Program-made: the position numbers and the translations under genes
Assembly: GCA_938085045.1 (NCBI GenBank)
Contig: CALKGI010000035.1
Coordinates: 1 to 64,000, forward strand
Origin: an uncultured Alteromonadaceae bacterium
Lineage (GTDB): Bacteria > Pseudomonadota > Gammaproteobacteria > Enterobacterales > Alteromonadaceae
Direction of reading: 5' to 3'
Length of the DNA: 64,000 nt
Notes under the pieces: model-generated
Database searches by the model: none
The model's input: the letters and a program-made list of their open reading frames with translations, nothing else
What the model was told of the DNA's origin: nothing
In this document: piece after piece, positions 1 through 64,000 of the stretch
How positions within the stretch are numbered: position 1 is the first letter of the stretch
Layout of the letters: each line of letters starts with the position of its first letter

Positions 1-1583
1 CCTTCGGGGTCCCAGTCGTTGCCCAGCACGTTAATGTAAACTGTGCTGCCTTGGTTTAACGTCATGCTGTCGGCGTTTGCAATGGGTGGGCTGTTGGGGG
101 CAATAACAGTTTGATAGGCCGTGACGACCGTACTGCTGCAAGACACTTGTGGGTTACAGACGTTGACATCATATCGGTAAGCGCCACCAGCAGACTTTGA
201 AGTTGTAAACGAGTAACTTGTTTCTTGCCAAGTGGCTCGGGCGACGCTGTAAACCACACTGCCATTTTCATAAAGGGTGTAAACTGCGCCATCAACGGCA
301 CCACCTGCGGGTGTCCACGACACGGTGTAGTTAGCGTTGGTGCCCACATTTAACGGTGACACCGACAGGTTATTTGCCGTCCCCGGTACGGTATAGACGT
401 ATATTCTAAGTGCGTCACTAAGCTCACTGCAACCTGCGGCGTTACAGGCTTTATATCGGTAGTACTGATAGCCCGTGTTGTAATGAATAAAATTGGCCGA
501 TGTGCCGCTGCCACTGTATTTAAGTGCGTAATTCGAATGGGTTGAACTCTCGAACAGCTGGTAATAAGTCGCCCCACTCACACTGGCAACAGAAATTGAA
601 TAAGTGACGCCATAAGGTTTATAACTGCTACCACCATTGCCGGGGTAATTAGGGCTTGAGGGTAATACTGGTACCCCAACTAACGATTGCGTGGTGCTCG
701 CTTTTTTCTTACCCGGTGCGTAGCTGTGGTGAGGTCTGTTTGAATCAAATTCACCCGGTGTAAACACGCCATTTTCATCAATCATGCCGCCAGAATTGTT
801 AAATCTAACCAGCTCTACCGCTTTGTCATCATCGATATTACCAGCACCAATGCTGTAGCCGTCACCATGCCAGTCAACACCGGTGATTTTGGCATCGATT
901 TTATGGCTATTTTTATGGGTTAAAAAGCCGTTTTCGTCGGCATAGGTAATGGTATGTTGTTGATTTTGCTGTTTAGCATGGGCAAAAATGTCGTCGCGAC
1001 CATCGCCGTTAAAATCTCTTACCAACCAGTTTTCACTGCGCTTGCTGCCCCATTTTGCGTTGCCACTAACTTTTTGAACAACACTCAATTGCCCAGCGGT
1101 ATCCGCATGCATCACGTAGTGTTTTTTATCAGACACAACAAACACATCTTGCAAACCATCACCATTGAAATCGCCTGACAATAGTTCGATTTCAGTTGCA
1201 TCATTCAACCAAGTCATTGAATCAACACTGTATTGATGTGCCGCTGCGCTTTGCAAACCATCCACATTACCCAAATAAGTTGCAGCTATTTGCTCAGCCG
1301 GATAAACAACAAACAAATCAGCAAAACCATCACTGTTGACATCACCCAGTGTTACTTTGGCGTTGGCCAGTTCAATAAGCACCACGTTTTGGGTGGTGTC
1401 ATCAAGCACTAACAGGCTGTTGTTATCTAGGGTTTTGGCTTGTAGTAATAGGTCTTTGTCACCATCACCATTTACGTCAGCAAAGTGAGGTTGGTGAGTT
1501 TGGGTTGACCAGTGGTTAAGTTGCTCTGATAGAGCATTTGTTGTACAAAATGCTAGGGCGATTGCCAGTGTAACGCTTTTCAT
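1..1583 (-). CDS. Secreted FG-GAP/VCBS-repeat protein with fibronectin-like domains (3' end outside window)
   Basis: The ATG at 1583 opens a frame that stays open for 527 codons to the window edge. It begins with a signal peptide (MKSVTLAIALAFCTTNALS) and then has several calcium-loop-like FG-GAP/VCBS motifs: DVNGDGDKDLLL, DVNSDGFADLFV, DFNGDGLQDVFV, DFNGDGRDDIFA. These usually build a beta-propeller. About 200 residues of fibronectin-III-like sequence follow (YYQLFESS, YRYKACNAAGC, YTLYENGSVV), and the last visible residues (SPPIANADS, NDWDPEG) look like a bacterial Ig/cadherin-like repeat. The protein is probably exported and surface-exposed. SpvB/Rhs-like toxins share the FG-GAP plus fibronectin start, but the C-terminus is not visible, so no activity can be assigned. 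Confidence 0.85.
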   Translation of the reverse strand, partial: MKSVTLAIALAFCTTNALSEQLNHWSTQTHQPHFADVNGDGDKDLLLQAKTLDNNSLLVLDDTTQNVVLIELANAKVTLGDVNSDGFADLFVVYPAEQIAATYLGNVDGLQSAAAHQYSVDSMTWLNDATEIELLSGDFNGDGLQDVFVVSDKKHYVMHADTAGQLSVVQKVSGNAKWGSKRSENWLVRDFNGDGRDDIFAHAKQQNQQHTITYADENGFLTHKNSHKIDAKITGVDWHGDGYSIGAGNIDDDKAVELVRFNNSGGMIDENGVFTPGEFDSNRPHHSYAPGKKKASTTQSLVGVPVLPSSPNYPGNGGSSYKPYGVTYSISVASVSGATYYQLFESSTHSNYALKYSGSGTSANFIHYNTGYQYYRYKACNAAGCSELSDALRIYVYTVPGTANNLSVSPLNVGTNANYTVSWTPAGGAVDGAVYTLYENGSVVYSVARATWQETSYSFTTSKSAGGAYRYDVNVCNPQVSCSSTVVTAYQTVIAPNSPPIANADSMTLNQGSTVYINVLGNDWDPE

Positions 1584-1761
1584 TATTATTTGATTTTACT
1601 GTGGTTTTAGGAAATTTCGCAGCATGGTAGTTTTATAAATAGGTCATGTCAATGCGTTTATTAACTGTAAGGATTGGTTAGCAAGTATTGATAAGTGGTT
1701 TTCGTAGGTTGGTATTGATAGGTCGTTATTGATAGTAGCACAAAGCATTATGTGTCTGGGT

Positions 1762-1795
1762 AATCATCACCCCACATCCGTGTGGGGCCAATGAT
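1762..1795. terminator. Inverted repeat between genes, possible terminator
   Basis: CCCCACA (1770-1776) and TGTGGGG (1781-1787) pair around a TCCG loop, and the flanking ATCAT/ATGAT extends the pairing. It lies just past the end of the minus-strand lipoprotein gene. There is no U-run, so intrinsic termination is only a guess. Confidence 0.35.
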
Positions 1796-1824
1796 TGACT
1801 TGGATTTTTCTAGGGTTTTAGCCC

Positions 1825-2289
1825 TTAAAACTCAAACTCAAGCGTGGTTTCGTTGCTCAAATCGAGTTTTTTGTACATTTCAACGCCACTGGCATTTGTT
1901 GGTACGAATTCTACCACCAAATGCTCCCAGTTTTTGCTTACCTGAAACTCAACACTGGTGGTGGTTTCGGGGTGAAAACTGATCACTCGGGTTAGGTAGT
2001 TCGGGTAGTAAATGTCGTTAACCACGTCATGAAAATCGTAGTCGTGATAGACATTCACCACGCCGCTACCCGGCGGTATTGTGGCTAGTGATAACGTTAA
2101 GTCTATGTCGGTTCTAAACGTAAAGTTATCTTCGGCCACCAAGTCGCCAGTATTAACAACAACAGGTTCTGTTGGCGTAGGTGTTGGCGTTGGTGCAGGC
2201 GTCTGGCCAGTACTGGTGTCGCCACCACCGCCACCACAACCGGTGAGTATTAATGCCAAGCTACAAGCAATAAGTGTTTTGTTTATCAT
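1825..2289 (-). CDS. Small lipoprotein, function unknown
   Basis: 154 residues. The N-terminus is a lipoprotein signal (MINKTLIACSLALILTGCGG) with lipobox LTGC. A low-complexity Gly and Pro/Thr linker (TPAPTPTPTPTEP) follows, then about 110 residues with alternating beta-strand-like sequence and no recognised motif. It starts 9 bp after the stop of the LruC-domain gene on the same strand, so the two are probably co-transcribed. It could be an accessory or anchoring partner of that secreted protein. No family was recognised. Confidence 0.75.
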   Translation of the reverse strand: MINKTLIACSLALILTGCGGGGGDTSTGQTPAPTPTPTPTEPVVVNTGDLVAEDNFTFRTDIDLTLSLATIPPGSGVVNVYHDYDFHDVVNDIYYPNYLTRVISFHPETTTSVEFQVSKNWEHLVVEFVPTNASGVEMYKKLDLSNETTLEFEF

Positions 2290-2298
2290 GTCTAGTCC

Positions 2299-3918
2299 TT
2301 ATTCGTATAGCTTTGAGGTATCGGCATTGCTGCGTAGGTACCAATCGGTGTAACTGAATCCGCCAGATTCGACCCATTTTGCAAAATCAGGGTATGCATG
2401 GCTGATGTCTTGGTATTCTGCTGGATGATCCCAGTTGTCGGTGATGTTGAGCACCCAAGGCATGTTGTTGCTAGTGACAAAACTATTGCTACCGTTTGAC
2501 GCATCATCGGCCATAGAGAAAAAGCCACTGTTAAACGAGCTAGTGCCCGAGAACTGTTTTAAATGCACTTCCCACTGACGCCCCGGTGCAACAGAAAAAA
2601 TATCACCATGATAATAGCTATCAACGGCAAATATGAACGGGTCGTATGGTGCCTGCCCTACTTTCCACGACGGTTCTGCAACGGTGAAGGTCACATCAAG
2701 AGTGTATTGTAAGCTCATGTTCTCACGACATGATTGCAACGTACGAAACATTTCGCAGCTGCTGAAAACGTCTTCGCTGACATCAGGTGACAAAATCAAC
2801 ACTGTGTCATTAACACCAGTTTCTATCACTTGATGAGTGACTGGTTGTCCGTTTTTAAGCACTGTCGCTGTCGCAATATTGCTTGGGTTTACGCCCGGTA
2901 TATGCAACGCAAAACCATTGTGGTAACTGGCACCTTTGGCCTGTATGTTGAAAGTACCTTCGAGTCTTTTTAACGCGTTTTGTGCAGCCAATGAACGTTT
3001 GAGTTGGTATTTCACCACCAAATCATTGAAATCATAATCACCAATTTGTGGCCACAAGTCTTCAAACATTAACGTGGCAAAACCATTTTGAGTAGGGTAG
3101 TAACTAGTGGTGAGCGGTTCTACGTTGGTGTTTTCTTCTAGCGGAATATAACTACCGTCAACGGTGCCGTCTGGGTTAACGCCGTCAATGGCGTAAAATG
3201 GGGTGATCTCAACTGAGAACAACACATCGTTGTAATCTTGGTCGCCAGAGGTAATGTATTGGTCGTCAAAACCAATCACCAGCAATTCGTTAGGCGCATC
3301 AATAAACACCACATTGTGTCGCTGGTTACCCGCAGGCTCTGGGTTTAGTTGATGGTGGCTATAAAAAGGTGTTCCCCAAGGGCCATCAGAGGAAATAGTT
3401 GAACCACTGCCGCCATAACCCCAGCCATTAGGCACAACAAAGAAACCGATACTTTGACCAGCGGTTATCTGAATTCCCAGTGCAACTGTATCACCTTGTT
3501 GCATATTACCGGCACTAGGTTTAGAAGCATTTGGGAATATTATGGTGTGGGCTGGAATATCAGCTTTGCTCAGTGGTGGATTGTTAGTGTCATAAACAAA
3601 ATAACCCAGACTATTACGGTAGCCTGCGCCTTCATTTAAGAAGGTGACAGTTGCGGTTGCAAATGTCGCCAAATCATCATCAAACCGAACATTACTGATG
3701 GTATCACTGGCGATATACGCTGGGTTTACCACAGTTGACTCAGGTAACATGCCATAGATGTTGTCGAGTAAATTGCTGGGCAATCTACTGTTGATGTTCG
3801 TCATCTGGGTAGGAACACCCAAACTGTCGTAACCAGTCACAGGATTACCAACATATTGGTAATCTGTTGCCTGTACCGAGGCGATTAAGCCAAGTCCAAG
3901 CAAGCCAAATTTTTTCAT
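2299..3918 (-). CDS. Secreted LruC-domain (DUF4842/DUF4114-like) protein
   Basis: 539 residues with a signal peptide (MKKFGLLGLGLIASVQAT). Two acidic blocks typical of this family are visible: FDDQYITSGDQDYNDVLFSVEI around residue 220 (DUF4114-like calcium-type loop) and LWPQIGDYDFNDLVVKYQLKR around residue 290 (LruC/DUF4842 signature). The remainder is beta-rich (FALHIPGVNPSN, WEVHLKQFSG). LruC proteins are exported proteins of Proteobacteria, Bacteroidetes and Leptospira with poorly known function, probably surface or matrix related. The next gene downstream is a lipoprotein 9 bp away. The start is chosen because the signal peptide begins there. Confidence 0.82.
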   Translation of the reverse strand: MKKFGLLGLGLIASVQATDYQYVGNPVTGYDSLGVPTQMTNINSRLPSNLLDNIYGMLPESTVVNPAYIASDTISNVRFDDDLATFATATVTFLNEGAGYRNSLGYFVYDTNNPPLSKADIPAHTIIFPNASKPSAGNMQQGDTVALGIQITAGQSIGFFVVPNGWGYGGSGSTISSDGPWGTPFYSHHQLNPEPAGNQRHNVVFIDAPNELLVIGFDDQYITSGDQDYNDVLFSVEITPFYAIDGVNPDGTVDGSYIPLEENTNVEPLTTSYYPTQNGFATLMFEDLWPQIGDYDFNDLVVKYQLKRSLAAQNALKRLEGTFNIQAKGASYHNGFALHIPGVNPSNIATATVLKNGQPVTHQVIETGVNDTVLILSPDVSEDVFSSCEMFRTLQSCRENMSLQYTLDVTFTVAEPSWKVGQAPYDPFIFAVDSYYHGDIFSVAPGRQWEVHLKQFSGTSSFNSGFFSMADDASNGSNSFVTSNNMPWVLNITDNWDHPAEYQDISHAYPDFAKWVESGGFSYTDWYLRSNADTSKLYE

Positions 3919-4375
3919 ATCATCTCCACACGATGTCGCCCCAAATTAAACCTGGTGTTTTGCTTTTGCTATTATTATTACCTTTCAGTTATGTTAATAA
4001 CTGGGGGGCGCGCAGGGGTCGCAAAACGGGTTTACCAACGAAATTTTCATTTCACCGAGCGGGACTAAGCTAAAACCATGCCAACTGACAATTTGTTTAA
4101 AAACAGCAAGTTACATTTTTGGTTAAAAAAAGGTTTCGCGTTTTGACAAGGAAATTGATTGCATTTTGCTATTTTGGGGTTGCAATAAAGTAAAGATGAT
4201 TTTACAACCCAGCAGCGTTTGTACCGTCATAGGTTATTTCGGGGCCAATCAAAAAATTGTTGAGATTGATGTTTATGCATAAATTAAAGGTGCGCACTGC
4301 GCACCTTTATATCACTTTAGCCTTTTGCAATATTGCTTAATCGCATTTTGCTATTTTGCCGGAGGTTGCTCGGTG
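3919..4375. other. Intergenic region (457 bp) with a repeated 16-mer and a hairpin
   Basis: No gene is supported here. It contains the upstream region of the LruC gene and the downstream region of the glycosyltransferase operon. The 16-mer GCATTTTGCTATTTTG occurs twice in direct orientation (4161-4176 and 4343-4358), and a terminator-like hairpin sits at 4286-4308. No clear promoter was picked out. Confidence 0.5.
4286..4308 (-). terminator. Hairpin downstream of the glycosyltransferase operon
   Basis: AAAGGTGCGCA (4286-4296) and TGCGCACCTTT (4298-4308) are perfectly complementary around a single central base. The hairpin lies 68 bp beyond the stop of the minus-strand glycosyltransferase. 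The A/T ends of the stem act as an A-tract/U-tract in either direction. Confidence 0.6.
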
Positions 4376-5449
4376 TTAAGCCGCTTTCTTTTTTCGCGAT
4401 AGTTTGCCAAATATCCAGTTTCCCGCTGGCACTAAGTTCTTTATATCCGCCAATAAAGCCTTAAATGCACGCCGCGAAGGTGACAGCAAAAACGCCACTG
4501 TGTGACAAACAACAGGATGAAACAAAAGATACCAGTCAATCTGGCGCTGAGTTCGGTAGTATTCGGCGTAACCGGTCAACAACCGTGAAACACTGTATGG
4601 TATTGCCATTGGGCTGCGTTTGATCACCGGTTTATAGTAGCGTTTCATGATCACTTTCATGAATTCTAAGCGCTGATGCACCCTTGATGATTCTGAGCCA
4701 GGACGCATTAAATAAGCCATATCGACACTGGCAGTAAATCCTACAGGGCCGATTAAGGCGGCCTTCAGCCAAAAATCCCAGTCTTCAGCCGATTTGAGGG
4801 TCTCGTCAAAAAACAGCGGTTGCCCCAACGCCTGTTGGCTGAACATGACACCAGAAGTACCAACCATATTTTCGGCGAAAATAGCCCCTGCCCCTTGCGA
4901 ATCCATTAATACGTAATCGGTATTATCGGCAGAAGATAAGCGGTCAATCATATTTGTAAACCTTGGCCAATAACCAAAGCAATCGCCTAAATCATCATCA
5001 TTTTGGTTAAAAAACAAATAATTACAAAAACTTAAGGTCGCTTGAGGGTTTCGATAATGAAAAGTCAGTTGCTTAGCCAGTTTGTTTTCTAACCAATAAT
5101 CATCAGCATCTAGCAAGGCGATATAAGGGCTTTTTGCCATTCGCAACCCTTGGTTACGTGCCTTTGCAACACCAACACCGGCCAAGCGCAGTGGCCGAAT
5201 GCGTTTGTCACAGCTACAAGCCAATTCTAGATATTGCCAAGTTTCATCCGTCGAACCATCGTCAATGACCAGTATTTCTATTTCATCGACCTGTTGTTGT
5301 TGAATGCTTTTTAGCGCAGTCGGCAAAAACTCAAGACAGTTATAAGTGGGGATAATAATAGACACCATCGGACTATCACCGCCCGGATGGAGGTCAAGCA
5401 CACTGTCGGTGCCAAACTGTTTGTTCATTAATGCTTGATTTTCATTCAT
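4376..5449 (-). CDS. Glycosyltransferase family 2
   Basis: 357 residues from the chosen ATG. The GT-A fold signature is clear near the N-terminus: VSIIIPTYNCLEFLPTALKSI, then EILVIDDGSTDETW, ARNQGL and the metal-binding DXD-type LLDADDYW. It probably transfers a sugar from a nucleotide donor during polysaccharide or glycolipid assembly at the inner membrane. The frame is open 44 codons further upstream, but the start at 5449 is preferred: it has CACGGAGA upstream and overlaps the preceding stop by 8 bp, which is typical translational coupling. It is in an operon with the GT4 gene upstream. Confidence 0.9.
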   Translation of the reverse strand: MNENQALMNKQFGTDSVLDLHPGGDSPMVSIIIPTYNCLEFLPTALKSIQQQQVDEIEILVIDDGSTDETWQYLELACSCDKRIRPLRLAGVGVAKARNQGLRMAKSPYIALLDADDYWLENKLAKQLTFHYRNPQATLSFCNYLFFNQNDDDLGDCFGYWPRFTNMIDRLSSADNTDYVLMDSQGAGAIFAENMVGTSGVMFSQQALGQPLFFDETLKSAEDWDFWLKAALIGPVGFTASVDMAYLMRPGSESSRVHQRLEFMKVIMKRYYKPVIKRSPMAIPYSVSRLLTGYAEYYRTQRQIDWYLLFHPVVCHTVAFLLSPSRRAFKALLADIKNLVPAGNWIFGKLSRKKKAA

Positions 5450-6476
5450 TGCATTCTCCGTGATTATAACTTTGGTAAATGGCTTCAATCGACGGCACCA
5501 ATGCAGCGGTTGAGTATTGATTACGTATTTTTTCACGTACATTGTGAGACAAGCTGGTTTTGTCACAGTCTGACAAGTCATACCATTGTGTTAACGCTTG
5601 TTTTAATTTGGCGATGTTGCCAGCCTCAACCAACCAGCCCAACGAAGGTTCGCTGATCAAGTCACCAATGCCACCCACTGCAAACGACACCACAGGGATG
5701 CCAAGCGCCATCGCTTCGAGTGCAACATAAGGCAAGCCCTCGTAACGAGATGAAATACAAAGTGCATCGACATCTTGCCAATGTTCTTGCATATTGACAT
5801 GCCCTTTAAAGCGCACCGTCTCACTGAATTCTTCGAGCAACCTAGTACGCTCGGGTCCATCACCATACACCACAAACTCTACCGGTTTGTCGCTGTGCCA
5901 ATCGGCTGCCATTTTACAAAACTGGTCGGGGCCTTTTTCTTTACTTAAACGGCCAACAAAGGCGACCCGTAACGGTTGCAGCGCATTGGTTTTAACTCTA
6001 GGCTCGGCAACATTAATAAAGTTGGGGATCATTTTGGTGCCCTTAGGCAACATCTCTTTTATTGGCTGGCTTACAGCAATGCGCTCACCAAGCGTTGCGG
6101 TAAATTGGTCAAGCCAAGTGTAAAATCTCAGTTTGCCAGTGCCTACATCACCACTGTGAAAAGTTGATAACACTGGAATTTTCATTGAACGGGCAAATAC
6201 TCTACCCATAATGCCAGCCTTGTAACCGTGGGTGTGCAGTATAATGCTGTGTCGATTACGCCATAATTGCTGCCAATAGCCTTTTACCGAATCGCAAAAA
6301 CGGTAGCCAATTTTATGCTCATCAAGAAATTGATATAAGAGGTTGCCTTGGTATTGTTTTATAAACCAAACTTCAACGTTATACCCTTCATCCGACAAAT
6401 GTGCCGCAAGCGTAAGTACGTGGGTTTCAATGCCCCCCATTTGGGAGCTATCCAATGTCAATATTATTTTTCGCAT
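5442..6476 (-). CDS. Glycosyltransferase family 4
   Basis: 344 residues. GT-B features: the N-terminal MGGIETHVLTLAAHL loop, VGRLSKEKGPDQF at the start of the donor-binding half, and SSRYEGLPYVALEAMALGIPVV with the E(x7)E donor-binding motif. It likely adds a sugar to a lipid-linked or surface glycan. The frame extends to 6572, but the family N-terminus (MRKIILTLDSSQMGGIETH) begins at 6476, so that start is used. It overlaps the GT2 gene downstream by 8 bp and is divergent from the flippase/polymerase pair. Confidence 0.9.
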   Translation of the reverse strand: MRKIILTLDSSQMGGIETHVLTLAAHLSDEGYNVEVWFIKQYQGNLLYQFLDEHKIGYRFCDSVKGYWQQLWRNRHSIILHTHGYKAGIMGRVFARSMKIPVLSTFHSGDVGTGKLRFYTWLDQFTATLGERIAVSQPIKEMLPKGTKMIPNFINVAEPRVKTNALQPLRVAFVGRLSKEKGPDQFCKMAADWHSDKPVEFVVYGDGPERTRLLEEFSETVRFKGHVNMQEHWQDVDALCISSRYEGLPYVALEAMALGIPVVSFAVGGIGDLISEPSLGWLVEAGNIAKLKQALTQWYDLSDCDKTSLSHNVREKIRNQYSTAALVPSIEAIYQSYNHGECNE

Positions 6477-6784
6477 TTTAGCTCGACTACCTCTTGTCTG
6501 TTGTCGCATTTTACATAGACTGCTTGTTGCACTGTTGGTGTTTCTTTGCAATTTGCAAATTGATAATGGCATTTAACTTGCTTATGTACTTAAAAAGTAG
6601 TGGTTACCTACTCGTTAGCACTACTCGCGTATTCGTAAAGTGGGAAATACCCAATTTGCCTAAGCCTTATTGCATTTGATATGCCAGTTTGATGACCGTT
6701 GGTGTAACAGGGTCGTTATCAGAGTGTTAAATCGGCCGACAAAATACAGACAAGTCAATACACCACCAAAATTATGAGAAGTTA
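6477..6784. other. Divergent promoter region of the polysaccharide locus
   Basis: This 308-bp stretch separates the minus-strand glycosyltransferases from the plus-strand flippase gene and must carry promoters for both. I see no convincing -35/-10 pair, hairpin or repeat. The last bases before the flippase ATG (GAGAAGTTA) give a weak ribosome binding site. Confidence 0.4.
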
Positions 6785-8230
6785 ATGAAAATCCCCTTCA
6801 CCATTCACCCATCTATATACTTTGCGCTTGGCATTGTGATGATGAAGTCAGTTTCGTTACTGATGTTACCGATAGTTACCCGATACCTTGCACCTGCCGA
6901 ATTTGGTCGCCTTGAGTTGTTGTTGAGCATTGCAGACTTTGCTTCAATGTTGGCGGGTTTTGCGCTGGCCGATGCTTTGTATCGCTTTGCAGGTTTAAGT
7001 AAAAACGCTGACGAAGAAAAACATATTGGCAAAACCGTCTTTACCATGGCATCAATCATTGGATTAATGTGCCTAAGCACTGGGTTACTTTTGGTGCCTA
7101 TGGCTTTGCCGATGCTCGGCGAGGGGATCAGTTTGCTCGATTTGCAACTGGTGGTGTTTTTGTTTGCTGTCGACGGCTGTTTGGTGGTACCCCTGGCGTG
7201 GATGAAAATGAAAGAAAATGCCTTTACATTTTTTGTGCTCACCACAGGTAAAGCCATTTGTCAGGCGATTATTTCGTGGCAGCTGCTTAAAGCCGATTAC
7301 GGTATCACCGCTATGCTACTCGGTGGTGCGCTGTCATCGTTGTTGTTGGTGCTTATTCTCATAAAAATCCAAGTGAGTCAAACAGGGCTTGGCATAAACA
7401 CCAAATTGCTCAAGCAAATCTTGGTTTACTGTTCACCTTTGGTGATTAGTGCTTTGGCCGCCTTTGCTATGCTAAGTGCCGACCGCTGGGTGATTAACTT
7501 GGTTACAACCGCCGAAGCGCTGGGGCTTTATGCGGTGGCGAAAAAACTGGCGATGATCCTCATTATTTTGATGCAGCCTTTTGGGTTATGGTGGGCAGCC
7601 AGACGATTTAAAGAACTTAACAGCCCAGACGGCAAAGCTTCTGTCGCACGCTTCACCTCTTTGGGCATTGCGCTGGTGTTGTGTTTTTCGACCTGTGTTT
7701 GTATAGCCAGCCCGATTGTTATCGATTTACTGATTGACCCCAGTTATGCTGGTGCCATGGTATATCTTTGCCCATTGGTGTTGTTTTTTGCCATTAAGCA
7801 AATTGCCGAGCTGGCCAATCTTGGCTGCTTTGTCGGCAAAACCACTTGGAACGTCATGGCAATTGATTTAGTAACGGCAGCGGTGTCTATTATTGGTTTG
7901 TATTTTTTGAGTCAGCAGTGGCTAATCAATGGCGTTATCGCGGCATTGCTCATTGCTCAATGCGTGCGGTTTACGCTTTTTTACGTGGTCAGTCAGCGAA
8001 TGTTGTATTTACAGTACGCCAAAGGTAAGTTATTAATGCTGGCGGCGCTTTGCCTTTCGATAACATTTGTTTCTCTACAGCTCACTAATATGGGGCAACA
8101 TTTTGTGATGTCGATTGTTGGTGGATTGTTGATGGCTGCTTACTTACAAGTTAGTGAGCTATTTTCTTTTGTGCCCATACTCAAGCGAGGCTTGGCTATT
8201 ATTCGCCCTCCCCGGCTACTGTCAAAATGA
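6785..8230 (+). CDS. Wzx-type polysaccharide flippase
   Basis: 481 residues, highly hydrophobic with about 12-14 predicted membrane helices. The N-terminal block (MMKSVSLLMLPIVTRYLAPAEFGRLELLLS) is typical of the polysaccharide-synthesis/MOP flippase family, which moves lipid-linked oligosaccharides across the inner membrane. The stop overlaps the start of the next gene (ATGA at 8227-8230), so the two are translationally coupled. With the adjacent glycosyltransferases it forms a partial O-antigen or exopolysaccharide locus. Confidence 0.88.
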   Translation: MKIPFTIHPSIYFALGIVMMKSVSLLMLPIVTRYLAPAEFGRLELLLSIADFASMLAGFALADALYRFAGLSKNADEEKHIGKTVFTMASIIGLMCLSTGLLLVPMALPMLGEGISLLDLQLVVFLFAVDGCLVVPLAWMKMKENAFTFFVLTTGKAICQAIISWQLLKADYGITAMLLGGALSSLLLVLILIKIQVSQTGLGINTKLLKQILVYCSPLVISALAAFAMLSADRWVINLVTTAEALGLYAVAKKLAMILIILMQPFGLWWAARRFKELNSPDGKASVARFTSLGIALVLCFSTCVCIASPIVIDLLIDPSYAGAMVYLCPLVLFFAIKQIAELANLGCFVGKTTWNVMAIDLVTAAVSIIGLYFLSQQWLINGVIAALLIAQCVRFTLFYVVSQRMLYLQYAKGKLLMLAALCLSITFVSLQLTNMGQHFVMSIVGGLLMAAYLQVSELFSFVPILKRGLAIIRPPRLLSK

Positions 8231-9576
8231 ATTATTGGCCAGTTATTTTATACACTCTAGTAGTTGGCCTAGTGTGGATTGTTATTCCCCACCCGTTAAT
8301 CGTGGTGGCAGCTGGTATTGCCCCTATTATCGCCGTTCAAGTGGTGAAGTTTCCTTATTTGGTGTGTTTGGGCTTTATCATTTTTTCTTTTTTTCGTATT
8401 CACGAAGTATTTCCTCAACTTGGCCCACTACGCATTCCCAATTTGCTTGCCCTTGCCTCTTTGGGTGTGCTGGGCTGGCATTTGTTTATCGTTAAAGACA
8501 TACAAACCTTTTGGTCGCGGCAGTTAACTTGGTTCACCGTGTTTTTTTTGTTGGTGACCATAGGCGTTGCTTTTGCCAGTAACCGCCCCGGTGCCATTGC
8601 TTATTTTACCGGTATTTATATCAAAATTTACATCATGGCGCTGGCCATTAGCTGGTTAAGTCGTCAACCCAAAGATTTTTTACTCGCCACCCGTTTGTTT
8701 TCGCTCAGTGGCATGGTGGTGGCACTGGTGGCTTTGTCGAATAAAGCCAATGGCATAGGTTTAGTTGAAGGCACAAGGGTCACCATTGGCCGAGATTTTG
8801 GTTCGGTGTTGGGCGACCCTAATGATTTATCGCTGGTGTTGTTATTTCCGGCGAGCTTTGCCCTGAGTTTGGTGTTTTCGCCGGGCTTGAGTAAATTCGA
8901 ACGATTATTGGGGGCCTGTGTATTTGGCATCATCATCGCGGGTATCATCGCCACCCAAAGCCGTGGTGGGTTGTTGGGCATTATGTCGATTTTAGGCTTT
9001 TTTGCGTGGCACAAGGTCAAATCTAAGGCCTTGCTGGTTGGCGGCGCTGCGGTACTGCTACCAATATTGTTGGTGGCTGCCGGGATATCAGATCGCTCGT
9101 CTGGCGGGGCTGGCGAGTCGGGTATTGACGAGTCTTCGATGGGCCGTATTTACGCTTGGGAAGCCGCAATAAAAATGGCGGTAGAAAACCCCTTAACAGG
9201 CGTGGGACTCGACAATTTTGTGGTCAATTATTTTGCCTACAGTTCGCACTGGGATGGCATGAACCATGCGGTTCATAGCACTTGGTTTGGTATATTGGGC
9301 GAAACTGGCTTTTTGGGTCTTGGGGTGTTTATCACTTTACTTGTCAGTATCATCACTAATTTGCGAAAATCTCTGGCCAAAGTGATGTCAATGCAGCAAA
9401 GTGGCGCACCATTAGACCCGGTCGTGCAGCCTTATTTGTTTGCTCTAATGGCAGGGTTGGCCAGTTTTATGGTGTCGGGCACCTTTTTGACTCAAGGGTT
9501 TACTTGGCCGTTTTATGTGTTGATGTCACTGTCGGTCGCTTTAATGAAATATATCAATGAATTGAAAACCTCCTGA
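8227..9576 (+). CDS. O-antigen polymerase/ligase-like membrane protein (Wzy_C family)
   Basis: 449 residues with about 10-12 membrane helices. The Wzy/WaaL-type features are the large periplasmic loop with GRIYAWEAAIKMAVENPLTGVGLDNF, then HSTWFGILGETGFLGLGVF, and an upstream ATQSRGGLLGI block. It would polymerise or ligate the glycan units exported by the flippase with which it overlaps. Polymerase and ligase cannot be separated by eye. No chain-length regulator or initiating transferase is visible, so the locus is incomplete or split elsewhere. Confidence 0.85.
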   Translation: MNYWPVILYTLVVGLVWIVIPHPLIVVAAGIAPIIAVQVVKFPYLVCLGFIIFSFFRIHEVFPQLGPLRIPNLLALASLGVLGWHLFIVKDIQTFWSRQLTWFTVFFLLVTIGVAFASNRPGAIAYFTGIYIKIYIMALAISWLSRQPKDFLLATRLFSLSGMVVALVALSNKANGIGLVEGTRVTIGRDFGSVLGDPNDLSLVLLFPASFALSLVFSPGLSKFERLLGACVFGIIIAGIIATQSRGGLLGIMSILGFFAWHKVKSKALLVGGAAVLLPILLVAAGISDRSSGGAGESGIDESSMGRIYAWEAAIKMAVENPLTGVGLDNFVVNYFAYSSHWDGMNHAVHSTWFGILGETGFLGLGVFITLLVSIITNLRKSLAKVMSMQQSGAPLDPVVQPYLFALMAGLASFMVSGTFLTQGFTWPFYVLMSLSVALMKYINELKTS

Positions 9577-9599
9577 TACCACAACCTTCATATTCAAGT

Positions 9600-9627
9600 T
9601 TGCCAACATAGGCACGCTCACTATACT
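9600..9627 (+). promoter_or_regulatory. Likely sigma-70 promoter of the TonB receptor
   Basis: TTGCCA (9600-9605) and TATACT (9622-9627) are separated by 16 bp and sit 37 bp before the receptor ATG. This suggests that the receptor has its own promoter rather than reading through from the polysaccharide genes. Confidence 0.55.
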
Positions 9628-9663
9628 TAATCATTACAATTAACAGTCCTTCAGCGAGCCGAT

Positions 9664-11760
9664 ATGAACAAACACAAAGCCTTTGCAACGTTATTGGTAT
9701 TGCTTGCCTCAAATGCTAGTGCCGACCAGCTCAAAGGCCGCTCTGTCTACGATTTAACCCTAAAAGAATTACTTGAAACCAGAATCATCAGCCTTGCTAC
9801 TGGGTCGGAAATACCTTTGGCCAAAGCCCCTTCTGTGGCCTCTGTGATCACCGCCGACGACATCAATAAAATGGGGGCCACCACGCTCAGTGAGCTATTG
9901 TCGAGCGTACCGGGCATGTATGTGTCTCGTTCTTCTCAGCTTTACGCACCAAAATTTGTGATCAGGGGCATGTCGACGTTTTTTAACCCCCAAACGCTAA
10001 TGTTAATCAATGGCACCCCCATCTCTAGCGTGGTACGTGGTGATAGGCAGGCGGTTTGGGGCATGTTTCCTGTCAATGCCATTGAGCGAGTTGAAGTTAT
10101 TCGAGGTCCCGGTTCTGCCTTGTATGGGGCCGATGCATTTGCGGGCGTTATCAATATCATAACCAAAAAGTTTAACAACCAAGAAAAATCTCAAATGGGT
10201 ATTCGCTTAGGCGCTTTTAATACCCATGACCTTTGGGCCCAGTCGAGTTATCAGCAAGGCGACCTAAAACTATTTTTAAGTGGGCAATACAACACCACCG
10301 ATGGTCATAAGGAAGTTATTGAGCATGACGCACAAACCAATTTTGATAATGCTCAATTAAGCGAACCGGTATCACTGGCACCGGGTTCAGTCAATGTGGG
10401 TTCCCGGGGTTTTGATGTGAACCTAGACATTAATTACCATAACTTCAACTTTCAGGGCCTATTTCAAGACAGAGACAATATCGGCACTGCACACGGGGTT
10501 GGCAATGCTTTAGATCCCAACGGTAAAGCAGGCGGTGAAAGGTTGTTACTGAGCATGGATTACCAACGGACTTTTAATCCACAGTGGTTTGCCGATGTGA
10601 AATTATCTCATCATCGTAGCAGTCAATGGGTTGAAGAGTCGCTTATTTTATTCCCAAAGGGCGCTTTTTTTGGTGCCTTTAAAGATGGCTTAAGCGGTAA
10701 CCCCGGCTGGGGTGAAACCAATCAAATAATTCAAACTCGGTTGATTTATTTTGGCAATGAAATACAAAAAATTACTTTTGGTGGTGGTTACCGTAAAGAA
10801 GATCTTTACCGGGTGACTGAGACCAAAAATTTCGATGCCAACTTTGCTCCACTCAATGCGCTTACGGATGTAACAGATACTCCCGACATTTTCTTGCCCG
10901 AAACCAAACGCGACAATTATTTTGCCTATGTTCAAAACGAATACAAACTGGCAGCAAATTGGGAGCTGACTTTGGGTATTCGCTATGATGATTATTCTGA
11001 CTTTGGTGCCACGACCAATCCGCGCGCAGCACTTGTTTGGTCAACCGACGAAAACCTCACCACCAAATTTTTGTACGGTAGGGCTTTTAGAAGACCGACA
11101 GTGCTCGAAACACACGCCATCAACAATCCAGTTGCGTTGGGCAACCCAAATATAGAACCCGAAACCATCGATACCTTTGAAGTGGCTTTTAGCTATCAGG
11201 CCAACCCGCAGTTACAAATGGACATCAACTTATATCGATTCAGCGTTAAAGACTTGATTGATTTTGTGCCTGATGATGGTGGGCCAACCAATACAGCACA
11301 AAATATCGGCAAAGTGCAAGGTTTTGGCATTGAAATGGAAGTGAGCTACCAAGCAAGCGAGGCCATCAACTTACTAGTTAATTATGCTTATCAGGCGACC
11401 ACTGATAAAACCACTGACGACGATTTGGGCGGTGCACCCACTAGGCAGCTATATGCCAAGCTTAACTGGCAGCTTAGTGAGTCTATTCATTTTAATAGCC
11501 AAATTAAGTATGTAGGTAAAACACCTCGAAACACATTTGACCCTCGTGGGCCAACTGGCGCTTACACTAATGTTGCTGTGGCTTTGCGTTTTAATGCACT
11601 GTTCAGTGAATTTGACTTGCACATTAAAGCCGAAAACCTGTTTGACGAAGATATTCGTCACCCCAGCGACAGTCCCTCAAACGGCCAACTGGTGGCGATA
11701 CCCAATGATTTACCTCAAGCTGGCCGGGCGCTTTATTTTGGTTTAAGTCGATTGTTTTAA
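9664..11760 (+). CDS. TonB-dependent outer-membrane receptor
   Basis: 698 residues. Signal peptide (MNKHKAFATLLVLLASNASA), then the plug domain: PSVASVITADDINKMGATTLSELLSSVPG, FVIRGM, and ERVEVIRGPGSALYGADAFAGVINIITKK. The rest is beta-barrel sequence with repeated amphipathic strands and ends in the classic terminal aromatic (YFGLSRLF). Substrate cannot be deduced; siderophores, vitamin B12 or carbohydrates are all possible. No Fur-box-like sequence was obvious in the short upstream region. It stands alone, without TonB/ExbBD or ABC transporter neighbours. Confidence 0.92.
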   Translation: MNKHKAFATLLVLLASNASADQLKGRSVYDLTLKELLETRIISLATGSEIPLAKAPSVASVITADDINKMGATTLSELLSSVPGMYVSRSSQLYAPKFVIRGMSTFFNPQTLMLINGTPISSVVRGDRQAVWGMFPVNAIERVEVIRGPGSALYGADAFAGVINIITKKFNNQEKSQMGIRLGAFNTHDLWAQSSYQQGDLKLFLSGQYNTTDGHKEVIEHDAQTNFDNAQLSEPVSLAPGSVNVGSRGFDVNLDINYHNFNFQGLFQDRDNIGTAHGVGNALDPNGKAGGERLLLSMDYQRTFNPQWFADVKLSHHRSSQWVEESLILFPKGAFFGAFKDGLSGNPGWGETNQIIQTRLIYFGNEIQKITFGGGYRKEDLYRVTETKNFDANFAPLNALTDVTDTPDIFLPETKRDNYFAYVQNEYKLAANWELTLGIRYDDYSDFGATTNPRAALVWSTDENLTTKFLYGRAFRRPTVLETHAINNPVALGNPNIEPETIDTFEVAFSYQANPQLQMDINLYRFSVKDLIDFVPDDGGPTNTAQNIGKVQGFGIEMEVSYQASEAINLLVNYAYQATTDKTTDDDLGGAPTRQLYAKLNWQLSESIHFNSQIKYVGKTPRNTFDPRGPTGAYTNVAVALRFNALFSEFDLHIKAENLFDEDIRHPSDSPSNGQLVAIPNDLPQAGRALYFGLSRLF

Positions 11761-11871
11761 AGGTAGATGGCTCAAAAAAAGTAAGAAGTGTGATAAAAAG
11801 TAAAAAAGTATGAACCAATTTGTTGTGGCGGTTACTCAGTTAATATCGAACCTGAATAAAACAGCTTAATC

Positions 11872-12159
11872 ATGAACAAAAGCAACATAACAGACTGGAT
11901 TTTGGCCTTTGCCCTATTTTTCAGCGTCACCGCTGCTACTACCTTTGCGAGTATCTGTTATGCCGTTAATTATCAGCCGCCACAGGCCTGTAACGGCGTG
12001 TTAAATAAAATCCATGGTAAAGATGCTAAAACCAAACTCAACTCGCAGGTGGGCGTTTTCATTGAAACCGTTCCCCCGCCCGATCCCATGTCACTCCCCC
12101 TTGCTATTTATCCCTTGATTGCACACCCAATCATTATTGATACCATCAAATTATCTTGA
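11872..12159 (+). CDS. Small single-membrane-span protein, unknown
   Basis: 95 residues. The N-terminus has one hydrophobic helix (WILAFALFFSVTAATTFASI) that could be a signal anchor. The remainder is short and proline-containing (VPPPDPMSLPLAIYPL) with two Cys. No strong Shine-Dalgarno is visible (CAGCTTAATC before the ATG). A good intrinsic terminator follows at 12195-12218, which supports a transcript ending here, but the frame may still be fortuitous. No family recognised. Confidence 0.45.
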   Translation: MNKSNITDWILAFALFFSVTAATTFASICYAVNYQPPQACNGVLNKIHGKDAKTKLNSQVGVFIETVPPPDPMSLPLAIYPLIAHPIIIDTIKLS

Positions 12160-12194
12160 TGTGCATTTAACTAAAGCATTGCTAATGTAGCATC

Positions 12195-12218
12195 AGCGAC
12201 ACTTCAGTGTCGCTTTTT
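12195..12218 (+). terminator. Intrinsic terminator
   Basis: AGCGACACT (12195-12203) pairs with AGTGTCGCT (12206-12214), directly followed by TTTTC. It ends the transcript of the TonB receptor and/or the 95-residue frame. Confidence 0.75.
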
Positions 12219-12890
12219 CACGTTTTGAGCGAAGCTTGGATCAGTTAACACTATATTATTGGTAGTAGCGCCGTTTCGCCGCGATATTGGTCGCAGGCCA
12301 ATCAAAGAAATACAGGCTGCATCTATATTCCTTGCAAAAGATTATATCTTTCATCACCGCCTTTACCAAAGTTTCACTCTTAACTGACTGGCATTGAGAC
12401 TAAAGTCTTGCCTACGCTTTGGTAAAAACCACATTTGAGCTTAAGCTGTCGGGCATTTCAGATTAATTTTTCGCCATTCATCTACGTACATCCGTTTTCT
12501 AACGATCACCAAAAAGTTGGTGCAAAAAGATTGCTGTTTTGCGACAAACAGGGCAATTAAATGTCACTAATACTGATTGTATTTTCATTACGCCTACATC
12601 AAGCACTTTACTTAACTTGTCATCAGCAAATTCAGTGTTTGTATAAACAACGCGCAAAATCACCATACAACCCCGAAATCAACCCGTTCAACTCACTTTG
12701 TGGTTACGTGGCGGGTTACTGTCGGGTTTTTGTCAAAATACGATTTGTCACCAAGCTGAAAACCATTGTTTTTAAGACTGTAAACAAATGACATTACTAT
12801 CAAATTTTAACACTTTTTTCATTTTAAATTACCCCAACATTTAACTACAATCGCTTGATTTAAAACAACTTTTAACCCTTTGTCTTTTTA
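12219..12890. other. Gene-poor stretch with one nested inverted repeat
   Basis: No credible coding sequence. TTTACCAAAG (12362-12371) is perfectly complementary to CTTTGGTAAA (12417-12426) and encloses a second hairpin (GGCA..AGACT / AGTCT..TGCC, 12390-12412). A 76-codon frame at 12561 lacks a ribosome binding site and protein-like composition. The remainder is A/T-rich and otherwise featureless to the eye. Confidence 0.45.
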
Positions 12891-12917
12891 TTAACAAATA
12901 TTGACTTATTATTGATA
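12891..12917 (+). promoter_or_regulatory. Possible promoter of the GGA-rich RNA
   Basis: TTAACA (about 12891-12896) and TGATAA about 16 bp later give a sigma-70-like pair that would start transcription near 12925. A GTGAGATCCGTAAG sequence lies just downstream. It is a tentative assignment made because the RNA candidate needs a promoter here. Confidence 0.3.
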
Positions 12918-13094
12918 ACGTTTTGTCAGTGAGATCCGTAAGATGCATAACCAGTTACCAAGCAACAGCAACAAACTGTCAGCAAGTTAACACAAAGCAA
13001 AGTCAAAATGGACGCTGTATCAAGAGGAAAGGGAAGAAGTATATAAGGAAATTCAGATACAAAGGAAAAGGGTCATAAGGAAGATGTAATCGCT

Positions 13095-13378
13095 AAAAAG
13101 GAAGTCGTATAACGGAAGATGTATCAGCTAAAAAGGAAGTCGTATAACGGAAGATGTATCAGCTAAAAAGGAAGACGTATAACGGAAGATGTATCAGCTA
13201 AAAAGGAAGTCATATAACGGAAGATGTATCAGCTAAAAAAGGAAGTCGTATAACGGAAGATGTATCAGCTAAAAAAGGAAGACGTATAACGGAAGATGTA
13301 TCAGCTAAAAAAGGAAGACGTATAACGGAAGATGTATCAGCTAGAAAAGGAAGACGTTTAACGGAAGGTGTATCAGCT
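13095..13378 (+). repeat. Eight tandem 35/36-bp units, each with two GGA motifs
   Basis: Units start at 13095, 13130, 13165, 13200 (35 bp each) and 13235, 13271, 13307, 13343 (36 bp each, with one extra A in the A-run). Each has an A5-6 run, GGAAG(T/A)CGTATA, ACGGAAGATG and TATCAGCT. Degenerate half-units flank the array on both sides (from 13079, and 13379-13410). Length variation lies only in the A-run, as expected of slippage and unequal crossing-over. Confidence 0.9.
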
Positions 13379-13622
13379 GAAAAAGGAAGTTGTTAGTACG
13401 GATGGGTGTATTGAAGGAAGTAATATCGAGGGAACTGGGCATTAAGGAAGGCTTTTCGGCAGGATCATTGAACATCGGCAATTGCTGATGACAGTGATGG
13501 CCATAAGGAACGATGCTACCGGGTAAGGGCCGTAGCATAGAGTATTCAGGAAATGGAGTGTGTAGTTACCATCCGGGAGCAAACGTTACGTTCGCTTCCG
13601 GATGTGTATAAGGAATAGGGAA

Positions 13623-13783
13623 TATTGAGGCCTCGCTGCTACTTTTGAAATATGGGTATTTCATTAAAGGGGTTGGGGTAATAAAAATTCGGGTTCCTGC
13701 AAATTTTTATTGGACCAGAGTTTTAAAAAAGCGATTCGAAGGATAGTTGTACTATCCTCAAAGTAGTAGCGAGCGCCTCAATA
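13623..13783 (+). ncRNA. Closed multi-hairpin 3' domain of the RNA candidate
   Basis: Bases 13623-13645 pair with 13760-13783 as 23 base pairs with a single G-U and one bulged C (13774). Inside are three hairpins: GAAATA/TATTTC with a TGGG loop (13647-13662), AATAAAAATT/AATTTTTATT (13680-13711) and AGGATAGT/ACTATCCT with a TGT loop (13740-13758). Chance pairing of this extent is unlikely, so the segment very probably functions as folded RNA or as a cruciform. Confidence 0.65.
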
Positions 13784-13800
13784 AAGGATGTTTAACAACT

Positions 13801-13852
13801 AAAGAGCTGAATTTCTTGTTTAATTAAACAGGATTTTGGCTCTTTTTTTTGC
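13801..13852 (+). terminator. Strong intrinsic terminator of the RNA candidate
   Basis: AAAGAGC (13801-13807) pairs with GCTCTTT, followed by a run of eight T residues in total. The palindromic TGTTTAATTAAACA inside extends the stem-loop. Confidence 0.75.
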
Positions 13853-13878
13853 CTTTTTTTAACAGGCTTTTCTTTAGA

Positions 13879-13943
13879 CCAAATCCACTAACTAACTGGT
13901 CATTTTGCTGGCTTAAATCAGAGCCGTGAATTCATGTCATTGG
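13879..13943. mobile_element. Short MITE-like element, internally deleted copy
   Basis: Starts CCAAATCCACTAAC and ends GTCATTGG. Its first 35 and last about 29 bases match the two ends of the longer element at 26301-26469 with only a few differences, while the roughly 100-bp centre is missing. It is non-coding. It is flanked by TA on the right side only. Confidence 0.7.
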
Positions 13944-13995
13944 TATTAAACGTATTGTGCCTTGGGCACCAATCGCTCGCTCCCACCATTGCCGC

Positions 13996-14082
13996 CCACC
14001 TTTTTCATAGGAATAACATGTGGCAGATCCACCTTTTTCATAGGAATAACATGTGACATATCCACCTTTTTCATAGGAATAA
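13996..14082 (+). repeat. Three 21-bp motifs at exact 33-bp period before a DUF4143 ATPase gene
   Basis: The 21-bp core (CCACC, T-run, CATAGGAATAA) begins at 13996, 14029 and 14062. The 12-bp spacers are partly conserved (CATGTGGCAGAT, CATGTGACATAT). The last core ends 65 bp before the ATPase ATG. The same core at the same period lies before the second DUF4143 gene (39993-40112), so this is a shared element, probably an operator or protein-binding array. The period is close to three helical turns, which would place all motifs on one DNA face. Confidence 0.85.
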
Positions 14083-14147
14083 GTTGTAAACACAACACTG
14101 TTTTGCTAATTTTAAGCAAGTGTTCACCCAAAAATACGATGGAAAAC

Positions 14148-15458
14148 ATGCAAAGACTGTTGTTGTCACAACTACTTGAATGGCAAGCTCAGGCTACCCG
14201 CAAGCCTGTTTTGCTCGATGGCGCTAGGCAAACAGGTAAGTCATATCTACTCAAAGAACTCTTTGGTAAACGCCATTTTACTCAGTGTCATGTCGTCGAC
14301 TTTTTAAAGCAACCTGATGCCGCGCAGTTATTTGAGCAAGACCTTGACCCGCATAGGATCATTAGCGATCTGGGATTTTTTCTTAAAAAAGACATTAACC
14401 CTACAACCGATTTGGTGATTTTTGACGAAATTGGTGAATGTCATAAAGCCGTTCAATCACTCAAGTATTTTGCCGAAGACCAACCAAATTGGTTTATTTG
14501 TAGCACGGGTTCTAACATTGGCCTGCTTAATGGTTTTCCGGTTGGCAAAGTGCATGGGCTGAGGTTGCGCCCAATGAACTTTGAGGAGTTTTTATGGGCC
14601 ACCGCCAACAAACAGCAACAAGCAGCCTTTGACCGGCAAGACAGGCGCACACTGGTACACAAACAACTGTGGCCATTGCTTTGTGACTACTTTTTTGTGG
14701 GTGGCATGCCTGAGGCGGTGTTTCGTTGGGTGGCCAGTAAAGATCAACCGTTGCTAACCCGTCATCAGCAGGTGCGGCATATTCAGCGTGATATTCTAAA
14801 TGGTTATGAGCGCGACTTTGGTAAATACTCAGGCCAGGTTAACGCCTTGTATATTGATCAAGTATTTAAAAACGTCAGCACTCAACTACAAAAAAATATG
14901 GATGGTTCGGTTAAGCGATTTGCTTTTAACAATATTATTGAAAAGAAAAAAACCTACCGTGACTTTGCCAGTATCATCGGCTGGCTTGAGTCCACCCTAT
15001 TGATATCAAAGTGTTATGTCATTAACCAAAAACCTCGATTGCCGTTAAAGTCAGGCCGTAAAGACAGCTTTTTCAAACTGTTTCACCTTGATGTGGGTTT
15101 GTTGTGCTGTGATTTGGCCATTAACATGTCGGCATTGAATATGGGAGACGTCATATATAAAGGCCCCATCTGCGAAAATTTTGTTCAAAACGAATTACTC
15201 AGCTACGGCCTCAATGAAACCTATAGTTGGTCTGAAAATACCGCCGAAATCGAGTTTATTGTTGAATCAAAAGGCACCATCACCCCAGTTGAAGTCAAAT
15301 CAGGCATAAACACCAAAGCCAAAAGCCTACAGTCATATAAACAAAGATATCATCCAGATAAAACATTGAAGCTGATTGGGGCCGTAGGCGGCACAGATGA
15401 AGCAGATCAAGTTTTTCCGCTTTATTATGCCAATATCTTGAAGCGCATTATCGAATAA
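14148..15458 (+). CDS. DUF4143-family AAA ATPase (COG1373-like), copy A
   Basis: 436 residues. The P-loop is LLDGARQTGKSYLL near residues 22-35 and Walker B is LVIFDEIGECHKA. The DUF4143 C-terminal half ends with a restriction-enzyme-like core (NTAEIEFIVES, then TPVEVKSG). The family is common in bacteria and archaea; its role is unknown, with DNA-related or toxin/defence-like roles suspected. The frame is open back to 13962, but that extension only translates the upstream repeats. The ATG at 14148 aligns exactly with the start of copy B (MQRLLLSQLLEWQ versus MKRALLDTLVQWK). The start at 14139 is an alternative. Confidence 0.88.
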   Translation: MQRLLLSQLLEWQAQATRKPVLLDGARQTGKSYLLKELFGKRHFTQCHVVDFLKQPDAAQLFEQDLDPHRIISDLGFFLKKDINPTTDLVIFDEIGECHKAVQSLKYFAEDQPNWFICSTGSNIGLLNGFPVGKVHGLRLRPMNFEEFLWATANKQQQAAFDRQDRRTLVHKQLWPLLCDYFFVGGMPEAVFRWVASKDQPLLTRHQQVRHIQRDILNGYERDFGKYSGQVNALYIDQVFKNVSTQLQKNMDGSVKRFAFNNIIEKKKTYRDFASIIGWLESTLLISKCYVINQKPRLPLKSGRKDSFFKLFHLDVGLLCCDLAINMSALNMGDVIYKGPICENFVQNELLSYGLNETYSWSENTAEIEFIVESKGTITPVEVKSGINTKAKSLQSYKQRYHPDKTLKLIGAVGGTDEADQVFPLYYANILKRIIE

Positions 15459-15710
15459 ATACCACTGTCGTCACAAAACATTAATGAACTCTACAAGCCA
15501 TTTATAGTCTACACTTTTGCAATAAGTGGTTATCACCTAACACTTAATTATAATAATGTTTAGTTAACGTACAATAAATTCCCAGTTAAGTTACATTTTT
15601 ATAACAAACAAGGTTGACAGTGTAATTGGATAGGCATAATATGACGCTCGTAAATTGAGCGAATGGCAAGAAACGCACATTACCTAGATATTCATTCAAT
15701 GAGGAATAAC

Positions 15711-15881
15711 ATGAACAATAATAATACTCAAAACGATATTGACGTGACCAAGAGCTTTGCGGCTTTTGCCGATATAGACAACCAAGAGCACAATCAACAA
15801 CTGTGCAGCAAAACATTCGAAACCACACAATGCCCTTCATTTGGCCAATTCGCCCCTGAGTCAGCCGCTTTTCCTTCTTAA
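15711..15881 (+). CDS. Small Asn-rich peptide, unknown
   Basis: 56 residues from an ATG with a very good ribosome binding site (GAGGAATAAC just before it). The sequence starts MNNNNTQNDIDV and has two Cys (QLCSKTF, TTQCPS) and a Phe/Ser/Ala-rich tail. No signal peptide or double-glycine site. The next gene, convergent, is a 2OG-Fe(II) oxygenase. A substrate or precursor-peptide role is conceivable but unsupported beyond proximity. Longer starts at 15663 and 15702 lack a comparable binding site. Confidence 0.5.
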   Translation: MNNNNTQNDIDVTKSFAAFADIDNQEHNQQLCSKTFETTQCPSFGQFAPESAAFPS

Positions 15882-15932
15882 CTTATTGTAAATACTCTAA
15901 TAGATAGACTACATACTCAGCTATCTACAAGC

Positions 15933-16652
15933 TTATTCCCATAACCACCCGGTGACACTAAACCGGGGTTCTGGGCAATAGTTGGTCACCTGCGACACAA
16001 AATGTGGCGTGGGTACCGTAAACAACGTAATACAATTGAATGTTGGGATAAGGCTCTCGATAATTTTGCCCTGCCCATTTTGAAAATGTAACAACCCCCC
16101 CCAATCTGGTTGCCAATTTTTGCTTAGCCCCATCACATAAGCCACTTTACGCTGCCCTTGCGATTGAAAACCTTCATCACAATGATGTTTTAGAAAATGG
16201 CCAGGTTTATAACAGGTCAGTTGGGCGTCGATTTGTTCAATCAAAGGTTGACTAACAATCTGCTTAAGAGTCTCTACGTTTTGGCTTGAGCCAATGGTGT
16301 TGGTCAATTCGGTTAACGCATTACCAGGTCTTGCGTCACCACCAAGTAGTCGAATGAATTCGTAAAAATACTGAAAGTCGTGTTGCTGTGCATACCTAAG
16401 CAGCTGGGCGATGAACAGGCTGCGCTCTTGTGGTGGCTGGCCGAGGTAATCGTTAACCTTGGCAATAAAAGCTTTGCCTTCGACCAAAGTTGCCATATGC
16501 CAGTCTTGGGTGTTCTGGGCGAGCTTAACGACTTGTTGATGAAACTGTTCAGCGGTGTCATGCGCCAGATAATTTTCAATTCGCACCCAGCCTTTTTCGG
16601 CGTAGTGCGCTTGGTATTGTTCAAGATTATCAATCGTTTGTTTGCTTAACAT
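15933..16652 (-). CDS. 2-oxoglutarate/Fe(II)-dependent oxygenase
   Basis: 239 residues. The C-terminal half has the double-stranded beta-helix signature of prolyl-4-hydroxylase-type enzymes: iron ligands H157 and D159 (FLKHHCDEG), distal H217 (TPHFVSQV) and the 2-oxoglutarate-binding R230 (EPRFSVTGW). These match the family 2-His-1-carboxylate plus Arg set, so it should be active. The N-terminal half is helical. The closest known groups are P4Hc/SM-20-like proteins that hydroxylate proteins. Cytoplasmic, since no signal peptide is seen. Convergent with the small peptide gene. Confidence 0.85.
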   Translation of the reverse strand: MLSKQTIDNLEQYQAHYAEKGWVRIENYLAHDTAEQFHQQVVKLAQNTQDWHMATLVEGKAFIAKVNDYLGQPPQERSLFIAQLLRYAQQHDFQYFYEFIRLLGGDARPGNALTELTNTIGSSQNVETLKQIVSQPLIEQIDAQLTCYKPGHFLKHHCDEGFQSQGQRKVAYVMGLSKNWQPDWGGLLHFQNGQGKIIESLIPTFNCITLFTVPTPHFVSQVTNYCPEPRFSVTGWLWE

Positions 16653-16752
16653 CGAAATACCAATGAATTATTTAGACGGGACATTTATCATATAACAATT
16701 TGCCTTTTAGGCAATAAATAAATCAATGCCCCGCTTCGCGCTTAACTTATTA

Positions 16753-18975
16753 TTACTTCAAATTGCGTTCAAAAAATTGAGTAATGGTATTGTACAAATG
16801 CACTCTGACCTTTTTACCGCGCATGCTGTGCTTTGACCCCGGGTAGGTCATCATTTCGAACGGCAAACCTTGGTCTTGCAATTGTTTAAACAATTTAGTC
16901 GAATTGGTAAACAACACGTTATCGTCGGCCATGCCATGATAAATCAACATCGGACCCTTGAGGTCTTTGCTGTATGGGAAGACGCTGCTGGCCTCATAAC
17001 CTTCTGCATTGCTCTTAGGGTTACCAAGGTAACGTTCGGTATAATGCGTGTCATACAACGCCCAATCGGTCACAGGTGCGCCAACAACACCTGCCTGAAA
17101 GTAATCGCCCGCTTTGAACATGGCCATCAACACCATGTAACCACCATAACTGTGGCCATAAATACCAATTTTTTGAGGGTCGACAAAATCTAGCGTCCGT
17201 AAAAATTTAACGCCACTTATCTGATCCATCACCTCGGTTTCACCCATAACCTTGTAAATTGGATCTTCAAAACGCTTACCACGGTTAGTTGAACCGCGAT
17301 TATCCAATTGAAACACCACAAAACCCTGTTGCAGCAAATACTGAACATAATACGGATTGTTCCAGTTATTTCTCACCGTTTGTGCACCCGGTCCGCCATA
17401 CACCTTAACAATCACCGGATAACGCTTGCTGGCTTCCATATTCCTAGGTTTATGTAACTTGTAGTACAAGTCTTGACCATCTTCGGCCTTAATGGTGCCA
17501 AACTCAGGCGCAACAAATTCATCAATATAAGCGTGTAATGGATGACTAGCGTTGACTTCGTTACGTTCTAACCAAGTAATGAATTTACCGTTGATATCTC
17601 TAAGAGCCACAGAGCTCGGTTGAGTCGACGATGATTGGTAATCAATAAAAGTGCGGTTATCGTCGGCCAACACTGGATAATGATAACTACCCGCATCAGT
17701 CAAACGCTTAATCTTAGCCGATTTGAAAAGCGCAATAGAATACAAATGGCTTTCAAGTGGGGTGTCTGCGCGACCAGTAAAATAGGCCAAACCTTTTTTC
17801 TCATCAACGCCCTGCAGGCCATCAACAATCCAATCACCTTTGGTCAGTTGACGTACCAGCTCACCGTTATTTTTGTATAAATAAAGATGCATAAAACCGT
17901 CTCTTTCAGACGCCCACACAAAGTGCAAACTATCTTCTAAGAAGTACAACGATTTATGCAAATTTAGCCATGTTTTGTTGGTTTCGGTCAGTGCAACCTT
18001 AGTGGTTTTACGTTTGCTGTCATAAAACCGCAACTCTAGCTTTTGCTGAGAGCGGTTTTGCCACTGATAAGACAAGGTTTTGTTGTCTGGTAACCACTTG
18101 GCGCGAGCCAAATAGAAATCCGTTTCTTTGCCCAAATCAAGCCAATCGACCTTTTTGTTGTTTAAATGCACCACAGCCAACTCGATTTTGGCGTTATTGG
18201 TGCCAGCATAAGGATAACGTTGTTCAAACAACTTCACCTCATCGGCATAAATTTCGTTGCGAATGATCTCTTGCACCGGGCTTTCGTCGGTGCGGGTAAA
18301 AGCGATTTTTGACTCATCGTCGGCCCACCAGTAACCAGTCATGCGATCAATTTCTTCTTGCGCTACAAACTCAGCCATGCCGTTTTTAATCAAACCACCG
18401 CCATCAGTGGTGAGCTGGGTTTCTTTGCCACTACTAACATTCAATACAAACAGGTTTTGCTCGCGAATAAACGACACAAAGTTACCTTTTGGCGAAAAGC
18501 GCACATCGGTTTCAAACTCTGGAGTATTGGTCAGCTTACGGCTTTTTTGGCTTTTCAGCTCGTAATAATACAAGTCACCATTGATTGGAAATAACAACGC
18601 TTTGCCGTCGTCTGACCATTTGTAGCTGATAATGCCCGACCCACTGACGCGCATTCTTTCACGGCGGGCTTTCTCTTCATCTGACAACACCTCTTTACCC
18701 GCAAATAAACGAGCTGAATCGACCAACATTCGGTTGGTTTTATCTTTGATGTTGTATTCCCACAAATCATAGCGGCGATGATCCTCCTGTTTACCCTGTA
18801 GGTAAGTCACTCGGGTGCCATCGGGTGAAAAACTCACTATCTTAGGGCTTTTTCCCGACAAACTAGGGCTGGAATATAGCCTGTCTATCGACAAAGATTC
18901 TGCTGCTAGCGTGCTGCTGAACAAGGTCAGCTGTATGACTAACAGCACTGTCCAAACACTGAGTATTTTGCTCAT
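16753..18975 (-). CDS. Dipeptidyl peptidase IV-like serine peptidase (S9B)
   Basis: 740 residues with a signal peptide (LSVWTVLLVIQLTLFSSTLAAES), so periplasmic or secreted. The N-terminal part is a beta-propeller (DPPIV_N) containing the substrate N-terminus-binding double-Glu motif (FVAQEEIDRM). The C-terminal alpha/beta-hydrolase has the full triad: S609 in GHSYGGYM, D684 in HGMADDNV and H716 in PGSKHSM. It would release X-Pro/X-Ala dipeptides from peptides, probably for nutrition. Length fits bacterial DPP IV. It is monocistronic. Confidence 0.93.
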   Translation of the reverse strand: MSKILSVWTVLLVIQLTLFSSTLAAESLSIDRLYSSPSLSGKSPKIVSFSPDGTRVTYLQGKQEDHRRYDLWEYNIKDKTNRMLVDSARLFAGKEVLSDEEKARRERMRVSGSGIISYKWSDDGKALLFPINGDLYYYELKSQKSRKLTNTPEFETDVRFSPKGNFVSFIREQNLFVLNVSSGKETQLTTDGGGLIKNGMAEFVAQEEIDRMTGYWWADDESKIAFTRTDESPVQEIIRNEIYADEVKLFEQRYPYAGTNNAKIELAVVHLNNKKVDWLDLGKETDFYLARAKWLPDNKTLSYQWQNRSQQKLELRFYDSKRKTTKVALTETNKTWLNLHKSLYFLEDSLHFVWASERDGFMHLYLYKNNGELVRQLTKGDWIVDGLQGVDEKKGLAYFTGRADTPLESHLYSIALFKSAKIKRLTDAGSYHYPVLADDNRTFIDYQSSSTQPSSVALRDINGKFITWLERNEVNASHPLHAYIDEFVAPEFGTIKAEDGQDLYYKLHKPRNMEASKRYPVIVKVYGGPGAQTVRNNWNNPYYVQYLLQQGFVVFQLDNRGSTNRGKRFEDPIYKVMGETEVMDQISGVKFLRTLDFVDPQKIGIYGHSYGGYMVLMAMFKAGDYFQAGVVGAPVTDWALYDTHYTERYLGNPKSNAEGYEASSVFPYSKDLKGPMLIYHGMADDNVLFTNSTKLFKQLQDQGLPFEMMTYPGSKHSMRGKKVRVHLYNTITQFFERNLK

Positions 18976-19204
18976 AATTATTTTATTCTTGTATTTTACG
19001 GGGCCCCAATCCTATAGGTTGCGTACAACCGTGGCAACAACAAACTCCCGGCTTTTAAGAGGTTGTAGCAAAAACACATTGGTGTAACAAAGCCTATTTT
19101 GCGACGAGCGGCATTTAGCGCATTTGGCTTGTTCACGCAAAAACATTACTTTATGGTGAAAAACGTGACAATAAGTCATCAGTTTTATGCCTTACGGAGT
19201 GACT

Positions 19205-20269
19205 ATGTACAAATTATTATTGCTGGGCATTTTTGCCCTTATGCTGAGCTTACCAACAGCGGCTTCAGACAAAAATCACAAAAATTATTTCTGCGAAACG
19301 GATTGCACCATGGAGTTCAACTTTTTCCGCCGCTACGCCGACAATGGCTCGTCGATGGCCCATCTAATGCTCGCCATCATGTATTACAAAGGCAAGGGAA
19401 CCGACATTAATATTGAAGCGGGTTCACGCCATTTATACCGAGCAGCCGAGAAAAAAGAGCCCGCTGCGATGTTTCAACTTGGTTACCTTTTGATGCATGG
19501 TATATTTATGGAAAAAGACCTCGAGCGGGCCGAACACTGGCTCAAAAAGGCCGAGAAGTTCAATCAAGTTGGGGCTAAAGCACAACTGGCTATACTTGAG
19601 CGCAAGCAAGGTAAGCGCAGCAAACAAATTCAAATTGGCAAAGAAGCCAAATCATTTTATACCGACTATAGCGACCAACAAGTCAACGATGCCCTAAACA
19701 CCGCCGATACCGAACTGTGTGAAGCCGTCAGCCAACGTAAAGTTTTTGAGATCATCGCCCTGTTTGATGAAAAAGAAGTTGAAAGTACCGCAGAAATGGC
19801 AGAAAAAGCGCTCAGCTGGAACATGGCCAACTGGAAACACAAAGACGATTTGGCCTATTTAGACACCTTTGGCATTGATTTCAACTGGGATTGCGTCAGG
19901 CAACAGTTTGTTGCGCAATTCAATAGCCAGTTAGACAGCTACAGTAAAATCGACGATATTGAACAATATCGTGCGCAGCACACTAACTACAACCTACTGA
20001 ACGAGCACATCAACCGCTTAGTGAATGTTAAGGTTGAAACTGAGCGCCGTGAAACCCAGCGCATTGAAGCCATGGACGAAACACAAAAAAAAGCCTTCTT
20101 CCAAAACACAAAAGACATTGAGGTTATCACCATTTCGGCCGGTTACAGTTACGAACAACTGCTGTATGTCGCCCGAAATCAAACCTGCAACCAAAATTGC
20201 GATCCACCGTGGTATTACGTGGTCGCCCCTTTGATTGTACTGCCAGGATTCTCTGCGAAGGTTCAATAG
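19205..20269 (+). CDS. Secreted Sel1-repeat protein
   Basis: 354 residues. The signal peptide (MYKLLLLGIFALMLSLPTAAS) and the GGAGTGACT ribosome binding site fix the start at 19205 instead of 19187. Sel1-like helical repeats occur around residues 40-120 (MAHLMLAIMYYKGKGTDI, AAMFQLGYLLMHGIFMEKDLERAEHWLKKA). The rest is helical and charged, with four Cys near the end (NQTCNQNCDPPWYYVV). Sel1 repeats usually mediate protein-protein contacts. It lies 105 bp upstream of the aminotransferase on the same strand; a functional link is not shown. Confidence 0.8.
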   Translation: MYKLLLLGIFALMLSLPTAASDKNHKNYFCETDCTMEFNFFRRYADNGSSMAHLMLAIMYYKGKGTDINIEAGSRHLYRAAEKKEPAAMFQLGYLLMHGIFMEKDLERAEHWLKKAEKFNQVGAKAQLAILERKQGKRSKQIQIGKEAKSFYTDYSDQQVNDALNTADTELCEAVSQRKVFEIIALFDEKEVESTAEMAEKALSWNMANWKHKDDLAYLDTFGIDFNWDCVRQQFVAQFNSQLDSYSKIDDIEQYRAQHTNYNLLNEHINRLVNVKVETERRETQRIEAMDETQKKAFFQNTKDIEVITISAGYSYEQLLYVARNQTCNQNCDPPWYYVVAPLIVLPGFSAKVQ

Positions 20270-20374
20270 CACTCGGGTTATAGAAATAAGAGATATCTCA
20301 CGCACAAGCTATCTTGCAATATATCGTAATGTCGGTAATCTTCACAGTTATCGACACTTAACAACATACAAACC

Positions 20375-21556
20375 ATGAACCCAAACGATATTAAGCGAAT
20401 ACGCGAACACACGCCCGGCTCTGTCGGGGTTATTCACTTCAATAATGCCGGTGCTGCCTTGCAACCCGCACCTGTTTTTCAGGCGGTGACCGACCACCTC
20501 AATCTCGAATACCAAATTGGCGGTTATGAAGCGGCAGCCAAAGCACTGCCCAAAACCGAAGCTTTTTATCAAAGCTTTGCCACCTTACTTAACTGTCAGC
20601 CTAACGAAATAGCCTATATCGAAAACGCCACCCGAGCTTGGGACATGCTGTTTTATTCAATTCCATTTAAAAAAGGCGACCGTATTCTCACTGCCCGTTC
20701 AGAATATATCAGCAACTATCTAGCCTACCTGCAAGTCGCCCAGCGTCACGGGGTGATAGTAGAGGCTGTGCCTGATGATGAATCGGGTCAACTCGATTTG
20801 GCCGCGCTCGATGCAATGATTGATGAAAACGTAAAACTCATTGCAATCACCCACATTCCCACCCATGGCGGTTTGGTTAACCCTGCTATTGGTGTTGGTA
20901 AAATCGCTCGTAAACACAATGTTTTATACCTGCTCGACGCTTGCCAGTCGGTTGGTCAAATACCGTTAGATGTGCAAGAAATTGGCTGCGATATGCTCAC
21001 CGGCACAGGCCGGAAATTTTTGCGCGGCCCCAGAGGCACCGGATTTTTATACGTGCGCCACGCATTAATCGAAAGCCTTGAACCGCCTTTTATTGACCTA
21101 CACGCCGCCGACTGGGTCGACCAAAACACCTACAAAATAAGACCCGACGCCCGCCGCTTTGAAAACTGGGAAAGCCATATCGCAGGCCGCGTAGGATTGG
21201 CAGCCGCAGTAGATTACGCCTTAGATATTGGACTAGAAAATATCAAGCAACGGGTTTACACATTAGCGCAAATATTCAGAACCAAACTGGCTGACATTCC
21301 GGGGGTTGAGATTCGAGATAGAGGAACCGAACAATGCGGTATTGTCACCTTCACCAAAGCTGGTGAAACCGGTTTGCAGATATCAAAACGACTGCGCGAA
21401 AAACACATCAACACCTCAGTTGCGGTGGTAGAACATGCTCGCATAGATATGACGACCCGAGGACTAAAAGACATGGTGAGAGCGTCGGTACATTATTACA
21501 ATACCGAAGTCGAAATCGAACGATTTTGTGAGGTATTAGCTGAAGGTTGTCAGTAA
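20375..21556 (+). CDS. Class V aminotransferase (cysteine desulfurase/epimerase-like)
   Basis: 393 residues, fold-type I PLP enzyme. Visible features: N-terminal HFNNAGAALQP, the PLP-ring aspartate in LLDACQSVGQIPLD (D188), and the Schiff-base lysine K214 in GTGRKFLRGPRGTGF. This subgroup is often labelled isopenicillin-N-epimerase-like; its reaction cannot be fixed by eye. There is no obvious catalytic-loop Cys of true desulfurases. The small GG-leader peptide gene follows 140 bp downstream behind its own promoter, which raises the possibility of a peptide-tailoring role, but the family is widespread and the link is speculative. Confidence 0.88.
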   Translation: MNPNDIKRIREHTPGSVGVIHFNNAGAALQPAPVFQAVTDHLNLEYQIGGYEAAAKALPKTEAFYQSFATLLNCQPNEIAYIENATRAWDMLFYSIPFKKGDRILTARSEYISNYLAYLQVAQRHGVIVEAVPDDESGQLDLAALDAMIDENVKLIAITHIPTHGGLVNPAIGVGKIARKHNVLYLLDACQSVGQIPLDVQEIGCDMLTGTGRKFLRGPRGTGFLYVRHALIESLEPPFIDLHAADWVDQNTYKIRPDARRFENWESHIAGRVGLAAAVDYALDIGLENIKQRVYTLAQIFRTKLADIPGVEIRDRGTEQCGIVTFTKAGETGLQISKRLREKHINTSVAVVEHARIDMTTRGLKDMVRASVHYYNTEVEIERFCEVLAEGCQ

Positions 21557-21617
21557 AACGGAGGGGGTTATTAACGAATAATTAACAAACTTTTTTTGCT
21601 CTTTTTTAAATCAATTG

Positions 21618-21645
21618 TTGCTTTTTTGTTAAATACCCGTATACT
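21618..21645 (+). promoter_or_regulatory. Promoter of the GG-leader peptide
   Basis: TTGCTT (21618-21623) and TATACT (21640-21645) are separated by 16 bp, 51 bp before the peptide ATG. This indicates that the small gene is transcribed independently of the aminotransferase. Confidence 0.6.
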
Positions 21646-21696
21646 CGCCTCTCAAATTTAACACACTTTGTCGCTCACGAATTTAAGGAAAAAAGT

Positions 21697-21873
21697 ATGA
21701 ACTTTAAGAAATTAAAATTAAAGAAAACCCGCATCATGGCTTTGTCTAACGATATCGAAGCATTGCCACTAGAAGCGACCACTCAAGTGGTAGGCGGTAT
21801 TATGACAACGAAGTGTCAAACCGAAGAGCAAGTTGGAACCGATCCAGAAGTGACCATGCAAGATTGCTCATAA
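21697..21873 (+). CDS. Double-glycine-leader small peptide, candidate RiPP/bacteriocin-like precursor
   Basis: 58 residues, with AAGGA 8 bp before the ATG. The N-terminal half is a typical GG-type leader: basic start (MNFKKLKLKKTRIMALS), acidic-hydrophobic middle (NDIEALPLEATTQ), then VVGG at residues 31-34. The remaining 24 residues form an acidic, Thr-rich core with two Cys (TTKCQTEEQ and MQDCS). Such leaders are usually cut after GG by a C39 peptidase-containing ABC exporter. No exporter or modifying enzyme is adjacent apart from the class V aminotransferase, so the export system would be encoded elsewhere. It has its own promoter and terminator, so it is very likely expressed. Confidence 0.75.
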   Translation: MNFKKLKLKKTRIMALSNDIEALPLEATTQVVGGIMTTKCQTEEQVGTDPEVTMQDCS

Positions 21874-21893
21874 TCACTTCTTTGTAAAACTGG

Positions 21894-21927
21894 GCTATCG
21901 ACGATGCTTTTATCGATAGCACTTTTG
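21894..21927 (+). terminator. Terminator of the GG-leader peptide gene
   Basis: GCTATCGA (21894-21901) pairs with TCGATAGC (21913-21920), followed by ACTTTTGT. It is placed 20 bp after the peptide stop. Confidence 0.65.
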
Positions 21928-21939
21928 TAATGGTGCACC

Positions 21940-22335
21940 TTACCTATTCTTTTTTCTAACCTTCTGTTGAATCGCATGATCAAGCTCATCTGGGCTGACC
22001 ACTAATCCATCTTCTTTGTCGTTTGGAAAAACCACAATCGCCAAATCATCTTCTTCCAAACCCGGTGTCCATTTACGGTGCCATTTGCTTAAGCTAATGT
22101 GTTTTGGTTTGCACTCGGCCCACTCACCTGTTGCCCACGCCTCGGCGAATTCTTTGTGTGGCCATACTGGCACACAATCTTCATCTTCAGTGTTTAACAT
22201 CACACAACCATCGTCGTCGGTGAGGATCCAAATCTCTTCTTGGGCCACCACTTCCGTCAAAAGGTATTGAAAACGTTTTTCAGCATCGTACTGATTAATC
22301 ATGGCGATTTTCGCCGCATCTAATGGGGTCGACAT
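21940..22335 (-). CDS. DUF2750-like protein
   Basis: 131 residues, soluble. The pattern WILTDDDGCVMLNTEDEDCVPVWPHKEFAEAWATGEW with a C-terminal FPNDKEDGLVVSPDELD matches the small DUF2750 family of gammaproteobacteria, which has no known function. It is convergent with the peptide gene and shares the terminator region. The ATG at 22335 is preceded by AGGAATTTATCC, a fair binding site. Confidence 0.75.
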   Translation of the reverse strand: MSTPLDAAKIAMINQYDAEKRFQYLLTEVVAQEEIWILTDDDGCVMLNTEDEDCVPVWPHKEFAEAWATGEWAECKPKHISLSKWHRKWTPGLEEDDLAIVVFPNDKEDGLVVSPDELDHAIQQKVRKKNR

Positions 22336-22434
22336 GGATAAATTCCTGTATTAAGTGGGCTTATCATTTGCCCGGCATTATAGCTGACCTTCGACTAAAT
22401 ACCATAATAAACACCCTGTGTACAAACGAACTCA

Positions 22435-24429
22435 TTAACACGAAAAGCGGCTAGCCAGCTCAGCCAGCTTGCCTGCCAACTGGGTTTGCTCGGTGCCGGC
22501 AGCGGCTATTTGGCTACCACAAGCGGCGTTTTGCTCAGACAAATCATTGATTGCCGTAATATTGCGCGCCATTTCACTCGACACCGCCACCTGCTCTTCG
22601 GTTGCACTGGCAATTTGGGTGCTCATATCGGTGATTGCTGTGGCATCATCTCCAATATTATTGAGTTTGCTTTCAAGTTTAATGGTTTGCTCAACAGCAA
22701 TATCAACTTCGTCAGAACAGCGACCAATAGAGGCCGAAACGCTCGATGCGTCTTGCTGAAATTTGCCCACCATAGATTCAATTTCGGTGGTCGATTCTTG
22801 CGTTCGCTGTGCCAAAGTTCTGACTTCATCGGCTACCACGGCAAAACCCCTGCCCTGCTCGCCTGCACGGGCCGCTTCAATGGCTGCATTTAATGCCAAC
22901 AAATTGGTTTGGTCGGCAACACTTTTAATCACCTCTACCACCGAATTGATATTGGCACTGGAGCTTTGCAGCTGTGCAATTAACGCATTAGCTTTGCCCA
23001 TCTCTTGTGACAGTTTTTCCATTTCGTTGCGCGAATGATTGATGTCTTTAATGCTTTGGTCGACCGATTGATCAACATTGCCCACCAATTCAGCGGTTTG
23101 CGAGGTATTGTTAGCCACTTCATGCACCGAGGCGGCCATTTCTTCAACCGCGGTTGCCACCAATTGAGTTTCGCTTTGCTGCTTATGCAGGTTTTCCATG
23201 TTGTTTTGTGTGGTAAGAGATGTTTGCTCTGAACTTGCCGCCAGCAAAGTACTACTTTGCTCGATGTCTTTAACTGCATTTTGAAATGCCAACAGCATAT
23301 TATTGATGGCCTGTGCCGCTCGGCCTAATTCGTCGCCACTGGTCACATCAATACGCACAGTCAAATCATTGTTTTGTTCCACAGTAGTGATGGTTCTAGA
23401 AATCGCCATCACCTGAACATCAATAATCCTTCCGATGGAACTGGCAATTAGAATGATCATCACCAACAAAGTAGAGCCAGCAATCACAGTCATCAATAAG
23501 GCCGACCATGCACTGTCAGCCAAATTTTCAGTCAGTTGACTCAAGTGCTCAGCAGTACTGTCTTCCACTTTTTTTAACTGATCGATTCGCCCTGTTGCCT
23601 GTTCAAACCATTTCGCGGCATCAACACCAAAAGCGCCCGATTCTGACTTTTCAATAGCCAACGCTCGCATCTCATTAACATAATTAACCGAAGCATCGTT
23701 CATTGCCGAACGGTAAACGCCTTGCAACGTATCGTCAGCTTCGCGTTCAAACACCCCCAAAAAAGTCTCTTGCACGGCCTTAAGCGTTAAAAACTGGGTA
23801 AAACTTTGATTGTCAAAAGCATCAACCGCAAATACATTACTCAACACCGCCCGCTCTATGCCGGCTCGTTCTTTACCTTCAAGTAAATTGTAATAGGCCA
23901 ACAATTGATTGGCCACATGACCATTGTCGGCAAGCTTGGCGATAGATTCGGTGATGCGAATGATAACTTCATGGGTGTCGGTGTAATATTTAAGCGCATC
24001 GGCTACAGGTATTGATAAACTATCAACGCTTGCGCGAGTCCCTTTCAAATTACTTAAGCGACTGGCCATAGAACTCAAACCTGACTTAATTCTGTCTTGT
24101 TCAAATTCGCCTTCATGTTCTTGTAAAAATCGATTGCGCTTTTGTAATACTTCATCTGTTTTGCGTCGTTGAGCGCTTAGCGTATCCCCAAATCTCTGCC
24201 CTTTAGTGCCAACAAAAACCGCTGTTGCGCCGCGCTCTTTTTGCATTTCGTGAAGCAATAAATTGTTATAAGTACTTAAAACCGTCAAACGGTTAATCAA
24301 ACTGGCACTTTGGCTGATTTGTAAATTATTTGATATACGTAAAAAACCCAACACAAACAAACCAATAATGGCAGGAACAATCAAGAACAGTACCTTAGTT
24401 CTAAAGTCGAGCTGTTGTAGATAGTGCAT
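22435..24429 (-). CDS. Methyl-accepting chemotaxis protein with NIT sensor domain
   Basis: 664 residues. An N-terminal membrane helix ([20 protein letters not shown]) is followed by a roughly 250-residue periplasmic helical domain with the NIT pattern ([35 protein letters not shown]). This domain type senses nitrate/nitrite in known members. A second helix ([18 protein letters not shown]) and a HAMP segment follow. The cytoplasmic coiled coil contains the conserved tip ([26 protein letters not shown]). No C-terminal CheR-tethering pentapeptide is seen. Ligand is inferred from the family only. Confidence 0.92.
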
Positions 24430-24679
24430 TCGTACTCCTTAAAGACTGATGAGCAATATTAAAAACGATTCTAGTACAGTGATCTAAACCCTAATTTGAT
24501 TTAAATCAAATTCTAGAGTTATCTCGTACATCCCGATACAACCAGTAAACTTGCGTTGCTAGATTTTGATAGCAAAATCGTTTATTCTAGGCGCAATTAA
24601 CACTTTATAATCCTAATTGTTACCAACGGATGTTGTTTAATGGATTTTGTATAAGACTCATTTGAGTATAGGAATCACT

Positions 24680-26134
24680 ATGTCGGCCAAGCCCACATTC
24701 AAAATTGTCTGGTTATGCTTAGTTGCACTGGTGCTCAGCGCCTGTGGCGGCAAAAGCAATGGCAATGTGTCGGCTGCAAATCAAGCGCCACCTCCCGCGC
24801 CACAAATAACCAATAATTCCCCAACAACCGAGGCAGTAGCGGCCAAAAACGCGCCCATCTCTACTAGTACAACCTTAAATATCGACCAAATTACTTTTAC
24901 TGATGCCAAACTGGCCAATTGCGTAGAAGCGACTGCAAAAGCCAATAAATGGACCACCGCTGCACAATTAAATACGCTCAACTGCGCCAACAAAGGCATC
25001 AACAGCATTGGTGGCATTCAAAACTTGACCTCCCTTAAACATTTAGACTTGAGTCTGAACAACATCACCACTTTAACGCCACTGGCCAACCTCAACAGCT
25101 TAAGCCAATTAGATTTGGCTGGTAATGGATTAGTTAACATTGAACCTTTGGCCAATTTGGCAAAATTAACCCATCTTGACCTAGGCCCAGCGCAGCAGCT
25201 GAACAGTGCCACCAACAGCATTCGAAATATCTCTGCTTTGGGTGGATTAGATGCACTGGTTGAACTTGATTTAAGTCATAATCAAATCAGCGACATTTTA
25301 CCCTTGCAAGATTTAACCGCATTAACAACGCTAAAACTGAACGACAATCAAATTCGCGACATTCAAGTATTATTGGGCAACTTCAACAGCGAACACATCA
25401 ACCTCAAAAATAACAACAACATCACCTGCGCTAGCTTAAACGAACTCGAAGCATCGATATTCGGTGGACGCATCAACAGGCCGTCTGATTGTATTTTCAC
25501 TTTAGATATTCTGATCAGCGACATTTACTTTGCTGACCAAAACCTCAAAAGCTGCGTGCTCGATACTGCCAGCTCAGAAGGCTGGATCACCATCAACGAA
25601 ATGACCTCACTGGCATGTGACGAACAATACTTAACAGACTTAACAGGTCTTCAAAGCTTAAAGGCCTTGAACTACCTAGACTTGCGAACCAACCAAATCA
25701 TTGATATCGCCCCACTGTTTGAATTAACCGCCACCGCCAATATTGACCTATCAAACAACGAACAAATCGCCTGCGTGCGACTAGACGCTCTACAAGCAGT
25801 ACTCGGCACAGGCGTTATTGACCGCCCAGCCAACTGTGGTCAAGTCACTTTGATTGGTGATTTAGATTTTGTCGACCCAGCGCTCGAATCTTGCGTACGC
25901 TTTTCAGCGCAGCGATATCGCTGGACCACGATAGACGAAATGACCACCTTGCAGTGTGGTAACAAAGCCAACACAAAAATTCAGGACTTACGCGGTCTTG
26001 ACCAACTCACCTCGCTCGAGAACATCCAGTTTGGCCGTTATTTAGACCATACCGTGATTAACTGCCAAGACTTGGATACAGTTCAAAACACTTTGAATGC
26101 ACAGGTTACAGATATTTCGGTGTGTCGACCGTAA
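24680..26134 (+). CDS. Leucine-rich-repeat lipoprotein
   Basis: 484 residues. The lipoprotein signal (VWLCLVALVLSACGG) has lipobox LSAC; AGGAATCACT upstream supports the start at 24680 over 24647. SDS22/internalin-like 22-residue LRRs run from about residue 110 (LTSLKHLDLSLNNITTLTPLANL and similar). The unit with motif (I/L)xFxDxxLxxCVxxxAxxxxWxTxxEMTxLxC occurs three times and marks three LRR blocks. Probably outer-membrane anchored and a protein-binding scaffold; substrate unknown. Monocistronic. Confidence 0.85.
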   Translation: MSAKPTFKIVWLCLVALVLSACGGKSNGNVSAANQAPPPAPQITNNSPTTEAVAAKNAPISTSTTLNIDQITFTDAKLANCVEATAKANKWTTAAQLNTLNCANKGINSIGGIQNLTSLKHLDLSLNNITTLTPLANLNSLSQLDLAGNGLVNIEPLANLAKLTHLDLGPAQQLNSATNSIRNISALGGLDALVELDLSHNQISDILPLQDLTALTTLKLNDNQIRDIQVLLGNFNSEHINLKNNNNITCASLNELEASIFGGRINRPSDCIFTLDILISDIYFADQNLKSCVLDTASSEGWITINEMTSLACDEQYLTDLTGLQSLKALNYLDLRTNQIIDIAPLFELTATANIDLSNNEQIACVRLDALQAVLGTGVIDRPANCGQVTLIGDLDFVDPALESCVRFSAQRYRWTTIDEMTTLQCGNKANTKIQDLRGLDQLTSLENIQFGRYLDHTVINCQDLDTVQNTLNAQVTDISVCRP

Positions 26135-26500
26135 GTCTTGTTGATCCTTTTTAAGTTATTTCGCCAATAACGCCATAACAATCTCTCTAGCCAGCTTAGG
26201 GCTGAATCCTTAAAATAAAACTACCGCGTATGTCGCCAATAATAACCGCTTAAAGCAATAACTCGTGTTTGCCCCTGTAGATGACTATATTGGTATAATA
26301 CCAAATCCATTAATTAACTGGTCATTTTGCTGGCTAAAATAAGCATTAGCTTCGTTATTAATCTTGCCATTAGAGTGACTAGTGGCGGCGGTTAATGCCT
26401 TGCTACTGCTTATTTTCCCAATTGGTCCGACACATCGGCAAAATCAGACCAGTGAATTAATGTCATTGGTATAACTCCCTGTATATTAAAGGCACAGACG
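26135..26500. other. Intergenic region mostly occupied by a MITE
   Basis: No gene. The left part (26135-26293) shows nothing recognisable; the right part is the palindromic element described separately. The start of the methyltransferase-like gene lies only 30 bp beyond the element, so its promoter may be within or displaced by the insertion. Confidence 0.5.
26301..26469. mobile_element. Palindromic MITE with TA/TATAA target duplication
   Basis: The ends are imperfect inverted repeats: CCAAATCCATTAATTAAC at the left versus GTGAATTAATGTCATTGG at the right. Internal AAAATAAGCA and TGCTTATTTT also pair, so the whole 169-bp element can fold back on itself. TATAA flanks it on both sides (26294-26298 and 26470-26474), consistent with a TA-type target duplication as in IS630/mariner elements. 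It has no coding capacity. A deleted relative lies at 13879-13943. Confidence 0.8.
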
Positions 26501-27292
26501 ATGAAAAAAAAGATGACACGCCCCCTGCTAATGGGTGCCTTCCTTACCTCATTATTTACCACTGGGCTTCAGGCCCATACCGATGGTGAAATCTCAGCAG
26601 AAATTCAAGCAGCCGTGAACAGCAAAGCGCGAACAGAGCGTGAAACCAAACGTGATGTTCGCAGAAAACCCGCACAAATCATGTCGATTCTTGGCGTAAA
26701 ACCGGGCATGAAAGTCTTAGATTTAACCTCAGGTGGCGGGTATTACACCGAAATATTATCGCGAGTAGTCGGTGATAAAGGTCAGGTCATCGCCCATAAC
26801 CCGCCTTTTGTCGTTAATCGTTTTGCTCAGTTTTTTATGGACGAAAAAAATGGCTGGCCCGCCAAATTAAACTCACCACAGTGGAAAAAGAACGTAGTAA
26901 AAATGATTGGCGAACTGGACACCGCCGACTTTGGCGTACAAATAGACGCCGCCTTAATGGTGTTGTTCTACCACGATACCGTGTGGCAAGGAGTGAACCG
27001 GCAAATGATGAACCAACACATCTATAACGCCATCAAACCCGGTGGCACTTACCTTATCATCGACCACAGCGCCAAACCGGGCAACGGCACCAAAAACACC
27101 GATACCCACCACCGCATCGACAAACAAACCGTGATAAACGAACTCATCGCTGTCGGTTTTAAGTTAGCGCTCGACTCCAATCTGTTATCTAACCCCGAAG
27201 ATACCCGCGATTACAGCTTTGAAAGAGATGTTAGAACAAATCGCGATAATACCGACCGCATGGTACTTAAATTTGTTAAGCCGGTGATTTAA
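26501..27292 (+). CDS. Exported class I SAM-methyltransferase-like protein
   Basis: 263 residues. The N-terminus is a clear signal peptide (MTRPLLMGAFLTSLFTTGLQAH). The SAM-binding motif I is visible (MKVLDLTSGGGYYTEILSRVVG), and a late motif (GGTYLIIDHSAKPGNG) with a conserved His/Asp matches a known family of predicted methyltransferases that carry signal sequences. Since SAM is not expected in the periplasm, the real function is unclear; it may bind another ligand. The upstream MITE is only 30 bp away. Monocistronic. Confidence 0.8.
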   Translation: MKKKMTRPLLMGAFLTSLFTTGLQAHTDGEISAEIQAAVNSKARTERETKRDVRRKPAQIMSILGVKPGMKVLDLTSGGGYYTEILSRVVGDKGQVIAHNPPFVVNRFAQFFMDEKNGWPAKLNSPQWKKNVVKMIGELDTADFGVQIDAALMVLFYHDTVWQGVNRQMMNQHIYNAIKPGGTYLIIDHSAKPGNGTKNTDTHHRIDKQTVINELIAVGFKLALDSNLLSNPEDTRDYSFERDVRTNRDNTDRMVLKFVKPVI

Positions 27293-27459
27293 CCGTTTAA
27301 AGTGGCGCAGAAATGCAAGAACAGTAAAAAAATACAGATAAGGCATTGATTCTATTTAACATTAATAAACATGAAAAATGCGTCATAATGCTAATACAAA
27401 GCGTGTTTTATCATTAATATAAAGTCCTGTGATACTCACTTAATACGGACAAATAAATA

Positions 27460-27819
27460 ATGAAAAAACACGCTTTATTACTACTGGCACTACTCACCTC
27501 AACTGTTACCCATGCAGCAACTTTCACCACAACAGTCAACGTTCAGGAGATTCTTGTTTATCAAGGAAAAATGATTTTGCGTATTCAAGGAGAAGGGAGC
27601 GCCGACGAAAAAAACTGCTTTTTTAGGGCGTCAGAAGAATCTAGAATGTATGCAAAGCAAATGATTGACCCCGGAGCCGAGGCCATGTTGAGCCTCTTGT
27701 TAACAGCAAAAACCATTGATAAACCCGTCACCTTGAATGTAAACACAGAGTCATTTCGAACTGACTTGCCGAGCATGGCTGTATCGACCTGCGAGATAAA
27801 CTGGTTACAGTTAAAGTAG
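27460..27819 (+). CDS. Small exported protein, unknown
   Basis: 119 residues with a signal peptide (MKKHALLLLALLTSTVTHAA). The mature part has two Cys (KNCFFRAS and STCEINW) that could form a disulfide and a beta-rich pattern. GGACAAATAAATA before the ATG gives an acceptable binding site. No family recognised. Confidence 0.65.
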   Translation: MKKHALLLLALLTSTVTHAATFTTTVNVQEILVYQGKMILRIQGEGSADEKNCFFRASEESRMYAKQMIDPGAEAMLSLLLTAKTIDKPVTLNVNTESFRTDLPSMAVSTCEINWLQLK

Positions 27820-27872
27820 GGCTCGTAAATTGAAGATTAGGCGCGAATAAACTCACCAACATTACGCGTCTT

Positions 27873-30512
27873 TTAAGACCGCCCAAAATTCACAAAGAGG
27901 TGAAAGATATCGCGATTGCCATTGCGCGTTCTACCCGTTTTAACATTGTCTTTGCCGCTGTCGGCTTCGCTGCAATCTTTAAAATCAGCAAAATGCGTCT
28001 GATACTTTTGCCATAAGCCAGCAAAGTCTTTAGCTTTGACATACACCAATATAAAGTTTCGTTGATTGCCTGTGGTGTCGTATTTTGCTGCCAACTTTTT
28101 ATAATGACGGTCTATCACAGTGGTACTTAGACTTTTAAGAATAAAGCCCTCTATTATGCTTTCGGCAATACCTGTTTGGCTGTTTCTAATGACAAAATCT
28201 CTTTCACCACTGCCTTTTCCCGTTTCCGACTCACCGCCTCTGGCTTGGTCACTGACAATATATTTGCGATTCATCAAGGCCATTTTAAATCGGTCATTGG
28301 TTTGATTTTCGCTGTCGGTATTTATAGCGTGACGGTTTTCAGTCTCTAACAAAGAGATTTCAATCAGGTCTTGAGTTAGTTGCCTATAGTTAAAATGCGT
28401 ATCATCTTTGATTCGATAACCATCGAGCAGTGCTTCAATGTTAAAAGTATGGATTTTTTTCTTAGCATTCAAAATCGGTAGCGGGATATCCTTATGGCCC
28501 TCTTTTTCACACTCTATCAGGTAATCGTAATCCACATATCCAACCAGTTGATTTTCAAGCATCAACAGTACTTCTTCATCACAGGTCAGGGTTTGAGCAT
28601 TAACAATTCGGATGGTATGACGAATGATGATCAACAACTCTTTACCTGCACGAGAATCGGTATCAACAGCAATGGTGATGGTTTTCTTCACTTCATCTGC
28701 TATCACCACAGCGTTACAGTCTCGGTGTTGTAAAAATACACCTCTTTGCCAGTATTTGAGTGCGGCCTTGGTGATGTAGCTTTTCATTTTGACAATAAAT
28801 TGCGAAATGACGCTTTTTTTCAACAAATCATGATAGTGGAATCTAAAATTCAGGCCGGTCTGAAAGTCAGCCAACGCAAAATCTGGCTGAATTGGACTGA
28901 GTCTTGAGGGCAGTAAAATAGTGGTGTCATCAATCGAAAAAGACAATTCAAACTGATTCAGCAAGTCTTGCAACCAGTTATATTGACGAAGCTTATAATT
29001 AGTATCATAGCGAAAAATCGCCTGAAGCTGGCTGTAAACAAGCAGTGCGCTACTGTCTACCAACTCAGAACGGATGATTTTGTAAACCCCGTTGGTAACC
29101 CAATGCGGGTTTATAATTTGCATTGCACTGAGTCGACGATTATCTTTGTAGGTCACAACAGTGCCAATTTGATTGAGAATGGTCAGCAGAGTGTCCTGTA
29201 ACCGTTCGTTTATAATGCCATTGTCAACGCATAAAACTTCATACTCGTCACTTTCAATATAATCTTCCTCCCCTGTCGACATCGCCTCAAGTACGTCTTT
29301 TACCCTTGCCCAGCTTGGCGGCAACGGAAACTTGATATCTTCTAGTGCCCTAACATGTTGTCCAATACACTGAGTTAAATCATTAATGGTATGATGAATT
29401 TTACTTTTTATTTCAGCGTTTATCGCTTCGTCGTTTTCAGCGCTCAGATACAGTACATCAACAATATTAAACTCATCTTTGTAGCGGTTTAAGTCAAAAA
29501 TATAACTGGTATTCAAATCTCTTTTATTGACCACCACTATGATGGGCGAGCTGTCGCTATTGGCTTTTATTACGCTGAGCCAATGGAAAATACCCGAATC
29601 ATTATCTTCTTTTTGTGAATCAAGCACATACACATATAAACTTCTGGTACTAAGAAAAAACTGATGGGTTTGCTGGGCTATCTCTTGGCCTGCAAAATCC
29701 CAAATATTGACTTGAATGTCATTGGCAAGCGCGCGTTTTTGAATATCTATACCCAATGTGGTTTTTTGATTGGGGTTATGCCGATGACCTAAAACGCGAT
29801 TAATCAAAGAGGTTTTACCGACACGCTCATCACCAACTACCAGAACTTTGGCTTCATTGAGTGGTTTGGTCTTTTCACCTTGAACTTCCAACAGGTAAGT
29901 GACCAATTCCTGTGTGCTCAAATTGTCTTCTATGCCTTTTAGGTGCTTTGTGATCGGATTATTGAATAAATCAAGAGTGTCTGTATCTTTCAATTGAATG
30001 ATCGATTCAGGTAGGCGGGTCAAACTATTTTCACTTAGTCCTAAATAATCTAAGTTTTGCAGCTTACCAATCGTTTCTGGCAGGCACGTTAAATTATTTT
30101 CACTTAACCCTAGATAATTTAAGTTTCGCAGCTTGCCAATTGTCTCAGGCAGGCACCTCAGATTATTAGACTCCAAATCGAGTGCTGTCAGGCTCTGTAG
30201 CTTAACAATCGATTTCGGCAGACTGACCAGATTATTATCTTCCAGATTGATCACCGTCAAGTTGTGAAGTTGACCAATAGATTCGGGTAATTCAGATAGG
30301 TTATTTGATTGTAAATTCAGTTCTGTCAAAGTTGAAATGTTGCAGATAGTGTCAATATCAATATCACTACAATAGTTAATTGCAAGATGAGTCAGTTGAT
30401 TCTCATCATCTAAGAAATATGCATTTTCGCTTTCAGTGTCAAAGATATCGACTTCTTCCAAACCTTTCAAAATTGCTTGCAAAGAAAACTGCTTATTATC
30501 AATCAAAGTCAC
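27873..30512 (-). CDS. Roco protein: LRR - Ras-like GTPase - COR, with C-terminal extension
   Basis: 879 residues. Residues 60-190 are five to six 23-residue LRRs (LTELNLQSNNLSELPESIGQ type). The Roc GTPase follows with P-loop GDERVGKTS (227-235), switch II WDFAGQE and G4 VVNKRDL. The COR region (PHWVTNGVYKIIRSE, then EVLLMLENQLVGYVDYDYLIECE) comes next. The last ~118 residues contain GERDFVIRNSQTGIAESIIEGF, reminiscent of a nuclease-like or signalling core seen at the end of some bacterial NTPases. Bacterial Roco proteins are cytoplasmic dimeric GTPases of mostly unknown function. It is divergent from the ECF sigma operon and is soluble. Confidence 0.85.
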   Translation of the reverse strand: MTLIDNKQFSLQAILKGLEEVDIFDTESENAYFLDDENQLTHLAINYCSDIDIDTICNISTLTELNLQSNNLSELPESIGQLHNLTVINLEDNNLVSLPKSIVKLQSLTALDLESNNLRCLPETIGKLRNLNYLGLSENNLTCLPETIGKLQNLDYLGLSENSLTRLPESIIQLKDTDTLDLFNNPITKHLKGIEDNLSTQELVTYLLEVQGEKTKPLNEAKVLVVGDERVGKTSLINRVLGHRHNPNQKTTLGIDIQKRALANDIQVNIWDFAGQEIAQQTHQFFLSTRSLYVYVLDSQKEDNDSGIFHWLSVIKANSDSSPIIVVVNKRDLNTSYIFDLNRYKDEFNIVDVLYLSAENDEAINAEIKSKIHHTINDLTQCIGQHVRALEDIKFPLPPSWARVKDVLEAMSTGEEDYIESDEYEVLCVDNGIINERLQDTLLTILNQIGTVVTYKDNRRLSAMQIINPHWVTNGVYKIIRSELVDSSALLVYSQLQAIFRYDTNYKLRQYNWLQDLLNQFELSFSIDDTTILLPSRLSPIQPDFALADFQTGLNFRFHYHDLLKKSVISQFIVKMKSYITKAALKYWQRGVFLQHRDCNAVVIADEVKKTITIAVDTDSRAGKELLIIIRHTIRIVNAQTLTCDEEVLLMLENQLVGYVDYDYLIECEKEGHKDIPLPILNAKKKIHTFNIEALLDGYRIKDDTHFNYRQLTQDLIEISLLETENRHAINTDSENQTNDRFKMALMNRKYIVSDQARGGESETGKGSGERDFVIRNSQTGIAESIIEGFILKSLSTTVIDRHYKKLAAKYDTTGNQRNFILVYVKAKDFAGLWQKYQTHFADFKDCSEADSGKDNVKTGRTRNGNRDIFHLFVNFGRS

Positions 30513-30708
30513 GCCCTTTTGTCTCTATTTTTTATTTTGCACCACGAGTTTTCGACAATACCACAACGCTTGGCGCATAGGTAGGAGCGGATTTTATCCG
30601 TCTAAAAACAGATGAATAAACCCAGCCAAAACCGCCCATACTTAAACACCCACAAAAAATTCGAAAAAAAACCAAACCGAACGCAAACCCGCTTCGACTT
30701 AGTGTTAT

Positions 30709-31272
30709 ATGCAAAATGAAATTCTGTTAGTACAACGCGCAAAATCGGGAGATTTGCCCGCATTTGAACAGCTCGTCACGCTTCACAGCCGTCGAACATA
30801 TTCGGCTGCCTATCGTATTTTGAACAACCAAGCTTGGGCTGAAGATTGCACACAAGAAGTCTTTCTTAAAGTATTTAACAAAATCAAAGACTTTGACGGC
30901 AAATCTAAGTTCAGTACTTGGTTGTATTCAGTGACCGTTTTCACCGCCCTTGACCTGCAACGTAAACAGAGCAAGTTACAACAGCGCGAGGGCGGCGAAT
31001 TTGAAGATATTCATGCCTGCGATTCGCAATCGCCACAGCAACAATTACAACAAGACAAACTCAATCAGGTGACCCAAAGGGCGCTGGGGCAATTAAGCGA
31101 AGAATTACGCGTTGCTTTTTTATTGCGCCATCACGAAGGCTGTTCAATTAAAGAAATTAGCGAAATTCTCGATGTTAACGGCAATACCATTAAAAACAGA
31201 ATTTTCAGAGCAATATCCCAACTCAAAAACCTGCTTAAATCCAAGGTGAGTGATTATGAAACAGTGGACTAA
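30709..31272 (+). CDS. ECF-family RNA polymerase sigma factor
   Basis: 187 residues. Region 2 is clear (AWAEDCTQEVFLKVFNKIKDF and FSTWLYSVTVFTALDLQR). Region 4 with its helix-turn-helix is LSEELRVAFLLRHHEGCSIKEISEILDVNGNTIKNRIFRA. It would direct transcription of a stress or envelope regulon, likely including its own operon, under control of the adjacent membrane anti-sigma. Its end overlaps the next gene (31256-31272). No typical GAACTT/TCTGA promoter was recognised upstream. Confidence 0.92.
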   Translation: MQNEILLVQRAKSGDLPAFEQLVTLHSRRTYSAAYRILNNQAWAEDCTQEVFLKVFNKIKDFDGKSKFSTWLYSVTVFTALDLQRKQSKLQQREGGEFEDIHACDSQSPQQQLQQDKLNQVTQRALGQLSEELRVAFLLRHHEGCSIKEISEILDVNGNTIKNRIFRAISQLKNLLKSKVSDYETVD

Positions 31273-32059
31273 CGAAGATTTAACGCTTTTTTATTATGAC
31301 GAAATGCCCACGCAACAACGTCAAGCTTTAACCGACCAAATGGCCAATAACGAAACCTTACGGCTTGAATATGCACGGCTAACTGAATGGCTTGATTCGT
31401 CTGTTGCAATCGAATTGCCGCCACCGAGCGAGCAACTTAATCAACGCATAATGGCTGGGATTTATCAGCAAGTAGCACAAGACAAACAAAACCAAACGAC
31501 CAATATAAATAACAAACCCCACCGGTTTGGCTTTTTATCTAATGGGTCGTGGGGTCGATTTGCTGGTACCGCATTGCCTTTAATCATGGTCGTTTTTGGC
31601 ACCTTCTATTTAGGACGTTTGTCTGTTGACGTTGAACAACCCACCGCCGCTTTATTGCCTTCATCTGAACTTAACCAAAATGTAAAAAACAACGTTACCT
31701 CCCCCGGCAGACGAGTATTGTTAAGCAACCTAAGGTCACATCTACAATCGACCGACCGCTTATTTACGCAGGTCAGCAACAGTGGTGCCGGTATGGCAGC
31801 GCAAATCGAAGGTCGACATCAGGCTATTAATGACATGCTTGCGCTAAATCGTATTTATCGGCGCATGTTCGAAGCCAACGGCGAACAGCAACTGGCCGAG
31901 GTACTGCAACAAATGGAGCAGGTGCTAATCAGCCTTAAACACACCAGTGCCAGCAAAGACAATCAAGAATGGGATAGTTTACGTAATCGCATAGACAGCA
32001 ATGACCTGTTATTTCGCGTGCGTGTAACTAACAGATCGTTACTCGAACAATCTATTTAG
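31256..32059 (+). CDS. Membrane-anchored anti-sigma factor-like protein
   Basis: 267 residues. The cytoplasmic N-terminus (WTNEDLTLFYYDEMPTQQRQAL) resembles the anti-sigma helical bundle but lacks the HxxxCxxC zinc motif. One membrane helix (FAGTALPLIMVVFGTFYLGRL, about residues 102-122) is followed by a helical periplasmic domain. It overlaps the ECF sigma gene by 17 bp. The ATG at 31256 is preceded by AAGGTGAG and is preferred to a GTG at 31250. It likely holds the sigma factor at the membrane until a periplasmic signal arrives. Confidence 0.8.
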   Translation: MKQWTNEDLTLFYYDEMPTQQRQALTDQMANNETLRLEYARLTEWLDSSVAIELPPPSEQLNQRIMAGIYQQVAQDKQNQTTNINNKPHRFGFLSNGSWGRFAGTALPLIMVVFGTFYLGRLSVDVEQPTAALLPSSELNQNVKNNVTSPGRRVLLSNLRSHLQSTDRLFTQVSNSGAGMAAQIEGRHQAINDMLALNRIYRRMFEANGEQQLAEVLQQMEQVLISLKHTSASKDNQEWDSLRNRIDSNDLLFRVRVTNRSLLEQSI

Positions 32060-32127
32060 TAAAAAGATCAAACCGATTGGCAAACCCCTTCGTCATAGCC
32101 AATAGAGAATCACTTTAGGAGAGTTAC

Positions 32128-33315
32128 ATGCAGTCAATAATGAGGAAAATCCCTCTTGTTTTAATGTTTACCGCAGGCATTTGCGGTTGCGCCGTAGCCG
32201 TTGGTAATAACGATGTGTTTTCGGTTGGTCAAAAGCAATTAGATGAACAGCAATGGCAAGCAGCCCAAACCACATTTTCGACCCTAGCCCAGAACAAAGG
32301 CGACAAGCAAGACGCCGCATTGTATTGGTTGGCTTATTCGCAATTTAAAAATAATCAACCACAGGCCGCGTTAAAGACAATCGGCAGGTTAAAAAAGCAG
32401 TTTTCGACTAGCCGCTGGTTAGATGATGCCCAAGCCTTACGAGTCGAAATAAAAGATAAAAGCGGCGATATTGGCGAGATAGAAGATGACGAACTCAAAC
32501 TTTATGCCATCAATGCTCTGATGAATTCATCTTCAGACAAAGCCGTAAGCTTGCTAAGCAACATCATCAATGGCGACAGCTCACCTCGCTTGGCCAAACG
32601 GGCGATGTTTGTTTTAAGCCAAATGAACAACAAACAAGCCTTTAAGCTGATAAGCGCTACTGCCGCCAGCGACGCAAAACCAGTCCAACAGCTTGAAGCC
32701 ATTAAGGTGCTGGGGTTAATGGGCGACAAAAAAGCCACACAAGTTTTACAAACGGTTTATAGCGCCACCAGCAACACCGACATTAAAGCCAAAGTACTGC
32801 GCAGCTTTATGTTGGCCGGTGAGCCTGAGGCCTTGGTGGCAGTGGCCAAAACAGAACAAAATGGCGAGTTGAAAAACAAAGCCATTAAAATGTTAGGCAA
32901 CTTGTCGGCAACAGCCCCCTTGTTAAAATTGTATCAAGACCCCGGTTTTGCCGACCAGCGCGCGACCATTATTAAAAGCATCGCCATAGGTGGTGACGCC
33001 GAGGCCCTGTTTAGTCTTGTTAAAACCGAATCAGACCCAGACCTAAAAGTCTTAGCCGTCAGGCGATTAGGGCTGACTAGCCCATCAAAATCTGGTGAAA
33101 AACTGCAAAAACTCTATATCGACAACAATGACACTGAAGTTCGAGAAGCCGTTATTCGTGCGCTGTTTCTCCAATCAAATGCCACTGCGTTGATCACCAT
33201 CATTAAGCAAGAAAAAGACCCCCAGTTAAAACGCAAAGCCTTGAAAAAACTCACCTTAATCGATTCAGACGAAGCGATAGACTACTTTTCAAAAATATTG
33301 AACTCACAGGACTAA
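32128..33315 (+). CDS. Exported HEAT-repeat protein, third gene of ECF operon
   Basis: 395 residues. The N-terminus is a signal sequence with lipobox-like ICGC (VLMFTAGICGCAVAV), so probably a lipoprotein. A TPR-like start (LDEQQWQAAQTTFSTLAQ) is followed by about eight HEAT-type repeats (LEAIKVLGLMGDKKATQVLQTVY, LAVRRLGLTSPSK). AGGAGAGTTAC precedes the ATG. Its stop is 3 bp from the next gene. It is presumably a periplasmic scaffold or sensor that acts with the sigma/anti-sigma pair. Confidence 0.83.
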   Translation: MQSIMRKIPLVLMFTAGICGCAVAVGNNDVFSVGQKQLDEQQWQAAQTTFSTLAQNKGDKQDAALYWLAYSQFKNNQPQAALKTIGRLKKQFSTSRWLDDAQALRVEIKDKSGDIGEIEDDELKLYAINALMNSSSDKAVSLLSNIINGDSSPRLAKRAMFVLSQMNNKQAFKLISATAASDAKPVQQLEAIKVLGLMGDKKATQVLQTVYSATSNTDIKAKVLRSFMLAGEPEALVAVAKTEQNGELKNKAIKMLGNLSATAPLLKLYQDPGFADQRATIIKSIAIGGDAEALFSLVKTESDPDLKVLAVRRLGLTSPSKSGEKLQKLYIDNNDTEVREAVIRALFLQSNATALITIIKQEKDPQLKRKALKKLTLIDSDEAIDYFSKILNSQD

Positions 33316-33318
33316 ACC

Positions 33319-34551
33319 ATGAAAAACAAATATTTAGCATTACCTCTAACCGCCCTAGCCCTGTCAGTTGCAATAAGCACTGCTACAGCCGCCAGCATCA
33401 CCGCAGGCTCAAGTCTGTCTACAACCCTAAAATCTCAAGCCGGGTCGGCTGACCAGTGGTTTACATATCAAGTAGCTATGGAGCCGGGCAATGGTATGCC
33501 ATGTTGCTTTGCCAACAATAAAAACTGGGGCAATGACGCAAAACGCGGCTGCTCACTTGAAAACAACCATTCTTCTTGGGGCAATGGTCACCTTGATGAT
33601 GACTCAAGCACTTTAGACATTTACTTTCAATGGGACGATGGCAAACCCACCAAACTATTCTTTGCTGGCAGCGAGTGCCCGGTAGATGCTGCTGGCCACA
33701 CAGTAGTCGACGTTAAGGGCGTGAGTCAGCGCAGCAGCCTTGAGTTTTTGTCTGAAGCGCTTCAAACCAATGACGGTCGTCGTGGTAGCAGCCGTTTAAT
33801 TGGTGCAATCGCCATGCACGAGGGCGATTATGCACAGCAAAAGATGGAACAATTGAGCAACAATGCCAGCGAAGACACTCGCCATAAAGCCATATTTTGG
33901 CTGGGTCAGGCCCGAGGAAAAGCAGGCTTTGAGGCCTTGGTTGATATTGTTGACGATAACAACAAAGCAATGGATGACCGCACTAAAGCCATTTTTGGCC
34001 TGAGTGAAAACAGCTTCGAACAAGCACCCAACAAATTGTTGCAACTGGCCAAATCTAGCCGTGAAGAACAAATCCAAAATAAAGCGATATTCTGGCTGGC
34101 ACAATCAAACAATCCTCAGGTCATCAACGTGATAAAAGACGTACTGGCGTCATCAACTTCGATTGAAGTTAAAGAAAAAGCGGTGTTCTCGCTATCGCAA
34201 TTACGCTCTATTGAAGGGTGGGAGATGTTAGTCGACTTAGCCCGAACCAGCGAGCAAGGTGAGGTCAGAGAAAAAGCCATTTTCTGGTTGTCTCAAGGCA
34301 GCAAGCGCGGTAAACGCGATGCCGCACCAATACTATTAGAAATACTTGATGGTGCTAACCCACAGTCGATAAAAGAAAAAGTGGTATTCGCCCTGTCACA
34401 ATTGCCCCGCGAACAAGCCACCACAGCATTGGTTGATGTGATGAAATCGTCGCAAAGCAAAGCGATTAAAAAGAAAGCGTTATTTTGGTTGGGCCAATCT
34501 AATGACCCTAGGGCTATGGAAGTGATTGAACAGATTCTGGCTACAGAGTAA
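33319..34551 (+). CDS. Exported HEAT-repeat protein with Cys-rich N-terminal domain
   Basis: 410 residues with a signal peptide (LTALALSVAISTATAAS). An unusual N-terminal domain contains four Cys (GMPCCFANNK, RGCSLENN, GSECPVD) and aromatic/acidic patches. Residues about 180-410 hold seven regular 31-32-residue HEAT repeats with the strongly conserved core KxKAIFWLxQ (KHKAIFWLGQ, KNKAIFWLAQ, REKAIFWLSQ, KKKALFWLGQ). It is translated right after the previous HEAT gene. Substrate unknown; probably a peptide- or partner-binding solenoid in the periplasm. Confidence 0.83.
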   Translation: MKNKYLALPLTALALSVAISTATAASITAGSSLSTTLKSQAGSADQWFTYQVAMEPGNGMPCCFANNKNWGNDAKRGCSLENNHSSWGNGHLDDDSSTLDIYFQWDDGKPTKLFFAGSECPVDAAGHTVVDVKGVSQRSSLEFLSEALQTNDGRRGSSRLIGAIAMHEGDYAQQKMEQLSNNASEDTRHKAIFWLGQARGKAGFEALVDIVDDNNKAMDDRTKAIFGLSENSFEQAPNKLLQLAKSSREEQIQNKAIFWLAQSNNPQVINVIKDVLASSTSIEVKEKAVFSLSQLRSIEGWEMLVDLARTSEQGEVREKAIFWLSQGSKRGKRDAAPILLEILDGANPQSIKEKVVFALSQLPREQATTALVDVMKSSQSKAIKKKALFWLGQSNDPRAMEVIEQILATE

Positions 34552-34611
34552 GCAGCCAAACTAAGTTATCAAACTAAGTTGTCAAACTGAGCAGAAAAAC
34601 AATGTGAACAG

Positions 34612-34635
34612 GCAAGAACGATTTATTGTTCTTGC
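34612..34635. terminator. Bidirectional terminator hairpin between convergent genes
   Basis: GCAAGAAC (34612-34619) pairs with GTTCTTGC (34628-34635). It lies between the HEAT operon and the opposite lipoprotein gene and touches the latter's stop codon. A short T-containing tail follows on either strand. Confidence 0.6.
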
Positions 34636-35255
34636 TATTGTTCTGTGACTGGCTTCCAGCTGAATTCACCATTAAACACAACGCAATTGGCCGTCACGTC
34701 TTGGGCATTCTCAATATATACCTGCTTTTTGGCAGAAGGCGGAATAACATAAGTTTTGGGATATTCATTAATCGGTGGGCAAATGGCACTTTGCCCCGGG
34801 CCTATCACCACCTTAGTACCAGCCTTGAGTTCACATTTAACCAGCTTGTCGAGTGGCGACCAGGTATAACAAATATTAAAATCCTCTCGATAGGTTCTCT
34901 CGCTCCCCAATGGCAGCGTTGGCGCCCACCAGCTACCAAATTTAGTATAATCATTTCGACTGTTCCAGCTGCGATAAACCACACTCGTTTCACCCGCTTT
35001 GGCAACATACACCTGACCTTCACAGAGCCCTCCTTTTTCCGGCTCTCCTATCGCACGGGCTAACAGCTCAGGGTCTGTAGTCGCCTCAAATTTGCCCATC
35101 AATGCCGCAGGTAACTGGGTATCACCATTACACACAGATTGCACCACATCATCATCGTTGCTATTAGATTCAACCACATTGTTTGTGGATGCACTTTGGC
35201 TGGCGCAACCGCCAACAAGGGTAATAAACGACAGAACAATTAACTTTTTAGCCAT
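34635..35255 (-). CDS. Lipoprotein, function unknown
   Basis: 206 residues. Lipobox VGGC after a short signal (MAKKLIVLSFITLVGGCASQ). The mature protein has five more Cys (VCNG, LCEGQVY, NICYTW, KCELKAG, AICPPINE) and ends in a beta-rich domain (AKKQVYIENAQDVTANCVVF). No recognised family. It is a single-gene unit convergent with the HEAT operon. Confidence 0.7.
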   Translation of the reverse strand: MAKKLIVLSFITLVGGCASQSASTNNVVESNSNDDDVVQSVCNGDTQLPAALMGKFEATTDPELLARAIGEPEKGGLCEGQVYVAKAGETSVVYRSWNSRNDYTKFGSWWAPTLPLGSERTYREDFNICYTWSPLDKLVKCELKAGTKVVIGPGQSAICPPINEYPKTYVIPPSAKKQVYIENAQDVTANCVVFNGEFSWKPVTEQ

Positions 35256-35380
35256 GAGATTTACCTGTTTCGAATTGAGCTTTAAACTATAGGCCTTAGT
35301 AGAGTAATGTGTCCATTGTCATTTCAAGATAATTCTCATTCATAAATGGGTAGACTAAACTCAAGATGCCTTTATGGGTG

Positions 35381-36109
35381 TTAAGATTCTAATGGTGCCT
35401 TATCAATAGGTTGCATCTCACGCCTTCTAGCACCATAAAGCCTGCCCGATATGCCAAGTATTATCAACAGAATTTGAAGAGGCCAACCCAACACCGAAAC
35501 CACCTGAATCATTAGTCGTTCGACCATTTCACATTCGTGATAATTTAAACAAGTTTCGGATACGCCAGCCATAAGCAACCCAACCTGAATAGCAAACCCA
35601 ATGACGATGTAACCCACTATAACCATCAAACGCCTAAAGATAGACACCTGTACAAATCGCTCAGTCTCACTTGTGTCAACTTTGTGGTGTAATGGCGCTT
35701 TGCTTTCGTCTATAAAAACCATCACAGAGTTAGATAATACGTCATGTAACGCCCGACGTTTTGTCGATAGCACTATCGATATCAACGAAAATATCCCCAG
35801 CACGCTCTTAAATAAAAGACGGCCGTAACATTGAAAAACCGACAATTTTTTGCCCGGCGTTTTGTGGCACACCCGAATACCGAGCCTGCGGTGACCCAAG
35901 GTGCCGCCGGTGAAATAGGTAAGTAGAGGTTCAAAACTGGCGATCAACAAAACAATGAATAAGCCATGTGATAGCTTGCTTTGGAAACCGATGAGGGTCG
36001 AGATATAAATGACCAGAAGAGTCCAAAAAGACAAAATGGCCGAATCCCAAAACAAGGCGATAAACCTCAAGTAGGCTCTGGGGAAATATGAGGGTGATTC
36101 TACTATCAT
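35381..36109 (-). CDS. RDD-family membrane protein
   Basis: 242 residues with about four to five membrane helices. The RDD pattern is visible as FIALFWDSAILSFWTLLVIYI near the N-terminus, then TGGTLGHRRLGIRVCHKTPGKKLSVFQCYGRLLFK and KRRALHDVLSNSVMV. RDD proteins are inner-membrane proteins, some linked to Na+/H+ antiport or envelope homeostasis. The first motif Arg is replaced (ALFWDSA), so the name-giving Arg-Asp-Asp is degenerate. Confidence 0.78.
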   Translation of the reverse strand: MIVESPSYFPRAYLRFIALFWDSAILSFWTLLVIYISTLIGFQSKLSHGLFIVLLIASFEPLLTYFTGGTLGHRRLGIRVCHKTPGKKLSVFQCYGRLLFKSVLGIFSLISIVLSTKRRALHDVLSNSVMVFIDESKAPLHHKVDTSETERFVQVSIFRRLMVIVGYIVIGFAIQVGLLMAGVSETCLNYHECEMVERLMIQVVSVLGWPLQILLIILGISGRLYGARRREMQPIDKAPLES

Positions 36110-36220
36110 AACTAATTAATCCATTAAACTACGCAAAACGGCTATTATGCGTTTTGTGCTTTCACTTTGTCAAAAGGGCTGGTTTGTTGAAACATTTATT
36201 TCGCATATGCCAAAAAACAC

Positions 36221-36254
36221 TGCCACGACACTCAGTTAAACCTTGTGCGTGGCA
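36221..36254 (-). terminator. Terminator of the M48 peptidase gene
   Basis: TGCCACG.CAC at 36221 pairs with GTG.GTGGCA ending at 36254. On the minus strand the stem is followed by GTGTTTTTTGG, a proper U-rich tail. Confidence 0.6.
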
Positions 36255-36278
36255 TGTTTATATTGAGTCAAATAACCT

Positions 36279-37088
36279 TTAACGATGACAATTGGGCTTT
36301 TGACCACTTTGTTTGGCAGTGCTATACAGTTGTTCAGCCCCAGCCATATGCTCGCGCAGGCCATTTATTCGGGTTTCATTAGAAGGGTGAGTCGATAGCA
36401 ACTCTGGTTGTTGCTTACCACCAGCGGCTTTGCCCATCGCCTGCCATAAACTAACACTGGCTTGTGGGTTAAATCCGGCTTTGGCCATTAATTCAAGCCC
36501 AATTCGGTCAGACTCGCTTTCTTGGCGACGGTTAAATGGCAAAGCAATGCCATATTGAGCACCTAACCCAAGGCCTTGCATCCACAATTGTTTGTTTTCA
36601 GCTTCAGCTAAATCAAAAGCGCCGCTGGCCATTTGCAAACCGACATTAGTCAGTTGCTGACGCGACAAACGTTCATTCGAATGATTAGCTAAAACATGCC
36701 CTACCTCGTGGCCCAGCACAGCAGCAAGTTGCTCAGGGGTGTTGGCGACTTCAAGTAAGCCGGTATAAACCCCTATGTGTCCGCCGGGTAATGCAAACGC
36801 ATTGACTTGCTTTGGCGCGTCAAATACCACAACTTCCCACTCAGTTTGACCATATTTGGCATCAACCTTGGCAGTAATCGCATTGGCCACACAATTGACA
36901 TAATTTAAGGTGGGTTTGTCTTTAACTGTTTTTTGTTGCTTTTTCATTTCGGCAAAAGACTGGGTGCCTAGCTTGCTCATATCGGCGTTTGAATACATCA
37001 ATGCCTGAGTGCGACCCGTTGGACTTTTGGTTACTTGACAGCCCGTTGACACACACAGTGCCAGAGCCAAAACGGCCAGTTTTTTCAT
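36279..37088 (-). CDS. M48-family zinc metallopeptidase lipoprotein
   Basis: 269 residues. Lipobox STGC with Cys17. The zinc site is complete: HEVGH (residues 127-131) in AAVLGHEVGHVLANHSNERL, and the third ligand Glu in QESESDRIGLELMAKAGF. The family includes BepA/LoiP/YcaL-type periplasmic proteases that degrade misassembled outer-membrane proteins. Single gene with own terminator. The overlapping sequence beyond the signal is typical in length for LoiP-like members. Confidence 0.9.
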   Translation of the reverse strand: MKKLAVLALALCVSTGCQVTKSPTGRTQALMYSNADMSKLGTQSFAEMKKQQKTVKDKPTLNYVNCVANAITAKVDAKYGQTEWEVVVFDAPKQVNAFALPGGHIGVYTGLLEVANTPEQLAAVLGHEVGHVLANHSNERLSRQQLTNVGLQMASGAFDLAEAENKQLWMQGLGLGAQYGIALPFNRRQESESDRIGLELMAKAGFNPQASVSLWQAMGKAAGGKQQPELLSTHPSNETRINGLREHMAGAEQLYSTAKQSGQKPNCHR

Positions 37089-37180
37089 TGATAATATCCT
37101 GTTAAATGAATTTTCGGATACTATACATTGACAGTTGTATAGCGCAAGGGTTGGGCTTAATTCGTGACAGATATATCAGT

Positions 37181-38482
37181 TTAAGCACGTGCCAACAACT
37201 TACGCACGAAAGGCTTTATTGTCAGCGCCACATTGAAATTTAGAATGCGCATTCCTGGCCAAAAAAATATACTTTCTGGGTGTATGGCCATCAGTCCTTT
37301 TTTGCCTTTGAGTAAACGTACCTGTCCGTTTTCAGTGAAATCAATAAATTGCTCATGCCCCAGCTGCTCGGGCAATTGGCCGTCGAAATGGGCTGAAAAA
37401 TTAAGCCTAAAATGTTGATAACGCCGCTGGCGTGCTTCAGCCAAAGGGTCAAATGTAGCCGGGAGCATAAACGATCGCGCAATTAACGTTTTGAAATTTT
37501 CATAGCGTGAAGCACCGAGATTGGCTTTGCTCACATAAGGGAAGAAAAACAACAACCGTTTGCGGTCAATGTTTACTAGAGCTTGCTCTATTTCCCACGA
37601 TAACCCCTCTGACTGCCCAACGATAATAAGGACCGCAGCCGAGCGTTGCATCAGATATTCCACCGCTTGTTGCCAATGACTGTTTGCCACGTATAAACGG
37701 GCGGCCCCACTGTAACCAATTTCATCACCCGGATGACCTATGGTTATCACCGGGCCTATGGTCTTCAAAGCCCCCGCCAGAAGCTCTTCGTAGCGATATT
37801 GCCCTTGATTAAAAGGCCGTGGGTCAATCAATGCCTCATCTTCAAATGATCTAAGAATTAACACCGGCGCATGTTTGTTTTGCAGTACTATCGGTCGACC
37901 GTCACAAGCACTCATCCGCCTACCATGCACTCTCGTTTTCTGACCTAAGCTGCCACAATAAAGTGAAAATATCGGCCCAGCAAACACCAACCCTAAAAAA
38001 ACTGACCAATAAGCAGAAAAAACCTCATTTAGGTCCAATATGGATATAATGAATGTGGCTAAGCCAACCAAAAACATCACAGGCCCTATCATATTAAGTA
38101 CGACCAATATGTCGCCTAAGCGTTTCATAAAATAACCAAGAACTGGCTTTGGGCGCGGTGGCGTTTCAAAAGAAAACGGCAGTGCCTCGTTACTGCGGTT
38201 ATCTTGTTCATCTGGCATAACCGCTTTAATTTTTACACCTTTATAGACTGCCCGACGATGGACTGCGATTGTTAAAAACCCGATAAACAACGGAGCAACG
38301 AAACCGCCCTCGGCTCCCCCAGGGCGAAAAAAATCGTAAACCCCTAACAGCGTAAAAAGTGGCATCAGAAAAAACGCTAGCACATAAAAAATAAGATGAG
38401 ATAACCAACCGCCCGGTCTGGCAGGGAAATAAAGTAATAAACAACGTCTCAGTAACGATCGACGCGGTACAGGTGGGTTCAT
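37181..38482 (-). CDS. Membrane protein with TIR/Rossmann-like cytoplasmic domain
   Basis: 433 residues. Four membrane helices lie in the first ~210 residues (HLIFYVLAFFLMPLFTLLGV, then FVAPLFIGFLTIAV, VVLNMIGPVMFLVGLATFII, WSVFLGLVFAGPIFSLYC). The following soluble domain (PVLILRSFEDEALIDPR, GPVITIGHPGDEIGYSGAARLYV, AAVLIIVGQSEGLSWEIEQAL) matches a recurrent bacterial membrane-protein pattern with a Rossmann/TIR-like layout, including the Glu in WEIEQAL. The biochemical role is unknown. Confidence 0.65.
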   Translation of the reverse strand: MNPPVPRRSLLRRCLLLYFPARPGGWLSHLIFYVLAFFLMPLFTLLGVYDFFRPGGAEGGFVAPLFIGFLTIAVHRRAVYKGVKIKAVMPDEQDNRSNEALPFSFETPPRPKPVLGYFMKRLGDILVVLNMIGPVMFLVGLATFIISILDLNEVFSAYWSVFLGLVFAGPIFSLYCGSLGQKTRVHGRRMSACDGRPIVLQNKHAPVLILRSFEDEALIDPRPFNQGQYRYEELLAGALKTIGPVITIGHPGDEIGYSGAARLYVANSHWQQAVEYLMQRSAAVLIIVGQSEGLSWEIEQALVNIDRKRLLFFFPYVSKANLGASRYENFKTLIARSFMLPATFDPLAEARQRRYQHFRLNFSAHFDGQLPEQLGHEQFIDFTENGQVRLLKGKKGLMAIHPESIFFWPGMRILNFNVALTIKPFVRKLLARA

Positions 38483-38576
38483 GGAATAACTCAGTTGTTG
38501 TGATTAAATGTCGTTATTAATACAAGCGTAGAACCTAGTGCAGGATGAAACAAGCGACTGTTCTAGCGTTACAACC

Positions 38577-39926
38577 CTAAAAATATTCGTTTATATCCCA
38601 TGCCGTCAACAACGATTCGGCCGCATGGCAGGTGTAATAAAGCGCTCTGGTGTGCACTTGGTTTTCTCTTGAACCCCCAATTAAATCACACAATTTATAG
38701 GCCACTTTCGGCGCATAATTTTCGATATATAAATTCAGGCTTTTGGCTTTGGTGTGTTTTCCACTTTTTATTTCTATTGGAATGATATCGCCCAATGCAT
38801 TGGCGATCAAAAACTCCAACTCAGCCGTATTACCGCTTTGCCAAGCATACGTAGACGACACGCCCGCAGCCAAAAATTCGTTTTGAGCAAAATTCTCAGC
38901 CATATATCCTTTATAAGCGACCGACTGCCCAATAATTTGCGGATAAGCAAAACCCATCAGCGCATGTAATATACCCACATCAAGAATAAACAATTTAAAT
39001 CGGCTATCCTGCTCATTGGCGCCGAGCGGTGTTATCGGTTTTCCATCTATTATTTTCGCTTTACTGACCAGATGAGTGCTAACCAAATAATCTATCAAGG
39101 TTTGAAAATCTCGATAGCGGTTTTTGCCCTGAATAATTTGATTGAACTTAAACCGTTTTACGCTGGTATCTACCGACTGGCTCAATTGTTTGGGAATATT
39201 TCTGAAAACCGCTTCGAGTTGCGCTGCAAGAAATTTATTTTTGGCATCATATTTACCAAAGTCGCGGATATAACCGGTGATCAAATCATTTTGAATTTTT
39301 CTGACTTGCCGGGTTTTTTGGATGATGGGCGCAGGGCTTGTGAACCACTTTTTAACCACCGCAGGCATACCACCAACAAATAGATATTGGCGATACAGCT
39401 CTGTGAGTTTTTCGTGCACCACATCATTTCTGACTTGTTGTTCAAACGCTTTTGCCAACGGCCTATTGCCCGAGGCAAGCACGAATTCAAAAAATGACAT
39501 TGGGTGTAACGTCAGCTCATATGCCTGTCCTACCGGATAACGCTCAATCAAGCCAATATTCGAACCCGATGCGCACAAGTAAACATCAGGCCTTTGTTCT
39601 TTAAAGTATTTGAGGCTGTTTAGCGCCTCTGGGCATAAACCAATTTCATCGAAAAATAACAAATCAGTTGCTGGGTTAAAGTCTTTTGCGGCAAATACTG
39701 CAATACGCTCAAGTATTTCATCGGCTCTTATCGAATCTTTAAACAAATTCGCAGCGGCTATGGTGTCTTCAAAATTGATTTTAAACACTTTATCAAAATG
39801 ATTGGCACCAAACAGATGCTCAATTAAATAAGACTTACCCACCTGACGCGCACCATCAAGCATGATGGGTTGCCTGTCAGGCGAGGCTTTCCATTGAACT
39901 AAAGTGTCAAGTAGAGCTCGCTTCAT
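38577..39926 (-). CDS. DUF4143-family AAA ATPase, copy B
   Basis: 449 residues. P-loop MLDGARQVGKSYLI, Walker B DLLFFDEIGLCPEA and the DUF4143 C-terminus with NTAELEFLIAN followed by IPIEIKSG. It is clearly paralogous to copy A at 14148-15458 along its full length. The ATG has no strong binding site. Upstream (39993-40112) is a four-motif array of the same type as before copy A, ending 66 bp from the start codon. It probably acts in the cytoplasm on DNA or protein; the partner is unknown. Confidence 0.88.
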   Translation of the reverse strand: MKRALLDTLVQWKASPDRQPIMLDGARQVGKSYLIEHLFGANHFDKVFKINFEDTIAAANLFKDSIRADEILERIAVFAAKDFNPATDLLFFDEIGLCPEALNSLKYFKEQRPDVYLCASGSNIGLIERYPVGQAYELTLHPMSFFEFVLASGNRPLAKAFEQQVRNDVVHEKLTELYRQYLFVGGMPAVVKKWFTSPAPIIQKTRQVRKIQNDLITGYIRDFGKYDAKNKFLAAQLEAVFRNIPKQLSQSVDTSVKRFKFNQIIQGKNRYRDFQTLIDYLVSTHLVSKAKIIDGKPITPLGANEQDSRFKLFILDVGILHALMGFAYPQIIGQSVAYKGYMAENFAQNEFLAAGVSSTYAWQSGNTAELEFLIANALGDIIPIEIKSGKHTKAKSLNLYIENYAPKVAYKLCDLIGGSRENQVHTRALYYTCHAAESLLTAWDINEYF

Positions 39927-39992
39927 CGGTTTTATCCATAACTCACAAAGTAAATAAAATTGCAGTCAATAATCCCAACTATAAAACACAAA

Positions 39993-40112
39993 CCCACTTT
40001 TGGATAGGAATAATTCTTACAAAAACCCACTTTTGGATAGGAATAACCCTTGAAAAACCCCACTTTTTGACAGGAATAATTCTTACAAAAACCCACTTTT
40101 TGATAGGAATAA
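39993..40112 (+). repeat. Four 21-bp motifs at exact 33-bp period before the second DUF4143 gene
   Basis: The cores begin at 39993, 40026, 40059 and 40092 and read CCCACTTTT, G/T, GATAGGAATAA (third copy GACAGG). Three 12-bp spacers separate them; two are identical (TTCTTACAAAAA) and one is CCCTTGAAAAAC. Core and period match the array at 13996-14082. Relative to its gene the array is inverted: the ATPase reads leftward while the motif is oriented rightward. Confidence 0.88.
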
Positions 40113-40175
40113 ATAATAAAAGTGAATTCAAATTTTCATGAATGAAATGCAAGCTATGCGGATGTTTAAATCAAT

Positions 40176-41003
40176 TTATTCACGCAAAAAGTCATGTAAA
40201 ACGCCGTTTAGCAATTCGGGTTTTTCTCGGTGAATATAATGGGTGGCACCCGGGGCAACGAATAACTGGCTGTTGCTCAGCCCTTCATGCATTTGTAATG
40301 AATGAGGCAATGACACATCATAATGATCGCCAACAATAACCAAGGTCGGCACAGTTATCTTTTGCAAGTCTTTGACCGTAAGGTTGGGTGAGGTTGCCCA
40401 CATATGCGCCATTTCTTGCAAGTGTTTTTCGAAGTTAGATAAATCAGCATGGCCCAGCAAATAGCTTTTCAGAGAATTCCCAGGGAATTGTTCTGGATCG
40501 ATATCTTTGGGGTTATCCTCACTCCAAGAATAGTCACTCCACTGTGCAATCGCTTGTGGTGGATAGGCTTTGTAGTTAAACACCGCACCATGAATCATCA
40601 ATTTATCAACACGTTCAGGATGATAGTGAGCTGTAAGCAGTGCATTAATACCGCCATCGCTTTGACCAAATATATTGGCCTTTTTGATCTTTAAATGATC
40701 AAGCAATGCCACCACATCATCTGACATTAACTGATAACTGATTTGAACATCTGATGTACCACTGCGGCCCTGTTCACGCGAGTCCAGCGCTATCACCTGA
40801 TAGTACTTTGAAAAATAGGTGACTTGATTGTGCATATCATCGCGAGACATCAAGCCACTGTGTAGCATTACCAAAGGTTCGCCTTTACCCGTGACGGCAT
40901 AATCTAGCGTTACCCCATCTTTGGTTTTGAATGTGTCGGCCAAAGCCTCCGGGGCCATATGCAGCAATGCCAGCAGGCATACCGCTTTTGCGATTTTTAT
41001 CAT
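40176..41003 (-). CDS. Exported alpha/beta hydrolase
   Basis: 275 residues with a signal peptide (KAVCLLALLHMAPEALA). The nucleophile is S115 in IFGQSDGGIN; the HG-type oxyanion loop is VMLHSGLMS and the catalytic His is in GATHYIHREKP near residue 258. It belongs to the broad hydrolase/peroxidase/lyase superfamily, so the substrate cannot be named. Monocistronic, its stop lying next to the iteron array of the DUF4143 gene. Confidence 0.85.
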   Translation of the reverse strand: MIKIAKAVCLLALLHMAPEALADTFKTKDGVTLDYAVTGKGEPLVMLHSGLMSRDDMHNQVTYFSKYYQVIALDSREQGRSGTSDVQISYQLMSDDVVALLDHLKIKKANIFGQSDGGINALLTAHYHPERVDKLMIHGAVFNYKAYPPQAIAQWSDYSWSEDNPKDIDPEQFPGNSLKSYLLGHADLSNFEKHLQEMAHMWATSPNLTVKDLQKITVPTLVIVGDHYDVSLPHSLQMHEGLSNSQLFVAPGATHYIHREKPELLNGVLHDFLRE

Positions 41004-41134
41004 TACTCTAATCCTTTTATATAGCCGTAAAATTATACGGGCACTTTAACACGAACAATCGTTTCGAGTGTCAATAAAAATCTGGATAGACTAAACTGAA
41101 CGCAACAAAAAAAGCACTAAACACAAGGTAAATA

Positions 41135-42256
41135 ATGGACCGTAGACGATTTATCCAAAGCATTGGCGCAGCATTAGCCCTGACTTCATCGACAGGTTCA
41201 ATGGCAGGCTCACTCACAAACTCAACAAAACGACTGTACGTTGACGGTTTATCATTTGTGCCTGAGGACCATCAAGACGTTAAAGCTTCGCAAATAGATG
41301 CGTTTATTGCTGATATTTCAGAAATAGAACAAGTCAAACTGCCCGATGGCAGCACCAACTATAAACGCACATACAAAGCCTGCATGAAGAGCATTAAAGC
41401 ACAATCGGCCATCATGCAGGCCAACGCCGATATCTATCAAATAGCCAGCAAAGGCAGTGATATCGTCAAGGCGAAACAGGCTGACAAGTGCGCCGTATTT
41501 TTGCAAATTCAAGGCGCTGATTGCATCGAAGAAAACCTTAGTCAACTTGATGAGTTTCACGATTTGGGTTTAAGGGTTTTGCAGTTAACCCACCATTACG
41601 ACAATGTTTATGCTGGTGGTGCGCTGAGTCAGGGTAATCATGGTTTGACCAAAAAAGGCCTCACTTTAATTGACCTTCTCGAACAAAAAAAGATGCTCAT
41701 TGATTTATCACACAGCACTGTTGCCTCGGCCGAACAAACACTCAAGCGCGCCAAAGGGCCAATAGTTCAAACCCATGGCGCCGCCAGAGCCATCATCAAC
41801 AATGCTCGTTGCAGCCCAGATAACGTGATAAAAGGCATCGCCGACAGTGGCGGTGTATTTGGCGTATTTATGATGTCGTGGTGGCTTACTTATCAAAAAG
41901 TCCCTCGCGCAGAACACTATATTCATCACTTAAAACACATTAAAAACATCGCAGGTGCGCAAGCGGTTGCCATTGCCAACGACTATCCATTACGAGGCCA
42001 CAAAGCCGCACTTGGGGCTGGCAACAATAATAAAGTCGCCATTAAGGGTTACGACCAGTGGTGGCAAAGTTTGGGCAAAAAGGGGGTTTTGGGGTTTGAT
42101 CGTGATGTCAGTCATATCGTGATACCCGAACTCAATCACATAAAGCGTATGCGTTCAATTGAGTATTTATTGCAGCAGGCTCGGTTTACCAGCAGTGAAA
42201 TCGACCAAGTGATGGGGAAAAACTGGCAACGGGTATTGGTGGATGTATTGGGTTAA
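41135..42256 (+). CDS. M19 membrane-dipeptidase-like protein with altered metal site
   Basis: 373 residues. N-terminus MDRRRFIQSIGAALALT resembles a Tat-like twin-Arg signal. M19 renal-dipeptidase family members have DGHND near the start; here the equivalent is VDGLSFVP (residues 36-43), so both first metal ligands are gone. The bridging Glu of the EG motif is replaced in IQGADCIEE. Later motifs are present (IDLSHST near residue 190, QTHGAARAI). It may therefore be catalytically inactive or have a different activity. Convergent with the Ddl-like gene. Confidence 0.8.
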   Translation: MDRRRFIQSIGAALALTSSTGSMAGSLTNSTKRLYVDGLSFVPEDHQDVKASQIDAFIADISEIEQVKLPDGSTNYKRTYKACMKSIKAQSAIMQANADIYQIASKGSDIVKAKQADKCAVFLQIQGADCIEENLSQLDEFHDLGLRVLQLTHHYDNVYAGGALSQGNHGLTKKGLTLIDLLEQKKMLIDLSHSTVASAEQTLKRAKGPIVQTHGAARAIINNARCSPDNVIKGIADSGGVFGVFMMSWWLTYQKVPRAEHYIHHLKHIKNIAGAQAVAIANDYPLRGHKAALGAGNNNKVAIKGYDQWWQSLGKKGVLGFDRDVSHIVIPELNHIKRMRSIEYLLQQARFTSSEIDQVMGKNWQRVLVDVLG

Positions 42257-42285
42257 AGTCTCGCCTACAGTGCAAAGGTGAGACT
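42257..42285. terminator. Hairpin between the convergent M19-like and Ddl-like genes
   Basis: AGTCTCGCCT (42257-42266) pairs with AGGTGAGACT (42276-42285) through one G-T mismatch. It sits directly after the dipeptidase stop. There is no long T-tract, so it is a weak call. Confidence 0.4.
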
Positions 42286-42293
42286 CTCACATG

Positions 42294-43310
42294 TCAGAGC
42301 GCCTCACACAGTGTATCAGGGCGTTTTTGCCCCTCAAAGCGCTCTAATGCCAACAACAATAAACGATTGATTAGCGCAGAATAACAAATACCACTGGCTT
42401 GCCAAAGCCCAGGATACGCACTAGAAGTGGTGAAATCAGGAATGGTGTTAATTTTGTTTACAACTATCTCGTTGGTGCTGCTCAGCAAAAAGTCGACAGT
42501 CGCCACGCCCTTGCAAGACAATGCCTGACAGGCTTTTATTGCCAATTGTTGCATTTGGTTCTTGAGCTTTAACGGCACTTTGGCGGGTATTTGTACCGCA
42601 GTGCCTTTTTCGTTGGTGAAGTGAGCATGGCTAGAGAAAAGCTTGTTATTGCTAAGTGTTTCGCCCGGTACTGATGCCGATGGATGACGATTACCCAACA
42701 CGGCGCACTCAAGTGTTCTACTTTGAATATATTGCTCAATCAGCAGCTGCTCATCATGACCAAAGACAGCAGTTGCTGCCTGTTCATATTGCTGCGAGTT
42801 AGCGACTTTCACAGGATTTACGCTCGAGCCTGTTTTGCCAGACTTGACCACAAACTCACTACCCAATGATGCAGCAACACTTTGATAGGTCGGTAGGTTT
42901 TCATTTGCTTGTAATGCAATAAAGGCAGGAGTGGGAATATTGGCTTCACGGAGTTTGCGTTTCATCACAGCTTTGTCGAGCGTCACAGCCGAGCCAACAA
43001 AAGGGATAGTAGATAGATTAAGTAAACCTTGAACTGCGCCATCTTGGGACAATAACGCATGGGGAATTGGAAAAATAACGTCAATGTTGTCATTAAAATC
43101 TGTAGCGGTGAGTAACGTTAACGGACCTTTGCTTTGTGCATCAATACTGTCGTATAAACGCCACTCGCCTGTATTATCAATGCCTATCAAAATTGGCCGA
43201 TATTTTTTGCGGTCAATAGCCCCAACAACATCGCGTACGGCTTGCCAACAAACTTCACTATTGACCGATTGGCCACCAAACAAAATGCCAACTGTTTTTT
43301 TCTTGCTCAT
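42294..43310 (-). CDS. D-alanine-D-alanine ligase-like ATP-grasp protein, probably degenerate
   Basis: 338 residues from the ATG at 43310 (CAGGAGCCGTATT upstream; the frame is open to 43355). The fold is that of Ddl: GILFGGQSVNSEV at the start, QGLLNLSTIPFVGS, FVVKSGKTGSSVNPVKV and GVATVDFLLSS. The magnesium-binding Glu of the usual NEINT motif is Lys286 here (VNKINTIP), and the HGxxGEDG segment reads PHALLSQDG. Both suggest lost or changed ligase activity. It faces the M19-like gene, whose metal site is also damaged. Confidence 0.8.
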   Translation of the reverse strand: MSKKKTVGILFGGQSVNSEVCWQAVRDVVGAIDRKKYRPILIGIDNTGEWRLYDSIDAQSKGPLTLLTATDFNDNIDVIFPIPHALLSQDGAVQGLLNLSTIPFVGSAVTLDKAVMKRKLREANIPTPAFIALQANENLPTYQSVAASLGSEFVVKSGKTGSSVNPVKVANSQQYEQAATAVFGHDEQLLIEQYIQSRTLECAVLGNRHPSASVPGETLSNNKLFSSHAHFTNEKGTAVQIPAKVPLKLKNQMQQLAIKACQALSCKGVATVDFLLSSTNEIVVNKINTIPDFTTSSAYPGLWQASGICYSALINRLLLLALERFEGQKRPDTLCEAL

Positions 43311-43919
43311 AATACGGCTCCTGACTTCATCGGGTTGCCCTTTGGGTCGCGACAACCATTTACGAATGCTTATTAAACATGATCAATATGACCATTACCG
43401 CGATGAAAAAAGGCAATACACTGACCAAATGTGGCGAAATTATGGCAAACACATTTCATTTGGCTTTTAACCGTTTTAAGAAGGTAAATTTGGGTGTTTA
43501 AAGGCGGGGGTCTTGGTATTTATCAAGGCCTTACGTTTCTATCAATGCCTATATACAGAACAATCAAAATAAGTGAATGAAGGCTAACAATCACTGCAAC
43601 TTATGCTCCCAGAAATTAAGTTGGCCAAATTTCATCCATTCATAGACCCAAGTCCTTATAATCACGCTATCAGTCCTCAGATCACTTTTTTCAGTCACAA
43701 AACCACTGGTACGAATAACCAAACTCCATTAGAATTATCATGCTTGTTTTGGATACAAACGCCGTAGCCATCTCAGCGGTAACAAAAGGAATTTCCCGAT
43801 GTTGATGCAACTTCAACCGGGTGAATATTTGATAAAAACACACTGTTTTTATCGTTATTAGCGATTGGCTTGATTAGACCGGCCAGTATTATTGTTTAGT
43901 TATAAAGGAAGACACCTTC
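43311..43919. other. Intergenic region (609 bp) before the PKD-protein gene
   Basis: No gene is supported; a 128-codon frame at 43084-43470 is a shadow of the Ddl-like gene. Apart from the perfect inverted repeat at 43831-43853 nothing structured was seen. Presumably it contains the two divergent promoters. Confidence 0.45.
43831..43853. promoter_or_regulatory. Perfect inverted repeat upstream of the PKD-protein gene, possible operator
   Basis: GATAAAAACA (43831-43840) and TGTTTTTATC (43844-43853) are fully complementary around CAC. It lies 67 bp before the ATG, so it could be a repressor/activator site or a leader hairpin. Confidence 0.4.
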
Positions 43920-46187
43920 ATGAATAAAAAAGTACCTCAACTTGTCATTGCCTCGATGCTCACACTTGGCGCATCAGCCAGTGCAGTTGCCGCAGATACC
44001 ACAAACACTACATCACCACAAACCTCTGTTGTTAACACAGCACCAGTGGGCGATGCTGGTCGCGATGATACGGTCGCCGCCAATACATATTACGCTCTTA
44101 ATGGCAGTAACAGCCACGATGCTGAGGGCGCTGAATTGACTTATCTTTGGATGCAAACTGGTGGACCTGCTGTAGATATTTTTGCACCGCAGTCGCCAAA
44201 CCCCGGTTTTGTTTCACCAAATGTCACCAGCGACCAAACTTTAACTTTCTCTTTAGACGTTTTTGACGGCAAATTGCGCGGCGAAACGGTTTTCGTCAAT
44301 ATTCTAGTTAAAGCTGACAATCAAGCACCAGTTGCTGATGCAGGACGTGATGATACAGTTGCCTCAAACACCTATTACCCACTTAATGGCAGCAACAGTC
44401 ACGACCCTGAAGGCGATGAATTAACTTACCACTGGATTCAAACAGCAGGTCCTTCGGTTGATATTTTTGCACCACAGTCGCCAAACCCAGGTTTTGTTTC
44501 TCCAAACGTCACCAGCAACGAAACATTGACTTTTGCTCTGAATGTATTTGATGGTGAGTTATACAGCGAAACGGTATTCGTTAATATTTTAGTTACCGGG
44601 CTCAATCAAGCACCTATTGCAGATGCTGGCCGCGACGACACAGTAGCACCTAACACTTATTACCCGCTCAATGGCAGCAACAGTCACGACCCTGAAGGTG
44701 AAGGTTTAACCTACCACTGGATACAAACGGCAGGTCCTTCGGTTGATATTTTTGCACCACAATCACCAAACCCGGGTTTTGTTTCACCTAACGTTACCAC
44801 CAACCAAACTTTAACATTCGCCTTGAATGTGTTTGATGGTGAACTTTACAGCGAAACCGTATTCGTCAACATCTTGGTAAAAGTCGCAAACCTAGCGCCT
44901 GTTGCCGATGCCGGTCGTGATGACACTGTCGACGAAAATGCCTATTACGCATTAAATGGCAGCAACAGTTTCGACCCTGAAGGCGCAGAACTGACTTACC
45001 ACTGGATACAAGTTGCCGGCCCTGCGGTTGATATTTTTGCACCTGAATCACCAAACCCAGGGTTTGTTGCACCTAGTGTTGATTCTACTCAAACACTGAC
45101 TTTCGCTTTGAATGTTTTTGATGGCGAACTGCGCAGCGACACTGCAATGGTCAACATTGTGATCAACAAAAACAATGAAGCACCAATCGCCGATGCGGGT
45201 GACAATAGCAACATGAAACAAGGTGGTTCAGCCACTTTAAATGGCACAGCAAGTTATGACCCAGAAGGTCTTGATATCGCCAGCTACCAGTGGACACAAG
45301 TTAGTGGGCCTTTGGCTTTGTTGATGAACACCACCAGTGCAAACCCAACCTACGTTGCACCAGTTGGCGTAAGCGGCACCATGGTATTTCAGTTGCAAGT
45401 CAGTGACGGTGTTAAAACCAGCGCGCTTTCAGCCTTGCCAGACAGCAATGTTGCTGGTGACGATTTAGTGAGTGTGACCATCACCCAAAACAATGCCCCA
45501 ATTGCTGATGCAGGACAAGATCAAAGCAAAAATGAAGGCAGTGTAGTAGTGATGGATGCTCGCGCAAGCTTCGACCCAGACCGTGACCCAATCAGCTATC
45601 AATGGGCGCAGGTTTCAGGCACGCCAGTAACATTCAACACCAACTCAATTGCCACGCCAAGCTTCACAGCACCAGCAACAACTGGTGGCGAAGCATTGGT
45701 ATTTTCAGTAACAATTACTGACAACGATTCGGTTAATCCAAAATCAACAACTGACACTGTTGTGGTTAACGTATTAGACGTTAACGCACCACCAAGCTGT
45801 GATTTGGCAACCGCATCACCAGATGCTTTATGGCCACCAAACCACAAATTGAAGCCAGTCGAAATTTATGGCGTAACCGATAATGATGCAACGTACAACA
45901 ACGTGACAATTCGTATCAACAGCGTTACTCAAGACGAAGCAATTAATGGCAAAGGCGATGGTAATACCTCTCCAGATGCGATTATTCTGCCTGGTACTAC
46001 ACTCGACAGCGCAATGATCCGCGCCGAACGTGCTCGCAAAGGTGATGGCCGTGTTTACACCATCAACTTCACTGCTGATGACGGCTTCGAGAACTGTACT
46101 GGTTCAGTCACTGTTGGCGTACCAGCCAAGCGCAAGTCTACTGCGGTTGACAGTGGTTTGACTGTTGATTCTACAACTGAAGAGTAA
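43920..46187 (+). CDS. Secreted PKD/Ig-like repeat protein
   Basis: 755 residues with a signal peptide (VIASMLTLGASASAVAADT). Four consecutive 95-residue repeats (each starting APxADAGRDDTV and containing LNGSNS, DIFAPxSPNPGFV and LxVFDGxL) are very alike, followed by two diverged PKD-like domains (ADAGDNSNMKQGGSATLNG; ADAGQDQSKNEGSVVVMDA). The C-terminal domain has the WPPNHKLKPVEI motif found at the end of several surface proteins. Likely adhesive or structural outside the cell. AAAGGAAGACACC serves as binding site; a strong terminator follows. Confidence 0.87.
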   Translation: MNKKVPQLVIASMLTLGASASAVAADTTNTTSPQTSVVNTAPVGDAGRDDTVAANTYYALNGSNSHDAEGAELTYLWMQTGGPAVDIFAPQSPNPGFVSPNVTSDQTLTFSLDVFDGKLRGETVFVNILVKADNQAPVADAGRDDTVASNTYYPLNGSNSHDPEGDELTYHWIQTAGPSVDIFAPQSPNPGFVSPNVTSNETLTFALNVFDGELYSETVFVNILVTGLNQAPIADAGRDDTVAPNTYYPLNGSNSHDPEGEGLTYHWIQTAGPSVDIFAPQSPNPGFVSPNVTTNQTLTFALNVFDGELYSETVFVNILVKVANLAPVADAGRDDTVDENAYYALNGSNSFDPEGAELTYHWIQVAGPAVDIFAPESPNPGFVAPSVDSTQTLTFALNVFDGELRSDTAMVNIVINKNNEAPIADAGDNSNMKQGGSATLNGTASYDPEGLDIASYQWTQVSGPLALLMNTTSANPTYVAPVGVSGTMVFQLQVSDGVKTSALSALPDSNVAGDDLVSVTITQNNAPIADAGQDQSKNEGSVVVMDARASFDPDRDPISYQWAQVSGTPVTFNTNSIATPSFTAPATTGGEALVFSVTITDNDSVNPKSTTDTVVVNVLDVNAPPSCDLATASPDALWPPNHKLKPVEIYGVTDNDATYNNVTIRINSVTQDEAINGKGDGNTSPDAIILPGTTLDSAMIRAERARKGDGRVYTINFTADDGFENCTGSVTVGVPAKRKSTAVDSGLTVDSTTEE

Positions 46188-46203
46188 GTAAACGGCTCTA
46201 ACT

Positions 46204-46233
46204 AAAAAGGTGACCATTTTGGTCACCTTTTTT
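46204..46233 (+). terminator. Strong terminator of the PKD-protein gene
   Basis: AAAAAGGTGACC (46204-46215) pairs with GGTCACCTTTTTT (46221-46233) across ATTTT. A T-run follows in both directions, so it also serves the opposite strand. Confidence 0.85.
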
Positions 46234-46359
46234 ATTGGCTGAACGTTTATTGCAGTGAATATGTAAAGGTCGGCATTGTGGCAAACATAGCTGTAATTTT
46301 TGATATCAGTTATACTGGCTACAATAATCCATATCAGGTCATCCGCTTTAAACTCGCTT

Positions 46360-47763
46360 ATGAAATTTCCAATTGGCATTCAAACATTCTCAGAGTTACG
46401 AGAAGAGAATTACCTGTATTTAGATAAAACCGCGTTGGTTCATAAGCTCATCACCTGCGGTAAAAACTATTTTCTATCCCGCCCACGCCGCTTTGGTAAA
46501 TCCTTACTGATCTCAACCCTTGAAGCCGTTTTTCTTGGTCGTAAGGCATTATTTGAAGGTTTAGACATAAGCCAAACCGATTACGATTTTACTGTTTACC
46601 CAGTAATAAAAATGGAATTTACTCGGGTGCTTGTTAGGCAGGTCGACGATTTAGAAAATTACATAATCAACACCGCCAATCGTTACGCCAAAGCCCACGA
46701 TATTGAATTGGAAGTGACCAGTTATGAGCAAAGGTTTGCTGAGCTGGTAATTAAACTCAATGAAAAATACCAACAAAAAGTGGTGTTACTGATTGATGAA
46801 TATGACAAACCAATTTTGTCTCATCTTAACAAGCCGACACTACCCGACATCAAAGAAGCCATTAATGGGTTTTATTCATCCGTAAAATCGTTAGATGAGT
46901 ATTTGAGGTTTGTTTTTATTGCAGGCGTCTCTAAATTTGCCAAAGTGTCTGTGTTTAGTGGTATGAACAATCTAACTGACATTTCGATGTTGCAGACCTA
47001 CGCCACACTTTGCGGTATTACCGAATCTGAACTGCAAAATGGCTTTAGCGCACAAATTGAACCTTTGGCTCAGCATCTAGAACAATCTAAGACCCAAACG
47101 CTCGCAGACATCAAACGTTGGTACAATGGCTATTATTTTCATCATAGCGCCCCCGGGGTTTATAACCCTTATTCAGTATTAAGCCTGTTTCAACATCAAG
47201 AATTCAATAACTACTGGTTTGAGACTGGCACACCGACATTTTTACTAGATTTGTTAAAAGAAAACCAATACGACTTCACAAACTTTGAACAATGCGAACT
47301 CGGTGCCAGCGCCTTTGCAGCGTCAGAGCCCGAAAACATTAATTTGCCTTCGTTATTATTCCAAACAGGTTATTTGACCATCAAGGGTTTCGACAAACCT
47401 TTGTATCAACTCGACTTTCCAAATTACGAAGTTAAAAAGTCATTCTATGAATCAGTCGCCACAGAATACTCGCAAATAAACGCAGGCATGGGCGAAACTT
47501 ATACCACCAGACTAACTCAACATTTGAATGCCAAACGACTAGATGCTTTTTTTGAAACTCTGGCAGAGTTCTTCGCAAATATTCCCAACAACATCACCTT
47601 AAAAAATGAAAAATACTACCAATCTATTTTCTACTCGGTGATCACATTACTGGGTTTTGACATAGAGGCCGAAGTCAGCACCAATCAAGACCGTATCGAC
47701 TGTGTTTTGCAAACTGGCGACACCATTTACATCATCGAATTTAAGTTGAATGGCAGTAAAGAA
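46360..47763 (+). pseudogene. AAA-ATPase-like/DUF1703 gene, 5' part, interrupted by IS66
   Basis: 468 codons upstream of the insertion. MKFPIGIQTFSELREENYLYLDKT is the family N-terminus, so the start at 46360 is preferred over 46300. P-loop-like SRPRRFGKSLLIS and Walker B KVVLLIDEYDKPI are followed by a C-terminal nuclease-like core (DRIDCVLQTGDTIYIIEFKLNGS, i.e. D and ExK). The IS66 copy begins at 47764 and the frame runs on into it for 27 codons of junk (ending QCCQAHE). The remaining 54 residues lie at 50136-50300. Removing the element plus one target duplication gives a perfect 522-residue protein. Confidence 0.88.
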
Positions 47764-47785
47764 GTAAGCGTCCGATTTCGCACAC

Positions 47786-49300
47786 CTAGCTTAGCTGAAC
47801 ATTCCAAGGCAAAATGGCTTCAATGTTGTCAGGCTCATGAGTGAGGTGTTCGAGGCAATGGCAAATGTAGTCGTACGGGGTTAAACCGTTGGCTATGGCA
47901 GTTTGGATAATGCTATACAGCATCGCACTGGCTTGCGCGCCGTTGCCAGTAATACAGAATAACCAATTTTTTCGACCAATAACAAATTGCTTAACGACAC
48001 GTTCAGCGCGGTTATTGTCAATCGACAAGTTGCCATCCTCCACATACCGCATCAACTTCGGCCACTGATTTAATGCATACTGTATCGCACAACCAACGGC
48101 TGATTTTGGTGTTACCTGAGGTGATGACTTGTCTAACCATTCTTTAAATTGATTGAGTAAAGGCACCGACTCTTTTTGCCGAACCTCATATTTGCGCTCT
48201 GGTGTGCTGTCTTTGAGCTTAGTTTCAATTCGATAGAGTTTCTGGATTTGATTTAAGGCCCAATCGGCTTTGCCTTTTGCACCCTTCGGTTGCTTGGTTT
48301 TTGCTTCTGAAAACGGTCTGCGAGCATGTGCCCAGCAACCCACAATTTTCGCGGCAATACTGTCATAAGATTTGTAACCGTCGGCATGTATATAACCATC
48401 ATAGCCATCGAGAAATGCTTCTAACACCGCGCGGGTTCGTCGGCCATTGTTATAGTCATAGAGCACAATATTAGGGATTTCACTGTCGCTGGGCGCATCG
48501 ATGCCTGAACAATAAATCCACATGTAACATTTGGATTTATCGTCATTAAGGACTTTGAGTGTTGTTTCGTCCGCATGAACCTCGGATTGTTGTAACAGCA
48601 GCCGTTTTAAATGGTCATAAAGGGGCTTAAACAATGCGCTACATCTCATCATCCAATCCGACATTGTTTGACGACTCAATGGAATACCATATTGCTTAAA
48701 CAAGCTTTCTTGGCGATAAAGAGGCAAGCTGAATTGATACTTGTTGGTGATGATTTGACTGAGTAACGATGGTGTTGCAAAGCTTTTGGGGATAATGCTT
48801 GGCGGTACCGGCGCAATCTTGATTTTGACTTCGATGCCATGCTTTTCACACGTTCGGCAACCATATTTGGGTCTGACATGCTCAATGACTTTGACAACAG
48901 CTGGGATAAACTCCAACTTTTCGCTACGCTCTTCACCCATGCGGTGCATTTGCTCACCACAACAATCACATACCTTGTCTGCTTCATCAATATCGTGTTC
49001 GATAACTTCGTGAGGTAAGTCTCCCGGGAGTTTGGCACGCCCCCCTTTTTTACGCGTATAGGTGATTTCCTCTGTTTCAGGCTCGGCATTATCAACTTCG
49101 ACTTCAGGCTCATTGAACAAATCAGGTTGTGCCGGGTGCGCCTCGCTACTACGACCAAAGCGCTGTTGCTGAGCCAACCGAAACTGCTCAATCAAATGCT
49201 GATTTTGGTGCTCTAACGTTTGTACTTGAGACTGCAAGGCAAGCACCATCTCTTGCAGTGCTTTAGCGTCTGTTGGTAGTTCTTGAGGCTTTATTTTCAT
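47786..49300 (-). CDS. tnpC: IS66 transposase TnpC
   Basis: 504 residues from the ATG at 49300. The N-terminus is a coiled-coil-like stretch (MVLALQSQVQTLEHQNQHLIEQFRLAQQQRFGRSSE); a zinc-finger-like CDCCGEQMHRMGEERSEKLEFIP and CRTCEKHG follow. DDE residues lie in VHADETTLKVL, IHADGYKSYDSIAAKIVGCWAHARR and NNRAERVVKQF. Length and motif order match the large ORF of IS66 elements. It is complete, so the copy should be active. Confidence 0.94.
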   Translation of the reverse strand: MKIKPQELPTDAKALQEMVLALQSQVQTLEHQNQHLIEQFRLAQQQRFGRSSEAHPAQPDLFNEPEVEVDNAEPETEEITYTRKKGGRAKLPGDLPHEVIEHDIDEADKVCDCCGEQMHRMGEERSEKLEFIPAVVKVIEHVRPKYGCRTCEKHGIEVKIKIAPVPPSIIPKSFATPSLLSQIITNKYQFSLPLYRQESLFKQYGIPLSRQTMSDWMMRCSALFKPLYDHLKRLLLQQSEVHADETTLKVLNDDKSKCYMWIYCSGIDAPSDSEIPNIVLYDYNNGRRTRAVLEAFLDGYDGYIHADGYKSYDSIAAKIVGCWAHARRPFSEAKTKQPKGAKGKADWALNQIQKLYRIETKLKDSTPERKYEVRQKESVPLLNQFKEWLDKSSPQVTPKSAVGCAIQYALNQWPKLMRYVEDGNLSIDNNRAERVVKQFVIGRKNWLFCITGNGAQASAMLYSIIQTAIANGLTPYDYICHCLEHLTHEPDNIEAILPWNVQLS

Positions 49301-49386
49301 ACAGTAATTATACCTCAATACGATGGTAAGTTACTGATTATACTTAGACTAAATGGTCAACGTTGAGGCGTTCTTATGATCGTGAG

Positions 49387-49737
49387 TTATAAGGCTACCG
49401 AGTCATAAAAAAGCGGCTCATGGCCGACGACAGAAAAACCATCGAGCAACCAATTAAACTGCTGTGATGATAAAGTTAAGGTTTCATTCTTGACTTGGTT
49501 TGGCCATTTGAAGCGGCTTTTGTCCAATCGTTTATACCACATGGCAAAGCCCGTTTTATCCCAGTAAACGATTTTGATTTTATCTTTTTTTTTATTGCAA
49601 AACACAAACAAAGCATCCTCGAACGGTGACATATTCATTTGCATTTCGACGATACAAACAAGGCCATTGATCGATTTTCGAAAGTCGACAAAGTCACGGT
49701 GCAAATACACGTCAGGCACTTCATTAAACATTTTCAT
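49387..49737 (-). CDS. tnpB: IS66 accessory protein TnpB
   Basis: 116 residues. It has the IS66 Orf2 signature: YLHRDFVDFRKSINGLVCIV, ALFVFCNKKKDKIKIVYWDKTGFAMWYKRLDKSRF. Start at 49737 overlaps the tnpA stop in ATGA, giving coupling. Required with TnpA and TnpC for transposition of IS66 elements. Its exact biochemical role is unknown. Confidence 0.92.
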   Translation of the reverse strand: MKMFNEVPDVYLHRDFVDFRKSINGLVCIVEMQMNMSPFEDALFVFCNKKKDKIKIVYWDKTGFAMWYKRLDKSRFKWPNQVKNETLTLSSQQFNWLLDGFSVVGHEPLFYDSVAL

Positions 49738-50045
49738 GCCGACCACTCTCGCATGAATTGACCAAGCCATTGTGGTGAAGTGTCTGTGGGTAGCTGAATT
49801 GTTGCTTGATGGGTTTTAATATAAATTGCATCAAGAGCGGGTGCTAGACTGGCGTTGGCCACCTTAACAAAATCAGATGAGTGTGTAGTGACAGCAGGTG
49901 AATTTTGTTTTTTCAATGCGCTGCGCCGAGCATAAAATGTCTGAGGTTTAATTTGATGCTCGCGACAGTATTGTGAAATGCTCAGGCCGCTTGTTTGCTG
50001 CTCATTGATCGCTAATTGCCATTGCTCGCGCGTTCGTCGGCTCAT
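49734..50045 (-). CDS. tnpA: IS66 accessory protein TnpA
   Basis: 103 residues. A helix-turn-helix is visible in SRRTREQWQLAINEQQTSGLSISQYCREHQIKPQTFYARRSALKK, as in IS66 Orf1. It starts near the right inverted repeat (82 bp inside) and shares ATGA with tnpB. It probably binds element ends or regulates transposition. Confidence 0.9.
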   Translation of the reverse strand: MSRRTREQWQLAINEQQTSGLSISQYCREHQIKPQTFYARRSALKKQNSPAVTTHSSDFVKVANASLAPALDAIYIKTHQATIQLPTDTSPQWLGQFMREWSA

Positions 50046-50135
50046 ATTATTCTCCCAATATTAAAGTGAGCGTAAAGCTTAACAGCGGGATTTTATTGTG
50101 GGAAGGTGGGCTCTATTGGACGCTTACGTAAAGAA

Positions 50136-50300
50136 GAGGCCCTGCAACAAATTCACGACAAGCAATATGCGCAGAAATATCAAAACAGTGATAAAGAGGT
50201 GGTTTTGTTGGGTGTGGCTTTTGATCCGTTAAAGCGGAATATTGGTGGGTATTTGTTGGGGTCAATCTACCAGACCTCGACTTTGCAGTTTCTTATTTAA
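50136..50300 (+). pseudogene. AAA-ATPase-like/DUF1703 gene, 3' part after IS66
   Basis: 54 codons plus stop, EALQQIHDKQYAQKYQNSDK then VVLLGVAFDPLKRNIGGYLLG, the usual C-terminus of this family. It is in frame with codon 47761-47763 when one copy of the target duplication is removed. In the interrupted state an ATG at 50106, inside the IS end, could only give a non-functional fragment. Confidence 0.85.
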
Positions 50301-50574
50301 ACCACCAATGAGATTTAATCAAGGCAACTCTAATTTGGCGCGCTTATCGTATTAACTTTGCCACCAAATAACTAGCTGCACTGACACTATGATTAATATT
50401 TCCCTATCAAAAATATTAAGAGCCCAGCATCTAGGTCCCTATTTAAGTTAATTGAAGCTATAATACCTATATTTCAAATCTAATCGTAGAAATAATTATA
50501 TGAGAGATAATTAAAAGTTACTGGGCTTTACTGACTAACTCGAATTGCCTCATTAGAAAAGTCCCCCCAGCTAT

Positions 50575-51537
50575 TTAAGTTGGATCATTATTTTTATTAG
50601 ATAAAGAAGAGTTAATCAGCTCAAACTTCCTTACCAATTCAAAATCTGCGCTTTCCAGTTTTTGCTGTATTAGTTTTCCAATAATTTTTTCTAACTCTAC
50701 ATTCGATCTTTGATTTGAGTGCTCTTTCATGTAATCAGAACATAACTTAGAAGAATCGTGCCGCCAATTTGACATTTGATCCCATAAAGAATACTCCTTA
50801 TCCATTCCTACGCTACTCGTTATTCCAAAATCCTTAGTCTTTGTCAACGCCGACGATAGCAACCTTACGAACGTAAAAACATATGTTTCCCATGAAAAAG
50901 GTTTTGATGGTGCAACCTTTAAATTTAACAAGTCATTACTATCCTCAGTGAGGTTTTTACAAAGTGCATATGTTTTTTTGAATTGCCCTTTATCGACCTC
51001 CTTCCTAATTGTCTTATCAAAAAGTGTTTCATAAAACGATTCAGAATCGGATTCGTGAAATCCCGACATCTCTGACAGATATAAACCAGATATAAGGATG
51101 ATATAAGGAGATTCATTTTTTTCGGCACCGACTCTATTTGTTACCCACTTAGCACACTTGAAACGTTGATAAATACTAGATGTAGTATCAACATCTCGAT
51201 CGCTTTTTACGAGATATTGTAACCAATTAGGATAAGATCGCCCCAGCACGTCTGCCGCTACAGAAGAGGCAGCAATTTGGCTTACCCCGACTTTACTTAA
51301 TAGTGAAACACCCGCATCGCTAATGCACCATTGTTGCCGGTAGTTTGTTAAGATAATCCCAGATTTGTATAACTGAATTAGTTTTTTGTTATCAAATCCA
51401 GACTCGCTTTTTATCTTTTCTTTTAAATCGTTACTATCTATTGGCCCGAGCAAAGCAATCGCAGCAAGAAGATCAAAAACGCTTTTATCATGGATAGAAG
51501 GAGCCTGATATTTTTCCAAAGCTTCAAGGATATTCAT
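50575..51537 (-). CDS. Unknown protein with winged-helix-like N-terminus (second gene of two-gene operon)
   Basis: 320 residues, soluble. Residues ~20-85 (LLAAIALLGPIDSNDLKEKI, then LYKSGIILTNYRQQWCISDAGVSLLSKVG) look like a winged-helix module; the remainder is helical with a conserved-looking WQLYLV-type stretch (PNWLQYLVKSDRDVDT). It starts immediately after the stop of the upstream gene (TAGATG), so the two are translationally linked. Composition is more A/T-rich than the flanking genes, suggesting transfer. No family was recognised; a defence function is possible but only from context. Confidence 0.7.
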   Translation of the reverse strand: MNILEALEKYQAPSIHDKSVFDLLAAIALLGPIDSNDLKEKIKSESGFDNKKLIQLYKSGIILTNYRQQWCISDAGVSLLSKVGVSQIAASSVAADVLGRSYPNWLQYLVKSDRDVDTTSSIYQRFKCAKWVTNRVGAEKNESPYIILISGLYLSEMSGFHESDSESFYETLFDKTIRKEVDKGQFKKTYALCKNLTEDSNDLLNLKVAPSKPFSWETYVFTFVRLLSSALTKTKDFGITSSVGMDKEYSLWDQMSNWRHDSSKLCSDYMKEHSNQRSNVELEKIIGKLIQQKLESADFELVRKFELINSSLSNKNNDPT

Positions 51538-52092
51538 CTATAGTGCCCTTCTTCCATGTAGATAAAACAATTCCTGTAATCTATAAGTGATATCCAATGC
51601 AGCATTAACAACGCAATCAGGTAAGTTAATTGCGTCATACAATTGTATTTTACACGTAGAGTAAGTTTGCAACTCAAGTAAACTACGGTTTGAGTACCCA
51701 TCATTCCAAGCGTTATTTAAAAAAGCAATTACTTTATGAGATATCTCAGGTAGTCTCGCGAAATCATGTATTTCAGCGATAGAACCAGGGGAATCAGGGA
51801 TAGAAAATACAATATCATATGCTTCAGCTTGCGCCGCTTGTTGTACTAAATTTGAGTGCGCACATGTTGAATCAAATAGTTCCTCACTAAAATGAGCAAC
51901 ATAACCCTTATCTATCAATGCAGCTTTCAACTCAACTCTAGCCTCAGCTACACATGTACCAGAGTCAGGACATGGCCCCCAAATTAATGCAGCAATAGGT
52001 ATTCTGTCAACCCTACTTAGAGCTGCTTTTCTCTTACTTTCTACTTCATCTTGAAACTGAGAAAAAGCATCTCCCATCAACTCTCTTTGCAT
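51538..52092 (-). CDS. Unknown Rossmann-like protein (first gene of two-gene operon), possible nucleotide-processing effector
   Basis: 184 residues from the ATG at 52092, which has an ideal binding site (AAGGGGACACT). After a helical start comes AALIWGPCPDSG, then VELKAALIDKGYVAHFSEELFD, and AYDIVFSIPDSPGSIAEIHDFARLPEISHKVIAFLN. The SPGSxAE block with its Glu resembles the active-site loop of nucleoside deoxyribosyltransferase/TIR/SLOG-type Rossmannoid domains common in bacterial immune and signalling modules. That assignment is by eye and tentative. The downstream gene starts 0 bp after its stop. Confidence 0.7.
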   Translation of the reverse strand: MQRELMGDAFSQFQDEVESKRKAALSRVDRIPIAALIWGPCPDSGTCVAEARVELKAALIDKGYVAHFSEELFDSTCAHSNLVQQAAQAEAYDIVFSIPDSPGSIAEIHDFARLPEISHKVIAFLNNAWNDGYSNRSLLELQTYSTCKIQLYDAINLPDCVVNAALDITYRLQELFYLHGRRAL

Positions 52093-52134
52093 AGTGTCCC
52101 CTTGCTTGCAACCGACTGTTTTTTGTATAACCAC

Positions 52135-52729
52135 ATCAGTAGATTTAGTTCCACATGATATTTGTTCCGTTAAGTTTTTATCACATATATTTAACTAATA
52201 CAATACAAAAATTATCTGCTGCAGCGCGAACTATTCATTGAGATTACACTTGATTTCAACTTAAACCATTATCGTTCTGTTGACCTTACGAGCTGTCATA
52301 GCAAACGAAAAAGAACTTGTGGTTAAATGAATCGTAAACGCAATGACTGCAGCACTGAAAAAGCCGCATCTTTGAAGCAGTAACACACTAATATTATTCG
52401 ACTTTTCGAATAGTTTAAATGATCAAATGACTCTACCTTTTAGAGCCAACCCACAAATTTATTGGTTTTGGCTTGCCGCAATATTTTGACCAATGCAGGC
52501 CAATGTGCAGATTTATTTATTATTGTGTCCACCGGAAATCACCATTGCTTTCATATTACGATTTGAGGCTCAATTTACACTGCATTGGACTCAATATCCA
52601 GCCTAGATGGTGGTTGTGCCTTTAAATTAACTTTGAAACGAATGGGTTTACGAAAAGTGATAACTACGCGTTTTTATCGGCGGGCGAAACCTCAACTGCG
52701 GCATACATACCGTAGTTGAGGTATTAATT
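52135..52729. other. Intergenic region (595 bp)
   Basis: Upstream region of the two-gene operon and downstream region of the cytochrome gene. No supported coding sequence and no repeats; only the terminator at 52689-52722 is recognisable. The part next to 52135 is A/T-rich and probably carries the operon's promoter. Confidence 0.45.
52689..52722 (-). terminator. Terminator of the cytochrome c-rhodanese gene
   Basis: ACCTCAACT.CGG (52689-52701) pairs with CCG.AGTTGAGGT (52710-52722). On the minus strand it begins 7 bp after the stop and ends in TTTCG. Confidence 0.7.
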
Positions 52730-53833
52730 TTACTCCCCAGTATCCCCCCGAACATCACGACGAACTACAGGGTAACCTAAGTTCTGCCAGCCAAAAACGC
52801 CTTCCCACAACACAGCCGTATTAGCAAAACCTCTGGCTCTGAGTTTTCTGACTACGCTATCTGCCGCTGCGCGGGGGCATGAACAATACGCGATAATTTG
52901 CACATCTTTTGGTAGGTCTTTTACGGTTTCATCTAAGTCTGCGTAATAGGGGAATGGAATAGAACCTGCTATATGAGCCGTTTGCCAAACCGATGGGACT
53001 CGGGTATCTAATAACACCATTTTACGTTTGGCGACCATCGCAGCGTTTAAGTCGCTTGATGAAACATACATGCCATCGGTCAACTTAAAATTAGGGTGCT
53101 TGCCTTTGGGGTTAACAATGTATTGGTCTGGCGTTGGCAACTTTTGCAACACTACTTTTTCCATTTTCCAACCGCTGGCCTTGCTACGTAAAAAAGCGGT
53201 GACATTATCAATGTCTGCGGCCGACAATTTGTCTTCAAAGGCAACCATAGGGGTATCTTGACGACCTTTTCTAATGGCATGTCTGATGAATTCGTCAGTA
53301 TTGTGGGCAAGCGCAGATTGATTGCCAAGTGCAGGAGCGGTAACGCCTTCGCCTTTAACGCCGTGGCAGCTCGAACATTGTTTTTGATAAACACTTTCGC
53401 CGCGTTTAATGTCGCCAAGCACCGCTTTGGTGCTGAATTTTAATCGTTCAACACCCGACATTTCATATAACCAGTAAGTTAAATCCCAGGTTTCATCCAG
53501 CGTCATTGGGCCGCCGACCTCATCTAGGTAACCACCCATGGCGGTGCCTTCTCGGCCATAAGACATAGGCCTTAAAATGGCATGAGGCACACCTGACTCA
53601 AACAAACTTTTACTGCGCAACGACGGTGCATGGTCGTTCACATGGCCTTGCCTGTCTTTGCCGTGACACAACGAGCAATATCTTTGATAATTGGCAGCAG
53701 AGACTTTAGTCTGCTGGGGCGTCAATTTTCTCGGGGGTGGCAATTTGCCATTGCTGTTGGCACTAACAAGTGTTGGAGCCATTAATGAAATGAAGCAACT
53801 GAAAAAAACGATGGTGGTTAATGCGCGAGCCAT
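52730..53833 (-). CDS. Periplasmic di-haem cytochrome c - rhodanese fusion
   Basis: 367 residues. Signal peptide (LTTIVFFSCFISLMAPTLVSA). Two haem-binding CXXCH motifs: C53-C56-H57 (CSLCHGKD) and C153-C156-H157 (CSSCHGVKGEG), each in a class I cytochrome c-like domain. From residue ~250 a rhodanese domain: MVLLDTRVPSVWQTAHIAGS and the active-site loop IIAYCSCPRAAADS with C317. Fusion suggests electron transfer linked to sulfur-atom handling in the periplasm. The divergent regulator/rhodanese pair next to it supports a sulfur theme. Confidence 0.88.
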   Translation of the reverse strand: MARALTTIVFFSCFISLMAPTLVSANSNGKLPPPRKLTPQQTKVSAANYQRYCSLCHGKDRQGHVNDHAPSLRSKSLFESGVPHAILRPMSYGREGTAMGGYLDEVGGPMTLDETWDLTYWLYEMSGVERLKFSTKAVLGDIKRGESVYQKQCSSCHGVKGEGVTAPALGNQSALAHNTDEFIRHAIRKGRQDTPMVAFEDKLSAADIDNVTAFLRSKASGWKMEKVVLQKLPTPDQYIVNPKGKHPNFKLTDGMYVSSSDLNAAMVAKRKMVLLDTRVPSVWQTAHIAGSIPFPYYADLDETVKDLPKDVQIIAYCSCPRAAADSVVRKLRARGFANTAVLWEGVFGWQNLGYPVVRRDVRGDTGE

Positions 53834-53926
53834 GTTGAACCCTTCCTAATTTACTATTGTCGATGTATATAACTTAGCCTAGCAAGTTGACACGTAGAAT
53901 CAACAAACGTGAGGCAAGTGGCTTAA

Positions 53927-54790
53927 TTACAACGTAATATTCCACAAAATGCGCATCTCTTGCAACAATGCCTTTATCACGGGTTCATCTGCCCTTTGTT
54001 TGGCCACAACAAAGTGTAATTCGGTATCAAAATCTAATTGTGGCAGTATTTTCACCGCTTGTTTTTGATTTAATGCCAAGTCGGTTTCACAAAAGCTGAG
54101 CCCTAATCCGCTTTTGACCAATTCAATTCTAGTGCCGTCATCACTAGTTTTAGCAACTGACTTAATGCCCGAACCCAGCTTTTGTTTGAGCAATTGATCA
54201 AAAGGACAGTCTGCCCCCATGGTTATCCAAGGCAATGCTGCCAATTTACTGTTTAGGTCAGTCGTATCTACATCAAATTCAACGGGTGCGATGGTCGTAA
54301 TAGATTGTTGCTTGACTGTTATGCCGATGAAATCTGACGGGACTTCACCATAAATATAACCGCCATCGAGACTCGAATTTTGTATTCCTTCGATTATCTT
54401 TCCTGACGTCATATTGTTGATTTGTAATGAAATACCCTGACAATTTTCTGATAGATTGGTTAGCAGCTCAGCCACTTTTAATTGCGCAGTTGTTTGGTTG
54501 ATACCCACCGTGAAATTGCCAATGATTTCGTTTTGATTCTCGGCGGCCAAATTGACCATATCAAGCATCGAATCAAGCGTATTTTGCGCTTTGCTTAGCA
54601 ACAGCTCACCTTTTTCGGTTAACGCCATACCTTTGCTTGAGCGCACAAACAGTGGGGTTTTCAGTTCATCTTCGAGCGATTTAATGTGTGCACTAATGGC
54701 CGGTGGCGTGGTGCACAGTTGTTTGGCCGCCAAGGTTAAGTTGCCGGTATTGGCGACCACGACAAAAGAACGCAAATGATAAAACTCCAT
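53927..54790 (-). CDS. LysR-family transcriptional regulator
   Basis: 287 residues. The N-terminal winged HTH is complete (FVVVANTGNLTLAAKQLCTTPPAISAHIKSLEDELKTPLFVRSSKGMALTEKG). The effector-binding domain follows. It is transcribed away from the stand-alone rhodanese gene (54957) and upstream of the cytochrome-rhodanese gene on the same strand. It likely regulates the divergent gene and possibly the cytochrome gene. Effector unknown. Confidence 0.9.
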   Translation of the reverse strand: MEFYHLRSFVVVANTGNLTLAAKQLCTTPPAISAHIKSLEDELKTPLFVRSSKGMALTEKGELLLSKAQNTLDSMLDMVNLAAENQNEIIGNFTVGINQTTAQLKVAELLTNLSENCQGISLQINNMTSGKIIEGIQNSSLDGGYIYGEVPSDFIGITVKQQSITTIAPVEFDVDTTDLNSKLAALPWITMGADCPFDQLLKQKLGSGIKSVAKTSDDGTRIELVKSGLGLSFCETDLALNQKQAVKILPQLDFDTELHFVVAKQRADEPVIKALLQEMRILWNITL

Positions 54791-54832
54791 GCTTAAACTC
54801 CAATAATCATATTTGACGGCGTCATTGTATCA

Positions 54833-54850
54833 ACCTTATACCAACAAGGT
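54833..54850. promoter_or_regulatory. Possible LysR-type operator
   Basis: ACCTT (54833-54837) and AAGGT (54846-54850) form a dyad with 8 bp between them in the LysR/rhodanese divergent region. LysR sites usually have such interrupted dyads, but this one is short. Confidence 0.3.
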
Positions 54851-54956
54851 GAGTTCATAACTTCTGAATACCTCGTTCAGTAATGGTGAATTCTCGTTTT
54901 GTTCGATGCGCTTTAACATGTCCTTCAACAAAACCATCACATATTAAGGACAGATT

Positions 54957-55379
54957 ATGACCATCCAATCAAACGTACTGGCTACGCCACCGACAAGTCG
55001 AACAGATGCATTGGCTTTTTTCAGCACCAAACTTGGTTGCGAAACTGATTGCTCTGATGTTTACGCCGACATTAAAAACAAAACCAACAATTTTGTCTTG
55101 CTAGATGTTCGCTCAACCGAGGCTTTTGCCAAAAGTCATGCGATTACAGCGCTAAGTATGCCCCACGCCAATATCAATAAAAGTACCTTTGCTGTTTACG
55201 ACAAAAACACGGTATTTGTGGTTTATTGTTGGGGCCCGGGCTGCAATGGCGCAGCAAAAGCAGGGCAAAAAATTGCGGCGTTGGGGTTTGCAGTCAAAGA
55301 AATGCTTGGCGGCATTCATTACTGGGAAGATTTCGAACGTTACCCGGTTAACCGCCGCATGAATGAAGCTCAGGTTTAA
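54957..55379 (+). CDS. Stand-alone rhodanese-domain protein
   Basis: 140 residues with no signal peptide, so cytoplasmic. LLDVRSTEAFAKSHAITALSMPHANI and the active-site loop VVYCWGPGCNGAAKAGQKIAALGF are typical of single-domain rhodaneses; the first Cys in that loop (YCWGPGC) is the likely sulfur acceptor, with a second Cys four residues later. Divergent from the LysR gene, which probably controls it. AAGGACAGATT precedes the ATG. Confidence 0.88.
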   Translation: MTIQSNVLATPPTSRTDALAFFSTKLGCETDCSDVYADIKNKTNNFVLLDVRSTEAFAKSHAITALSMPHANINKSTFAVYDKNTVFVVYCWGPGCNGAAKAGQKIAALGFAVKEMLGGIHYWEDFERYPVNRRMNEAQV

Positions 55380-55510
55380 GGCGTGTAACTTAAGGTTTAG
55401 CGGCTCCAAGGTAGGGTAGCCAAACCTACAGACAATATAATACTGCTAGAATTTAAGTGCCGTGCATAAGCTTAAACAACGTTTCTTTTGGCCCAGTTAA
55501 TCAAGCTCAA

Positions 55511-56407
55511 CTAAGCTGGCTGCTGATGAAACTCAACACCACGCATCATGGACTGAATCAGTTCGAGCGCATCAAACTTGGTCAACGCTTCATTTGCGCC
55601 AACTTGATGGGCTTGGCTGACACTGATTTCGCTCGAAATTGAGGTGTGTAATATGATGTATGCGCCAGCGGTTGCAGCATTACTTCTGACTTCAAAGGTC
55701 AGTTCATAACCGTCTAGGCCGGGCATTTCGATGTCGCTGACCAATAAGTCTACAGGACGGCCATCGTTTGCGGCTTGAGTCATGATGTTGAGGGCGTGTT
55801 GCCCGTTGTCGGTAACTTCGTAGGGTACATTGAGACGGTCTAATACGTCTGACAATTGCGCGCGGGCCACCAGCGAATCGTCAACTAGTAAAATTCTCAG
55901 TGGTTTGAGTTTTTCGCGCTGAATGTCGGTTAATATCACATCGGCCGCACCACTACTGTCGGGGAAAATAAGCGACATTAATAATTCAACATCTAATACT
56001 TGCACTAGACGGTCTTCGTTGCGAATAACGCCGGTCAAAAAAGCTTTATCGCCTAAGTTTTTATTAGGCGGCATGATTTCATTCCAGTTGCACTGAATGA
56101 TTTTCTCAACGCCTCGCACCAAAAAACCCACTTCTTTACGCTGACAATCGGTGATCACAATTTGACAGCTATTCATTTCTGACTCGTCTATTGACCGATA
56201 TCCAACTGCGCTGGCCATGTCTATCACGGGTATGGTTACGCCCCGAATAATGGTCACGCCCAAGATACTTGGATGAGCATTGGGCAACGACGACAGTCGA
56301 TTAAAGCGAACGATTTCTCTGACCTTTAACGTCCCCACAGCAAAGCTCTGGTGCGGTGTTAACCGAAACAACAACATGCCTTGAGACAAGTTGGCTTTGT
56401 TTTTCAT
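55511..56407 (-). CDS. cheV: Chemotaxis coupling protein CheV (CheW-REC)
   Basis: 298 residues. A CheW-like domain (LLFRLTPHQSFAVGTLKVREIVRF, HPSILGVTIIRGVTIPVIDMASAVG) is followed by a response-regulator domain with the acidic pocket (LLVDDSLVARAQL), phosphoacceptor Asp in LVSDIEMPGLDGYE, HTS and the Lys in LTKFD. CheV couples chemoreceptors to CheA and allows phosphorylation-dependent adaptation. The start is uncertain: 56407 has AGGT upstream, while ATGs at 56425 and 56461 are alternatives. The NIT receptor at 22435 is a possible partner. Confidence 0.9.
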   Translation of the reverse strand: MKNKANLSQGMLLFRLTPHQSFAVGTLKVREIVRFNRLSSLPNAHPSILGVTIIRGVTIPVIDMASAVGYRSIDESEMNSCQIVITDCQRKEVGFLVRGVEKIIQCNWNEIMPPNKNLGDKAFLTGVIRNEDRLVQVLDVELLMSLIFPDSSGAADVILTDIQREKLKPLRILLVDDSLVARAQLSDVLDRLNVPYEVTDNGQHALNIMTQAANDGRPVDLLVSDIEMPGLDGYELTFEVRSNAATAGAYIILHTSISSEISVSQAHQVGANEALTKFDALELIQSMMRGVEFHQQPA

Positions 56408-56492
56408 CGACGTTTTACCTGTCATTTTTAGTGAGATGACAGATAGTAACTTTAATATCAATAGCCTACAACTGAACTATACGAAAGCAGGG

Positions 56493-57791
56493 TTATCCTT
56501 CGCAATAAGCCGACAACATTTCGATGTGTTCATGCATGCCAGAGACATTATGTTGAATAGAAAAGCCGTCAGATATATCGTCATAACCGTCGAGTAAATC
56601 CATTATCTCGGCAGTATCTTCAAGCCCGAGCGGTACGTTGTAATTGACTATTTCAATGCCATTGTTGGTTAATTTCGACACAGGAAATAAAGATGGAAAG
56701 CTCACCACATACGGGGAGGCAGTAGTGACAATAAACTGTATACAAGGAAACTGCGCCGCCAGTTGGTTGAGCACTTGGCGTTGGTCGCGGGGCTGCAAGT
56801 GCAATTCAATTTCATCAATCAACACCACACCCGGTGTTTGGCTTGGCGCACCGCCTTTCAAATGGGGGTTTAGCACCATGCAGCGCATCGCCAAATCACC
56901 AAACATCGCGCAAAGATTACGGTCGCAATCGCTGAGCAGATGCATCGGTATTATCTTACCATCGACAAATTCTAGAATGATATCTTGTAAAACGGGGTCC
57001 CAGCGAGTTGCACGCACGTTTTGCATGCAAACCGTTATGATGTCGAAAAGTGCAAAGCGGGTTGTATCACCCATCTCATGCATTTTCTTCAAACAACCCA
57101 ATAGTTGCCGCTCATCTGCCGCTGGGTCCAAAGACTCGCGATAACCCAGGTAACGACCATAGTTGTCGGGCAATTTGATTTCATCTGACTTTTTGACCAC
57201 CCCCATATAGCGGTCACCCCACGAGCGCCCTACCCCATAATAGCCAATCATCGGCAGGGTTACGTTTTGCATACCTGCCACTTTGTGATCTATTGCCTTG
57301 GCCAACTCTCTAAGGGGTTTGGCTTCTTTGGTTGTGGTTTTGCCGTCACCCCGTGTTCTTGACCATACAAGCCCCTCAACGCCTTGAATGTTGCCGGTGG
57401 CTTTCACTTCTGTGACGCCCTGCCTTGCCATTCCATTGGGCGTGGCGATGCGCTGCATTTCTTCGTCTAGTATCCAACGACTGTCTATTTTTGGAATGCC
57501 TAAAAACCATGCCCCCAAAACTATGGCAGCCCCACCAAGCACGGCTGTTTTTCCCGCGCCAGAGGGACCAATTAAGACGTTTACACCGGGATGCAGTGAT
57601 AAAGAAATTTTAGAAAAACCCCGATAGTGAGTTAGGTTGAGTTCGGTTAAAACGAAGCTGTCTTGGGTATGAAGCTGGGTATGGGGTTGGCTCACGGGTG
57701 GGATCCGCTGTGTTATTGATTTTGCTTGATGGTAGTCTTTTGGTTTTGCAAACTCTCGGGGGAAATGACTATTAAAAGGGTAACAATTCAT
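56493..57791 (-). CDS. AAA-family ATPase (ABC/RecF-like, COG3950-type)
   Basis: 432 residues in the longest reading. Walker A is VLIGPSGAGKTAVLGGAA; Walker B is GVVLIDEIELHLQPRDQRQVLNQLAAQ, followed by a His-switch-like FIVTTASPYVV. N-terminal FVLTELNLTHYRGFSKISLSL is the standard lead-in of such proteins. The annotated ATG at 57791 lies inside the terminator hairpin 57777-57807, so translation more likely begins downstream, for example at the GTG at 57695. Such ATPases occur alone or in defence modules; no nuclease partner is adjacent. Confidence 0.82.
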   Translation of the reverse strand: MNCYPFNSHFPREFAKPKDYHQAKSITQRIPPVSQPHTQLHTQDSFVLTELNLTHYRGFSKISLSLHPGVNVLIGPSGAGKTAVLGGAAIVLGAWFLGIPKIDSRWILDEEMQRIATPNGMARQGVTEVKATGNIQGVEGLVWSRTRGDGKTTTKEAKPLRELAKAIDHKVAGMQNVTLPMIGYYGVGRSWGDRYMGVVKKSDEIKLPDNYGRYLGYRESLDPAADERQLLGCLKKMHEMGDTTRFALFDIITVCMQNVRATRWDPVLQDIILEFVDGKIIPMHLLSDCDRNLCAMFGDLAMRCMVLNPHLKGGAPSQTPGVVLIDEIELHLQPRDQRQVLNQLAAQFPCIQFIVTTASPYVVSFPSLFPVSKLTNNGIEIVNYNVPLGLEDTAEIMDLLDGYDDISDGFSIQHNVSGMHEHIEMLSAYCEG

Positions 57792-57807
57792 TTTGAATTG
57801 TTACCCT
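57777..57807 (-). terminator. Terminator of the RCC1-repeat gene
   Basis: AGGGTAACAATTCA (57777-57790) is perfectly complementary to TGAATTGTTACCCT (57794-57807), with TTT as loop. On the minus strand it is followed by TTTTAATAG. It begins 26 bp after the RCC1-protein stop. Confidence 0.8.
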
Positions 57808-57832
57808 AACTGATATTAATGGCTCAACAGCA

Positions 57833-60010
57833 TTACTTCATGCTAACTTGCGCACTTTGGTGGTTTACCCTCTTTTTCTCAATCGCTGGAAAAGACGATA
57901 CTGCCAACGTTGCTTTGGCCAACTCTTGCTCAGGTTTAACTGGCACAGCCGCGCCACCAAAACCGTTCCAACCCCAACAAACTAAACCGGTGTCATCGTT
58001 AGCACAACTATAACGATTACCCACAGTAACATCTGTTGGATTCGACAGAGTCGGCACATCTAATTGACCAAAGAGGTTTTTACCCCAACAGCTCACGCCA
58101 TTGTCGTCTATCGCACAACTGTGGCGAGGTCCGGCAACGACTTTAACTGGGTTAGTTAACTCGGGGATTTCAACTAACGCATTGCCACTACCCCAACAAT
58201 GCACCTGATTATCGGCGATTGCACAGGCATGATTATCTTCGGCACTTAAGCTAGTTGGGTTATTCAATTGAGGCGTATTCACTTCAAATGGGTCACCCCA
58301 CACATTACCCCAACATTTCACACCTTGAGTATCTTGTGCACAGTAAAACGTATCACCTGCAACCAATTTCGATGGTTCAACCAACTCAGGCACTGCTAGC
58401 ACATCATATTCATTAGACAATGCACTACATTTCACACTACTGTCGACTAAGGCACAAATAGCATCATAACTTGGTACGATGGCCTCGGCAGCTGCCCATT
58501 CTTGTGGCAATGAAATATCTTTAGTTGAAAAATCAAATCCGTCAAATACCAAGGTAAAATCATAACCCCAGCAATGTGGACCATTATCGTCAATCACGCA
58601 GCTACGACGATCGTTTGCTGAAACATAAACAGGATTAACAAACTCAGGGACGTTGGTGATATCCATGATATTAGCGCCCCAACAATCAAGCTTATTGGTG
58701 GTGTCATCAAGCTTGCTAATGGCACAACTGTGCTCATAACCCGAAGCGGTTGCAACTATATCGTTCATTTGCGCCGGATTGGTTTGATCATTATAATTAT
58801 CGCCCCAGCAAACAACGCCGCTATCATCAAGCACGCAGGCACTATTATAAGTCGATGCCAGCTGCCGTGGATTGTTCATGGCCGGCACTTTATCAGTAAT
58901 ACCCAATGTACTGGCTTCGCCTGCACCTTTGTCATTACCAAAACAAAAAGCGGCCTGTTCACCGGCGTCATTACCAGATAATACACACGAATAATTACCG
59001 CCTAATGCAACATCAGTAATATTGATGTATCCCAGCAATGATTCACGTATAGGTGCTTGCTCACTGCGGTTATCACCCCAACAAGCTAAGCCATAATCAT
59101 CAATGCCACAGTGATGGAAACCGCTGCCACCAAACAATACTTGTCCATTAGTCAAATCGGGCGCATCAAGCACGCCTGAAAGATCTCTACCCCAACAAAC
59201 AACACCAGAATCATCTTGAGCACAAGTAGAATAACGACTGGCGGTGATATTTACCGGGTTCGACAACGTTGGCACATCTAGTTGTTCATAAGAATTCTCA
59301 CCCCAACATTGCACGCCATTGTCGTCTAAAGCACAGGCATGTCGATAACCTATAACAATATCTTGGATGTTGATTAGAGAAGGTACGTCATTAATGCCAA
59401 AATCGTTTTTCCCCCAGCAATCAACCTCTGTTGCGCTCACCACGCAGCTATTGAAACCACCACTGTATACAGCCAATGGCGCATCAATCTGCATCGGTTG
59501 ATTCAATTCATACGACTCACTACCCCAACAATGAACCTCATCATCACTGTTTTGCCCAACAATGGCGCAATAATGAGATGCACCGGCACTCAATTGTTTA
59601 AAATAAGCAGACACTTCAACATCTACCGTACTGGTATCGGTTGCACCTAGGTTATCTGTCACCACCAATTGAAATGTCAGGGTTTCGTTGATATTACCCG
59701 GGGTAAACTCAAGTGTGCTTTGGCTGGCGTTGTCTATTGTGACAGCACTACCAGAGGTTTGTGACCATTGATACTGGGCAATGCTGCCGTCGGTATCAGA
59801 TGAGGTTGAACCATCAAGGCTGATGGTTTTAAGACCGGTAACCGACAAGCCACCGGGTGCGGTTATTGTAGCAACAGGCGCCACATTAACAGCAGGGACG
59901 GGATCACCGCCGCTACTACTTGAGCTTCCACTACCGCCGCAAGCTGCAAGTGAGCAGCATAAGCTGCCGACAAATACTAAATGATGAGGTTTACTCACTA
60001 ATGATTTCAT
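57833..60010 (-). CDS. Lipoprotein with PKD domain and RCC1 repeats
   Basis: 725 residues. Signal with lipobox LAAC (SLCCSLAACGGSGSSSS) and a Ser/Gly linker. A PKD-like domain (ISLDGSTSSDTDGSIAQYQWSQTSG) at about residues 45-130 is followed by roughly 13 RCC1-type blades of ~40 residues with the core CAIDDxGVxCWGxN. RCC1 repeats form a beta-propeller. Surface-exposed, function unknown. Cys pairs in each blade (CA..CWG) could give disulfides in the periplasm or outside. Monocistronic with its own terminator. Confidence 0.87.
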   Translation of the reverse strand: MKSLVSKPHHLVFVGSLCCSLAACGGSGSSSSSGGDPVPAVNVAPVATITAPGGLSVTGLKTISLDGSTSSDTDGSIAQYQWSQTSGSAVTIDNASQSTLEFTPGNINETLTFQLVVTDNLGATDTSTVDVEVSAYFKQLSAGASHYCAIVGQNSDDEVHCWGSESYELNQPMQIDAPLAVYSGGFNSCVVSATEVDCWGKNDFGINDVPSLINIQDIVIGYRHACALDDNGVQCWGENSYEQLDVPTLSNPVNITASRYSTCAQDDSGVVCWGRDLSGVLDAPDLTNGQVLFGGSGFHHCGIDDYGLACWGDNRSEQAPIRESLLGYINITDVALGGNYSCVLSGNDAGEQAAFCFGNDKGAGEASTLGITDKVPAMNNPRQLASTYNSACVLDDSGVVCWGDNYNDQTNPAQMNDIVATASGYEHSCAISKLDDTTNKLDCWGANIMDITNVPEFVNPVYVSANDRRSCVIDDNGPHCWGYDFTLVFDGFDFSTKDISLPQEWAAAEAIVPSYDAICALVDSSVKCSALSNEYDVLAVPELVEPSKLVAGDTFYCAQDTQGVKCWGNVWGDPFEVNTPQLNNPTSLSAEDNHACAIADNQVHCWGSGNALVEIPELTNPVKVVAGPRHSCAIDDNGVSCWGKNLFGQLDVPTLSNPTDVTVGNRYSCANDDTGLVCWGWNGFGGAAVPVKPEQELAKATLAVSSFPAIEKKRVNHQSAQVSMK

Positions 60011-60131
60011 ACGATATCCTTTTTATTAACTGCCCTATATACATGAAACAGCATTATAACGAATAAGCCCTAGAAATAAACATTTAACTAATTTTTGCAA
60101 CAACCTCTTTAATTATCGCATGTTTTTTCTG

Positions 60132-60644
60132 CTATTTATCAGGATGGTTCTGCCAGTACAAATCAAGAATTTTCCATTTACCGTCGATTTTGGCCAAATG
60201 AAGGTATTCATACCAACGGTCAGATTCAAGTTTAACCGCAGCCATGGTGCCTTGCATATCCATGATAGTGGCGCGATTACTGGGGTTCTTCGGAAATTTA
60301 TCGCCTTTAATATTCCATGTCGCGGCATACTCAAGCATTTGCTTGTAAGTGGTTGGAATAACAACACCTTTGCCATTTTCACGGTTAATTAATGTGGTAC
60401 GCTTAGACAATTTGGGGTGCATAACCTCAGCCATCAAATCAGGCTTCATTTGTTGCAGTGCAACCAAATATCCCAAAGATATGCGTTTAACTTCTTTTTT
60501 GTCTTGTTCAGTGGGGGGTTTAACTTTGGTGGTCGGTTGGGTTGTAGAGTGTTTATCGGCGGCAAAAGCCGGGTTTAGGCAGCATATTACTGCCAATAAC
60601 ACTGTCGATAACACAGTTGATAATTTAGCCGAAACTAACTTCAT
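60132..60644 (-). CDS. Exported small protein, NTF2/SnoaL-like
   Basis: 170 residues from the ATG at 60644 (AAAGGAAATATGTA upstream; the frame extends to 60674). Signal peptide (VLSTVLLAVICCLNPAFAAD). The mature part (LVALQQMKPDLMAEVMHPKL, AAVKLESDRWYEYLHLAKIDGKWKILDLYWQNHPDK) resembles nuclear-transport-factor-2-like/lumazine-binding proteins, which often act as small-molecule-binding or enzyme-like scaffolds. Role unknown. Confidence 0.75.
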   Translation of the reverse strand: MKLVSAKLSTVLSTVLLAVICCLNPAFAADKHSTTQPTTKVKPPTEQDKKEVKRISLGYLVALQQMKPDLMAEVMHPKLSKRTTLINRENGKGVVIPTTYKQMLEYAATWNIKGDKFPKNPSNRATIMDMQGTMAAVKLESDRWYEYLHLAKIDGKWKILDLYWQNHPDK

Positions 60645-60747
60645 TACATATTTCCTTTGGCTGGGAGCCAGCATTAGGGTGAGTGAACATTCACCCTAAA
60701 CCAAATTAATATGAATAACAGCTAATTAGGTCGAAATAGGCTTTTCT

Positions 60748-61476
60748 TTAGGCGAAATAACTAGCCAACTCTTCAGATCCGCCAATACGTTCGCCACCGA
60801 TATAAACCTGCGGTACAGTGTCGGCACCAGTAATGGCTTTTAATGAAGTCAAAGAAGCGTCGATACCCAACACGATTTCATCAAACACTAAGCCTTTTTC
60901 GCTAAGCAATGTTTTAGCTTTAGTGCAATAAGGGCAACCCGGTTTGGTGAACAAAGAAACGGCCTGTGGTTTTACCGCATTAGGGTTGATGTAATCGAGC
61001 ATGGTGTCGGCATCAGACACTTCAAACGGGTCGCCCGGCTTGTTAGGTTCGATGAACATTTTGTCTACAACGCCGTCTTTAACCAGCATGGCATAACGCC
61101 AGCTGCGTTTGCCAAAACCAATTTCGCCTTTGTCGACCAACAAACCCATGCCATCGGTAAAGGTACCGTTGCCATCAGGGATTAAGGTGACGTTTTCAGC
61201 TTCTTGATGCTCTGCCCAAGCATTCATCACAAACGTGTCGTTGACCGACACACAAACAATCTCGTCTACGCCGTTATCTTTAAAAGTTTTTGCCAATTCG
61301 TTATAACGTGGCAAGTGAGTTGAAGAACAAGTAGGAGTGAAGGCACCTGGCAATGAGAAAACCACAACGGTTTTACCATTAAAAATATCATCGGTAGAAC
61401 GATTGACCCACTCGTCGTTTTGACGAATAGGGAAGACAACTGAAGGGACTTTTTGACCGGCTTTAGATTCGAACAT
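60748..61476 (-). CDS. Peroxiredoxin-glutaredoxin fusion (hybrid Prx5)
   Basis: 242 residues, standard for this family. The N-terminal peroxiredoxin has the peroxidatic Cys50 (GAFTPTCSSTHLPRY). The C-terminal glutaredoxin has CPYC at 181-184 (TKPGCPYCTKAK) and VPQVYIGGERIGGSEEL. It reduces peroxides directly with glutathione. GGAGTCAGTC upstream fixes the ATG at 61476 rather than 61488. No OxyR site was recognised. Confidence 0.94.
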   Translation of the reverse strand: MFESKAGQKVPSVVFPIRQNDEWVNRSTDDIFNGKTVVVFSLPGAFTPTCSSTHLPRYNELAKTFKDNGVDEIVCVSVNDTFVMNAWAEHQEAENVTLIPDGNGTFTDGMGLLVDKGEIGFGKRSWRYAMLVKDGVVDKMFIEPNKPGDPFEVSDADTMLDYINPNAVKPQAVSLFTKPGCPYCTKAKTLLSEKGLVFDEIVLGIDASLTSLKAITGADTVPQVYIGGERIGGSEELASYFA

Positions 61477-61610
61477 GACTGACTCCAAATGATTGATAAA
61501 GGCTTCGGGGTTGTTACCCCTTTAAGATGAAACCATTATCAACCATTTTCATGTTCGAATCTAACGATTAATACCGATTGGTTTAATCGTTATTTACGAT
61601 TTAATTAATA

Positions 61611-63746
61611 TTACATGCAATTTTCAAGAGGTCGACACAATTTCTCCCAATAAACCAAGCCGTCTTTGAAATTACCGGTGATCTGATACATTGAATTATC
61701 TGAACTGCGCTGTGCTTTAAGCACAATATTGGTGTCAGTTTGTCTAGATATCGTCAAAGAGATACCCGGTGGCATGTCAAATGTTGCACTAGTTAATGAT
61801 GGACATGCTTGGGTAGAGAACGACCCTTTGATTTGAGCACAAACCTCTGACGCCGTTTTGGCCGCTGCGGTGGCCGAAATCACCTCACTGAAACTGGCTC
61901 TATCGGTATAGCTTTGATAAGCAGGCATAGCAACTGCGGCAACAACACCAGCGCTAGCAACCGCCAACATAGGTGCATGAACAACCACTTCTAAAGGATT
62001 CACTTCATAAACCAACTCAATAGCAAACTGATCTTTGGTCGAGTCAATTTGAAAGCCATACGAACCGGTTGCTGGCAACGTCAAATCACTGGCTGAAGGG
62101 AAGGCATACAAGTCAATATCTGCTTCGATAACATCACTAAGCATCTTCATAAAGCTCAAGTAGGCATAATAGAGTTTACGCGGGCTTTGCTCAAACTCGC
62201 CAACAGCGCCTACCAAAGTACCAGAGAAATCTTGATGTACACTCTCTTTTAACCATTTTTTAACAGGTACTCTGTTTTCGCTGTTCGCTCTATCAACCAA
62301 CAGTTGTGGCACCTGACCAAGAATTAAATAATCGCCTTCTATTACATAATATATTCGCGACTTGCTGTTGAGCAAAAACTTGCGTACTAGCTCTGGCATT
62401 TCTTTGAGGTCACCAATGTCACTTTCATCCATCATCGAAGGCATAATCAACTCGTTGACTTGAATTTTACCCATTGGCGTTTGCACCTGCTTCCACTGAT
62501 GCTTTTCTCCCATGGTTTTGAGCATTGCGTCGAATTTAACTTTATCGCGAATGCGAATCGCCATAAACTCGCCAATTTGGTCGCCAAAGACTGAATGGTC
62601 TGGCCCAAGGCTATCGAGCATGCCTGTTAAGGTGATACCAATCGCTTCTTCAACAGCTTTTTCCATTTTGTCAAAGTTAACCGCAGATTCGCCGCTCAAT
62701 TTCGCTACATTCTCAACAATGGCTTTTAATTCACTACCAGATGGTGATGCCATTGTTAGCAAACCAACTGGTTCGCCTACCGCGCTGAAGGTCAAGTTGT
62801 TATCAACCGTAGGCAATGCAGCCATAACCCCTTGTTTGGCACCATCAAGAATGATTTTGGTTCGACCTTTTTTATCAGCAGTACCGCTGCCTATGGCAAT
62901 GGCATTAAAACCATCAACCCCATATTGAGTGGCCATAGCCATCACCTGTGGCGGGATCATATGATTATATTTTTCGAGCGCCGTCGCTATTGATGCCCAC
63001 ACAAACAATCCTTTGTGACTAGTATCTACTTGAGCTTCCATCGCTTGCATGGGGTTACTGGTGCTATTGGCGTTATCTTCAAACAGGGCAACAAAGTCAG
63101 CCATATGCTTGTCGGCAAAGCCCATACCAGCGGCCATTTGTAGGTGCTTGGTGGCTACGTCATATCGATAAACAATATTTACCGGACCAACACCAATGTT
63201 GCCTTTACTGTTATCTGCTGGGTCTGGTGTCATTTGTAACATCGGCAGCAATTGGCCAATACCAGTTAATGCCGCTTGAAATTCTGCGCCATCGGCAAAA
63301 TCAAAAGTCCCTTGAAGCATCAAGGTTGGCATGGCCATCGAGGCACCTTTAATCTTGTTAGGCACCAAGGCCAACTCAAGTGGAGAACGCAAGTGTGTCA
63401 GCAATAAATCAGTTACCGGTTTAAACGGCATGCCAATCTCGCCCAGCACGTTCTTATTGATGGCCTCACGTAATTTTTCCATTTGTGCCACATTGGCTTC
63501 GCTGCCTAGCGCATCACGCAGGGCATTATCTTTGCTGGTGCTTAGAGAGTAAATGTTGGGCACGCGAACATAGGCCAGCGCATCTTTAGGTAATTTTGAA
63601 TAGAGTTTACTTTCTTTAACAACGTGTTTGAGTTGTCCGGCGGGTTTGTCTTGTTTAACCGTTGCTTTGTTAGAGTCTGAACAAGCGGTTAAGGCTAAAG
63701 CACTGGTCACAGCGCAAGTGATTAGGGCGGTACGGATTAGTTTCAT
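61611..63746 (-). CDS. Lipoprotein with type IV pilin-like C-terminal module
   Basis: 711 residues. Lipobox LTAC (VTSALALTACSDS) at the start, then a ~560-residue domain with repeated motifs (LPKDALAYVRVPNIYSLS, AVGEPVGLLTMASPSG), apparently resembling DUF3352-like extracytoplasmic proteins. From residue ~590 a hydrophobic helix (ASAGVVAAVAMPAYQSYTDR) and SFSEVISATAAAKTASEVC match the N-terminal helix of type IV pilins, but without a prepilin leader. Two Cys pairs (636/648, 704/710) resemble the pilin disulfide loop. It is divergent from the partial gene at the window end. Confidence 0.8.
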   Translation of the reverse strand: MKLIRTALITCAVTSALALTACSDSNKATVKQDKPAGQLKHVVKESKLYSKLPKDALAYVRVPNIYSLSTSKDNALRDALGSEANVAQMEKLREAINKNVLGEIGMPFKPVTDLLLTHLRSPLELALVPNKIKGASMAMPTLMLQGTFDFADGAEFQAALTGIGQLLPMLQMTPDPADNSKGNIGVGPVNIVYRYDVATKHLQMAAGMGFADKHMADFVALFEDNANSTSNPMQAMEAQVDTSHKGLFVWASIATALEKYNHMIPPQVMAMATQYGVDGFNAIAIGSGTADKKGRTKIILDGAKQGVMAALPTVDNNLTFSAVGEPVGLLTMASPSGSELKAIVENVAKLSGESAVNFDKMEKAVEEAIGITLTGMLDSLGPDHSVFGDQIGEFMAIRIRDKVKFDAMLKTMGEKHQWKQVQTPMGKIQVNELIMPSMMDESDIGDLKEMPELVRKFLLNSKSRIYYVIEGDYLILGQVPQLLVDRANSENRVPVKKWLKESVHQDFSGTLVGAVGEFEQSPRKLYYAYLSFMKMLSDVIEADIDLYAFPSASDLTLPATGSYGFQIDSTKDQFAIELVYEVNPLEVVVHAPMLAVASAGVVAAVAMPAYQSYTDRASFSEVISATAAAKTASEVCAQIKGSFSTQACPSLTSATFDMPPGISLTISRQTDTNIVLKAQRSSDNSMYQITGNFKDGLVYWEKLCRPLENCM

Positions 63747-63914
63747 CCTGGTAATATCTCCATTTTATGTTTGTGAGGTTTGCCGATGCAAAATGGGTAT
63801 CCATTTTGACGTTGGCCCAACAGATCATAGAGTAAGGTTAGTGGCTTTACAAGCAAGGGTTAGAGACACAAAGGCCGCCGCAATAACGGCCTATACTAAA
63901 CAATCTCTAACCTC

Positions 63915-64000
63915 ATGAAATGCTACCAATTGAGCGAAGAAGGTATTCTCGGTGAAGACAACAATCGCGAAAAACGTTTCCAGCGTTCTTCGTTGCTGGT
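63915..64000 (+). CDS. N-terminal fragment of an unidentified gene (runs off window)
   Basis: 28 codons from the ATG, MKCYQLSEEGILGEDNNREK and onward, open to the window end. TATACT at about 63892 and a hairpin (AGGCCG/CGGCCT, 63872-63892) lie upstream; no good binding site is seen. The frame is too short to identify. Confidence 0.35.
   Translation, partial: MKCYQLSEEGILGEDNNREKRFQRSSLL

Follow-up and report, generated by a model that had tools for sequence, protein, structure and literature searches.

Three loci for predicted long, GGA-rich, bipartite CsrA-sequestering RNAs in an uncultured Alteromonadaceae bacterium

In the usual description, the RNAs that sequester CsrA, a global regulator acting post-transcriptionally, are short, rich in hairpins and under UvrY/GacA control. 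A GGA-rich tract of about 0.93 kb in the 64,000-nt window (the whole stretch of DNA that was analysed), from a marine bacterium, raises the question of whether it encodes an RNA of this functional class and, if so, how such an RNA is built and driven. The locus, here called A, lies between genes, encodes no protein and combines a promoter-like sequence, a GGA array, a folded 3′ part and a terminator. Its features are as follows.

12882..12919, + strand: predicted promoter, TTAACA - 17 nt - GATAAC, within the block TTATTATTGATAAC
12926..13853, + strand: predicted non-coding RNA A, ~0.93 kb, GGA-rich and bipartite, with the start placed from the -10 box and the end from the terminator
12942..12965, + strand: leader element ATGNNTAACCAGTTACCRAG with the inverted repeat TAAC-CA-GTTA, conserved in all copies
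13010..13464, + strand: GGA array with 28 GGA, mostly in 35/36-nt tandem units; predicted CsrA-binding region
13440..13853, + strand: folded 3′ half, carrying the remaining GGAs (-145 kcal/mol, z = -7.4)
13626..13783, + strand: 3′ domain, a long closing helix around hairpins, in a layout common to the paralogues B and C
13671..13722, + strand: conserved internal hairpin AATAAAAATTCGGGTTCCTGCAAATTTTTATT, 97% identical to B over 38 nt
13800..13848, + strand: intrinsic terminator, an 11+8-bp hairpin (-18.7 kcal/mol) and a T run behind it

A total of 39 GGA motifs were counted on the + strand between 12925 and 13852 against 5 on the - strand, while 500 dinucleotide shuffles of the same bases gave 21.9 ± 3.2 with a maximum of 33. 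The density of ~4.2 GGA per 100 nt corresponds to 13–15 per 250 nt, whereas the window averages 1.3 and the + strand never exceeds 8 outside the locus, making A the densest GGA cluster of the window. This excess, together with the fold of the 3′ part, bears out the GGA-rich, structured tract noted in the original prediction. The longest ORFs in A measure 49 aa (+) and 65 aa (-). In the orthologue from ‘Algicola’ sp. MAG DT_2 (G001), the one further genome of the genus that was covered, the former is interrupted by a stop and by a gap that shifts the frame, and the latter has lost both its ATG and its frame, so that a protein-coding reading was ruled out, as the original prediction had also held. 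A cis-acting leader of the downstream ATPase gene was likewise ruled out, since the terminator lies between the two and the downstream region is different in G001. Three 33-bp direct repeats (CCACCTTTTTCATAGGAATAACATGTG...) were noted at 13996-14094, between the terminator of A and the ATPase gene.

Searching the bacterium's own genome (G000) with locus A revealed two more places, one reached via the 3′ hairpin and the other via the leader.

G000:C168 (L120:8264-8641): paralogue B, ~0.57 kb, 23 GGA
C38 (5′ part) and C230 (3′ part, with 43 GGA): paralogue C, split across contigs

Both contain GGA-rich units, complete or contig-broken, with the same promoter as A, and orthologues of A, B and C were all obtained from G001, where the A orthologue shows 86–90% identity and the same upstream neighbourhood. 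The promoter, the leader, the GGA array and the layout of the 3′ domain are common to the three paralogues, which have little other sequence in common. Array length is unequal between the two genomes, both of which are fragmentary MAGs (completeness 81% and 87%) whose contigs break within arrays, leaving some copies split there. No A/B/C-type RNA was matched in the plasmid collection, nor in the viral contigs, for which the array unit and the hairpin served as queries. On C168, RNA B lies divergent from a GG-leader peptide gene, and its other neighbours, judged by eye, comprise a LanC-like cyclase, a LanB-like protein, HlyD and a peptidase-ABC transporter, likely forming a lanthipeptide-type cluster.

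The promoter is near-invariant across the six copies (three loci in two genomes), the -35 element being TTGACA or TTGATA in the other copies in place of the TTAACA of A. It appears to be of the sigma-70 type; a sigma-54 promoter was rejected by eye, the spacing being one off and the GG not being retained in A. The 14-mer TTATTATTGATAAC was found only at the A, B and C loci and at one site within a coding gene. The leader TAACCAGTTACC lies exactly 28 nt past the -10 in every copy, though the intervening DNA differs, and a role as a regulon site was rejected as its four other genomic matches all fall within coding genes. A model of promoter plus leader, run on 297 genomes of the family, gave 93–100 bits at the six copies and ≤22.8 elsewhere. 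Among the weak matches that were fetched, a single GGA-rich locus (L042) was rejected as a simple octanucleotide repeat; at L042:200-620 (G279), this long perfect repeat, (TTTTTGGA)n, adjoins an apparent tRNA gene.

Each 35/36-nt unit of the array holds two GGAs, one in an AAGGAAG and one in an ACGGAAG context, which agrees with the AAGGAA and ACGGAAG contexts given by the original prediction. The regular 17–18-nt spacing given there is that of the mean (~17.7 nt) and not of the single steps, which are mostly 14–22 nt, alternating between 14 and 21–22 nt and later running at 15–16 nt. The array folds less well than its shuffles (z = +1.9, with 99 of 100 shuffles folding as well or better), and the mean unpaired probability in A is 0.61 for GGA against 0.44 for other bases, with few GGAs placed in stable loops. 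The GGAs are also preferentially maintained. Between the two genomes, 242 of 252 GGA bases (0.96) are conserved compared with 792 of 908 other G/A (0.87), the Fisher p of 1.3e-5 being only indicative because tandem copies do not provide independent sites. With 76 of 84 GGAs intact in the orthologues, the motifs are conserved in the related genome.

In addition, 89% of the GGA steps in A fall within the 10–63 nt that a CsrA dimer can bridge (PMC7652899), and CsrA is present as a single copy in the genome. When the GGA flanks were compared with the RsmE/CsrA consensus A/U-C-A-N-GGA-N-G-U/A (PMC6849547), at least four of the five flanking positions agreed in 51% of the GGAs of A, 13% of B and 21% of C, against 5% in E. 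coli CsrB and 6% in the background, with the C position almost never matched; since E. coli CsrB, a proven sponge, scores no higher than background, this result is suggestive and does not amount to a binding test. Overall, the sequence features suggest that A probably works like a CsrB-type CsrA sponge, and that A, B and C are three paralogous genes for long CsrA-sequestering non-coding RNAs.

As the array is less structured than its shuffles, the stable hairpins are confined to the 3′ half, where folding exceeds that of shuffles in all three paralogues (z = -7.4 in A, -6.7 in B and -7.3 in C). The stable hairpins and strong terminator of the original prediction were thus found in this half and not in the open array, and the combination of open array and strongly folded tail makes the RNA bipartite. 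In A, B and C alike, a long closing helix encloses several hairpins and is followed by the terminator. The sequences of the closing helices differ among the three, while one internal hairpin is common to them, being near-identical in A and B and retained with an altered loop in the C of G000. The covariance model R2 of this hairpin, run on 395 genomes of the order, gave a match in a single one, the own genome. Covariation in the hairpins, hoped for as further support, is weak between the two genomes: within A, 3 pairs changed on both sides, 15 changed on one side and 14 were broken, so that the 3′ fold rests on its energy and on the layout common to the three paralogues. An extended reading, possible but doubtful, is that A, B and C form a second class of Csr sponge in the same cell, under separate regulation, and that this domain has a ligand or partner of its own. 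The partner may, for example, be a protein, or an mRNA pairing with the GGGUUCCUGC loop that is conserved between A and B, so that the RNA would couple CsrA titration to a second regulatory output.

A different target for the array is rather unlikely, though the openness of the array suits it. Under this alternative, the GGAAG sites would titrate an unnamed GGAAG-binding protein, or ribosomes through the Shine-Dalgarno-like AAGGA, and the share of GGAs in an A-N-GGA-N-G setting (62, 35 and 30% in A, B and C compared with 5–16% in CsrB and in the candidate RNAs D and E described below) is in its favour. However, ACGGAAG accounts for half of the array sites and does not lengthen the anti-Shine-Dalgarno pairing, and it is the GGA that forms the common, preferentially conserved core, with flanks approaching the CsrA/RsmE consensus.

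The genome encodes UvrY (69% identity to the E. coli protein), yet no recognisable UvrY/GacA box (TGTRAG-N6-CTYACA) was found within 500 nt at any of the six A/B/C copies, where the best matches carry 4–5 mismatches and are no better than shuffles. The linked GacA-type promoter site that had been expected is thus absent at A and at both paralogues. The same search of the own genome revealed two orthologous sites, each preceding a GGA-rich, terminator-ended unit.

G000:C215 ~16770-17230 (L100, L079) and G001:C466 (L101): candidate RNA D, preceded by a perfect UvrY/GacA box and ending in a terminator
G000:C194, - strand, box at 21086-21103 (L099), and G001:C444 (L102): candidate RNA E, with a one-off UvrY box

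Candidate E is itself tandemly expanded, its GGA count being 27 or 38 depending on the genome. Just past the terminators of E (L099/L102) and D (L101), dispersed repeats were observed whose hairpins TCCATGGATGGA and TTCATGGATGAAC bear GGA at their tips, and these could be extragenic elements resembling CsrA sites. With boxes at D and E and none at A, B and C, the genome appears to have Csr RNAs of the UvrY type as well as the A/B/C class, and the best reading is that the latter represents a genus-level family with a promoter distinct from that of the UvrY set. It is quite improbable that A is instead a conventional CsrB under UvrY/GacA control, with an activator site that has diverged too far, or lies too far away, to be recognised. 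The presence of uvrY and the CsrB-like genes of several relatives in the family, in which the box lies ~190–200 nt upstream of the first GGA, would allow for it; against it stand the shuffle-level matches at all six copies and the perfect or one-off boxes kept by D and E in the same genome. Least probable by far is a non-functional minisatellite of slippage-expanded repeats with incidental promoter- and terminator-like flanks, since the unequal array lengths and the contig breaks within arrays would fit it, but the promoter, the leader at its fixed 28 nt, the GGAs and the 3′ fold are kept at three loci in two genomes despite different unit sequences, and GGA is conserved above other bases.

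Under the preferred CsrA-sponge reading, the common promoter, free of a UvrY/GacA site, would drive all three genes, transcription being judged from the promoter and terminator sequences. The loose array would then display some 20–40 GGA sites, neighbours among which one CsrA dimer could bridge. Because the sites are spaced for dimer bridging, one transcript could hold many CsrA dimers and free mRNAs from CsrA. The folded 3′ domain and the terminator hairpin would probably protect against decay from the 3′ end or set turnover, while the number of sites could be tuned by duplicating a unit of 19 or 35/36 nt in tandem. The genome seems to carry two differently wired sponge sets, namely the GGA-rich D and E with their UvrY boxes and the long bipartite A, B and C. 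If true, this would show a route for a second input into a global regulator, how site number evolves through tandem duplication, and that RNAs of this kind can escape homology models altogether. A, B and C would also provide a natural open multi-site array, which bears on whether CsrA titration needs presentation in hairpins.

Locus A displays most of the sequence features of the CsrB/Rsm functional class, namely GGA excess and conservation, a promoter and terminator without an ORF, and a csrA gene in the genome, and lacks a recognisable UvrY box and an Rfam match. Searched with Rfam at the gathering cut-off and at E = 10, A gave no CsrB, RsmY or RsmZ match, and the only hits were of eukaryotic, plastid or archaeal type and were taken as chance. 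This silence says little, because the CsrB model (RF00018) gave 0 matches in the own genome, missing D and E as well as A, B and C. Like E. coli CsrB (RF00018), which titrates CsrA with 22 GGA in 369 nt, A is intergenic, has a promoter and a terminator, and carries many GGAs at bridging distance. It is 2.5 times longer, however, and differs in having no UvrY box, a separate folded 3′ domain and no Rfam model match. Its GGAs are strung along an open tandem array, whereas E. coli CsrB presents them in CAGGAUG loops; their mean unpaired probability is 0.61 in A and 0.80 in E. coli CsrB. The description of A as a larger CsrB/RsmZ-like RNA with an extra 3′ domain is the best-supported reading but only partly borne out: GGA conservation, flanks, spacing, promoter, terminator and csrA agree with it, while few GGAs lie in stable hairpin loops of the E. 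coli CsrB kind and no Rfam match was obtained.

In another family of the order, a 0.7-kb CsrB-like array (G025:C1:595011-595710; L084:1512-2211) carries 55 GGA in a ~50-nt tandem unit and scores 70.8 bits with Rfam CsrB, just under the cut-off of 71, without the A/B/C hairpin. Csr RNAs are already known from this order. In a related genus, Pf1, Pf2 and Pf3 of Pseudoalteromonas fuliginea, with 25, 21 and 9 GGA, are described as antagonising CsrA, with binding by EMSA for Pf2 and Pf3 and a glycogen assay for Pf1–3, and the sequence of Pf1 and Pf2 as confined to the genus (PMC9927453, PMC11882849). They have fewer GGAs than A, Pf1 has a putative GacA site, unlike A, B and C, and a common folded 3′ domain such as theirs receives no mention in the text consulted. 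In the part of the literature covered, the combination of an open array, a common folded 3′ domain, a common UvrY-box-free promoter and three separate copies was not found described. RsmV and RsmW of Pseudomonas aeruginosa, whose expression is not directly GacA/S-dependent, exist beside the GacA-driven RsmY/Z (PMC8395346) and would resemble the predicted sponges A, B and C, by description, in lacking direct GacA dependence. In a marine relative, Alteromonas macleodii Te101, three GGA-rich Csr-type RNAs, Aln1a-c, are very highly expressed (PMC5864184). These match A, B and C in number and GGA richness, but all three come from one 404-bp intergenic region and must each be short, whereas A, B and C occupy three loci of roughly 0.57–0.93 kb with a common promoter.

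Follow-up and report, generated by a model that had tools for sequence, protein, structure and literature searches.

Csr decoy RNAs vary widely among bacteria, and the gain and loss of their CsrA sites have been little studied. The accessible text of PMC7652899 gives ANGGA as the known core of a CsrA site and hairpin loops as its favoured context, and describes a CsrA dimer as bridging sites at distances of 10-63 nt, best at about 18 nt; the hairpin context is not strictly required. Three functional Csr sRNAs of Pseudoalteromonas fuliginea, a member of a related genus, are Pf1, Pf2 and Pf3; they carry 25, 21 and 9 GGA and bind CsrA, according to the part of PMC11882849 that is accessible. Duplication of decoy genes is described for csrB in Vibrio tasmaniensis (PMC6262261, accessible part) and for rsmX in Pseudomonas brassicacearum, for which a link between GGA number and RNA stability was also proposed (PMC7911923, accessible part).

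The window analysed here is a stretch of 64,000 nucleotides from an uncultured marine Alteromonadaceae bacterium, whose own genome (G000) consists of 317 contigs and is 81% complete. It was compared with a sister species (G001, 87% complete); the sets searched contain no further genome of the genus, so that each species is represented by one genome. The best explanation of the locus is probably a CsrB-like CsrA decoy RNA, in which a tandem array provides amplified sites and its units turn over. The locus shares with CsrB and CsrC of Escherichia coli (Rfam model RF00018) the intergenic position, the many GGA sites, a CsrA encoded in the genome and, presumably, sequestration; it differs in that no model match and no UvrY box were found, in the open array, in the length of about 925 nt and in the 39 GGA. 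With Pf1-Pf3 it has in common three predicted Csr sRNAs per genome, many GGA and poor conservation outside the genus, whereas CsrA binding was tested for Pf1-Pf3, amplified units are not reported in the accessible text (PMC11882849) and the present RNAs are predictions from sequence. As in V. tasmaniensis and P. brassicacearum, decoy dosage would be altered by duplication, of whole genes there (PMC6262261 and PMC7911923, accessible parts) and of modules inside the RNA here. No description of tandem units inside CsrB was found in the literature searched, mostly outside subscription journals, and the novelty appears to lie in this mode of change, tandem modules inside a decoy.

Limits and conserved parts of the RNA gene

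The GGA-rich region is intergenic, flanked by a small ORF (11872-12159) on one side and an ATPase-like ORF (listed frame 13962-15458) on the other. Its densest 400-base stretch contains 24 GGA, where the average over the window with both strands counted is 2.0 (sd 2.0), and at most 13 GGA per 400 bases were observed in the window outside 12900-13870. The whole RNA contains 32 ANGGA against 8.2 +/- 2.5 (largest 15) in 500 dinucleotide shuffles, and the RNA minus the array contains 13 against 4.7 +/- 2.0 (largest 11) in shuffles. The initial annotation had placed the feature at 13095-13378; the array is located there with slightly wider limits, while the GGA-rich RNA is far wider, from about 12926 to 13850. 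The features, all on the forward strand, are as follows.

12891..12919, + strand: proposed sigma-70-type promoter, TTAACA-17-GATAAC, seen when the three paralogues of both species are aligned
12926..13850, + strand: proposed CsrB-like decoy RNA gene, 39 GGA, 32 ANGGA, with an orthologue in the sister species
12948..12959, + strand: conserved block TAACCAGTTACC close to the predicted 5' end of the RNA, identical in 6/6 copies
13079..13402, + strand: tandem array of 4 x 35 bp and 4 x 36 bp units followed by a ninth, diverged one, each unit with two ANGGA-type sites
13403..13622, + strand: 3' half with more GGA at irregular spacing and predicted hairpins, from sister-species alignment and fold
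13674..13711, + strand: conserved 3' hairpin with loop CGGGTTCCTGC, common to paralogue B
13801..13850, + strand: putative intrinsic terminator, a long A+T-rich hairpin whose base is GAGC/GCTC, together with a T run, predicted stem kept in the sister species

The 5' end of the RNA, and with it the length, was derived from the proposed promoter. The sequence TTATTATTGATAAC in the promoter block is identical in all six copies (three paralogues, two species), and the -35 place of the other copies reads TTGACA or TTGATA. Promoter and terminator were both assigned from alignment and fold; the promoter was absent from a simple consensus scan, which demands T at the last -10 position, and the terminator hairpin was likewise unlisted by the simple scan. 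The 3' hairpin showed 97% identity over 38 bases to paralogue B in both species, the rest having diverged. One of the few TCC of the RNA is carried by the CGGGTTCCTGC loop, which could thereby pair with GGA sites or with mRNAs. In the alignment with the sister species, 5 of the 66 GGA positions outside the array were changed against 93 of 574 other positions (p 0.04), a weak conservation and a rough count, as one GGA-rich stretch looks misaligned.

The window also contains other tandem repeats. A 33-bp family with the core CTTTTNNATAGGAATAA has three copies at 14000-14082 and four at 39997-40112, a total of seven that was reached by 0/100 shuffles; among four genomes searched it was restricted to the genus, with six exact places in the window's own genome, all in the window, and two in the sister species. 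A 69-bp repeat at 30001-30167 (2.4 copies by TRF) resembles by eye leucine-rich-repeat coding sequence on the minus strand, and a 285-bp repeat at 44039-45200 (about 4 copies by TRF) resembles by eye part of a large surface protein in which extracellular domains recur.

Array units, their GGA sites and the Csr system

The tandem array was detected by TRF at 13075-13390 with a period of 36, 8.9 copies, 94% match and a score of 515. Cutting at GGAAG[AG]TGTA gave eight full units of 35, 35, 35, 35, 36, 36, 36 and 36 bp followed by the diverged ninth, and each unit contains two GGA, the spacing alternating between 14 and 21/22 nt. Thus the eight-unit 35/36-bp array with two GGA each, as initially annotated, was borne out by both TRF and unit cutting. 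The same annotation was wrong in stating that the units vary only in an A5/A6 run: over 18 full units from the window and the sister species, 11 of 36 columns vary, including GTCG/GACG, TCGTAT/TCATAT and differences in the last units. The GGA columns were unchanged across the 18 units, while 11 of the 30 remaining columns vary, a difference which is not significant alone (about 0.09 by our own arithmetic).

The presence of an ATG in every unit and of a 51-codon frame from TTG at 12923-13078 would suit a translated repeat or small-peptide locus, a reading with next to no probability. The 35-bp units shift the frame, TAA directly follows ATG in the units of the sister species, and the 51-codon frame meets an early TAA there, as read off the alignment; on these grounds coding was rejected, and the non-coding test revealed no conserved frame. 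The absence of a shared reading frame had been correctly noted, since in the units of the sister species each ATG opens a frame that consists of ATG-TAA alone.

The folding of the array RNA was worse than that of 100/100 shuffles (z +2.24) and its centroid had no pairs, which indicates that the sites are open and not in hairpin loops. The placement of GGA in hairpin loops expected of a CsrA decoy was thus not found in the array. The mean GGA unpaired value was 0.62 for the whole RNA, compared to 0.80 and 0.83 for the canonical csrB of two relatives. The mean spacing of GGA in the array, 17.5-18 nt, fits both the bridging range and the optimum of CsrA, which would let a single dimer span two adjacent sites.

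The proteins of the system were searched in both genomes. csrA was identified above cut-off at about 90 bits in both (contig C257 in G000, C883 in G001); the window's genome has this one csrA, coding for 65 aa from the ML start and nearly identical to the CsrA of relatives. BarA (1104 bits) and UvrY (399 bits) were found in the window's genome, and BarA also in the sister species, where UvrY above cut-off was not found in the 87% complete assembly. The UvrY contig had been considered as contamination owing to its high score; this was dropped, as a split match in another genome (G014) sums to a similar score.

The sequence TGTAAGANATNTCTTACA, which we take to be the UvrY box, is also visible in relatives, and the csrB of one of them (L031) has it with 1 mismatch. 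The nearest such box in the window has 4 mismatches and lies at 20285, 7 kb off, and none within 4 mismatches was present at the five other loci of the three RNAs. This absence near the RNAs suggests that their control may differ from the usual. A near-palindromic, roughly conserved element like CTGTNAAAAANTGAC is located at about 12800-12830, around 100 bases upstream of the promoter, and at the same upstream distance in most paralogue copies; it may be a binding site in place of the UvrY box.

At the gathering score RF00018 gave no match in the window, in its genome or in the sister species. Membership of RF00018 is therefore not found, and the model is weak throughout the family: 0/157 genomes reach the cut-off and 46/157 match at E 1e-5. 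The best of all Rfam scans of window and locus was a plastid 3' UTR hairpin at 26 bits, far below cut-off. Family relatives carry an ordinary csrB with GGA in hairpins.

The earlier proposal of an array inside a decoy RNA thus stands as regards the CsrB-like RNA, the ANGGA excess and the encoded CsrA, BarA and UvrY, while RF00018, the UvrY box and the hairpins did not bear it out. There is good support for the RNA working like a CsrA decoy, as far as sequence can indicate. It is very unlikely that the GGA-rich array mimics a Shine-Dalgarno sequence and titrates ribosomes or another RNA-binding protein instead of CsrA. Although AAAGGAAG looks by eye like a Shine-Dalgarno sequence, ANGGA is the known CsrA core (PMC7652899, accessible text), CsrA is encoded, and the ordinary csrB of relatives has the same trinucleotide in hairpins. 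In the CsrA decoy reading, CsrA dimers would bind the many single-stranded ANGGA sites of the RNA and be kept off mRNAs, and the 35/36-bp array would be an amplified linear block of CsrA sites, two per unit. We infer that the RNA is transcribed, that CsrA binds to it and that more units would give more sequestration.

Paralogues and turnover of units between sister species

The RNA as query revealed two further places in the window's genome which share the promoter block, paralogue B on contig C168 and paralogue C on contig C38. Paralogue B also carries the 3' hairpin, and paralogue C runs off the contig end inside a 19-bp array. All three RNAs, the window copy being A, were also found in the sister species. 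The promoter pattern occurs in 3/295 family genomes, these being the two species and one apparent chance match (G048), which had no GGA density in the 800 bases inspected. A match of the query at 907-939 in another genome (G003) was a short terminator-like stretch.

The units differ between paralogues: those of A are 35/36 bp, those of B are 44 bp with three GGA each, and C has both 30-bp and 19-bp units, either kind with two GGA. The counts also differ between species, those of the sister species being lower bounds and the copy numbers uncertain because the assemblies are fragmented. Paralogue A has 9 units in the window, possibly itself collapsed in this fragmented assembly, against at least 11-12 in the sister species, where the array is split over two contigs, one with 5 units, the last of them partial, and one with 7; the units at the contig ends differ in sequence, which gives the minimum of 11-12. 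Paralogue B has 23 GGA in about 560 nt in the window's genome, and its counterpart in the sister species has at least 42 over a length of at least 861 nt. For paralogue C the GGA counted by eye before the conserved hairpin number 2 in the window's genome and 24 in the sister species.

A5 units precede A6 units in paralogue A of either species, which makes the array ancestral. The mean difference between units was 2.15 within species and 3.49 between them, a gap reached by 0/2000 label shuffles, and TCA in the unit core was present in 7/8 window units and 0/10 units of the sister species. Units being closer within species than between, the array has turned over since the species split. Slippage, or equally well unequal recombination, would add and remove units and homogenise them. 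By this process the RNA length and site number would shift quickly, while promoter, 3' domain and terminator would stay.

The contigs of both assemblies break inside such arrays, a sign of strained assembly, and the array might be an assembly artefact, a mobile element or protein-binding repeats acting as DNA. This is most improbable: the same promoter block and 3' parts flank the arrays in two species and three paralogues, the two assemblies agree on the A5-then-A6 order, and the phage records searched gave no match.

It had been proposed at the outset that copy number would set the sequestering capacity and that slippage could tune regulation between strains. The copy-number idea is supported between species, where the unit number of A differs while the RNA is kept, and such between-species variation is the trace that strain-level tuning would leave. 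Multiplication of a unit to different extents in sister species suggests that repeat expansion may alter the strength of a regulatory sponge.

Module amplification in other csrB RNAs

Tandem GGA units of at least 2.5 copies were found in 5/52 CsrB loci of the family and order; this survey covered a subset of all CsrB matches, required GGA in the unit and included one locus (L042) of only 149 bases. In genus g3 a CsrB match was found in 10/13 genomes, one of which (G003) repeats a 26-bp hairpin unit 5.8 times; units of at least 3 copies were absent from the other nine loci of this genus, among which a 38-bp unit reaches 2.3 copies in L079. In genus g61 a CsrB match was found in 21/22 genomes, with 24 loci counted as 21 genomes because three of the loci (L128, L129 and L130) lie in genomes that another locus already represents. 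A 49-52-bp two-hairpin module was present at 3.1-7.4 copies in 10/21 of these genomes and absent in 11/21. Ten array-free loci align to the array-free L104 along nearly the whole locus (82-87%), and the ten array-bearing loci match it at 73-75% across some 0.9-1.2 kb of downstream flank, which indicates that the loci with and without array are one locus.

The copies within one g61 array match at 85-96%, while the consensus modules differ between species (identity 0.63-0.98); judged from these sequences, the modules are homogenised species by species as in the paralogue A array. Their paired stems differ between species and stay complementary (by eye, consensus units). The tandem GGA-site modules inside the csrB of g61, G003 and G059 are thus like the present array in that number and sequence are species-wise, and differ from it in being hairpins with CAGGAYG-like loops where the array here has open sites.

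These comparisons also bear on the possibility, which we consider doubtful, that the RNA is a CsrA decoy and its array selectively neutral, with sites far exceeding CsrA and a unit number that drifts without regulatory effect. The arrays vary freely between species, the three paralogues suggest redundancy, and related genera do without arrays (11/21 in g61). However, the GGA are unchanged in the 18 units (weak alone), the g61 stems diverge yet stay complementary, and several csrB RNAs acquired arrays independently. We propose tentatively that Csr decoys can be contingency loci, with modules that would expand and contract quickly enough to differ between strains and give graded, heritable control, the modules of this genus having moreover exchanged hairpins for open sites at even spacing.

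Modules inside a decoy RNA have been amplified in at least two ways: the present genus has open units, other genera have hairpin modules, and a single locus in g61 carries anywhere from 0 to 7.4 copies. If the contingency reading is true, global post-transcriptional control would be reset without touching CsrA, promoters or targets. If module number sets capacity, the module count in assemblies would predict regulatory set-points.

What the first reader, a model, noticed from the sequence alone, without database searches (positions are those of the whole stretch)
13996..14082. Iteron-like 33-bp-period array in front of DUF4143 ATPase copy A
A 21-bp motif ending ATAGGAATAA is repeated three times at an exact 33-bp period directly before the ATPase gene. 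The period of about three helical turns suggests a multimeric protein binding one DNA face. I know of no described link between DUF4143 ATPases and such arrays.
Basis: seen in the sequence. Interest (0 to 1): 0.8.

Follow-up and report, generated by a model that had tools for sequence, protein, structure and literature searches.

The report
Private DNA arrays of DUF4143 ATPases
A three-copy DNA repeat in front of a bacterial ATPase gene belongs to a widespread pattern: many genes of this suspected anti-virus protein family carry their own evenly spaced DNA array, probably a docking site for the protein itself.

Summary
Three exact copies of a 21-bp motif lie 33 bp apart, 56 bp before DUF4143 ATPase A. 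A second 33-bp array lies before ATPase B, same core, opposite orientation to its gene. In the whole genome 7 of 8 DUF4143 genes have a tandem array; only A and B share a motif. Among 80 relatives from other genomes, 71 of 79 testable upstreams are periodic, all at 32-33 bp (28 of 420 neighbour genes, any lag). In 36 whole genomes all 71 palindrome sites cluster beside ATPase copies. In a broad sample 53 of 185 DUF4143 genes have arrays, 47 at 22-24, 32-33 or 46 bp; the two-turn/three-turn class changes only 3 times on the protein tree. Others often have one inverted repeat.

The proteins match PDC-S01, a very common untested phage-defence candidate (AAA+ ATPase, predicted PD-(D/E)XK domain). 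Best reading: a private multi-site operator docking the ATPase itself. Binding and regulation are inferred. The array is also the sharp left edge of horizontally exchanged units. Matching arrays without the ATPase occur on Vibrio megaplasmids and before phage DNA polymerase genes.

The parts
13996..14082 (+). Array A: three identical 21-bp units (13996-14016, 14029-14049, 14062-14082) with 12-bp spacers, period 33
14139..15458 (+). DUF4143 ATPase A (439 aa; PF13173 AAA_14 + PF13635 DUF4143; PADLOC PDC-S01)
   Evidence: AlphaFold model pLDDT 91.6
15246..15299 (+). Conserved E-x-E ... P-x-E-x-K-S-G motif of ATPase A (E370, E372, P383, E385, K387), the presumed PD-(D/E)XK active site
   Evidence: fold of the domain alone
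39993..40112 (+). Array B: four 21-bp units (39993, 40026, 40059, 40092), period 33, core ATAGGAATAA on the + strand, antisense to gene B
38577..39926 (-). DUF4143 ATPase B (449 aa), 66 bp from the nearest unit of array B
13855..15472 (+). Variable slot holding array A and gene A; in the same-genus genome G001 both flanks are kept (identity ends at 13854 and resumes at 15473) but a different gene lies between

Best explanation
The array is a private multi-site operator of the ATPase gene. Several copies of the gene's own product (AAA+ ATPase, presumed winged helix, predicted PD-(D/E)XK nuclease domain) dock on it side by side on one face of the DNA, one site every three turns in this clade and every two turns in a sister clade. 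Docking sits on or next to the promoter and sets the gene's own level, most likely by keeping it low until infection or DNA damage removes the protein. Shown: the arrays, their period, their 1:1 link to the gene, their private motifs, their occurrence across phyla, their position next to the start codon. Inferred: that the ATPase is the binder, that it oligomerises, that the result is autorepression, and that the protein is antiviral.
For: 7 of 8 DUF4143 genes in the genome have arrays, with different motifs. 71 of 79 testable relatives are periodic at 32-33 bp, controls 28 of 420 at any lag. Motif sites occur only at ATPase copies: G000 and G001 and 71 sites in 36 genomes, so a third host factor with a regulon is unlikely. 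Period class changes 3 times on a 227-protein tree. Same phasing in Collinsella, Segatella, Criblamydia and Fusobacterium plasmids, 4 of 5 tested. Units carry 1.2-1.3 bits per base, spacers 0.39, downstream 0.16 (units were picked by similarity, so inflated). The core of A and B is reversed relative to the gene, which points to double-stranded DNA recognition, not RNA or peptide. Clades without arrays often have one inverted repeat near the start codon: 38 of 123 against 7 of 200 controls. Residues 1-327 resemble PABY2304 and SSO1545 (Z 17.0 and 15.3), then CED-4/NLR proteins. A precedent for a defence locus repressed through three promoter repeats is RptR (abstract and passages read).
Against: No binding or expression data. 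The distance from the last unit to the best -10-like hexamer varies (offsets 0-1 and about 10 commonest), so repression and activation cannot be told apart. An operator alone does not explain why the array is the sharp edge of the transferred unit. Most sampled DUF4143 genes (123 of 185) show no tandem array at z 3 or more, so arrays are not universal in the family.
Confidence: 0.6

Rival explanations
1. The array is the end or target site of a mobile unit: the ATPase-nuclease recognises it to move or home the array-plus-gene segment.
For: Among 235 pairs of relatives at least 85% identical, 127 lose similarity within 0-9 bp of the outer array edge; right ends cluster 0-9 bp (41) or 60-69 bp (73) after the stop codon. 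Copy A sits in a slot that holds another gene in G001. G784 carries two copies 4.7 kb apart. A 97%-identical protein is on Acinetobacter plasmids.
Against: No matching site at the other end: 0 of 78 relatives; 2 of 26 broad loci against 1.4 expected. No array without the gene was found in the 36 genomes searched. No target duplication was established. Pairs are not independent, and flank exchange by homologous recombination would give similar edges.
Confidence: 0.2
2. A separate host DNA-binding protein, not the ATPase, binds the array.
For: Binding by the ATPase is not shown. The motif also occurs without the ATPase before phage DNA polymerase genes and on Vibrio megaplasmids.
Against: In 36 genomes no site lies away from an ATPase. 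One genome holds several arrays with unrelated motifs, each by its own ATPase. Similar motifs recur in distant hosts.
Confidence: 0.1
3. The repeats act as RNA or as a leader peptide (33 bp = 11 codons).
For: The period is a multiple of three, and both strands are open through array A.
Against: Period 32 is commoner than 33 in relatives (75 and 14 of 90 spacings) and 22-23 is usual in the sister clade. The core is reversed between A and B. No Rfam match reaches its gathering score.
Confidence: 0.03
4. Plasmid-type replication iterons left by an integrated replicon.
For: Repeat length and spacing resemble iterons (recalled).
Against: No replication initiator in the unit: the gene is an AAA_14/DUF4143 protein, and the unit is array plus one gene in many contexts.
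Confidence: 0.03

Closest known systems
PDC-S01 phage-defence candidate (PADLOC)
   Same: ATPases A and B match its models (E 1.9e-117 and 7.6e-111). Described as an ATPase fused to a PD-(D/E)XK member and as the fourth most common defence across prokaryotes (passages of PMC12988326).
   Different: No cis-acting DNA array is mentioned in the passages seen; the original preprint is not held. [quoted passage not shown]
RptR repressor of a defence island
   Same: Three direct repeats, each with a palindrome, in the promoter of a defence locus and bound by its own regulator (abstract and passages of PMC12255303).
   Different: 9-bp repeats and a homodimeric repressor; here 21-22-bp units every 32-33 or 22-24 bp and an ATPase with a nuclease fold.
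SSO1545 and PABY2304 archaeal ATPases; IniR and MalT type regulators
   Same: Closest solved folds of residues 1-327. IniR, with an SSO1545-like ATPase domain, can bind a promoter and induce transcription (passages of PMC5760070).
   Different: Other families by sequence (no solved relative at E below 0.7). Private arrays are not reported in the passages seen.
Plasmid iterons
   Same: Evenly phased direct repeats of about 20 bp beside the gene of the presumed binder (recalled).
   Different: No replication initiator and no replicon here.

Membership tests
AAA_14 / DUF4143 proteins (Pfam) | PF13173 and PF13635 over the curated cut-off | tested here: met
   A: 74.1 and 68.3 bits; B: 74.8 and 64.2 bits; cut-offs 27 and 28.1
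PDC-S01 | match to PADLOC PDC-S01 models | tested here: met
   390.7 and 369 bits with PDLC04786
PDC-S01 | protection against phage | not testable with these tools
   needs a phage challenge
PD-(D/E)XK nucleases | conserved acidic residues plus E-x-K motif | tested here: met
   E346, E385, K387 invariant and E370, E372 at 90% or more in 49 sequences
PD-(D/E)XK nucleases | restriction-endonuclease-like fold of the C-terminal domain | tested here: met
   residues 306-439 alone: Can2 Z 8.6, EcoRII 7.7, McrC chain of McrBC 7.7, VRR_NUC 7.4; Foldseek alone gave none at E 0.001 or better, model pLDDT 79.6
Autoregulatory operator | sites occur only at the gene of the presumed binder | tested here: met
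   (bacterial genomes); exceptions on plasmids and phages
Autoregulatory operator | the product binds and regulates its promoter | not testable with these tools
   needs EMSA and reporter assays
Transposon with paired end arrays (Tn7-like) | matching sites at both ends | tested here: not met
   0 of 78 relatives have a site within 400 bp after the stop
CRISPR array | repeats separated by unique spacers of about 26-70 bp (range recalled) | tested here: not met
   spacers are 12 bp and partly alike
Plasmid iteron origin | adjacent replication initiator gene | tested here: not met
   the adjacent gene is AAA_14/DUF4143

The most novel reading that the evidence does not exclude
The ATPase-nuclease is a DNA-parked guard. 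A phased oligomer sits inactive on the array beside its own gene and is released or derepressed when invading DNA competes for it or clears it. Arrays without the ATPase that mobile elements carry, before two unrelated phage DNA polymerase genes and on Vibrio megaplasmids, would then be decoys or the very sequences that the guard senses.
Probability: 0.15. Interest if true: 0.9.

Novelty: new variant of a known kind. Interest (0 to 1): 0.77.

Why it matters
[quoted passage not shown] A private, helically phased DNA site next to the gene gives each protein a ready substrate: binding, stoichiometry, nucleotide dependence, cleavage and regulation can be tested at once. The two-turn and three-turn clades offer a built-in test of subunit spacing. 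The ATPase-free arrays on phages and megaplasmids point to an interaction with invaders that can be tried directly.

Tried and rejected
Chance or low complexity: rejected by shuffles and controls. A genome-wide dispersed repeat: rejected; the A/B motif has only 7 true sites in 5.9 Mb, and the one extra match has 3 mismatches, the same number of hits as the reversed control gives. CRISPR: rejected on spacing. RNA element: no Rfam match at gathering score; one miRNA model at E 0.09 is far under its cut-off. Paired transposon ends: not found; one real-looking inverted copy after the stop codon of L002 remains. Fixed promoter geometry: not found. A first gene finder missed 91 of 199 loci and was replaced by a profile search. 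The literature search by Pfam accession and AAA_14 returned unrelated papers among the 30 listed of 571. 2-turn arrays in viral contigs: none. The profile search against solved structures gave nothing useful.

Dropped rows: L037 of 80 relatives (no N-terminus); 14 of 199 broad loci (4 short upstream, 10 without a P-loop). Some weak or partial DUF4143 matches were never fetched. Five loci from the five distant genomes (L227, L255, L256, L258, L259) appear to be the same genes as L057, L045, L052, L054 and L094 of the relatives' set. Two of 38 genomes asked for were not held. One relative counted as array-less (L034) does have two canonical units: its start codon was misplaced. L097 has one site and L022 an inverted pair of the A core, so 71 of 79 is a low count.

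Full report
THE OBSERVATION. Three identical 21-bp units start at 13996, 14029 and 14062; the last ends 56 bp before the ATPase start codon at 14139. The best lag score among 1000 dinucleotide shuffles is 15; the array scores 51. A second array of four units with the same core lies at 39993-40112, 66 bp before a second DUF4143 ATPase gene on the minus strand. The core ATAGGAATAA runs with gene A but against gene B.

THE GENOME. The whole genome (5.89 Mb in 317 contigs, 81% complete) has 8 DUF4143 matches. Seven of the 8 have a significant tandem array upstream, with best lags 33 (four), 32, 23 and 22; L001 has none. The motifs differ between genes except for A and B. Searching the shared A/B core with up to 3 mismatches gives the 7 array sites plus one 3-mismatch site, and the reversed control also gives one. 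In the same-genus genome G001 only the 4 sites before the copy-B relative and one 3-mismatch site are found.

RELATIVES. One scan of named genomes with an alignment of six proteins kept the best 80 of 543 relatives. Of 79 with a testable upstream, 71 reach z 3 or more against 40 shuffles, every one at lag 32 or 33; 64 reach z 5. Among 420 other ORFs in the same loci 28 reach z 3, 10 at lag 32/33. At least six of those ten are the same array seen from a divergent neighbour. The usual unit is a 22-bp palindrome, CACTTTTATGCGCATAAAAGTG. In 67 of 81 loci two or more units are recognised, with spacings 32 (75), 33 (14) and 31 (1). Across 34 loci under 85% identical, units carry 1.2-1.3 bits per base, the spacer 0.39 and the 45 bp downstream 0.16; units were chosen by similarity, so the contrast is somewhat inflated. 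The nearest relative of A outside its genus (L022, 64% identical) keeps TTCATAGGAATAAGTTGT, as one arm of an inverted pair.

ONE ARRAY PER GENE. In 36 whole genomes (38 asked, 2 not held), all chosen because they hold the ATPase, the palindrome with up to one mismatch occurs 71 times in 35 genomes and never in the reversed control. All 30 loci fetched lie beside an ATPase P-loop, and the extra arrays in G791, G774 and G784 have their own extra ATPase copies. The arrays without a fetched locus are those of L070, L076, L081, L089 and L101, already placed. An exact two-unit pattern occurs in 1 of 369 class-wide genomes, beside an ATPase.

THE WIDER FAMILY. I pooled 199 DUF4143 loci: 8 of this genome, 13 of relatives, 111 from a phylum-wide draw, 62 from five distant genomes and 5 plasmid hits of other phyla. 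Of 185 testable, 53 reach z 5; 47 of these have lags of 22-24, 32-33 or 46. Per set, of the loci tested: 7 of 8, 4 of 13, 26 of 101, 12 of 58, 4 of 5. Of 123 with z below 3, 38 have a significant single inverted repeat, often ending within 20 bp of the start codon, against 7 of 200 control upstreams. On a quick tree of 227 proteins the two-turn and three-turn states change 3 times and presence or absence 23 times. Collinsella, Segatella, Criblamydia and Fusobacterium plasmids carry 32-33 bp arrays with motifs of their own; the Parabacteroides one failed the test.

THE PROTEIN. A and B are AAA_14 plus DUF4143 and match the PADLOC candidate PDC-S01. The model of A has mean pLDDT 91.6. Residues 1-327 resemble PABY2304 and SSO1545, then CED-4 and plant NLR proteins; that this part includes a winged helix is recalled from those structures. 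The C-terminal 134 residues alone resemble PD-(D/E)XK nucleases, and the E-x-K residues are invariant in 49 sequences. A paper in the library calls PDC-S01 the fourth most common defence across prokaryotes and describes it as an ATPase fused to a PD-(D/E)XK member (passages of PMC12988326).

THE ARRAY AS AN EDGE. Nearly identical units sit in different neighbourhoods. Of 235 pairs at 85% or more, 127 lose similarity within 0-9 bp of the outer array edge. On the right, 41 end 0-9 bp and 73 end 60-69 bp after the stop codon, the latter just after a hairpin GGTCTACA...TGTAGACC. Pairs share members and are not independent. Proteins 97% identical to the Shewanella xiamenensis one are on Acinetobacter plasmids. 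Copy A lies in a slot that holds another gene in G001. No matching site closes the other end, so a transposon-like mechanism is not supported, though array and gene clearly travel together.

ARRAYS WITHOUT THE ATPASE. Of 17 plasmid records with the array, 13 also hold the ATPase and 4 Vibrio records of about 0.9 Mb do not. Three of the 4 were read: two or three units at 33 bp between small genes. In viral contigs the palindrome occurs in 7 contigs of three apparent phage types. In two unrelated types (L147/L148 and L152) it is intergenic, before a gene whose best named matches are mostly annotated as DNA polymerase, with a full or partial second unit 33 bp on. In the third it is a single site inside an ORF. 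One further single site lies in Vibrio phage VnaP. How many such sites chance would give in that collection was not computed.

MECHANISM. The least strained reading is a private operator for the gene's own product: one motif per ATPase, sites nowhere else in the bacterial genomes searched, position at the promoter, symmetry of units and helical phasing tied to protein clade. Steps not shown: binding, oligomerisation, direction of regulation, defence. Promoter hexamers do not fall at one fixed distance, so activation is possible. The boldest reading is given in the section on the most novel reading.

PRINT. Searches for DUF4143, COG1373, PDC-S01, the palindrome core, the Pfam accessions, SSO1545 and two combined queries listed no report of such arrays. 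The library lacks bioRxiv and most subscription journals, and the preprint that introduced these candidates could not be read.

Noticed in passing
L148:2905-2948, L147, L152:2449-2503: Array palindrome plus a full or partial second unit 33 bp on, directly before DNA polymerase genes of two unrelated phage types, with no ATPase in the fetched stretches.
   Followed up: partly
L159:3004, L160:2968, L161:3001: Two or three array units at exactly 33 bp on about 0.9-Mb Vibrio plasmids that have no ATPase match, before small genes of unknown function.
   Followed up: partly
window 13075-13390: About nine copies of a 36-bp repeat (ATAACGGAAGATGTATCAGCTAAAAAGGAAGTCGT), also present at the same place in G001; unrelated to the 33-bp array.
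   Followed up: no
window 13878-13956 and 26300-26472: Dispersed element with ACCAA/TTGGT ends, parts of it found at about a dozen places in G001; looks like a small MITE, one copy next to array A.
   Followed up: partly
L079 about 7336-7380 and relatives: Hairpin GGTCTACACAAAGTTA...TAACAATTTGTAGACC after the ATPase stop codon marks the right edge of shared units in one subclade.
   Followed up: partly
L063:5697-5815 and 7333-7452: Diverged direct repeats of about 110-120 bp flank the ATPase unit; the same sequence occurs once, uninterrupted, in L062 at 10320. Possibly attachment sites of an integrase.
   Followed up: partly
L024 about 1122-1173 (before the + ORF at 1181); L073 upstream of the - ORF 1767-2388; L062 upstream of the - ORF 1089-2163: Other short-period repeat arrays before unrelated genes (a Fic-like and a resolvase-like gene, names recalled), found among the controls.
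   Followed up: no
L002 just after the stop codon: An inverted copy of the gene's own array motif (ATGCGAATTATACC) 13 bp after the stop, the clearest case of a site at the far end.
   Followed up: partly

What the first reader, a model, noticed from the sequence alone, without database searches (positions are those of the whole stretch)
21697..21873. Double-glycine-leader peptide too short for standard gene calling
A 58-residue gene with its own promoter, ribosome binding site and terminator encodes a textbook GG leader and a 24-residue acidic core with two Cys. It may be a RiPP, bacteriocin-like or signalling peptide. No transporter is adjacent, so it would rely on an exporter elsewhere.
Basis: partly seen in the sequence, partly recalled or inferred. 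Interest (0 to 1): 0.7.

Follow-up and report, generated by a model that had tools for sequence, protein, structure and literature searches.

The report
Orphan lanthipeptide precursor, modified in trans
This small gene very probably makes a ring-containing secreted peptide whose modifying enzymes lie elsewhere in the genome, and it belongs to a family of such peptides scattered through the genomes of related marine bacteria, much as prochlorosins are in cyanobacteria but with a different enzyme class.

Summary
The ORF is real: 58 codons, a 34-residue leader ending in GG and a 24-residue acidic core with two Cys. A syntenic orthologue in a second genome of the genus keeps the leader, both Cys and the Thr before them. 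One paralogue shares the leader; it lies, on another contig, beside the genome's only detected LanB and LanC and a C39-ABC exporter. The window peptide is best read as an unlinked class I lanthipeptide precursor, modified in trans. In 395 genomes of the family, 38 carry the leader; 35 of those 38 have LanB, against 1 of 40 hand-picked leader-negative genomes. In three near-complete Thalassomonas-group genomes with one LanB each, 38 of 45 leader copies lie over 100 kb from it or on another contig. Class I lanthipeptides from this group are known. Genome-wide dispersal is known for class II prochlorosins; I found no report of a class I counterpart in the library searched. Modification, export and activity are inferred, not shown.

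The parts
21697..21873 (+). Precursor gene, 58 codons: orphan class I lanthipeptide-type precursor
   Evidence: translation; paralogue E 2.1e-9; syntenic orthologue; mainly synonymous change in the leader
21697..21798 (+). Leader, 34 residues, ending in GG; V at -4, T at -7, L at -12, I at -15
   Evidence: leader family
21799..21870 (+). Core, 24 residues IMTTKCQTEEQVGTDPEVTMQDCS; candidate rings Thr37/Thr38 to Cys40 and Thr53 to Cys57 (inferred)
   Evidence: the same Thr and Cys positions are conserved in the orthologue
21685..21689 (+). Ribosome binding site AAGGA
   Evidence: Sequence; conserved in the orthologue
21615..21645 (+). Conserved upstream block with putative -10 TATACT at 21640-21645; promoter inferred
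   Evidence: Alignment; the consensus scan found no promoter
21894..21920 (+). Conserved hairpin after the stop codon, possible weak terminator
   Evidence: Alignment and fold; the scan found no terminator

Best explanation
The gene encodes an unlinked (orphan) precursor of a class I lanthipeptide. The Lys-rich LSxD...LP...T..V.GG leader is proposed to be recognised by the single detected LanB dehydratase, encoded on another contig (C168:43986-47153), which would dehydrate Thr/Ser of the core. The LanC cyclase (C168:51909-53222) would close thioether rings onto the two Cys (most simply Thr37/38-Cys40 and Thr53-Cys57), and the C39-peptidase ABC exporter with its HlyD adaptor (C168:47157-50515) would cut after GG and export the core. 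Shown: the gene, its conservation, the shared leader, the presence of one intact-looking LanB, LanC and C39 exporter, and the tie between this leader family and LanB across genomes. Inferred: in-trans modification, ring pattern, export and any biological activity.
For: Only one paralogue of the leader was found in the genome; 29 of 58 residues of P0001 are identical in it, 22 of the 34 in the leader. It lies just upstream of the LanC reading frame on the same strand, with LanB, HlyD and the C39 exporter within 10 kb. LanB matches NisB structures and a thiopeptide-type relative along most of its length; LanC matches NisC and keeps the WCYG and CHG motifs; the exporter matches a solved ABC-type bacteriocin transporter (4ry2) and keeps the ECG/DCG cysteine motif of the peptidase. 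The leader family and LanB co-occur: 35 of 38 leader-positive genomes against 1 of 40 hand-picked leader-negative genomes (Fisher p 2e-17, which ignores relatedness); the 3 exceptions are among the weakest leader hits (E 0.004-0.006). Cores of 112 distinct relatives hold 9.3% Cys against 0.1% in leaders; in 63 less redundant Cys-containing cores 213 of 227 Cys have Ser/Thr 2-7 residues upstream, against 72% in shuffles with Cys fixed, 0 of 1000 reaching the observed value. The window leader is closer to leaders of its own genus (65-68% to the LanB-adjacent ones, 91% to the orthologue) than to any of 107 others (best 55%). NCBIfam's class I lanthipeptide leader model NF038158 matches 4 of 11 family members weakly (best E 0.0013).
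Against: P0001 itself matches no NCBIfam or Pfam model and neither does P0002 in NCBIfam. Two of the 11 members match TIGR04149, an rSAM-associated leader family, one better (3.9e-5) than any matches the lanthipeptide model. The genome is 81% complete, so 'only' LanB means only one detected. A second C39 exporter with a HlyD adaptor lies on C125 without a LanB, so export by that machine is possible. Some family members have no Cys (20 of 112 cores), so not every leader of this type leads to rings. Nothing here shows expression or modification.
Confidence: 0.85

Rival explanations
1. An unmodified double-glycine peptide (microcin-like or signalling) that only shares a leader with the lanthipeptide and is exported by one of the C39 exporters, perhaps the one on C125, with the two Cys forming a disulfide.
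For: A second C39 exporter with HlyD adaptor exists without LanB; a disulfide between two Cys is chemically simple; the gene is not in the LanB cluster.
Against: Leader-positive genomes nearly always have LanB while the tested leader-negative ones do not; Thr positions before both Cys are conserved in the orthologue; Ser/Thr are enriched upstream of Cys across the family; a regex scan found no convincing GG-leader peptide near the C125 exporter.
Confidence: 0.1
2. A decaying relic of a precursor duplication, no longer made or modified.
For: No consensus promoter or terminator was found by the scan; one Thalassomonas-group copy is interrupted by a stop codon, so decay does happen in the family.
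Against: Open frame, ribosome site, upstream block and both Cys are kept in the orthologue while synonymous sites are near saturation.
Confidence: 0.04
3. A chance ORF with no function.
For: It is short, and the list of ORFs holds many spurious ones.
Against: Paralogue at E 2.1e-9, syntenic orthologue with a synonymous change pattern, family profile matches in 38 of 395 genomes.
Confidence: 0.01

Closest known systems
Thalassomonasins A and B (Thalassomonas actiniarum), class I lanthipeptides
   Same: Related marine gammaproteobacteria; class I enzymes; leader of 29 residues and core of 25-26 with 2-3 Cys, as told in review PMC11433236 (passages)
   Different: Their two precursor genes are in the enzyme cluster; the window gene is on a contig without LanB, LanC or C39 exporter. 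The original paper was not read; sequences were not compared.
Viridisins VdsA1-VdsA3 (Thalassomonas viridans)
   Same: Class I lanthipeptides with several precursors, about 25-residue cores and 2-4 Cys (review passages)
   Different: Reported as clustered; the original paper is not held.
Pseudorosins A-C / PsfB (Pseudoalteromonas flavipulchra S16) and PciA (P. citrea)
   Same: Class I lanthipeptides from a genus in which this leader family is abundant (passages; titles; search hits)
   Different: Characterised clusters; nothing on unlinked precursors was in the passages seen.
Prochlorosins / synechococsins (ProcA/ProcM, SyncA/SyncM)
   Same: One modifying enzyme and many precursors with conserved leader, GG site and variable cores that can be scattered over the genome (PMC10783134 passages)
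   Different: Class II: one bifunctional LanM; here separate LanB and LanC and a short Lys-rich leader.
NCBIfam NF038158 lant_leader_L1b (class I lanthipeptide leader)
   Same: Matches 4 of 11 members of the family (best E 0.0013)
   Different: Does not match the window peptide.

Membership tests
Class I lanthipeptide precursor (LanA) | Leader-core precursor with Cys and Ser/Thr in the core | tested here: met
   24-residue core with 2 Cys and 6 Ser/Thr; pattern conserved in the orthologue
Class I lanthipeptide precursor (LanA) | A LanB dehydratase and a separate LanC cyclase in the genome | tested here: met
   One PF04738+PF14028 protein and one PF05147 protein on C168; alignments
Class I lanthipeptide precursor (LanA) | Precursor encoded beside lanB/lanC (usual, not required by the chemistry) | tested here: not met
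   The window gene is on C35, LanB and LanC on C168; its paralogue P0002 meets it
Class I lanthipeptide precursor (LanA) | Leader recognised by LanB | tested here: inconclusive
   Shared leader with the LanB-adjacent paralogue and co-occurrence with LanB; binding not tested
Class I lanthipeptide precursor (LanA) | Lanthionine or methyllanthionine in the product | not testable with these tools
   Needs mass spectrometry
NCBIfam NF038158 leader family | Match to the curated model | tested here: not met
   No match for P0001; 4 of 11 relatives match weakly
Double-glycine peptide processed by a C39 exporter | GG site with hydrophobic residues at -4, -7, -12 (-15) | tested here: inconclusive
   V -4, T -7, L -12, I -15; rule seen in PMC10885120 passages; three of four fit
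Double-glycine peptide processed by a C39 exporter | A C39 exporter in the genome | tested here: met
   Four PF03412 hits over cut-off, two in proteins of about 700 aa next to HlyD-type adaptors
Prochlorosin-like dispersed substrate system | Many unlinked precursors and one modifying system | tested here: inconclusive
   Copy number and distance met in Thalassomonas-group genomes; in the window's genome only one unlinked and one linked precursor were found; modification not tested
Prochlorosin family proper | Class II LanM enzyme and Nif11-type leader | tested here: not met
   The enzymes beside P0002 are LanB and LanC; the 34-residue leader has no Pfam match

The most novel reading that the evidence does not exclude
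In Thalassomonas, Pseudoalteromonas and, on a small scale, Algicola, one class I LanB/LanC/C39 machine serves a large set of precursor genes scattered over the genome, each with a conserved leader and a fast-changing core: a class I counterpart of the prochlorosins, that is, a natural combinatorial library of lanthipeptides, of which the window gene is one unlinked member.
Probability: 0.68. Interest if true: 0.8.

Novelty: new variant of a known kind. Interest (0 to 1): 0.66.

Why it matters
Cluster-based genome mining looks for precursors near the enzymes and would miss genes like this one. If the scattered copies are modified, marine gammaproteobacteria make many more lanthipeptides than their single clusters suggest, a LanB/LanC pair must be very tolerant of its substrates, as ProcM is, and such a pair would be a useful tool for making cyclic peptide libraries with class I chemistry. 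It also gives a second, independent lineage in which to ask what prochlorosin-like peptide sets are for.

Tried and rejected
Family libraries: P0001 has no NCBIfam or Pfam match at E up to 10. The consensus scan for promoters and terminators found none. A DNA search of plasmids with 20000-22500 returned matches to the neighbouring aminotransferase and DUF2750 stretches only, none on the peptide, in the 20 of 31 rows shown. A GG-peptide regex over the C125 exporter region found no convincing partner peptide. My first two regex scripts for precursors were faulty and missed known members; they were corrected. The profile search scored at most 16 candidates a genome, so copy numbers are lower bounds; the strict DNA pattern misses variants and also hits what look like unrelated genes in some genomes (for example the rows of genus g15), so its 44 pattern-positive genomes are not 44 carriers; the reversed-pattern control gave 6 hits in the 395 genomes. 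The first shuffle control, moved Cys as well and is not used; the Cys-fixed one is. In one search one of the six matching genomes (G208) was a chance hit inside a 379-codon frame and was dropped from later alignments. Structure prediction was not used: the peptide is short and the enzymes are recognisable by sequence. The claim of no report in print rests on the paper search only; the viridisin, thalassomonasin and pseudorosin papers themselves were not read.

Full report
What is there. Window 21697-21873 (+) encodes MNFKKLKLKKTRIMALSNDIEALPLEATTQVVGG-IMTTKCQTEEQVGTDPEVTMQDCS. It lies between a class V aminotransferase gene (20375-21556) and a DUF2750 gene on the other strand (21940-22335). 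Neither neighbour is a recognised RiPP gene. A ribosome binding site is visible.

Is it real? The genome (G000, 5.89 Mb, 317 contigs, 81% complete) has one other place with this leader, C168:53442-53263 (-), at E 2.1e-9; its product P0002 is MEFKKLKLKKAKVMELSADIESLPMEDTAKVAGG-IPTYLTCIADCHGITGQICYPPQES. The only other genome of the same genus in the draws, G409, carries a syntenic copy between the same two neighbours, with the core AITTLCNKTEGNVGTDPDLTMVGCS. In 34 leader codons 3 differences are non-synonymous and 13 synonymous; in 24 core codons 10 and 5. Both Cys, the Thr pair before the first and the Thr four before the second are kept. So the leader is under strong constraint and the core changes faster but keeps the candidate ring-forming residues. 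G409 has the same size, contig numbers and coordinates as G754, which holds locus L099, titled MAG: Algicola sp. isolate DT_2; the window's genus is therefore taken to be Algicola, by inference.

Where the enzymes are. The genome has one detected LanB (PF04738; PF14028 too), one detected LanC-like protein and four C39 domains. LanB (C168:43986-47153), a HlyD-type adaptor (47157-48416), a C39-ABC exporter (48413-50515), LanC (51909-53222, -) and P0002 lie within 10 kb. LanB aligns with NisB structures, LanC with NisC including WCYG and CHG (their role as zinc ligands is recalled), and the exporter with the solved bacteriocin transporter 4ry2. The window contig C35 (124,875 bases) has none of these. 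From the gene's place on C35 and LanB's place on C168 the two are at least about 64 kb apart, even if the contigs were adjacent.

The leader family. A profile of 11 members found matches in 38 of 395 genomes of the taxonomic family, 14 of 52 genera. PF04738 was then sought in those 38 and in 40 leader-negative genomes that I picked from the same genera (40 of 357 negatives): 35 of 38 against 1 of 40 (Fisher p 2e-17, relatedness ignored). The three leader-positive genomes without LanB (G425, G499, G703) are marginal hits (E 0.004 to 0.006). Relatives of the LanB in named genomes include Pseudoalteromonas, Thalassomonas, Rheinheimera, Shewanella, Vibrio, Photobacterium and Colwellia, and also Bacteroidota and others (75 loci). 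Not all LanB carriers have this leader: the strict pattern below was found in 19 of 29 of the named genomes tried (29 of the 30 handles given; one was not held), and not in the Vibrio, Photobacterium, Colwellia or the non-gammaproteobacterial ones.

Dispersal. All 11 have LanB; 10 have one PF04738 match and G657 has a second, weak partial one. A strict DNA pattern for LSxDxxx[L]xxxxTxxVxGG counted 20, 21 and 16 copies in G434, G459 and G485 with none in their reversed controls, 21 in Thalassomonas sp. RHCl1 (G756; same counts and coordinates as G459, so the same genome) and 15 in P. luteoviolacea H33-S. In the three near-complete genomes G400, G434 and G485 with one LanB each, 7 of 45 copies lie within 10 kb of LanB and the other 38 are more than 100 kb away or on another contig. 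One of the 7, in G485, is interrupted by a stop codon. In the window's own genome the family is small: one linked and one unlinked copy.

Cores. Across 112 distinct precursors in held loci, Cys makes up 9.3% of cores and 0.1% of leaders; 92 of 112 cores have Cys. These 112 include LanB-linked and unlinked copies together. In 63 less redundant cores 213 of 227 Cys have Ser or Thr 2 to 7 residues upstream (72% expected with Cys fixed and the rest shuffled, 0 of 1000 shuffles as high); downstream the excess is slight (149 of 227, expected 60%, 16 of 1000). That asymmetry fits thioether rings with the dehydrated residue on the N-terminal side. Twenty cores have no Cys, which the lanthipeptide reading does not explain unless they are only dehydrated; prochlorosin sets also hold peptides without Cys (PMC11251773 passage).

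How it most likely works. The leader is bound by LanB; Thr/Ser are dehydrated; LanC adds Cys; the C39 exporter cuts after GG and exports the core. The leader fits the C39 rule at -4, -12 and -15 but not at -7, where this family tends to have Thr (rule from PMC10885120 passages). All enzymatic steps are inferred from family knowledge.

Compared with what is known. Class I lanthipeptides from this group of bacteria exist: thalassomonasins and viridisins (review passages in PMC11433236), PciA of P. citrea (PMC9993889 passages) and pseudorosins A-C of P. flavipulchra (PMC12819058 passage). Scattered precursors with one promiscuous enzyme are known for class II prochlorosins (PMC10783134 passages), and a 2025 review of enzyme promiscuity describes many-precursor systems for class II in the passages I saw (PMC12328550). 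I found no report of scattered class I precursors in ten paper searches; the library lacks most subscription journals. So the window peptide is an unlinked member of a known kind, and the dispersed class I set looks like a new variant of that kind.

Noticed in passing
window 13053-13390: Tandem array with a unit of about 36 bp, also present at the syntenic place in G409 (L097 1-260)
   Followed up: partly
window 26296-26474; L009 7511-7674 and 18429-18518 (C168): A dispersed repeat of up to about 180 bp with copies some 300 bp upstream of lanB and about 1 kb upstream of the P0002 gene; shorter similarity at window 13878-13950
   Followed up: partly
window 27873-30512 (-): Large protein with leucine-rich repeats followed by a GTPase-like stretch, resembling Roc-COR proteins (by eye and recalled, not searched)
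   Followed up: no
window 43920-46187 (+): Protein with long internal repeats (78% identical DNA over 838 bp), PKD-like by eye
   Followed up: no
L011 (C125) 8363-11760: A second C39 exporter with HlyD-type adaptor and no LanB on that contig; no convincing partner peptide found
   Followed up: partly
L105, L137, L143 and L109, L117, L139, L153 (Pseudoalteromonas): Peptides with a similar leader but repeated NTDTVTQ-type or SSDTSVT-type cores that lack or are poor in Cys
   Followed up: no

Follow-up and report, generated by a model that had tools for sequence, protein, structure and literature searches.

Iteron-type origins carry short phased repeats beside the gene of a presumed binder, and the locus described here has the same arrangement. 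In restriction-modification systems, C proteins and their C-boxes let a mobile defence-type gene regulate itself through its own sites, and so establish safely in a new host. The genes described here match the models of PDC-S01, which the accessible part of its description presents as an ATPase fused to a PD-(D/E)XK-family domain (PMC12988326). PDC-S01 is a suspected phage-defence candidate whose antiphage role is putative; that same part of the text deals with the protein only and mentions no cognate upstream array. For an AAA_14/DUF4143 gene of Thermus thermophilus, TT_P0211, the accessible text reports 6.6-fold higher expression with plasmid DNA, and only in an Argonaute-bearing strain (PMC4406477). 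In MalT, according to the portion available, multimerisation allows cooperative binding to the MalT boxes (PMC4381067). A search of open-access PMC papers found no report of upstream arrays in this gene family.

The DNA analysed here, referred to as the window, is a stretch of 64,000 nucleotides from an uncultured Alteromonadaceae bacterium that carries the two DUF4143 genes A and B, each preceded by an array of repeats (Table 1). Their proteins are 44% identical. Both match PDC-S01 models over nearly the full length, with both Pfam domains above cut-off, and thus belong to the family. The ORF tool starts gene A at a TTG at position 13962, upstream of the ATG codons listed in the table.

Table 1. 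Features of the window and of related loci. Positions without a locus prefix are those of the window.
Feature	Position	Strand	Description
Array A	13996..14082	+	Three cores, 13996-14016, 14029-14049 and 14062-14082; period 33
Gene A	14148..15458	+	AAA_14 and DUF4143 (Pfam); PADLOC PDC-S01, E 1.9e-117; alternative ATG at 14139
Gene B	38577..39926	-	449 aa; AAA_14 ATPase and DUF4143 (Pfam); PADLOC PDC-S01, E 7.6e-111
Candidate -10 of gene B	39978..39983	-	TATAGT in the sequence; putative promoter element
Array B	39990..40112	+	Four copies of a 33-bp unit, from sequence, tandem-repeat and pattern scans; cores of about 21 bp at 39993-40013, 40026-40046, 40059-40079 and 40092-40112
36-bp tandem repeat	13075-13390		8.9 copies with 94% matches, some 600 bp ahead of array A; no relation to the 33-bp array seen
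69-bp tandem repeat	30001-30167		2.4 copies, within ORF 27873-30512
285-bp tandem repeat	44039-45200		About 4 copies, within ORF 43920-46187
Phage polymerase array	L255:2449-2503		Two palindromes, period 33
Phage polymerase array	L256:2905-2960		Two palindromes, period 33
Viral array	L423:1779-1852		Three AAAAATGTG sites; no DUF4143 gene in contig record
Viral array	L424:9772-9845		Three AAAAATGTG sites; no DUF4143 gene in contig record
Viral array	L425:932-1005		Three AAAAATGTG sites; no DUF4143 gene in contig record
Viral array	L427:9418-9492		Three AAAAATGTG sites; no DUF4143 gene in contig record
Viral array	L429:6205-6278		Three AAAAATGTG sites; no DUF4143 gene in contig record
E. coli gene and array	L486:6001-7425		Found in 4 of 5426 complete genomes

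An AlphaFold model of protein B (mean pLDDT 91.2) superposes, over residues 1 to about 325, on the archaeal AAA+ ATPases 2qen (Z 16.5, rmsd 4.4, 268 residues aligned) and 2fna (Z 15.8, rmsd 4.5, 270 aligned), as well as on CED-4 (4m9s; Z 14.1, rmsd 5.6, 283 aligned) and the plant NLR RPP1 (7dfv; Z 14.0, rmsd 4.7, 256 aligned). Foldseek matches of the model also include ORC/Cdc6, MalT (8bob, rank 10) and Avs3/Avs4 chains, and a sequence search of the PDB with B gave no match at E up to 1. As modelled, the N-terminal part is an AAA+ core followed by a winged-helix region, which places B among the STAND/AAA+ proteins. The C-terminal domain, modelled alone (pLDDT 83.7), resembles Can2 (Z 9.1, rmsd 3.6, 115 aligned), VRR_NUC (Z 7.6, rmsd 3.2, 89 aligned), McrC (Z 7.1, rmsd 3.9, 114 aligned), EndoMS (Z 7.0) and EcoRII (Z 6.6). 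The residues of the E ... (D/E) ... ExK motif are conserved: all of 67 sequences have E344, E385 and K387, and nearly all have E369. Z scores around 8 would by themselves be modest, and with motif and fold in agreement we assign the predicted domain to the PD-(D/E)XK nuclease fold, in line with the accessible description of PDC-S01 (PMC12988326).

These features bring B close to several known regulators and set it apart from each. Like MalT, B has an AAA+/STAND-like ATPase; unlike MalT, its model has no SUPR sensor domain, the C-terminal superhelical inducer-sensing domain being replaced beyond about residue 325 by the PD-(D/E)XK-like domain, and its putative sites lie almost only at its own gene. 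The combination of AAA+ and winged helix is shared with ORC/Cdc6-type initiators. Pfam finds only AAA_14 and DUF4143 in A and B, and the missing replication protein, together with a chromosomal single-gene unit and a link to a promoter, distinguishes the locus from iteron/initiator systems such as plasmid origins. It differs from C proteins in that regulator and putative effector would here be one protein, with phased multi-site arrays.

The cores of array B start 33, 33 and 33 bp apart, and TRF recovers the array at 39986-40112 with period 33 and 3.8 copies. Arrays A and B share one motif, with 15 of 16 consensus positions in common, in opposite orientation relative to their own genes: in gene-ward reading it is CCACCTTTTTCATAGGAATAA in A and TTATTCCTATCAAAAAGTGGG in B. 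Sixty-six bases separate the first core of array B from the ATG of its gene, and 65 bases separate the last core of array A from the ATG at 14148 (56 with the ATG at 14139). The first-pass annotation had described the four cores, their period, both distances and the flipped orientation, all of which our coordinates confirm, the 65 bp of copy A being right with the ATG at 14148. Its judgement that coincidence was very unlikely is borne out by a degenerate pattern which, at up to 3 mismatches, has 7 matches in the window against 0.04 expected (mean of 100 shuffles), with none of the 100 shuffles reaching 7. These shuffles, and the controls of the surveys below, rule out chance or low complexity as the source of the array. 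A scan of the whole 5.9-Mb genome with an 18-mer, tolerating 2 mismatches, found nothing within 1 mismatch other than the 7 cores of A and B; 11 further matches all had 2 mismatches, against 7 matches in the reversed-pattern control. Other tandem repeats of the window are listed in Table 1.

The host genome has eight DUF4143 genes, seven of which have a tandem array directly upstream, with periods of 32 or 33 in five genes; the other two, which belong to another subfamily, have periods of 22 and 23. No upstream array was seen at the eighth. In a comparison of the seven arrays over 16-base windows, 15 bases agree between A and B; the remaining pairs score 9-13, and shuffled sequences average 10.1 with a maximum of 13, so that only A and B have consensuses more alike than shuffles. 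In a same-genus genome (G197), the orthologue of B, with a protein 93% identical, is preceded by four copies at the same period. Across three aligned units, 62 of 69 core bases are identical between the two orthologues, as are 12 of 30 linker bases, and the stretch past the last core, including the TATAGT hexamer, is unchanged.

The first-pass annotation had suggested comparing the upstream regions of other DUF4143 homologues, and this was done in two surveys, in which many of the genomes are MAGs. An array was accepted when 0 of 100 shuffles reached its score and z was at least 4, with ungapped periods of 14-60. A broad sample of DUF4143 genes of the order and the phylum, biased to the strongest DUF4143 matches, comprised 134 scored genes, of which 126 were kept (Walker motif, 350-520 aa; one region yielded no gene). 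Arrays were found in 52 of 121 upstream regions of this sample, as opposed to 2 of 122 downstream regions and the interior of 1 of 126 genes, and their periods cluster at 22-23 and 32-33. The second survey covered the subfamily of gene B through the best 80 of at least 552 confirmed candidates, a set that leans to close relatives of the query. One of these loci yielded no gene, the upstream sequence was too short at 5, and a few truncated genes were kept in the count. The loci span many phyla, coming from Shewanella, Halomonas, Idiomarina, Chlamydiae, Bacteroidales, Lachnospiraceae, Verrucomicrobia, an actinomycete and others. In these best 80 of at least 552, 46 of 74 upstream regions pass the test, 45 of them with a period of 32 or 33 and one with 47. 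Controls passed in 7 of 75 downstream regions, 1 of 79 coding sequences and 13 of 198 regions preceding a neighbouring ORF, where periods were scattered (32 or 33 in 3 of the 13). Judged from sequence, the array is thus a trait of the DUF4143 family.

The half-site AAAAATGTG, at up to 1 mismatch, occurs upstream of 53 of 70 genes in the same best 80 of at least 552 candidates, against 17.5 expected, and 62 of 69 of its same-strand spacings are phased: 32 bp (19), 33 bp (24), 64-66 bp (16) and 96 bp (3), with 7 others. In these 70 genes the half-site points gene-ward in 33, away in 12 and both ways in 8, and is absent from 17, so that the flip between A and B is a property of the family. Copy number ranges from 1 to 5 across 78 arrays, the variation that the first-pass annotation had named as support. 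Its conserved distance to the start codon has a narrower reach: 65 and 66 bp are common to A and B, but the distance is no constant of the family, since over 78 arrays the gap between tandem segment and start codon runs from 5 bp (10th percentile) to 63 bp (90th percentile). Alteromonad-type genes fall mostly into two groups by array-to-start distance.

Other arrangements were seen along the way. Seven loci of a further subfamily have 23-bp-period arrays of TTTACAATTGGACGAC-like sites, corresponding to about two helical turns. Ten loci of another DUF4143 subfamily have no array but one inverted repeat, of the CCTTGCAA...TTGCAAGG type, that abuts the start codon; among DUF4143 genes without an array, 20 of 94 carry an inverted repeat that is significant and no more than 80 bp from the ATG. 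An array of Schwartzia (Firmicutes), upstream of position 4001 in L220, contains ATTCCTATGAAAAATG, close to the motif of A and B despite the different phylum.

Array and gene are tightly paired. A scan of 15 genomes with alteromonad-type homologues for the palindrome CACTTTTATGCGCATAAAAGTG, allowing 3 mismatches, gave 27 sites spread over 14 genomes, and 25 of these sites belong to the gene's own array. One genome has a DUF4143 gene and no palindromic site, and another has a single extra palindrome between unrelated genes. Exact AAAATGTG pairs at the right spacing gave 30 matches in 32 genomes with B-type genes (reversed control, 4), of which 26 lie just upstream of a DUF4143 gene; of the remaining four, one is at a contig end, and the same sequence precedes the gene elsewhere. 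By sequence, then, repeated sites stand at the gene's own likely promoter and almost nowhere else, as in an operator array. Motif similarity follows protein similarity over the 78 arrays (Mantel r 0.68; 0 of 500 permutations), a correlation that may reflect common descent only, given that the array lies next to the gene and is inherited with it. No protein domain emerges as the one that sets the motif (sliding-window partial r at most 0.08). A second conserved gene was considered as the binder and rejected: each neighbour family is limited to 5 or fewer of the 80 loci (best 80 of at least 552 candidates), which makes the gene's own product the simplest binder.

The position of the arrays relative to promoters is also regular. 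In gene B, the TATAGT hexamer lies 11 nt past the AAAAGTG of the gene-proximal core, an offset at which this core would cover the -35 region. A recognisable palindrome precedes 29 of 31 alteromonad-type genes, and in 11 of these 29 a TATAAT-like hexamer lies exactly 10 nt past the last palindrome, against about 0.5 expected per position; this offset would put the last site across the -35 region and the array in the place of an operator. In other members, inspected by eye, the last site lies between TTGCAT-like and TGTAAT-like hexamers. The array thus likely abuts or overlaps the promoter. The first-pass annotation had seen a binding platform more than a promoter or leader peptide. Protein-binding DNA indeed fits better than RNA or a peptide, given the flips and a period of about three turns, but platform versus promoter is a false choice, since the array adjoins or overlaps the likely promoter.

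The array is inherited with its gene and is also transferred with it. DNA conserved between relatives often stops at the outer edge of the array. Near-identical copies follow at least five unrelated left-hand sequences, in Shewanella/Acinetobacter, Marinomonas, Aliiglaciecola, Pectobacterium and E. coli, and what they share begins with the first array base, give or take a few. The four E. coli genomes with the gene and array are those of strains E14, E15, E16 and E32 from chickens, and the unit lies there in a defence island with type I restriction hsdR, a MAD1/MADS-annotated gene and HipA. Exact units are gained or lost: on Vibrio coralliilyticus-type plasmids, L257 has three sites and L258 and L259 have one (upstream of position 3001), a difference of exactly two 32-bp units, or 64 nt, between near-identical plasmids.

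Similar arrays occur in viral contigs. The exact palindrome, with one base of its last half degenerate, is found in three IMG/VR contigs of T4-like phages of two lineages (L254 and L256 of one kind, L255 of another), as two copies at period 33 before a gene-43-type DNA polymerase. When 153 of 159 polymerase loci of relatives, those with enough upstream sequence, were examined, the motif was present in only 2, exactly in one and with 1 mismatch in the other, against 7 or more mismatches everywhere else; these were also the only two that passed the tandem test. L344, with a 98% identical polymerase, is short of exactly one 33-nt unit. Neither kind of phage has a DUF4143 gene in its contig sequence, the contigs being fragments, and no convincing relatives of the two polymerase arrays were found in INPHARED. 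Three exact AAAAATGTG sites at 32-33 bp occur in 8 viral contigs, in two of them directly upstream of a DUF4143 gene and in five with no such gene in the contig record (Table 1). The L423 array lies directly before a terminase small subunit gene, and the arrays of L424 and L429 are near-identical and precede different small genes. We did not count the eighth contig, L428, where the sites lie inside a coding Lys-Asn-Val repeat, or L263, a terminator-like hairpin between convergent genes that we take as chance. Searches of viral contigs for exact B-type arrays (two spaced cores) and for paired exact palindromes found none. The presence of arrays on gene-less phage contigs implies that the sites are not only autoregulatory; these arrays may be decoys, captured operators or remnants.

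We propose, with moderate confidence, that the array is a cognate operator array, which the gene's own product would bind in a phased, cooperative fashion and through which it would control its own gene. The product, or its AAA+/winged-helix part, would bind two to five sites on one face of the helix, the period of 32-33 bp corresponding to about three turns and that of 22-23 bp in the sister subfamily to about two, and the bound molecules would oligomerise side by side. The gene-proximal site, on or against the core promoter, would hold expression down, and loss of protein from the array, for example by titration or activation on invading DNA, would let it rise. Repression is the direction we infer, and activation may apply instead, as a site centre near -33 would suit an activator such as a MalT-type factor just as well, and the poor -35 hexamer of gene B would favour activation. 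A point against the operator reading is that the array is not universal in the family: the strict test is failed by 69 of 121 genes of the broad sample and by 28 of 74 close relatives (best 80 of at least 552).

The main rival shares the binding step and would have the array serve mainly to park or nucleate the ATPase-nuclease, with transcription as a side effect. Two to five helically phased sites where one operator would do, a STAND/NLR-like fold that forms oligomers in relatives, and the indifference to orientation all agree with such an assembly platform, which we nevertheless consider unlikely because the sites occupy the promoter, in many genes at a fixed offset, which is what an operator would do, and oligomerisation on DNA is putative. 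A separate regulator or host factor that binds the array and controls the gene would account for the phage contigs that have arrays without the gene, and many bacterial operators are palindromes like the alteromonad ones; it would have to do so without a conserved neighbouring gene, with several regulators for the paralogues of one genome, which differ in motif, with hardly any sites elsewhere in the host genome, and with a pairing that spans phyla and moves between genera, and we regard it as improbable.

More doubtful still is a reading in which array and gene form a small mobile cassette and the array is its end or recombination site. The recurrent left edge and the variation of arrays by exact units would suit a cassette, but the right boundary of the shared DNA varies between about 1360 and 1640 from the ATG, neither terminal inverted repeats nor target duplications were seen by eye, and the unit has no transposase. 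No empty site was found either: the hydrolase next to gene B has a close orthologue only in G197, which itself has the gene, and in E. coli both flanks occur only in the four genomes carrying it. Selection for an intact operator and gene, or exchange within the repeats, would yield the same left edge. A role for the repeats at the RNA level, in a CRISPR-like array or in a leader peptide is scarcely credible. A period of 33 is divisible by 3, and two small ORFs of 54 and 57 aa run across array B; yet a period of 32 is as common as 33 and excludes a coding repeat, and both orientations occur, which likewise rules out a leader peptide. Neither strand of A or B folds better than shuffles (z -1.1 to 0.7), Rfam gives no match at E up to 1, and the linkers of array B repeat within it, where a CRISPR array would have identical repeats and unique spacers.

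Beyond the cognate operator array, a broader and more tentative picture, rather unlikely as a whole, is that the arrays form an address system in which each ATPase-nuclease would know its own array. Phages would exploit or fight it through gene-less copies, as titrating decoys or as captured operators that time phage genes by the state of the host defence.

PDC-S01 is described as the fourth most common defence across all prokaryotes, and the accessible part of the paper gives no mechanism (PMC12988326). The cognate array, attached to many of its genes, offers a first handle on which DNA the protein may bind, how it may be silenced, why it can be transferred harmlessly between genera and what phages may do about it; the link to defence is itself putative. 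Each gene brings its own probe for binding, footprinting and reporter tests, and should the gene-less phage arrays prove to be decoys or captured operators, they would directly attest to a conflict over PDC-S01.
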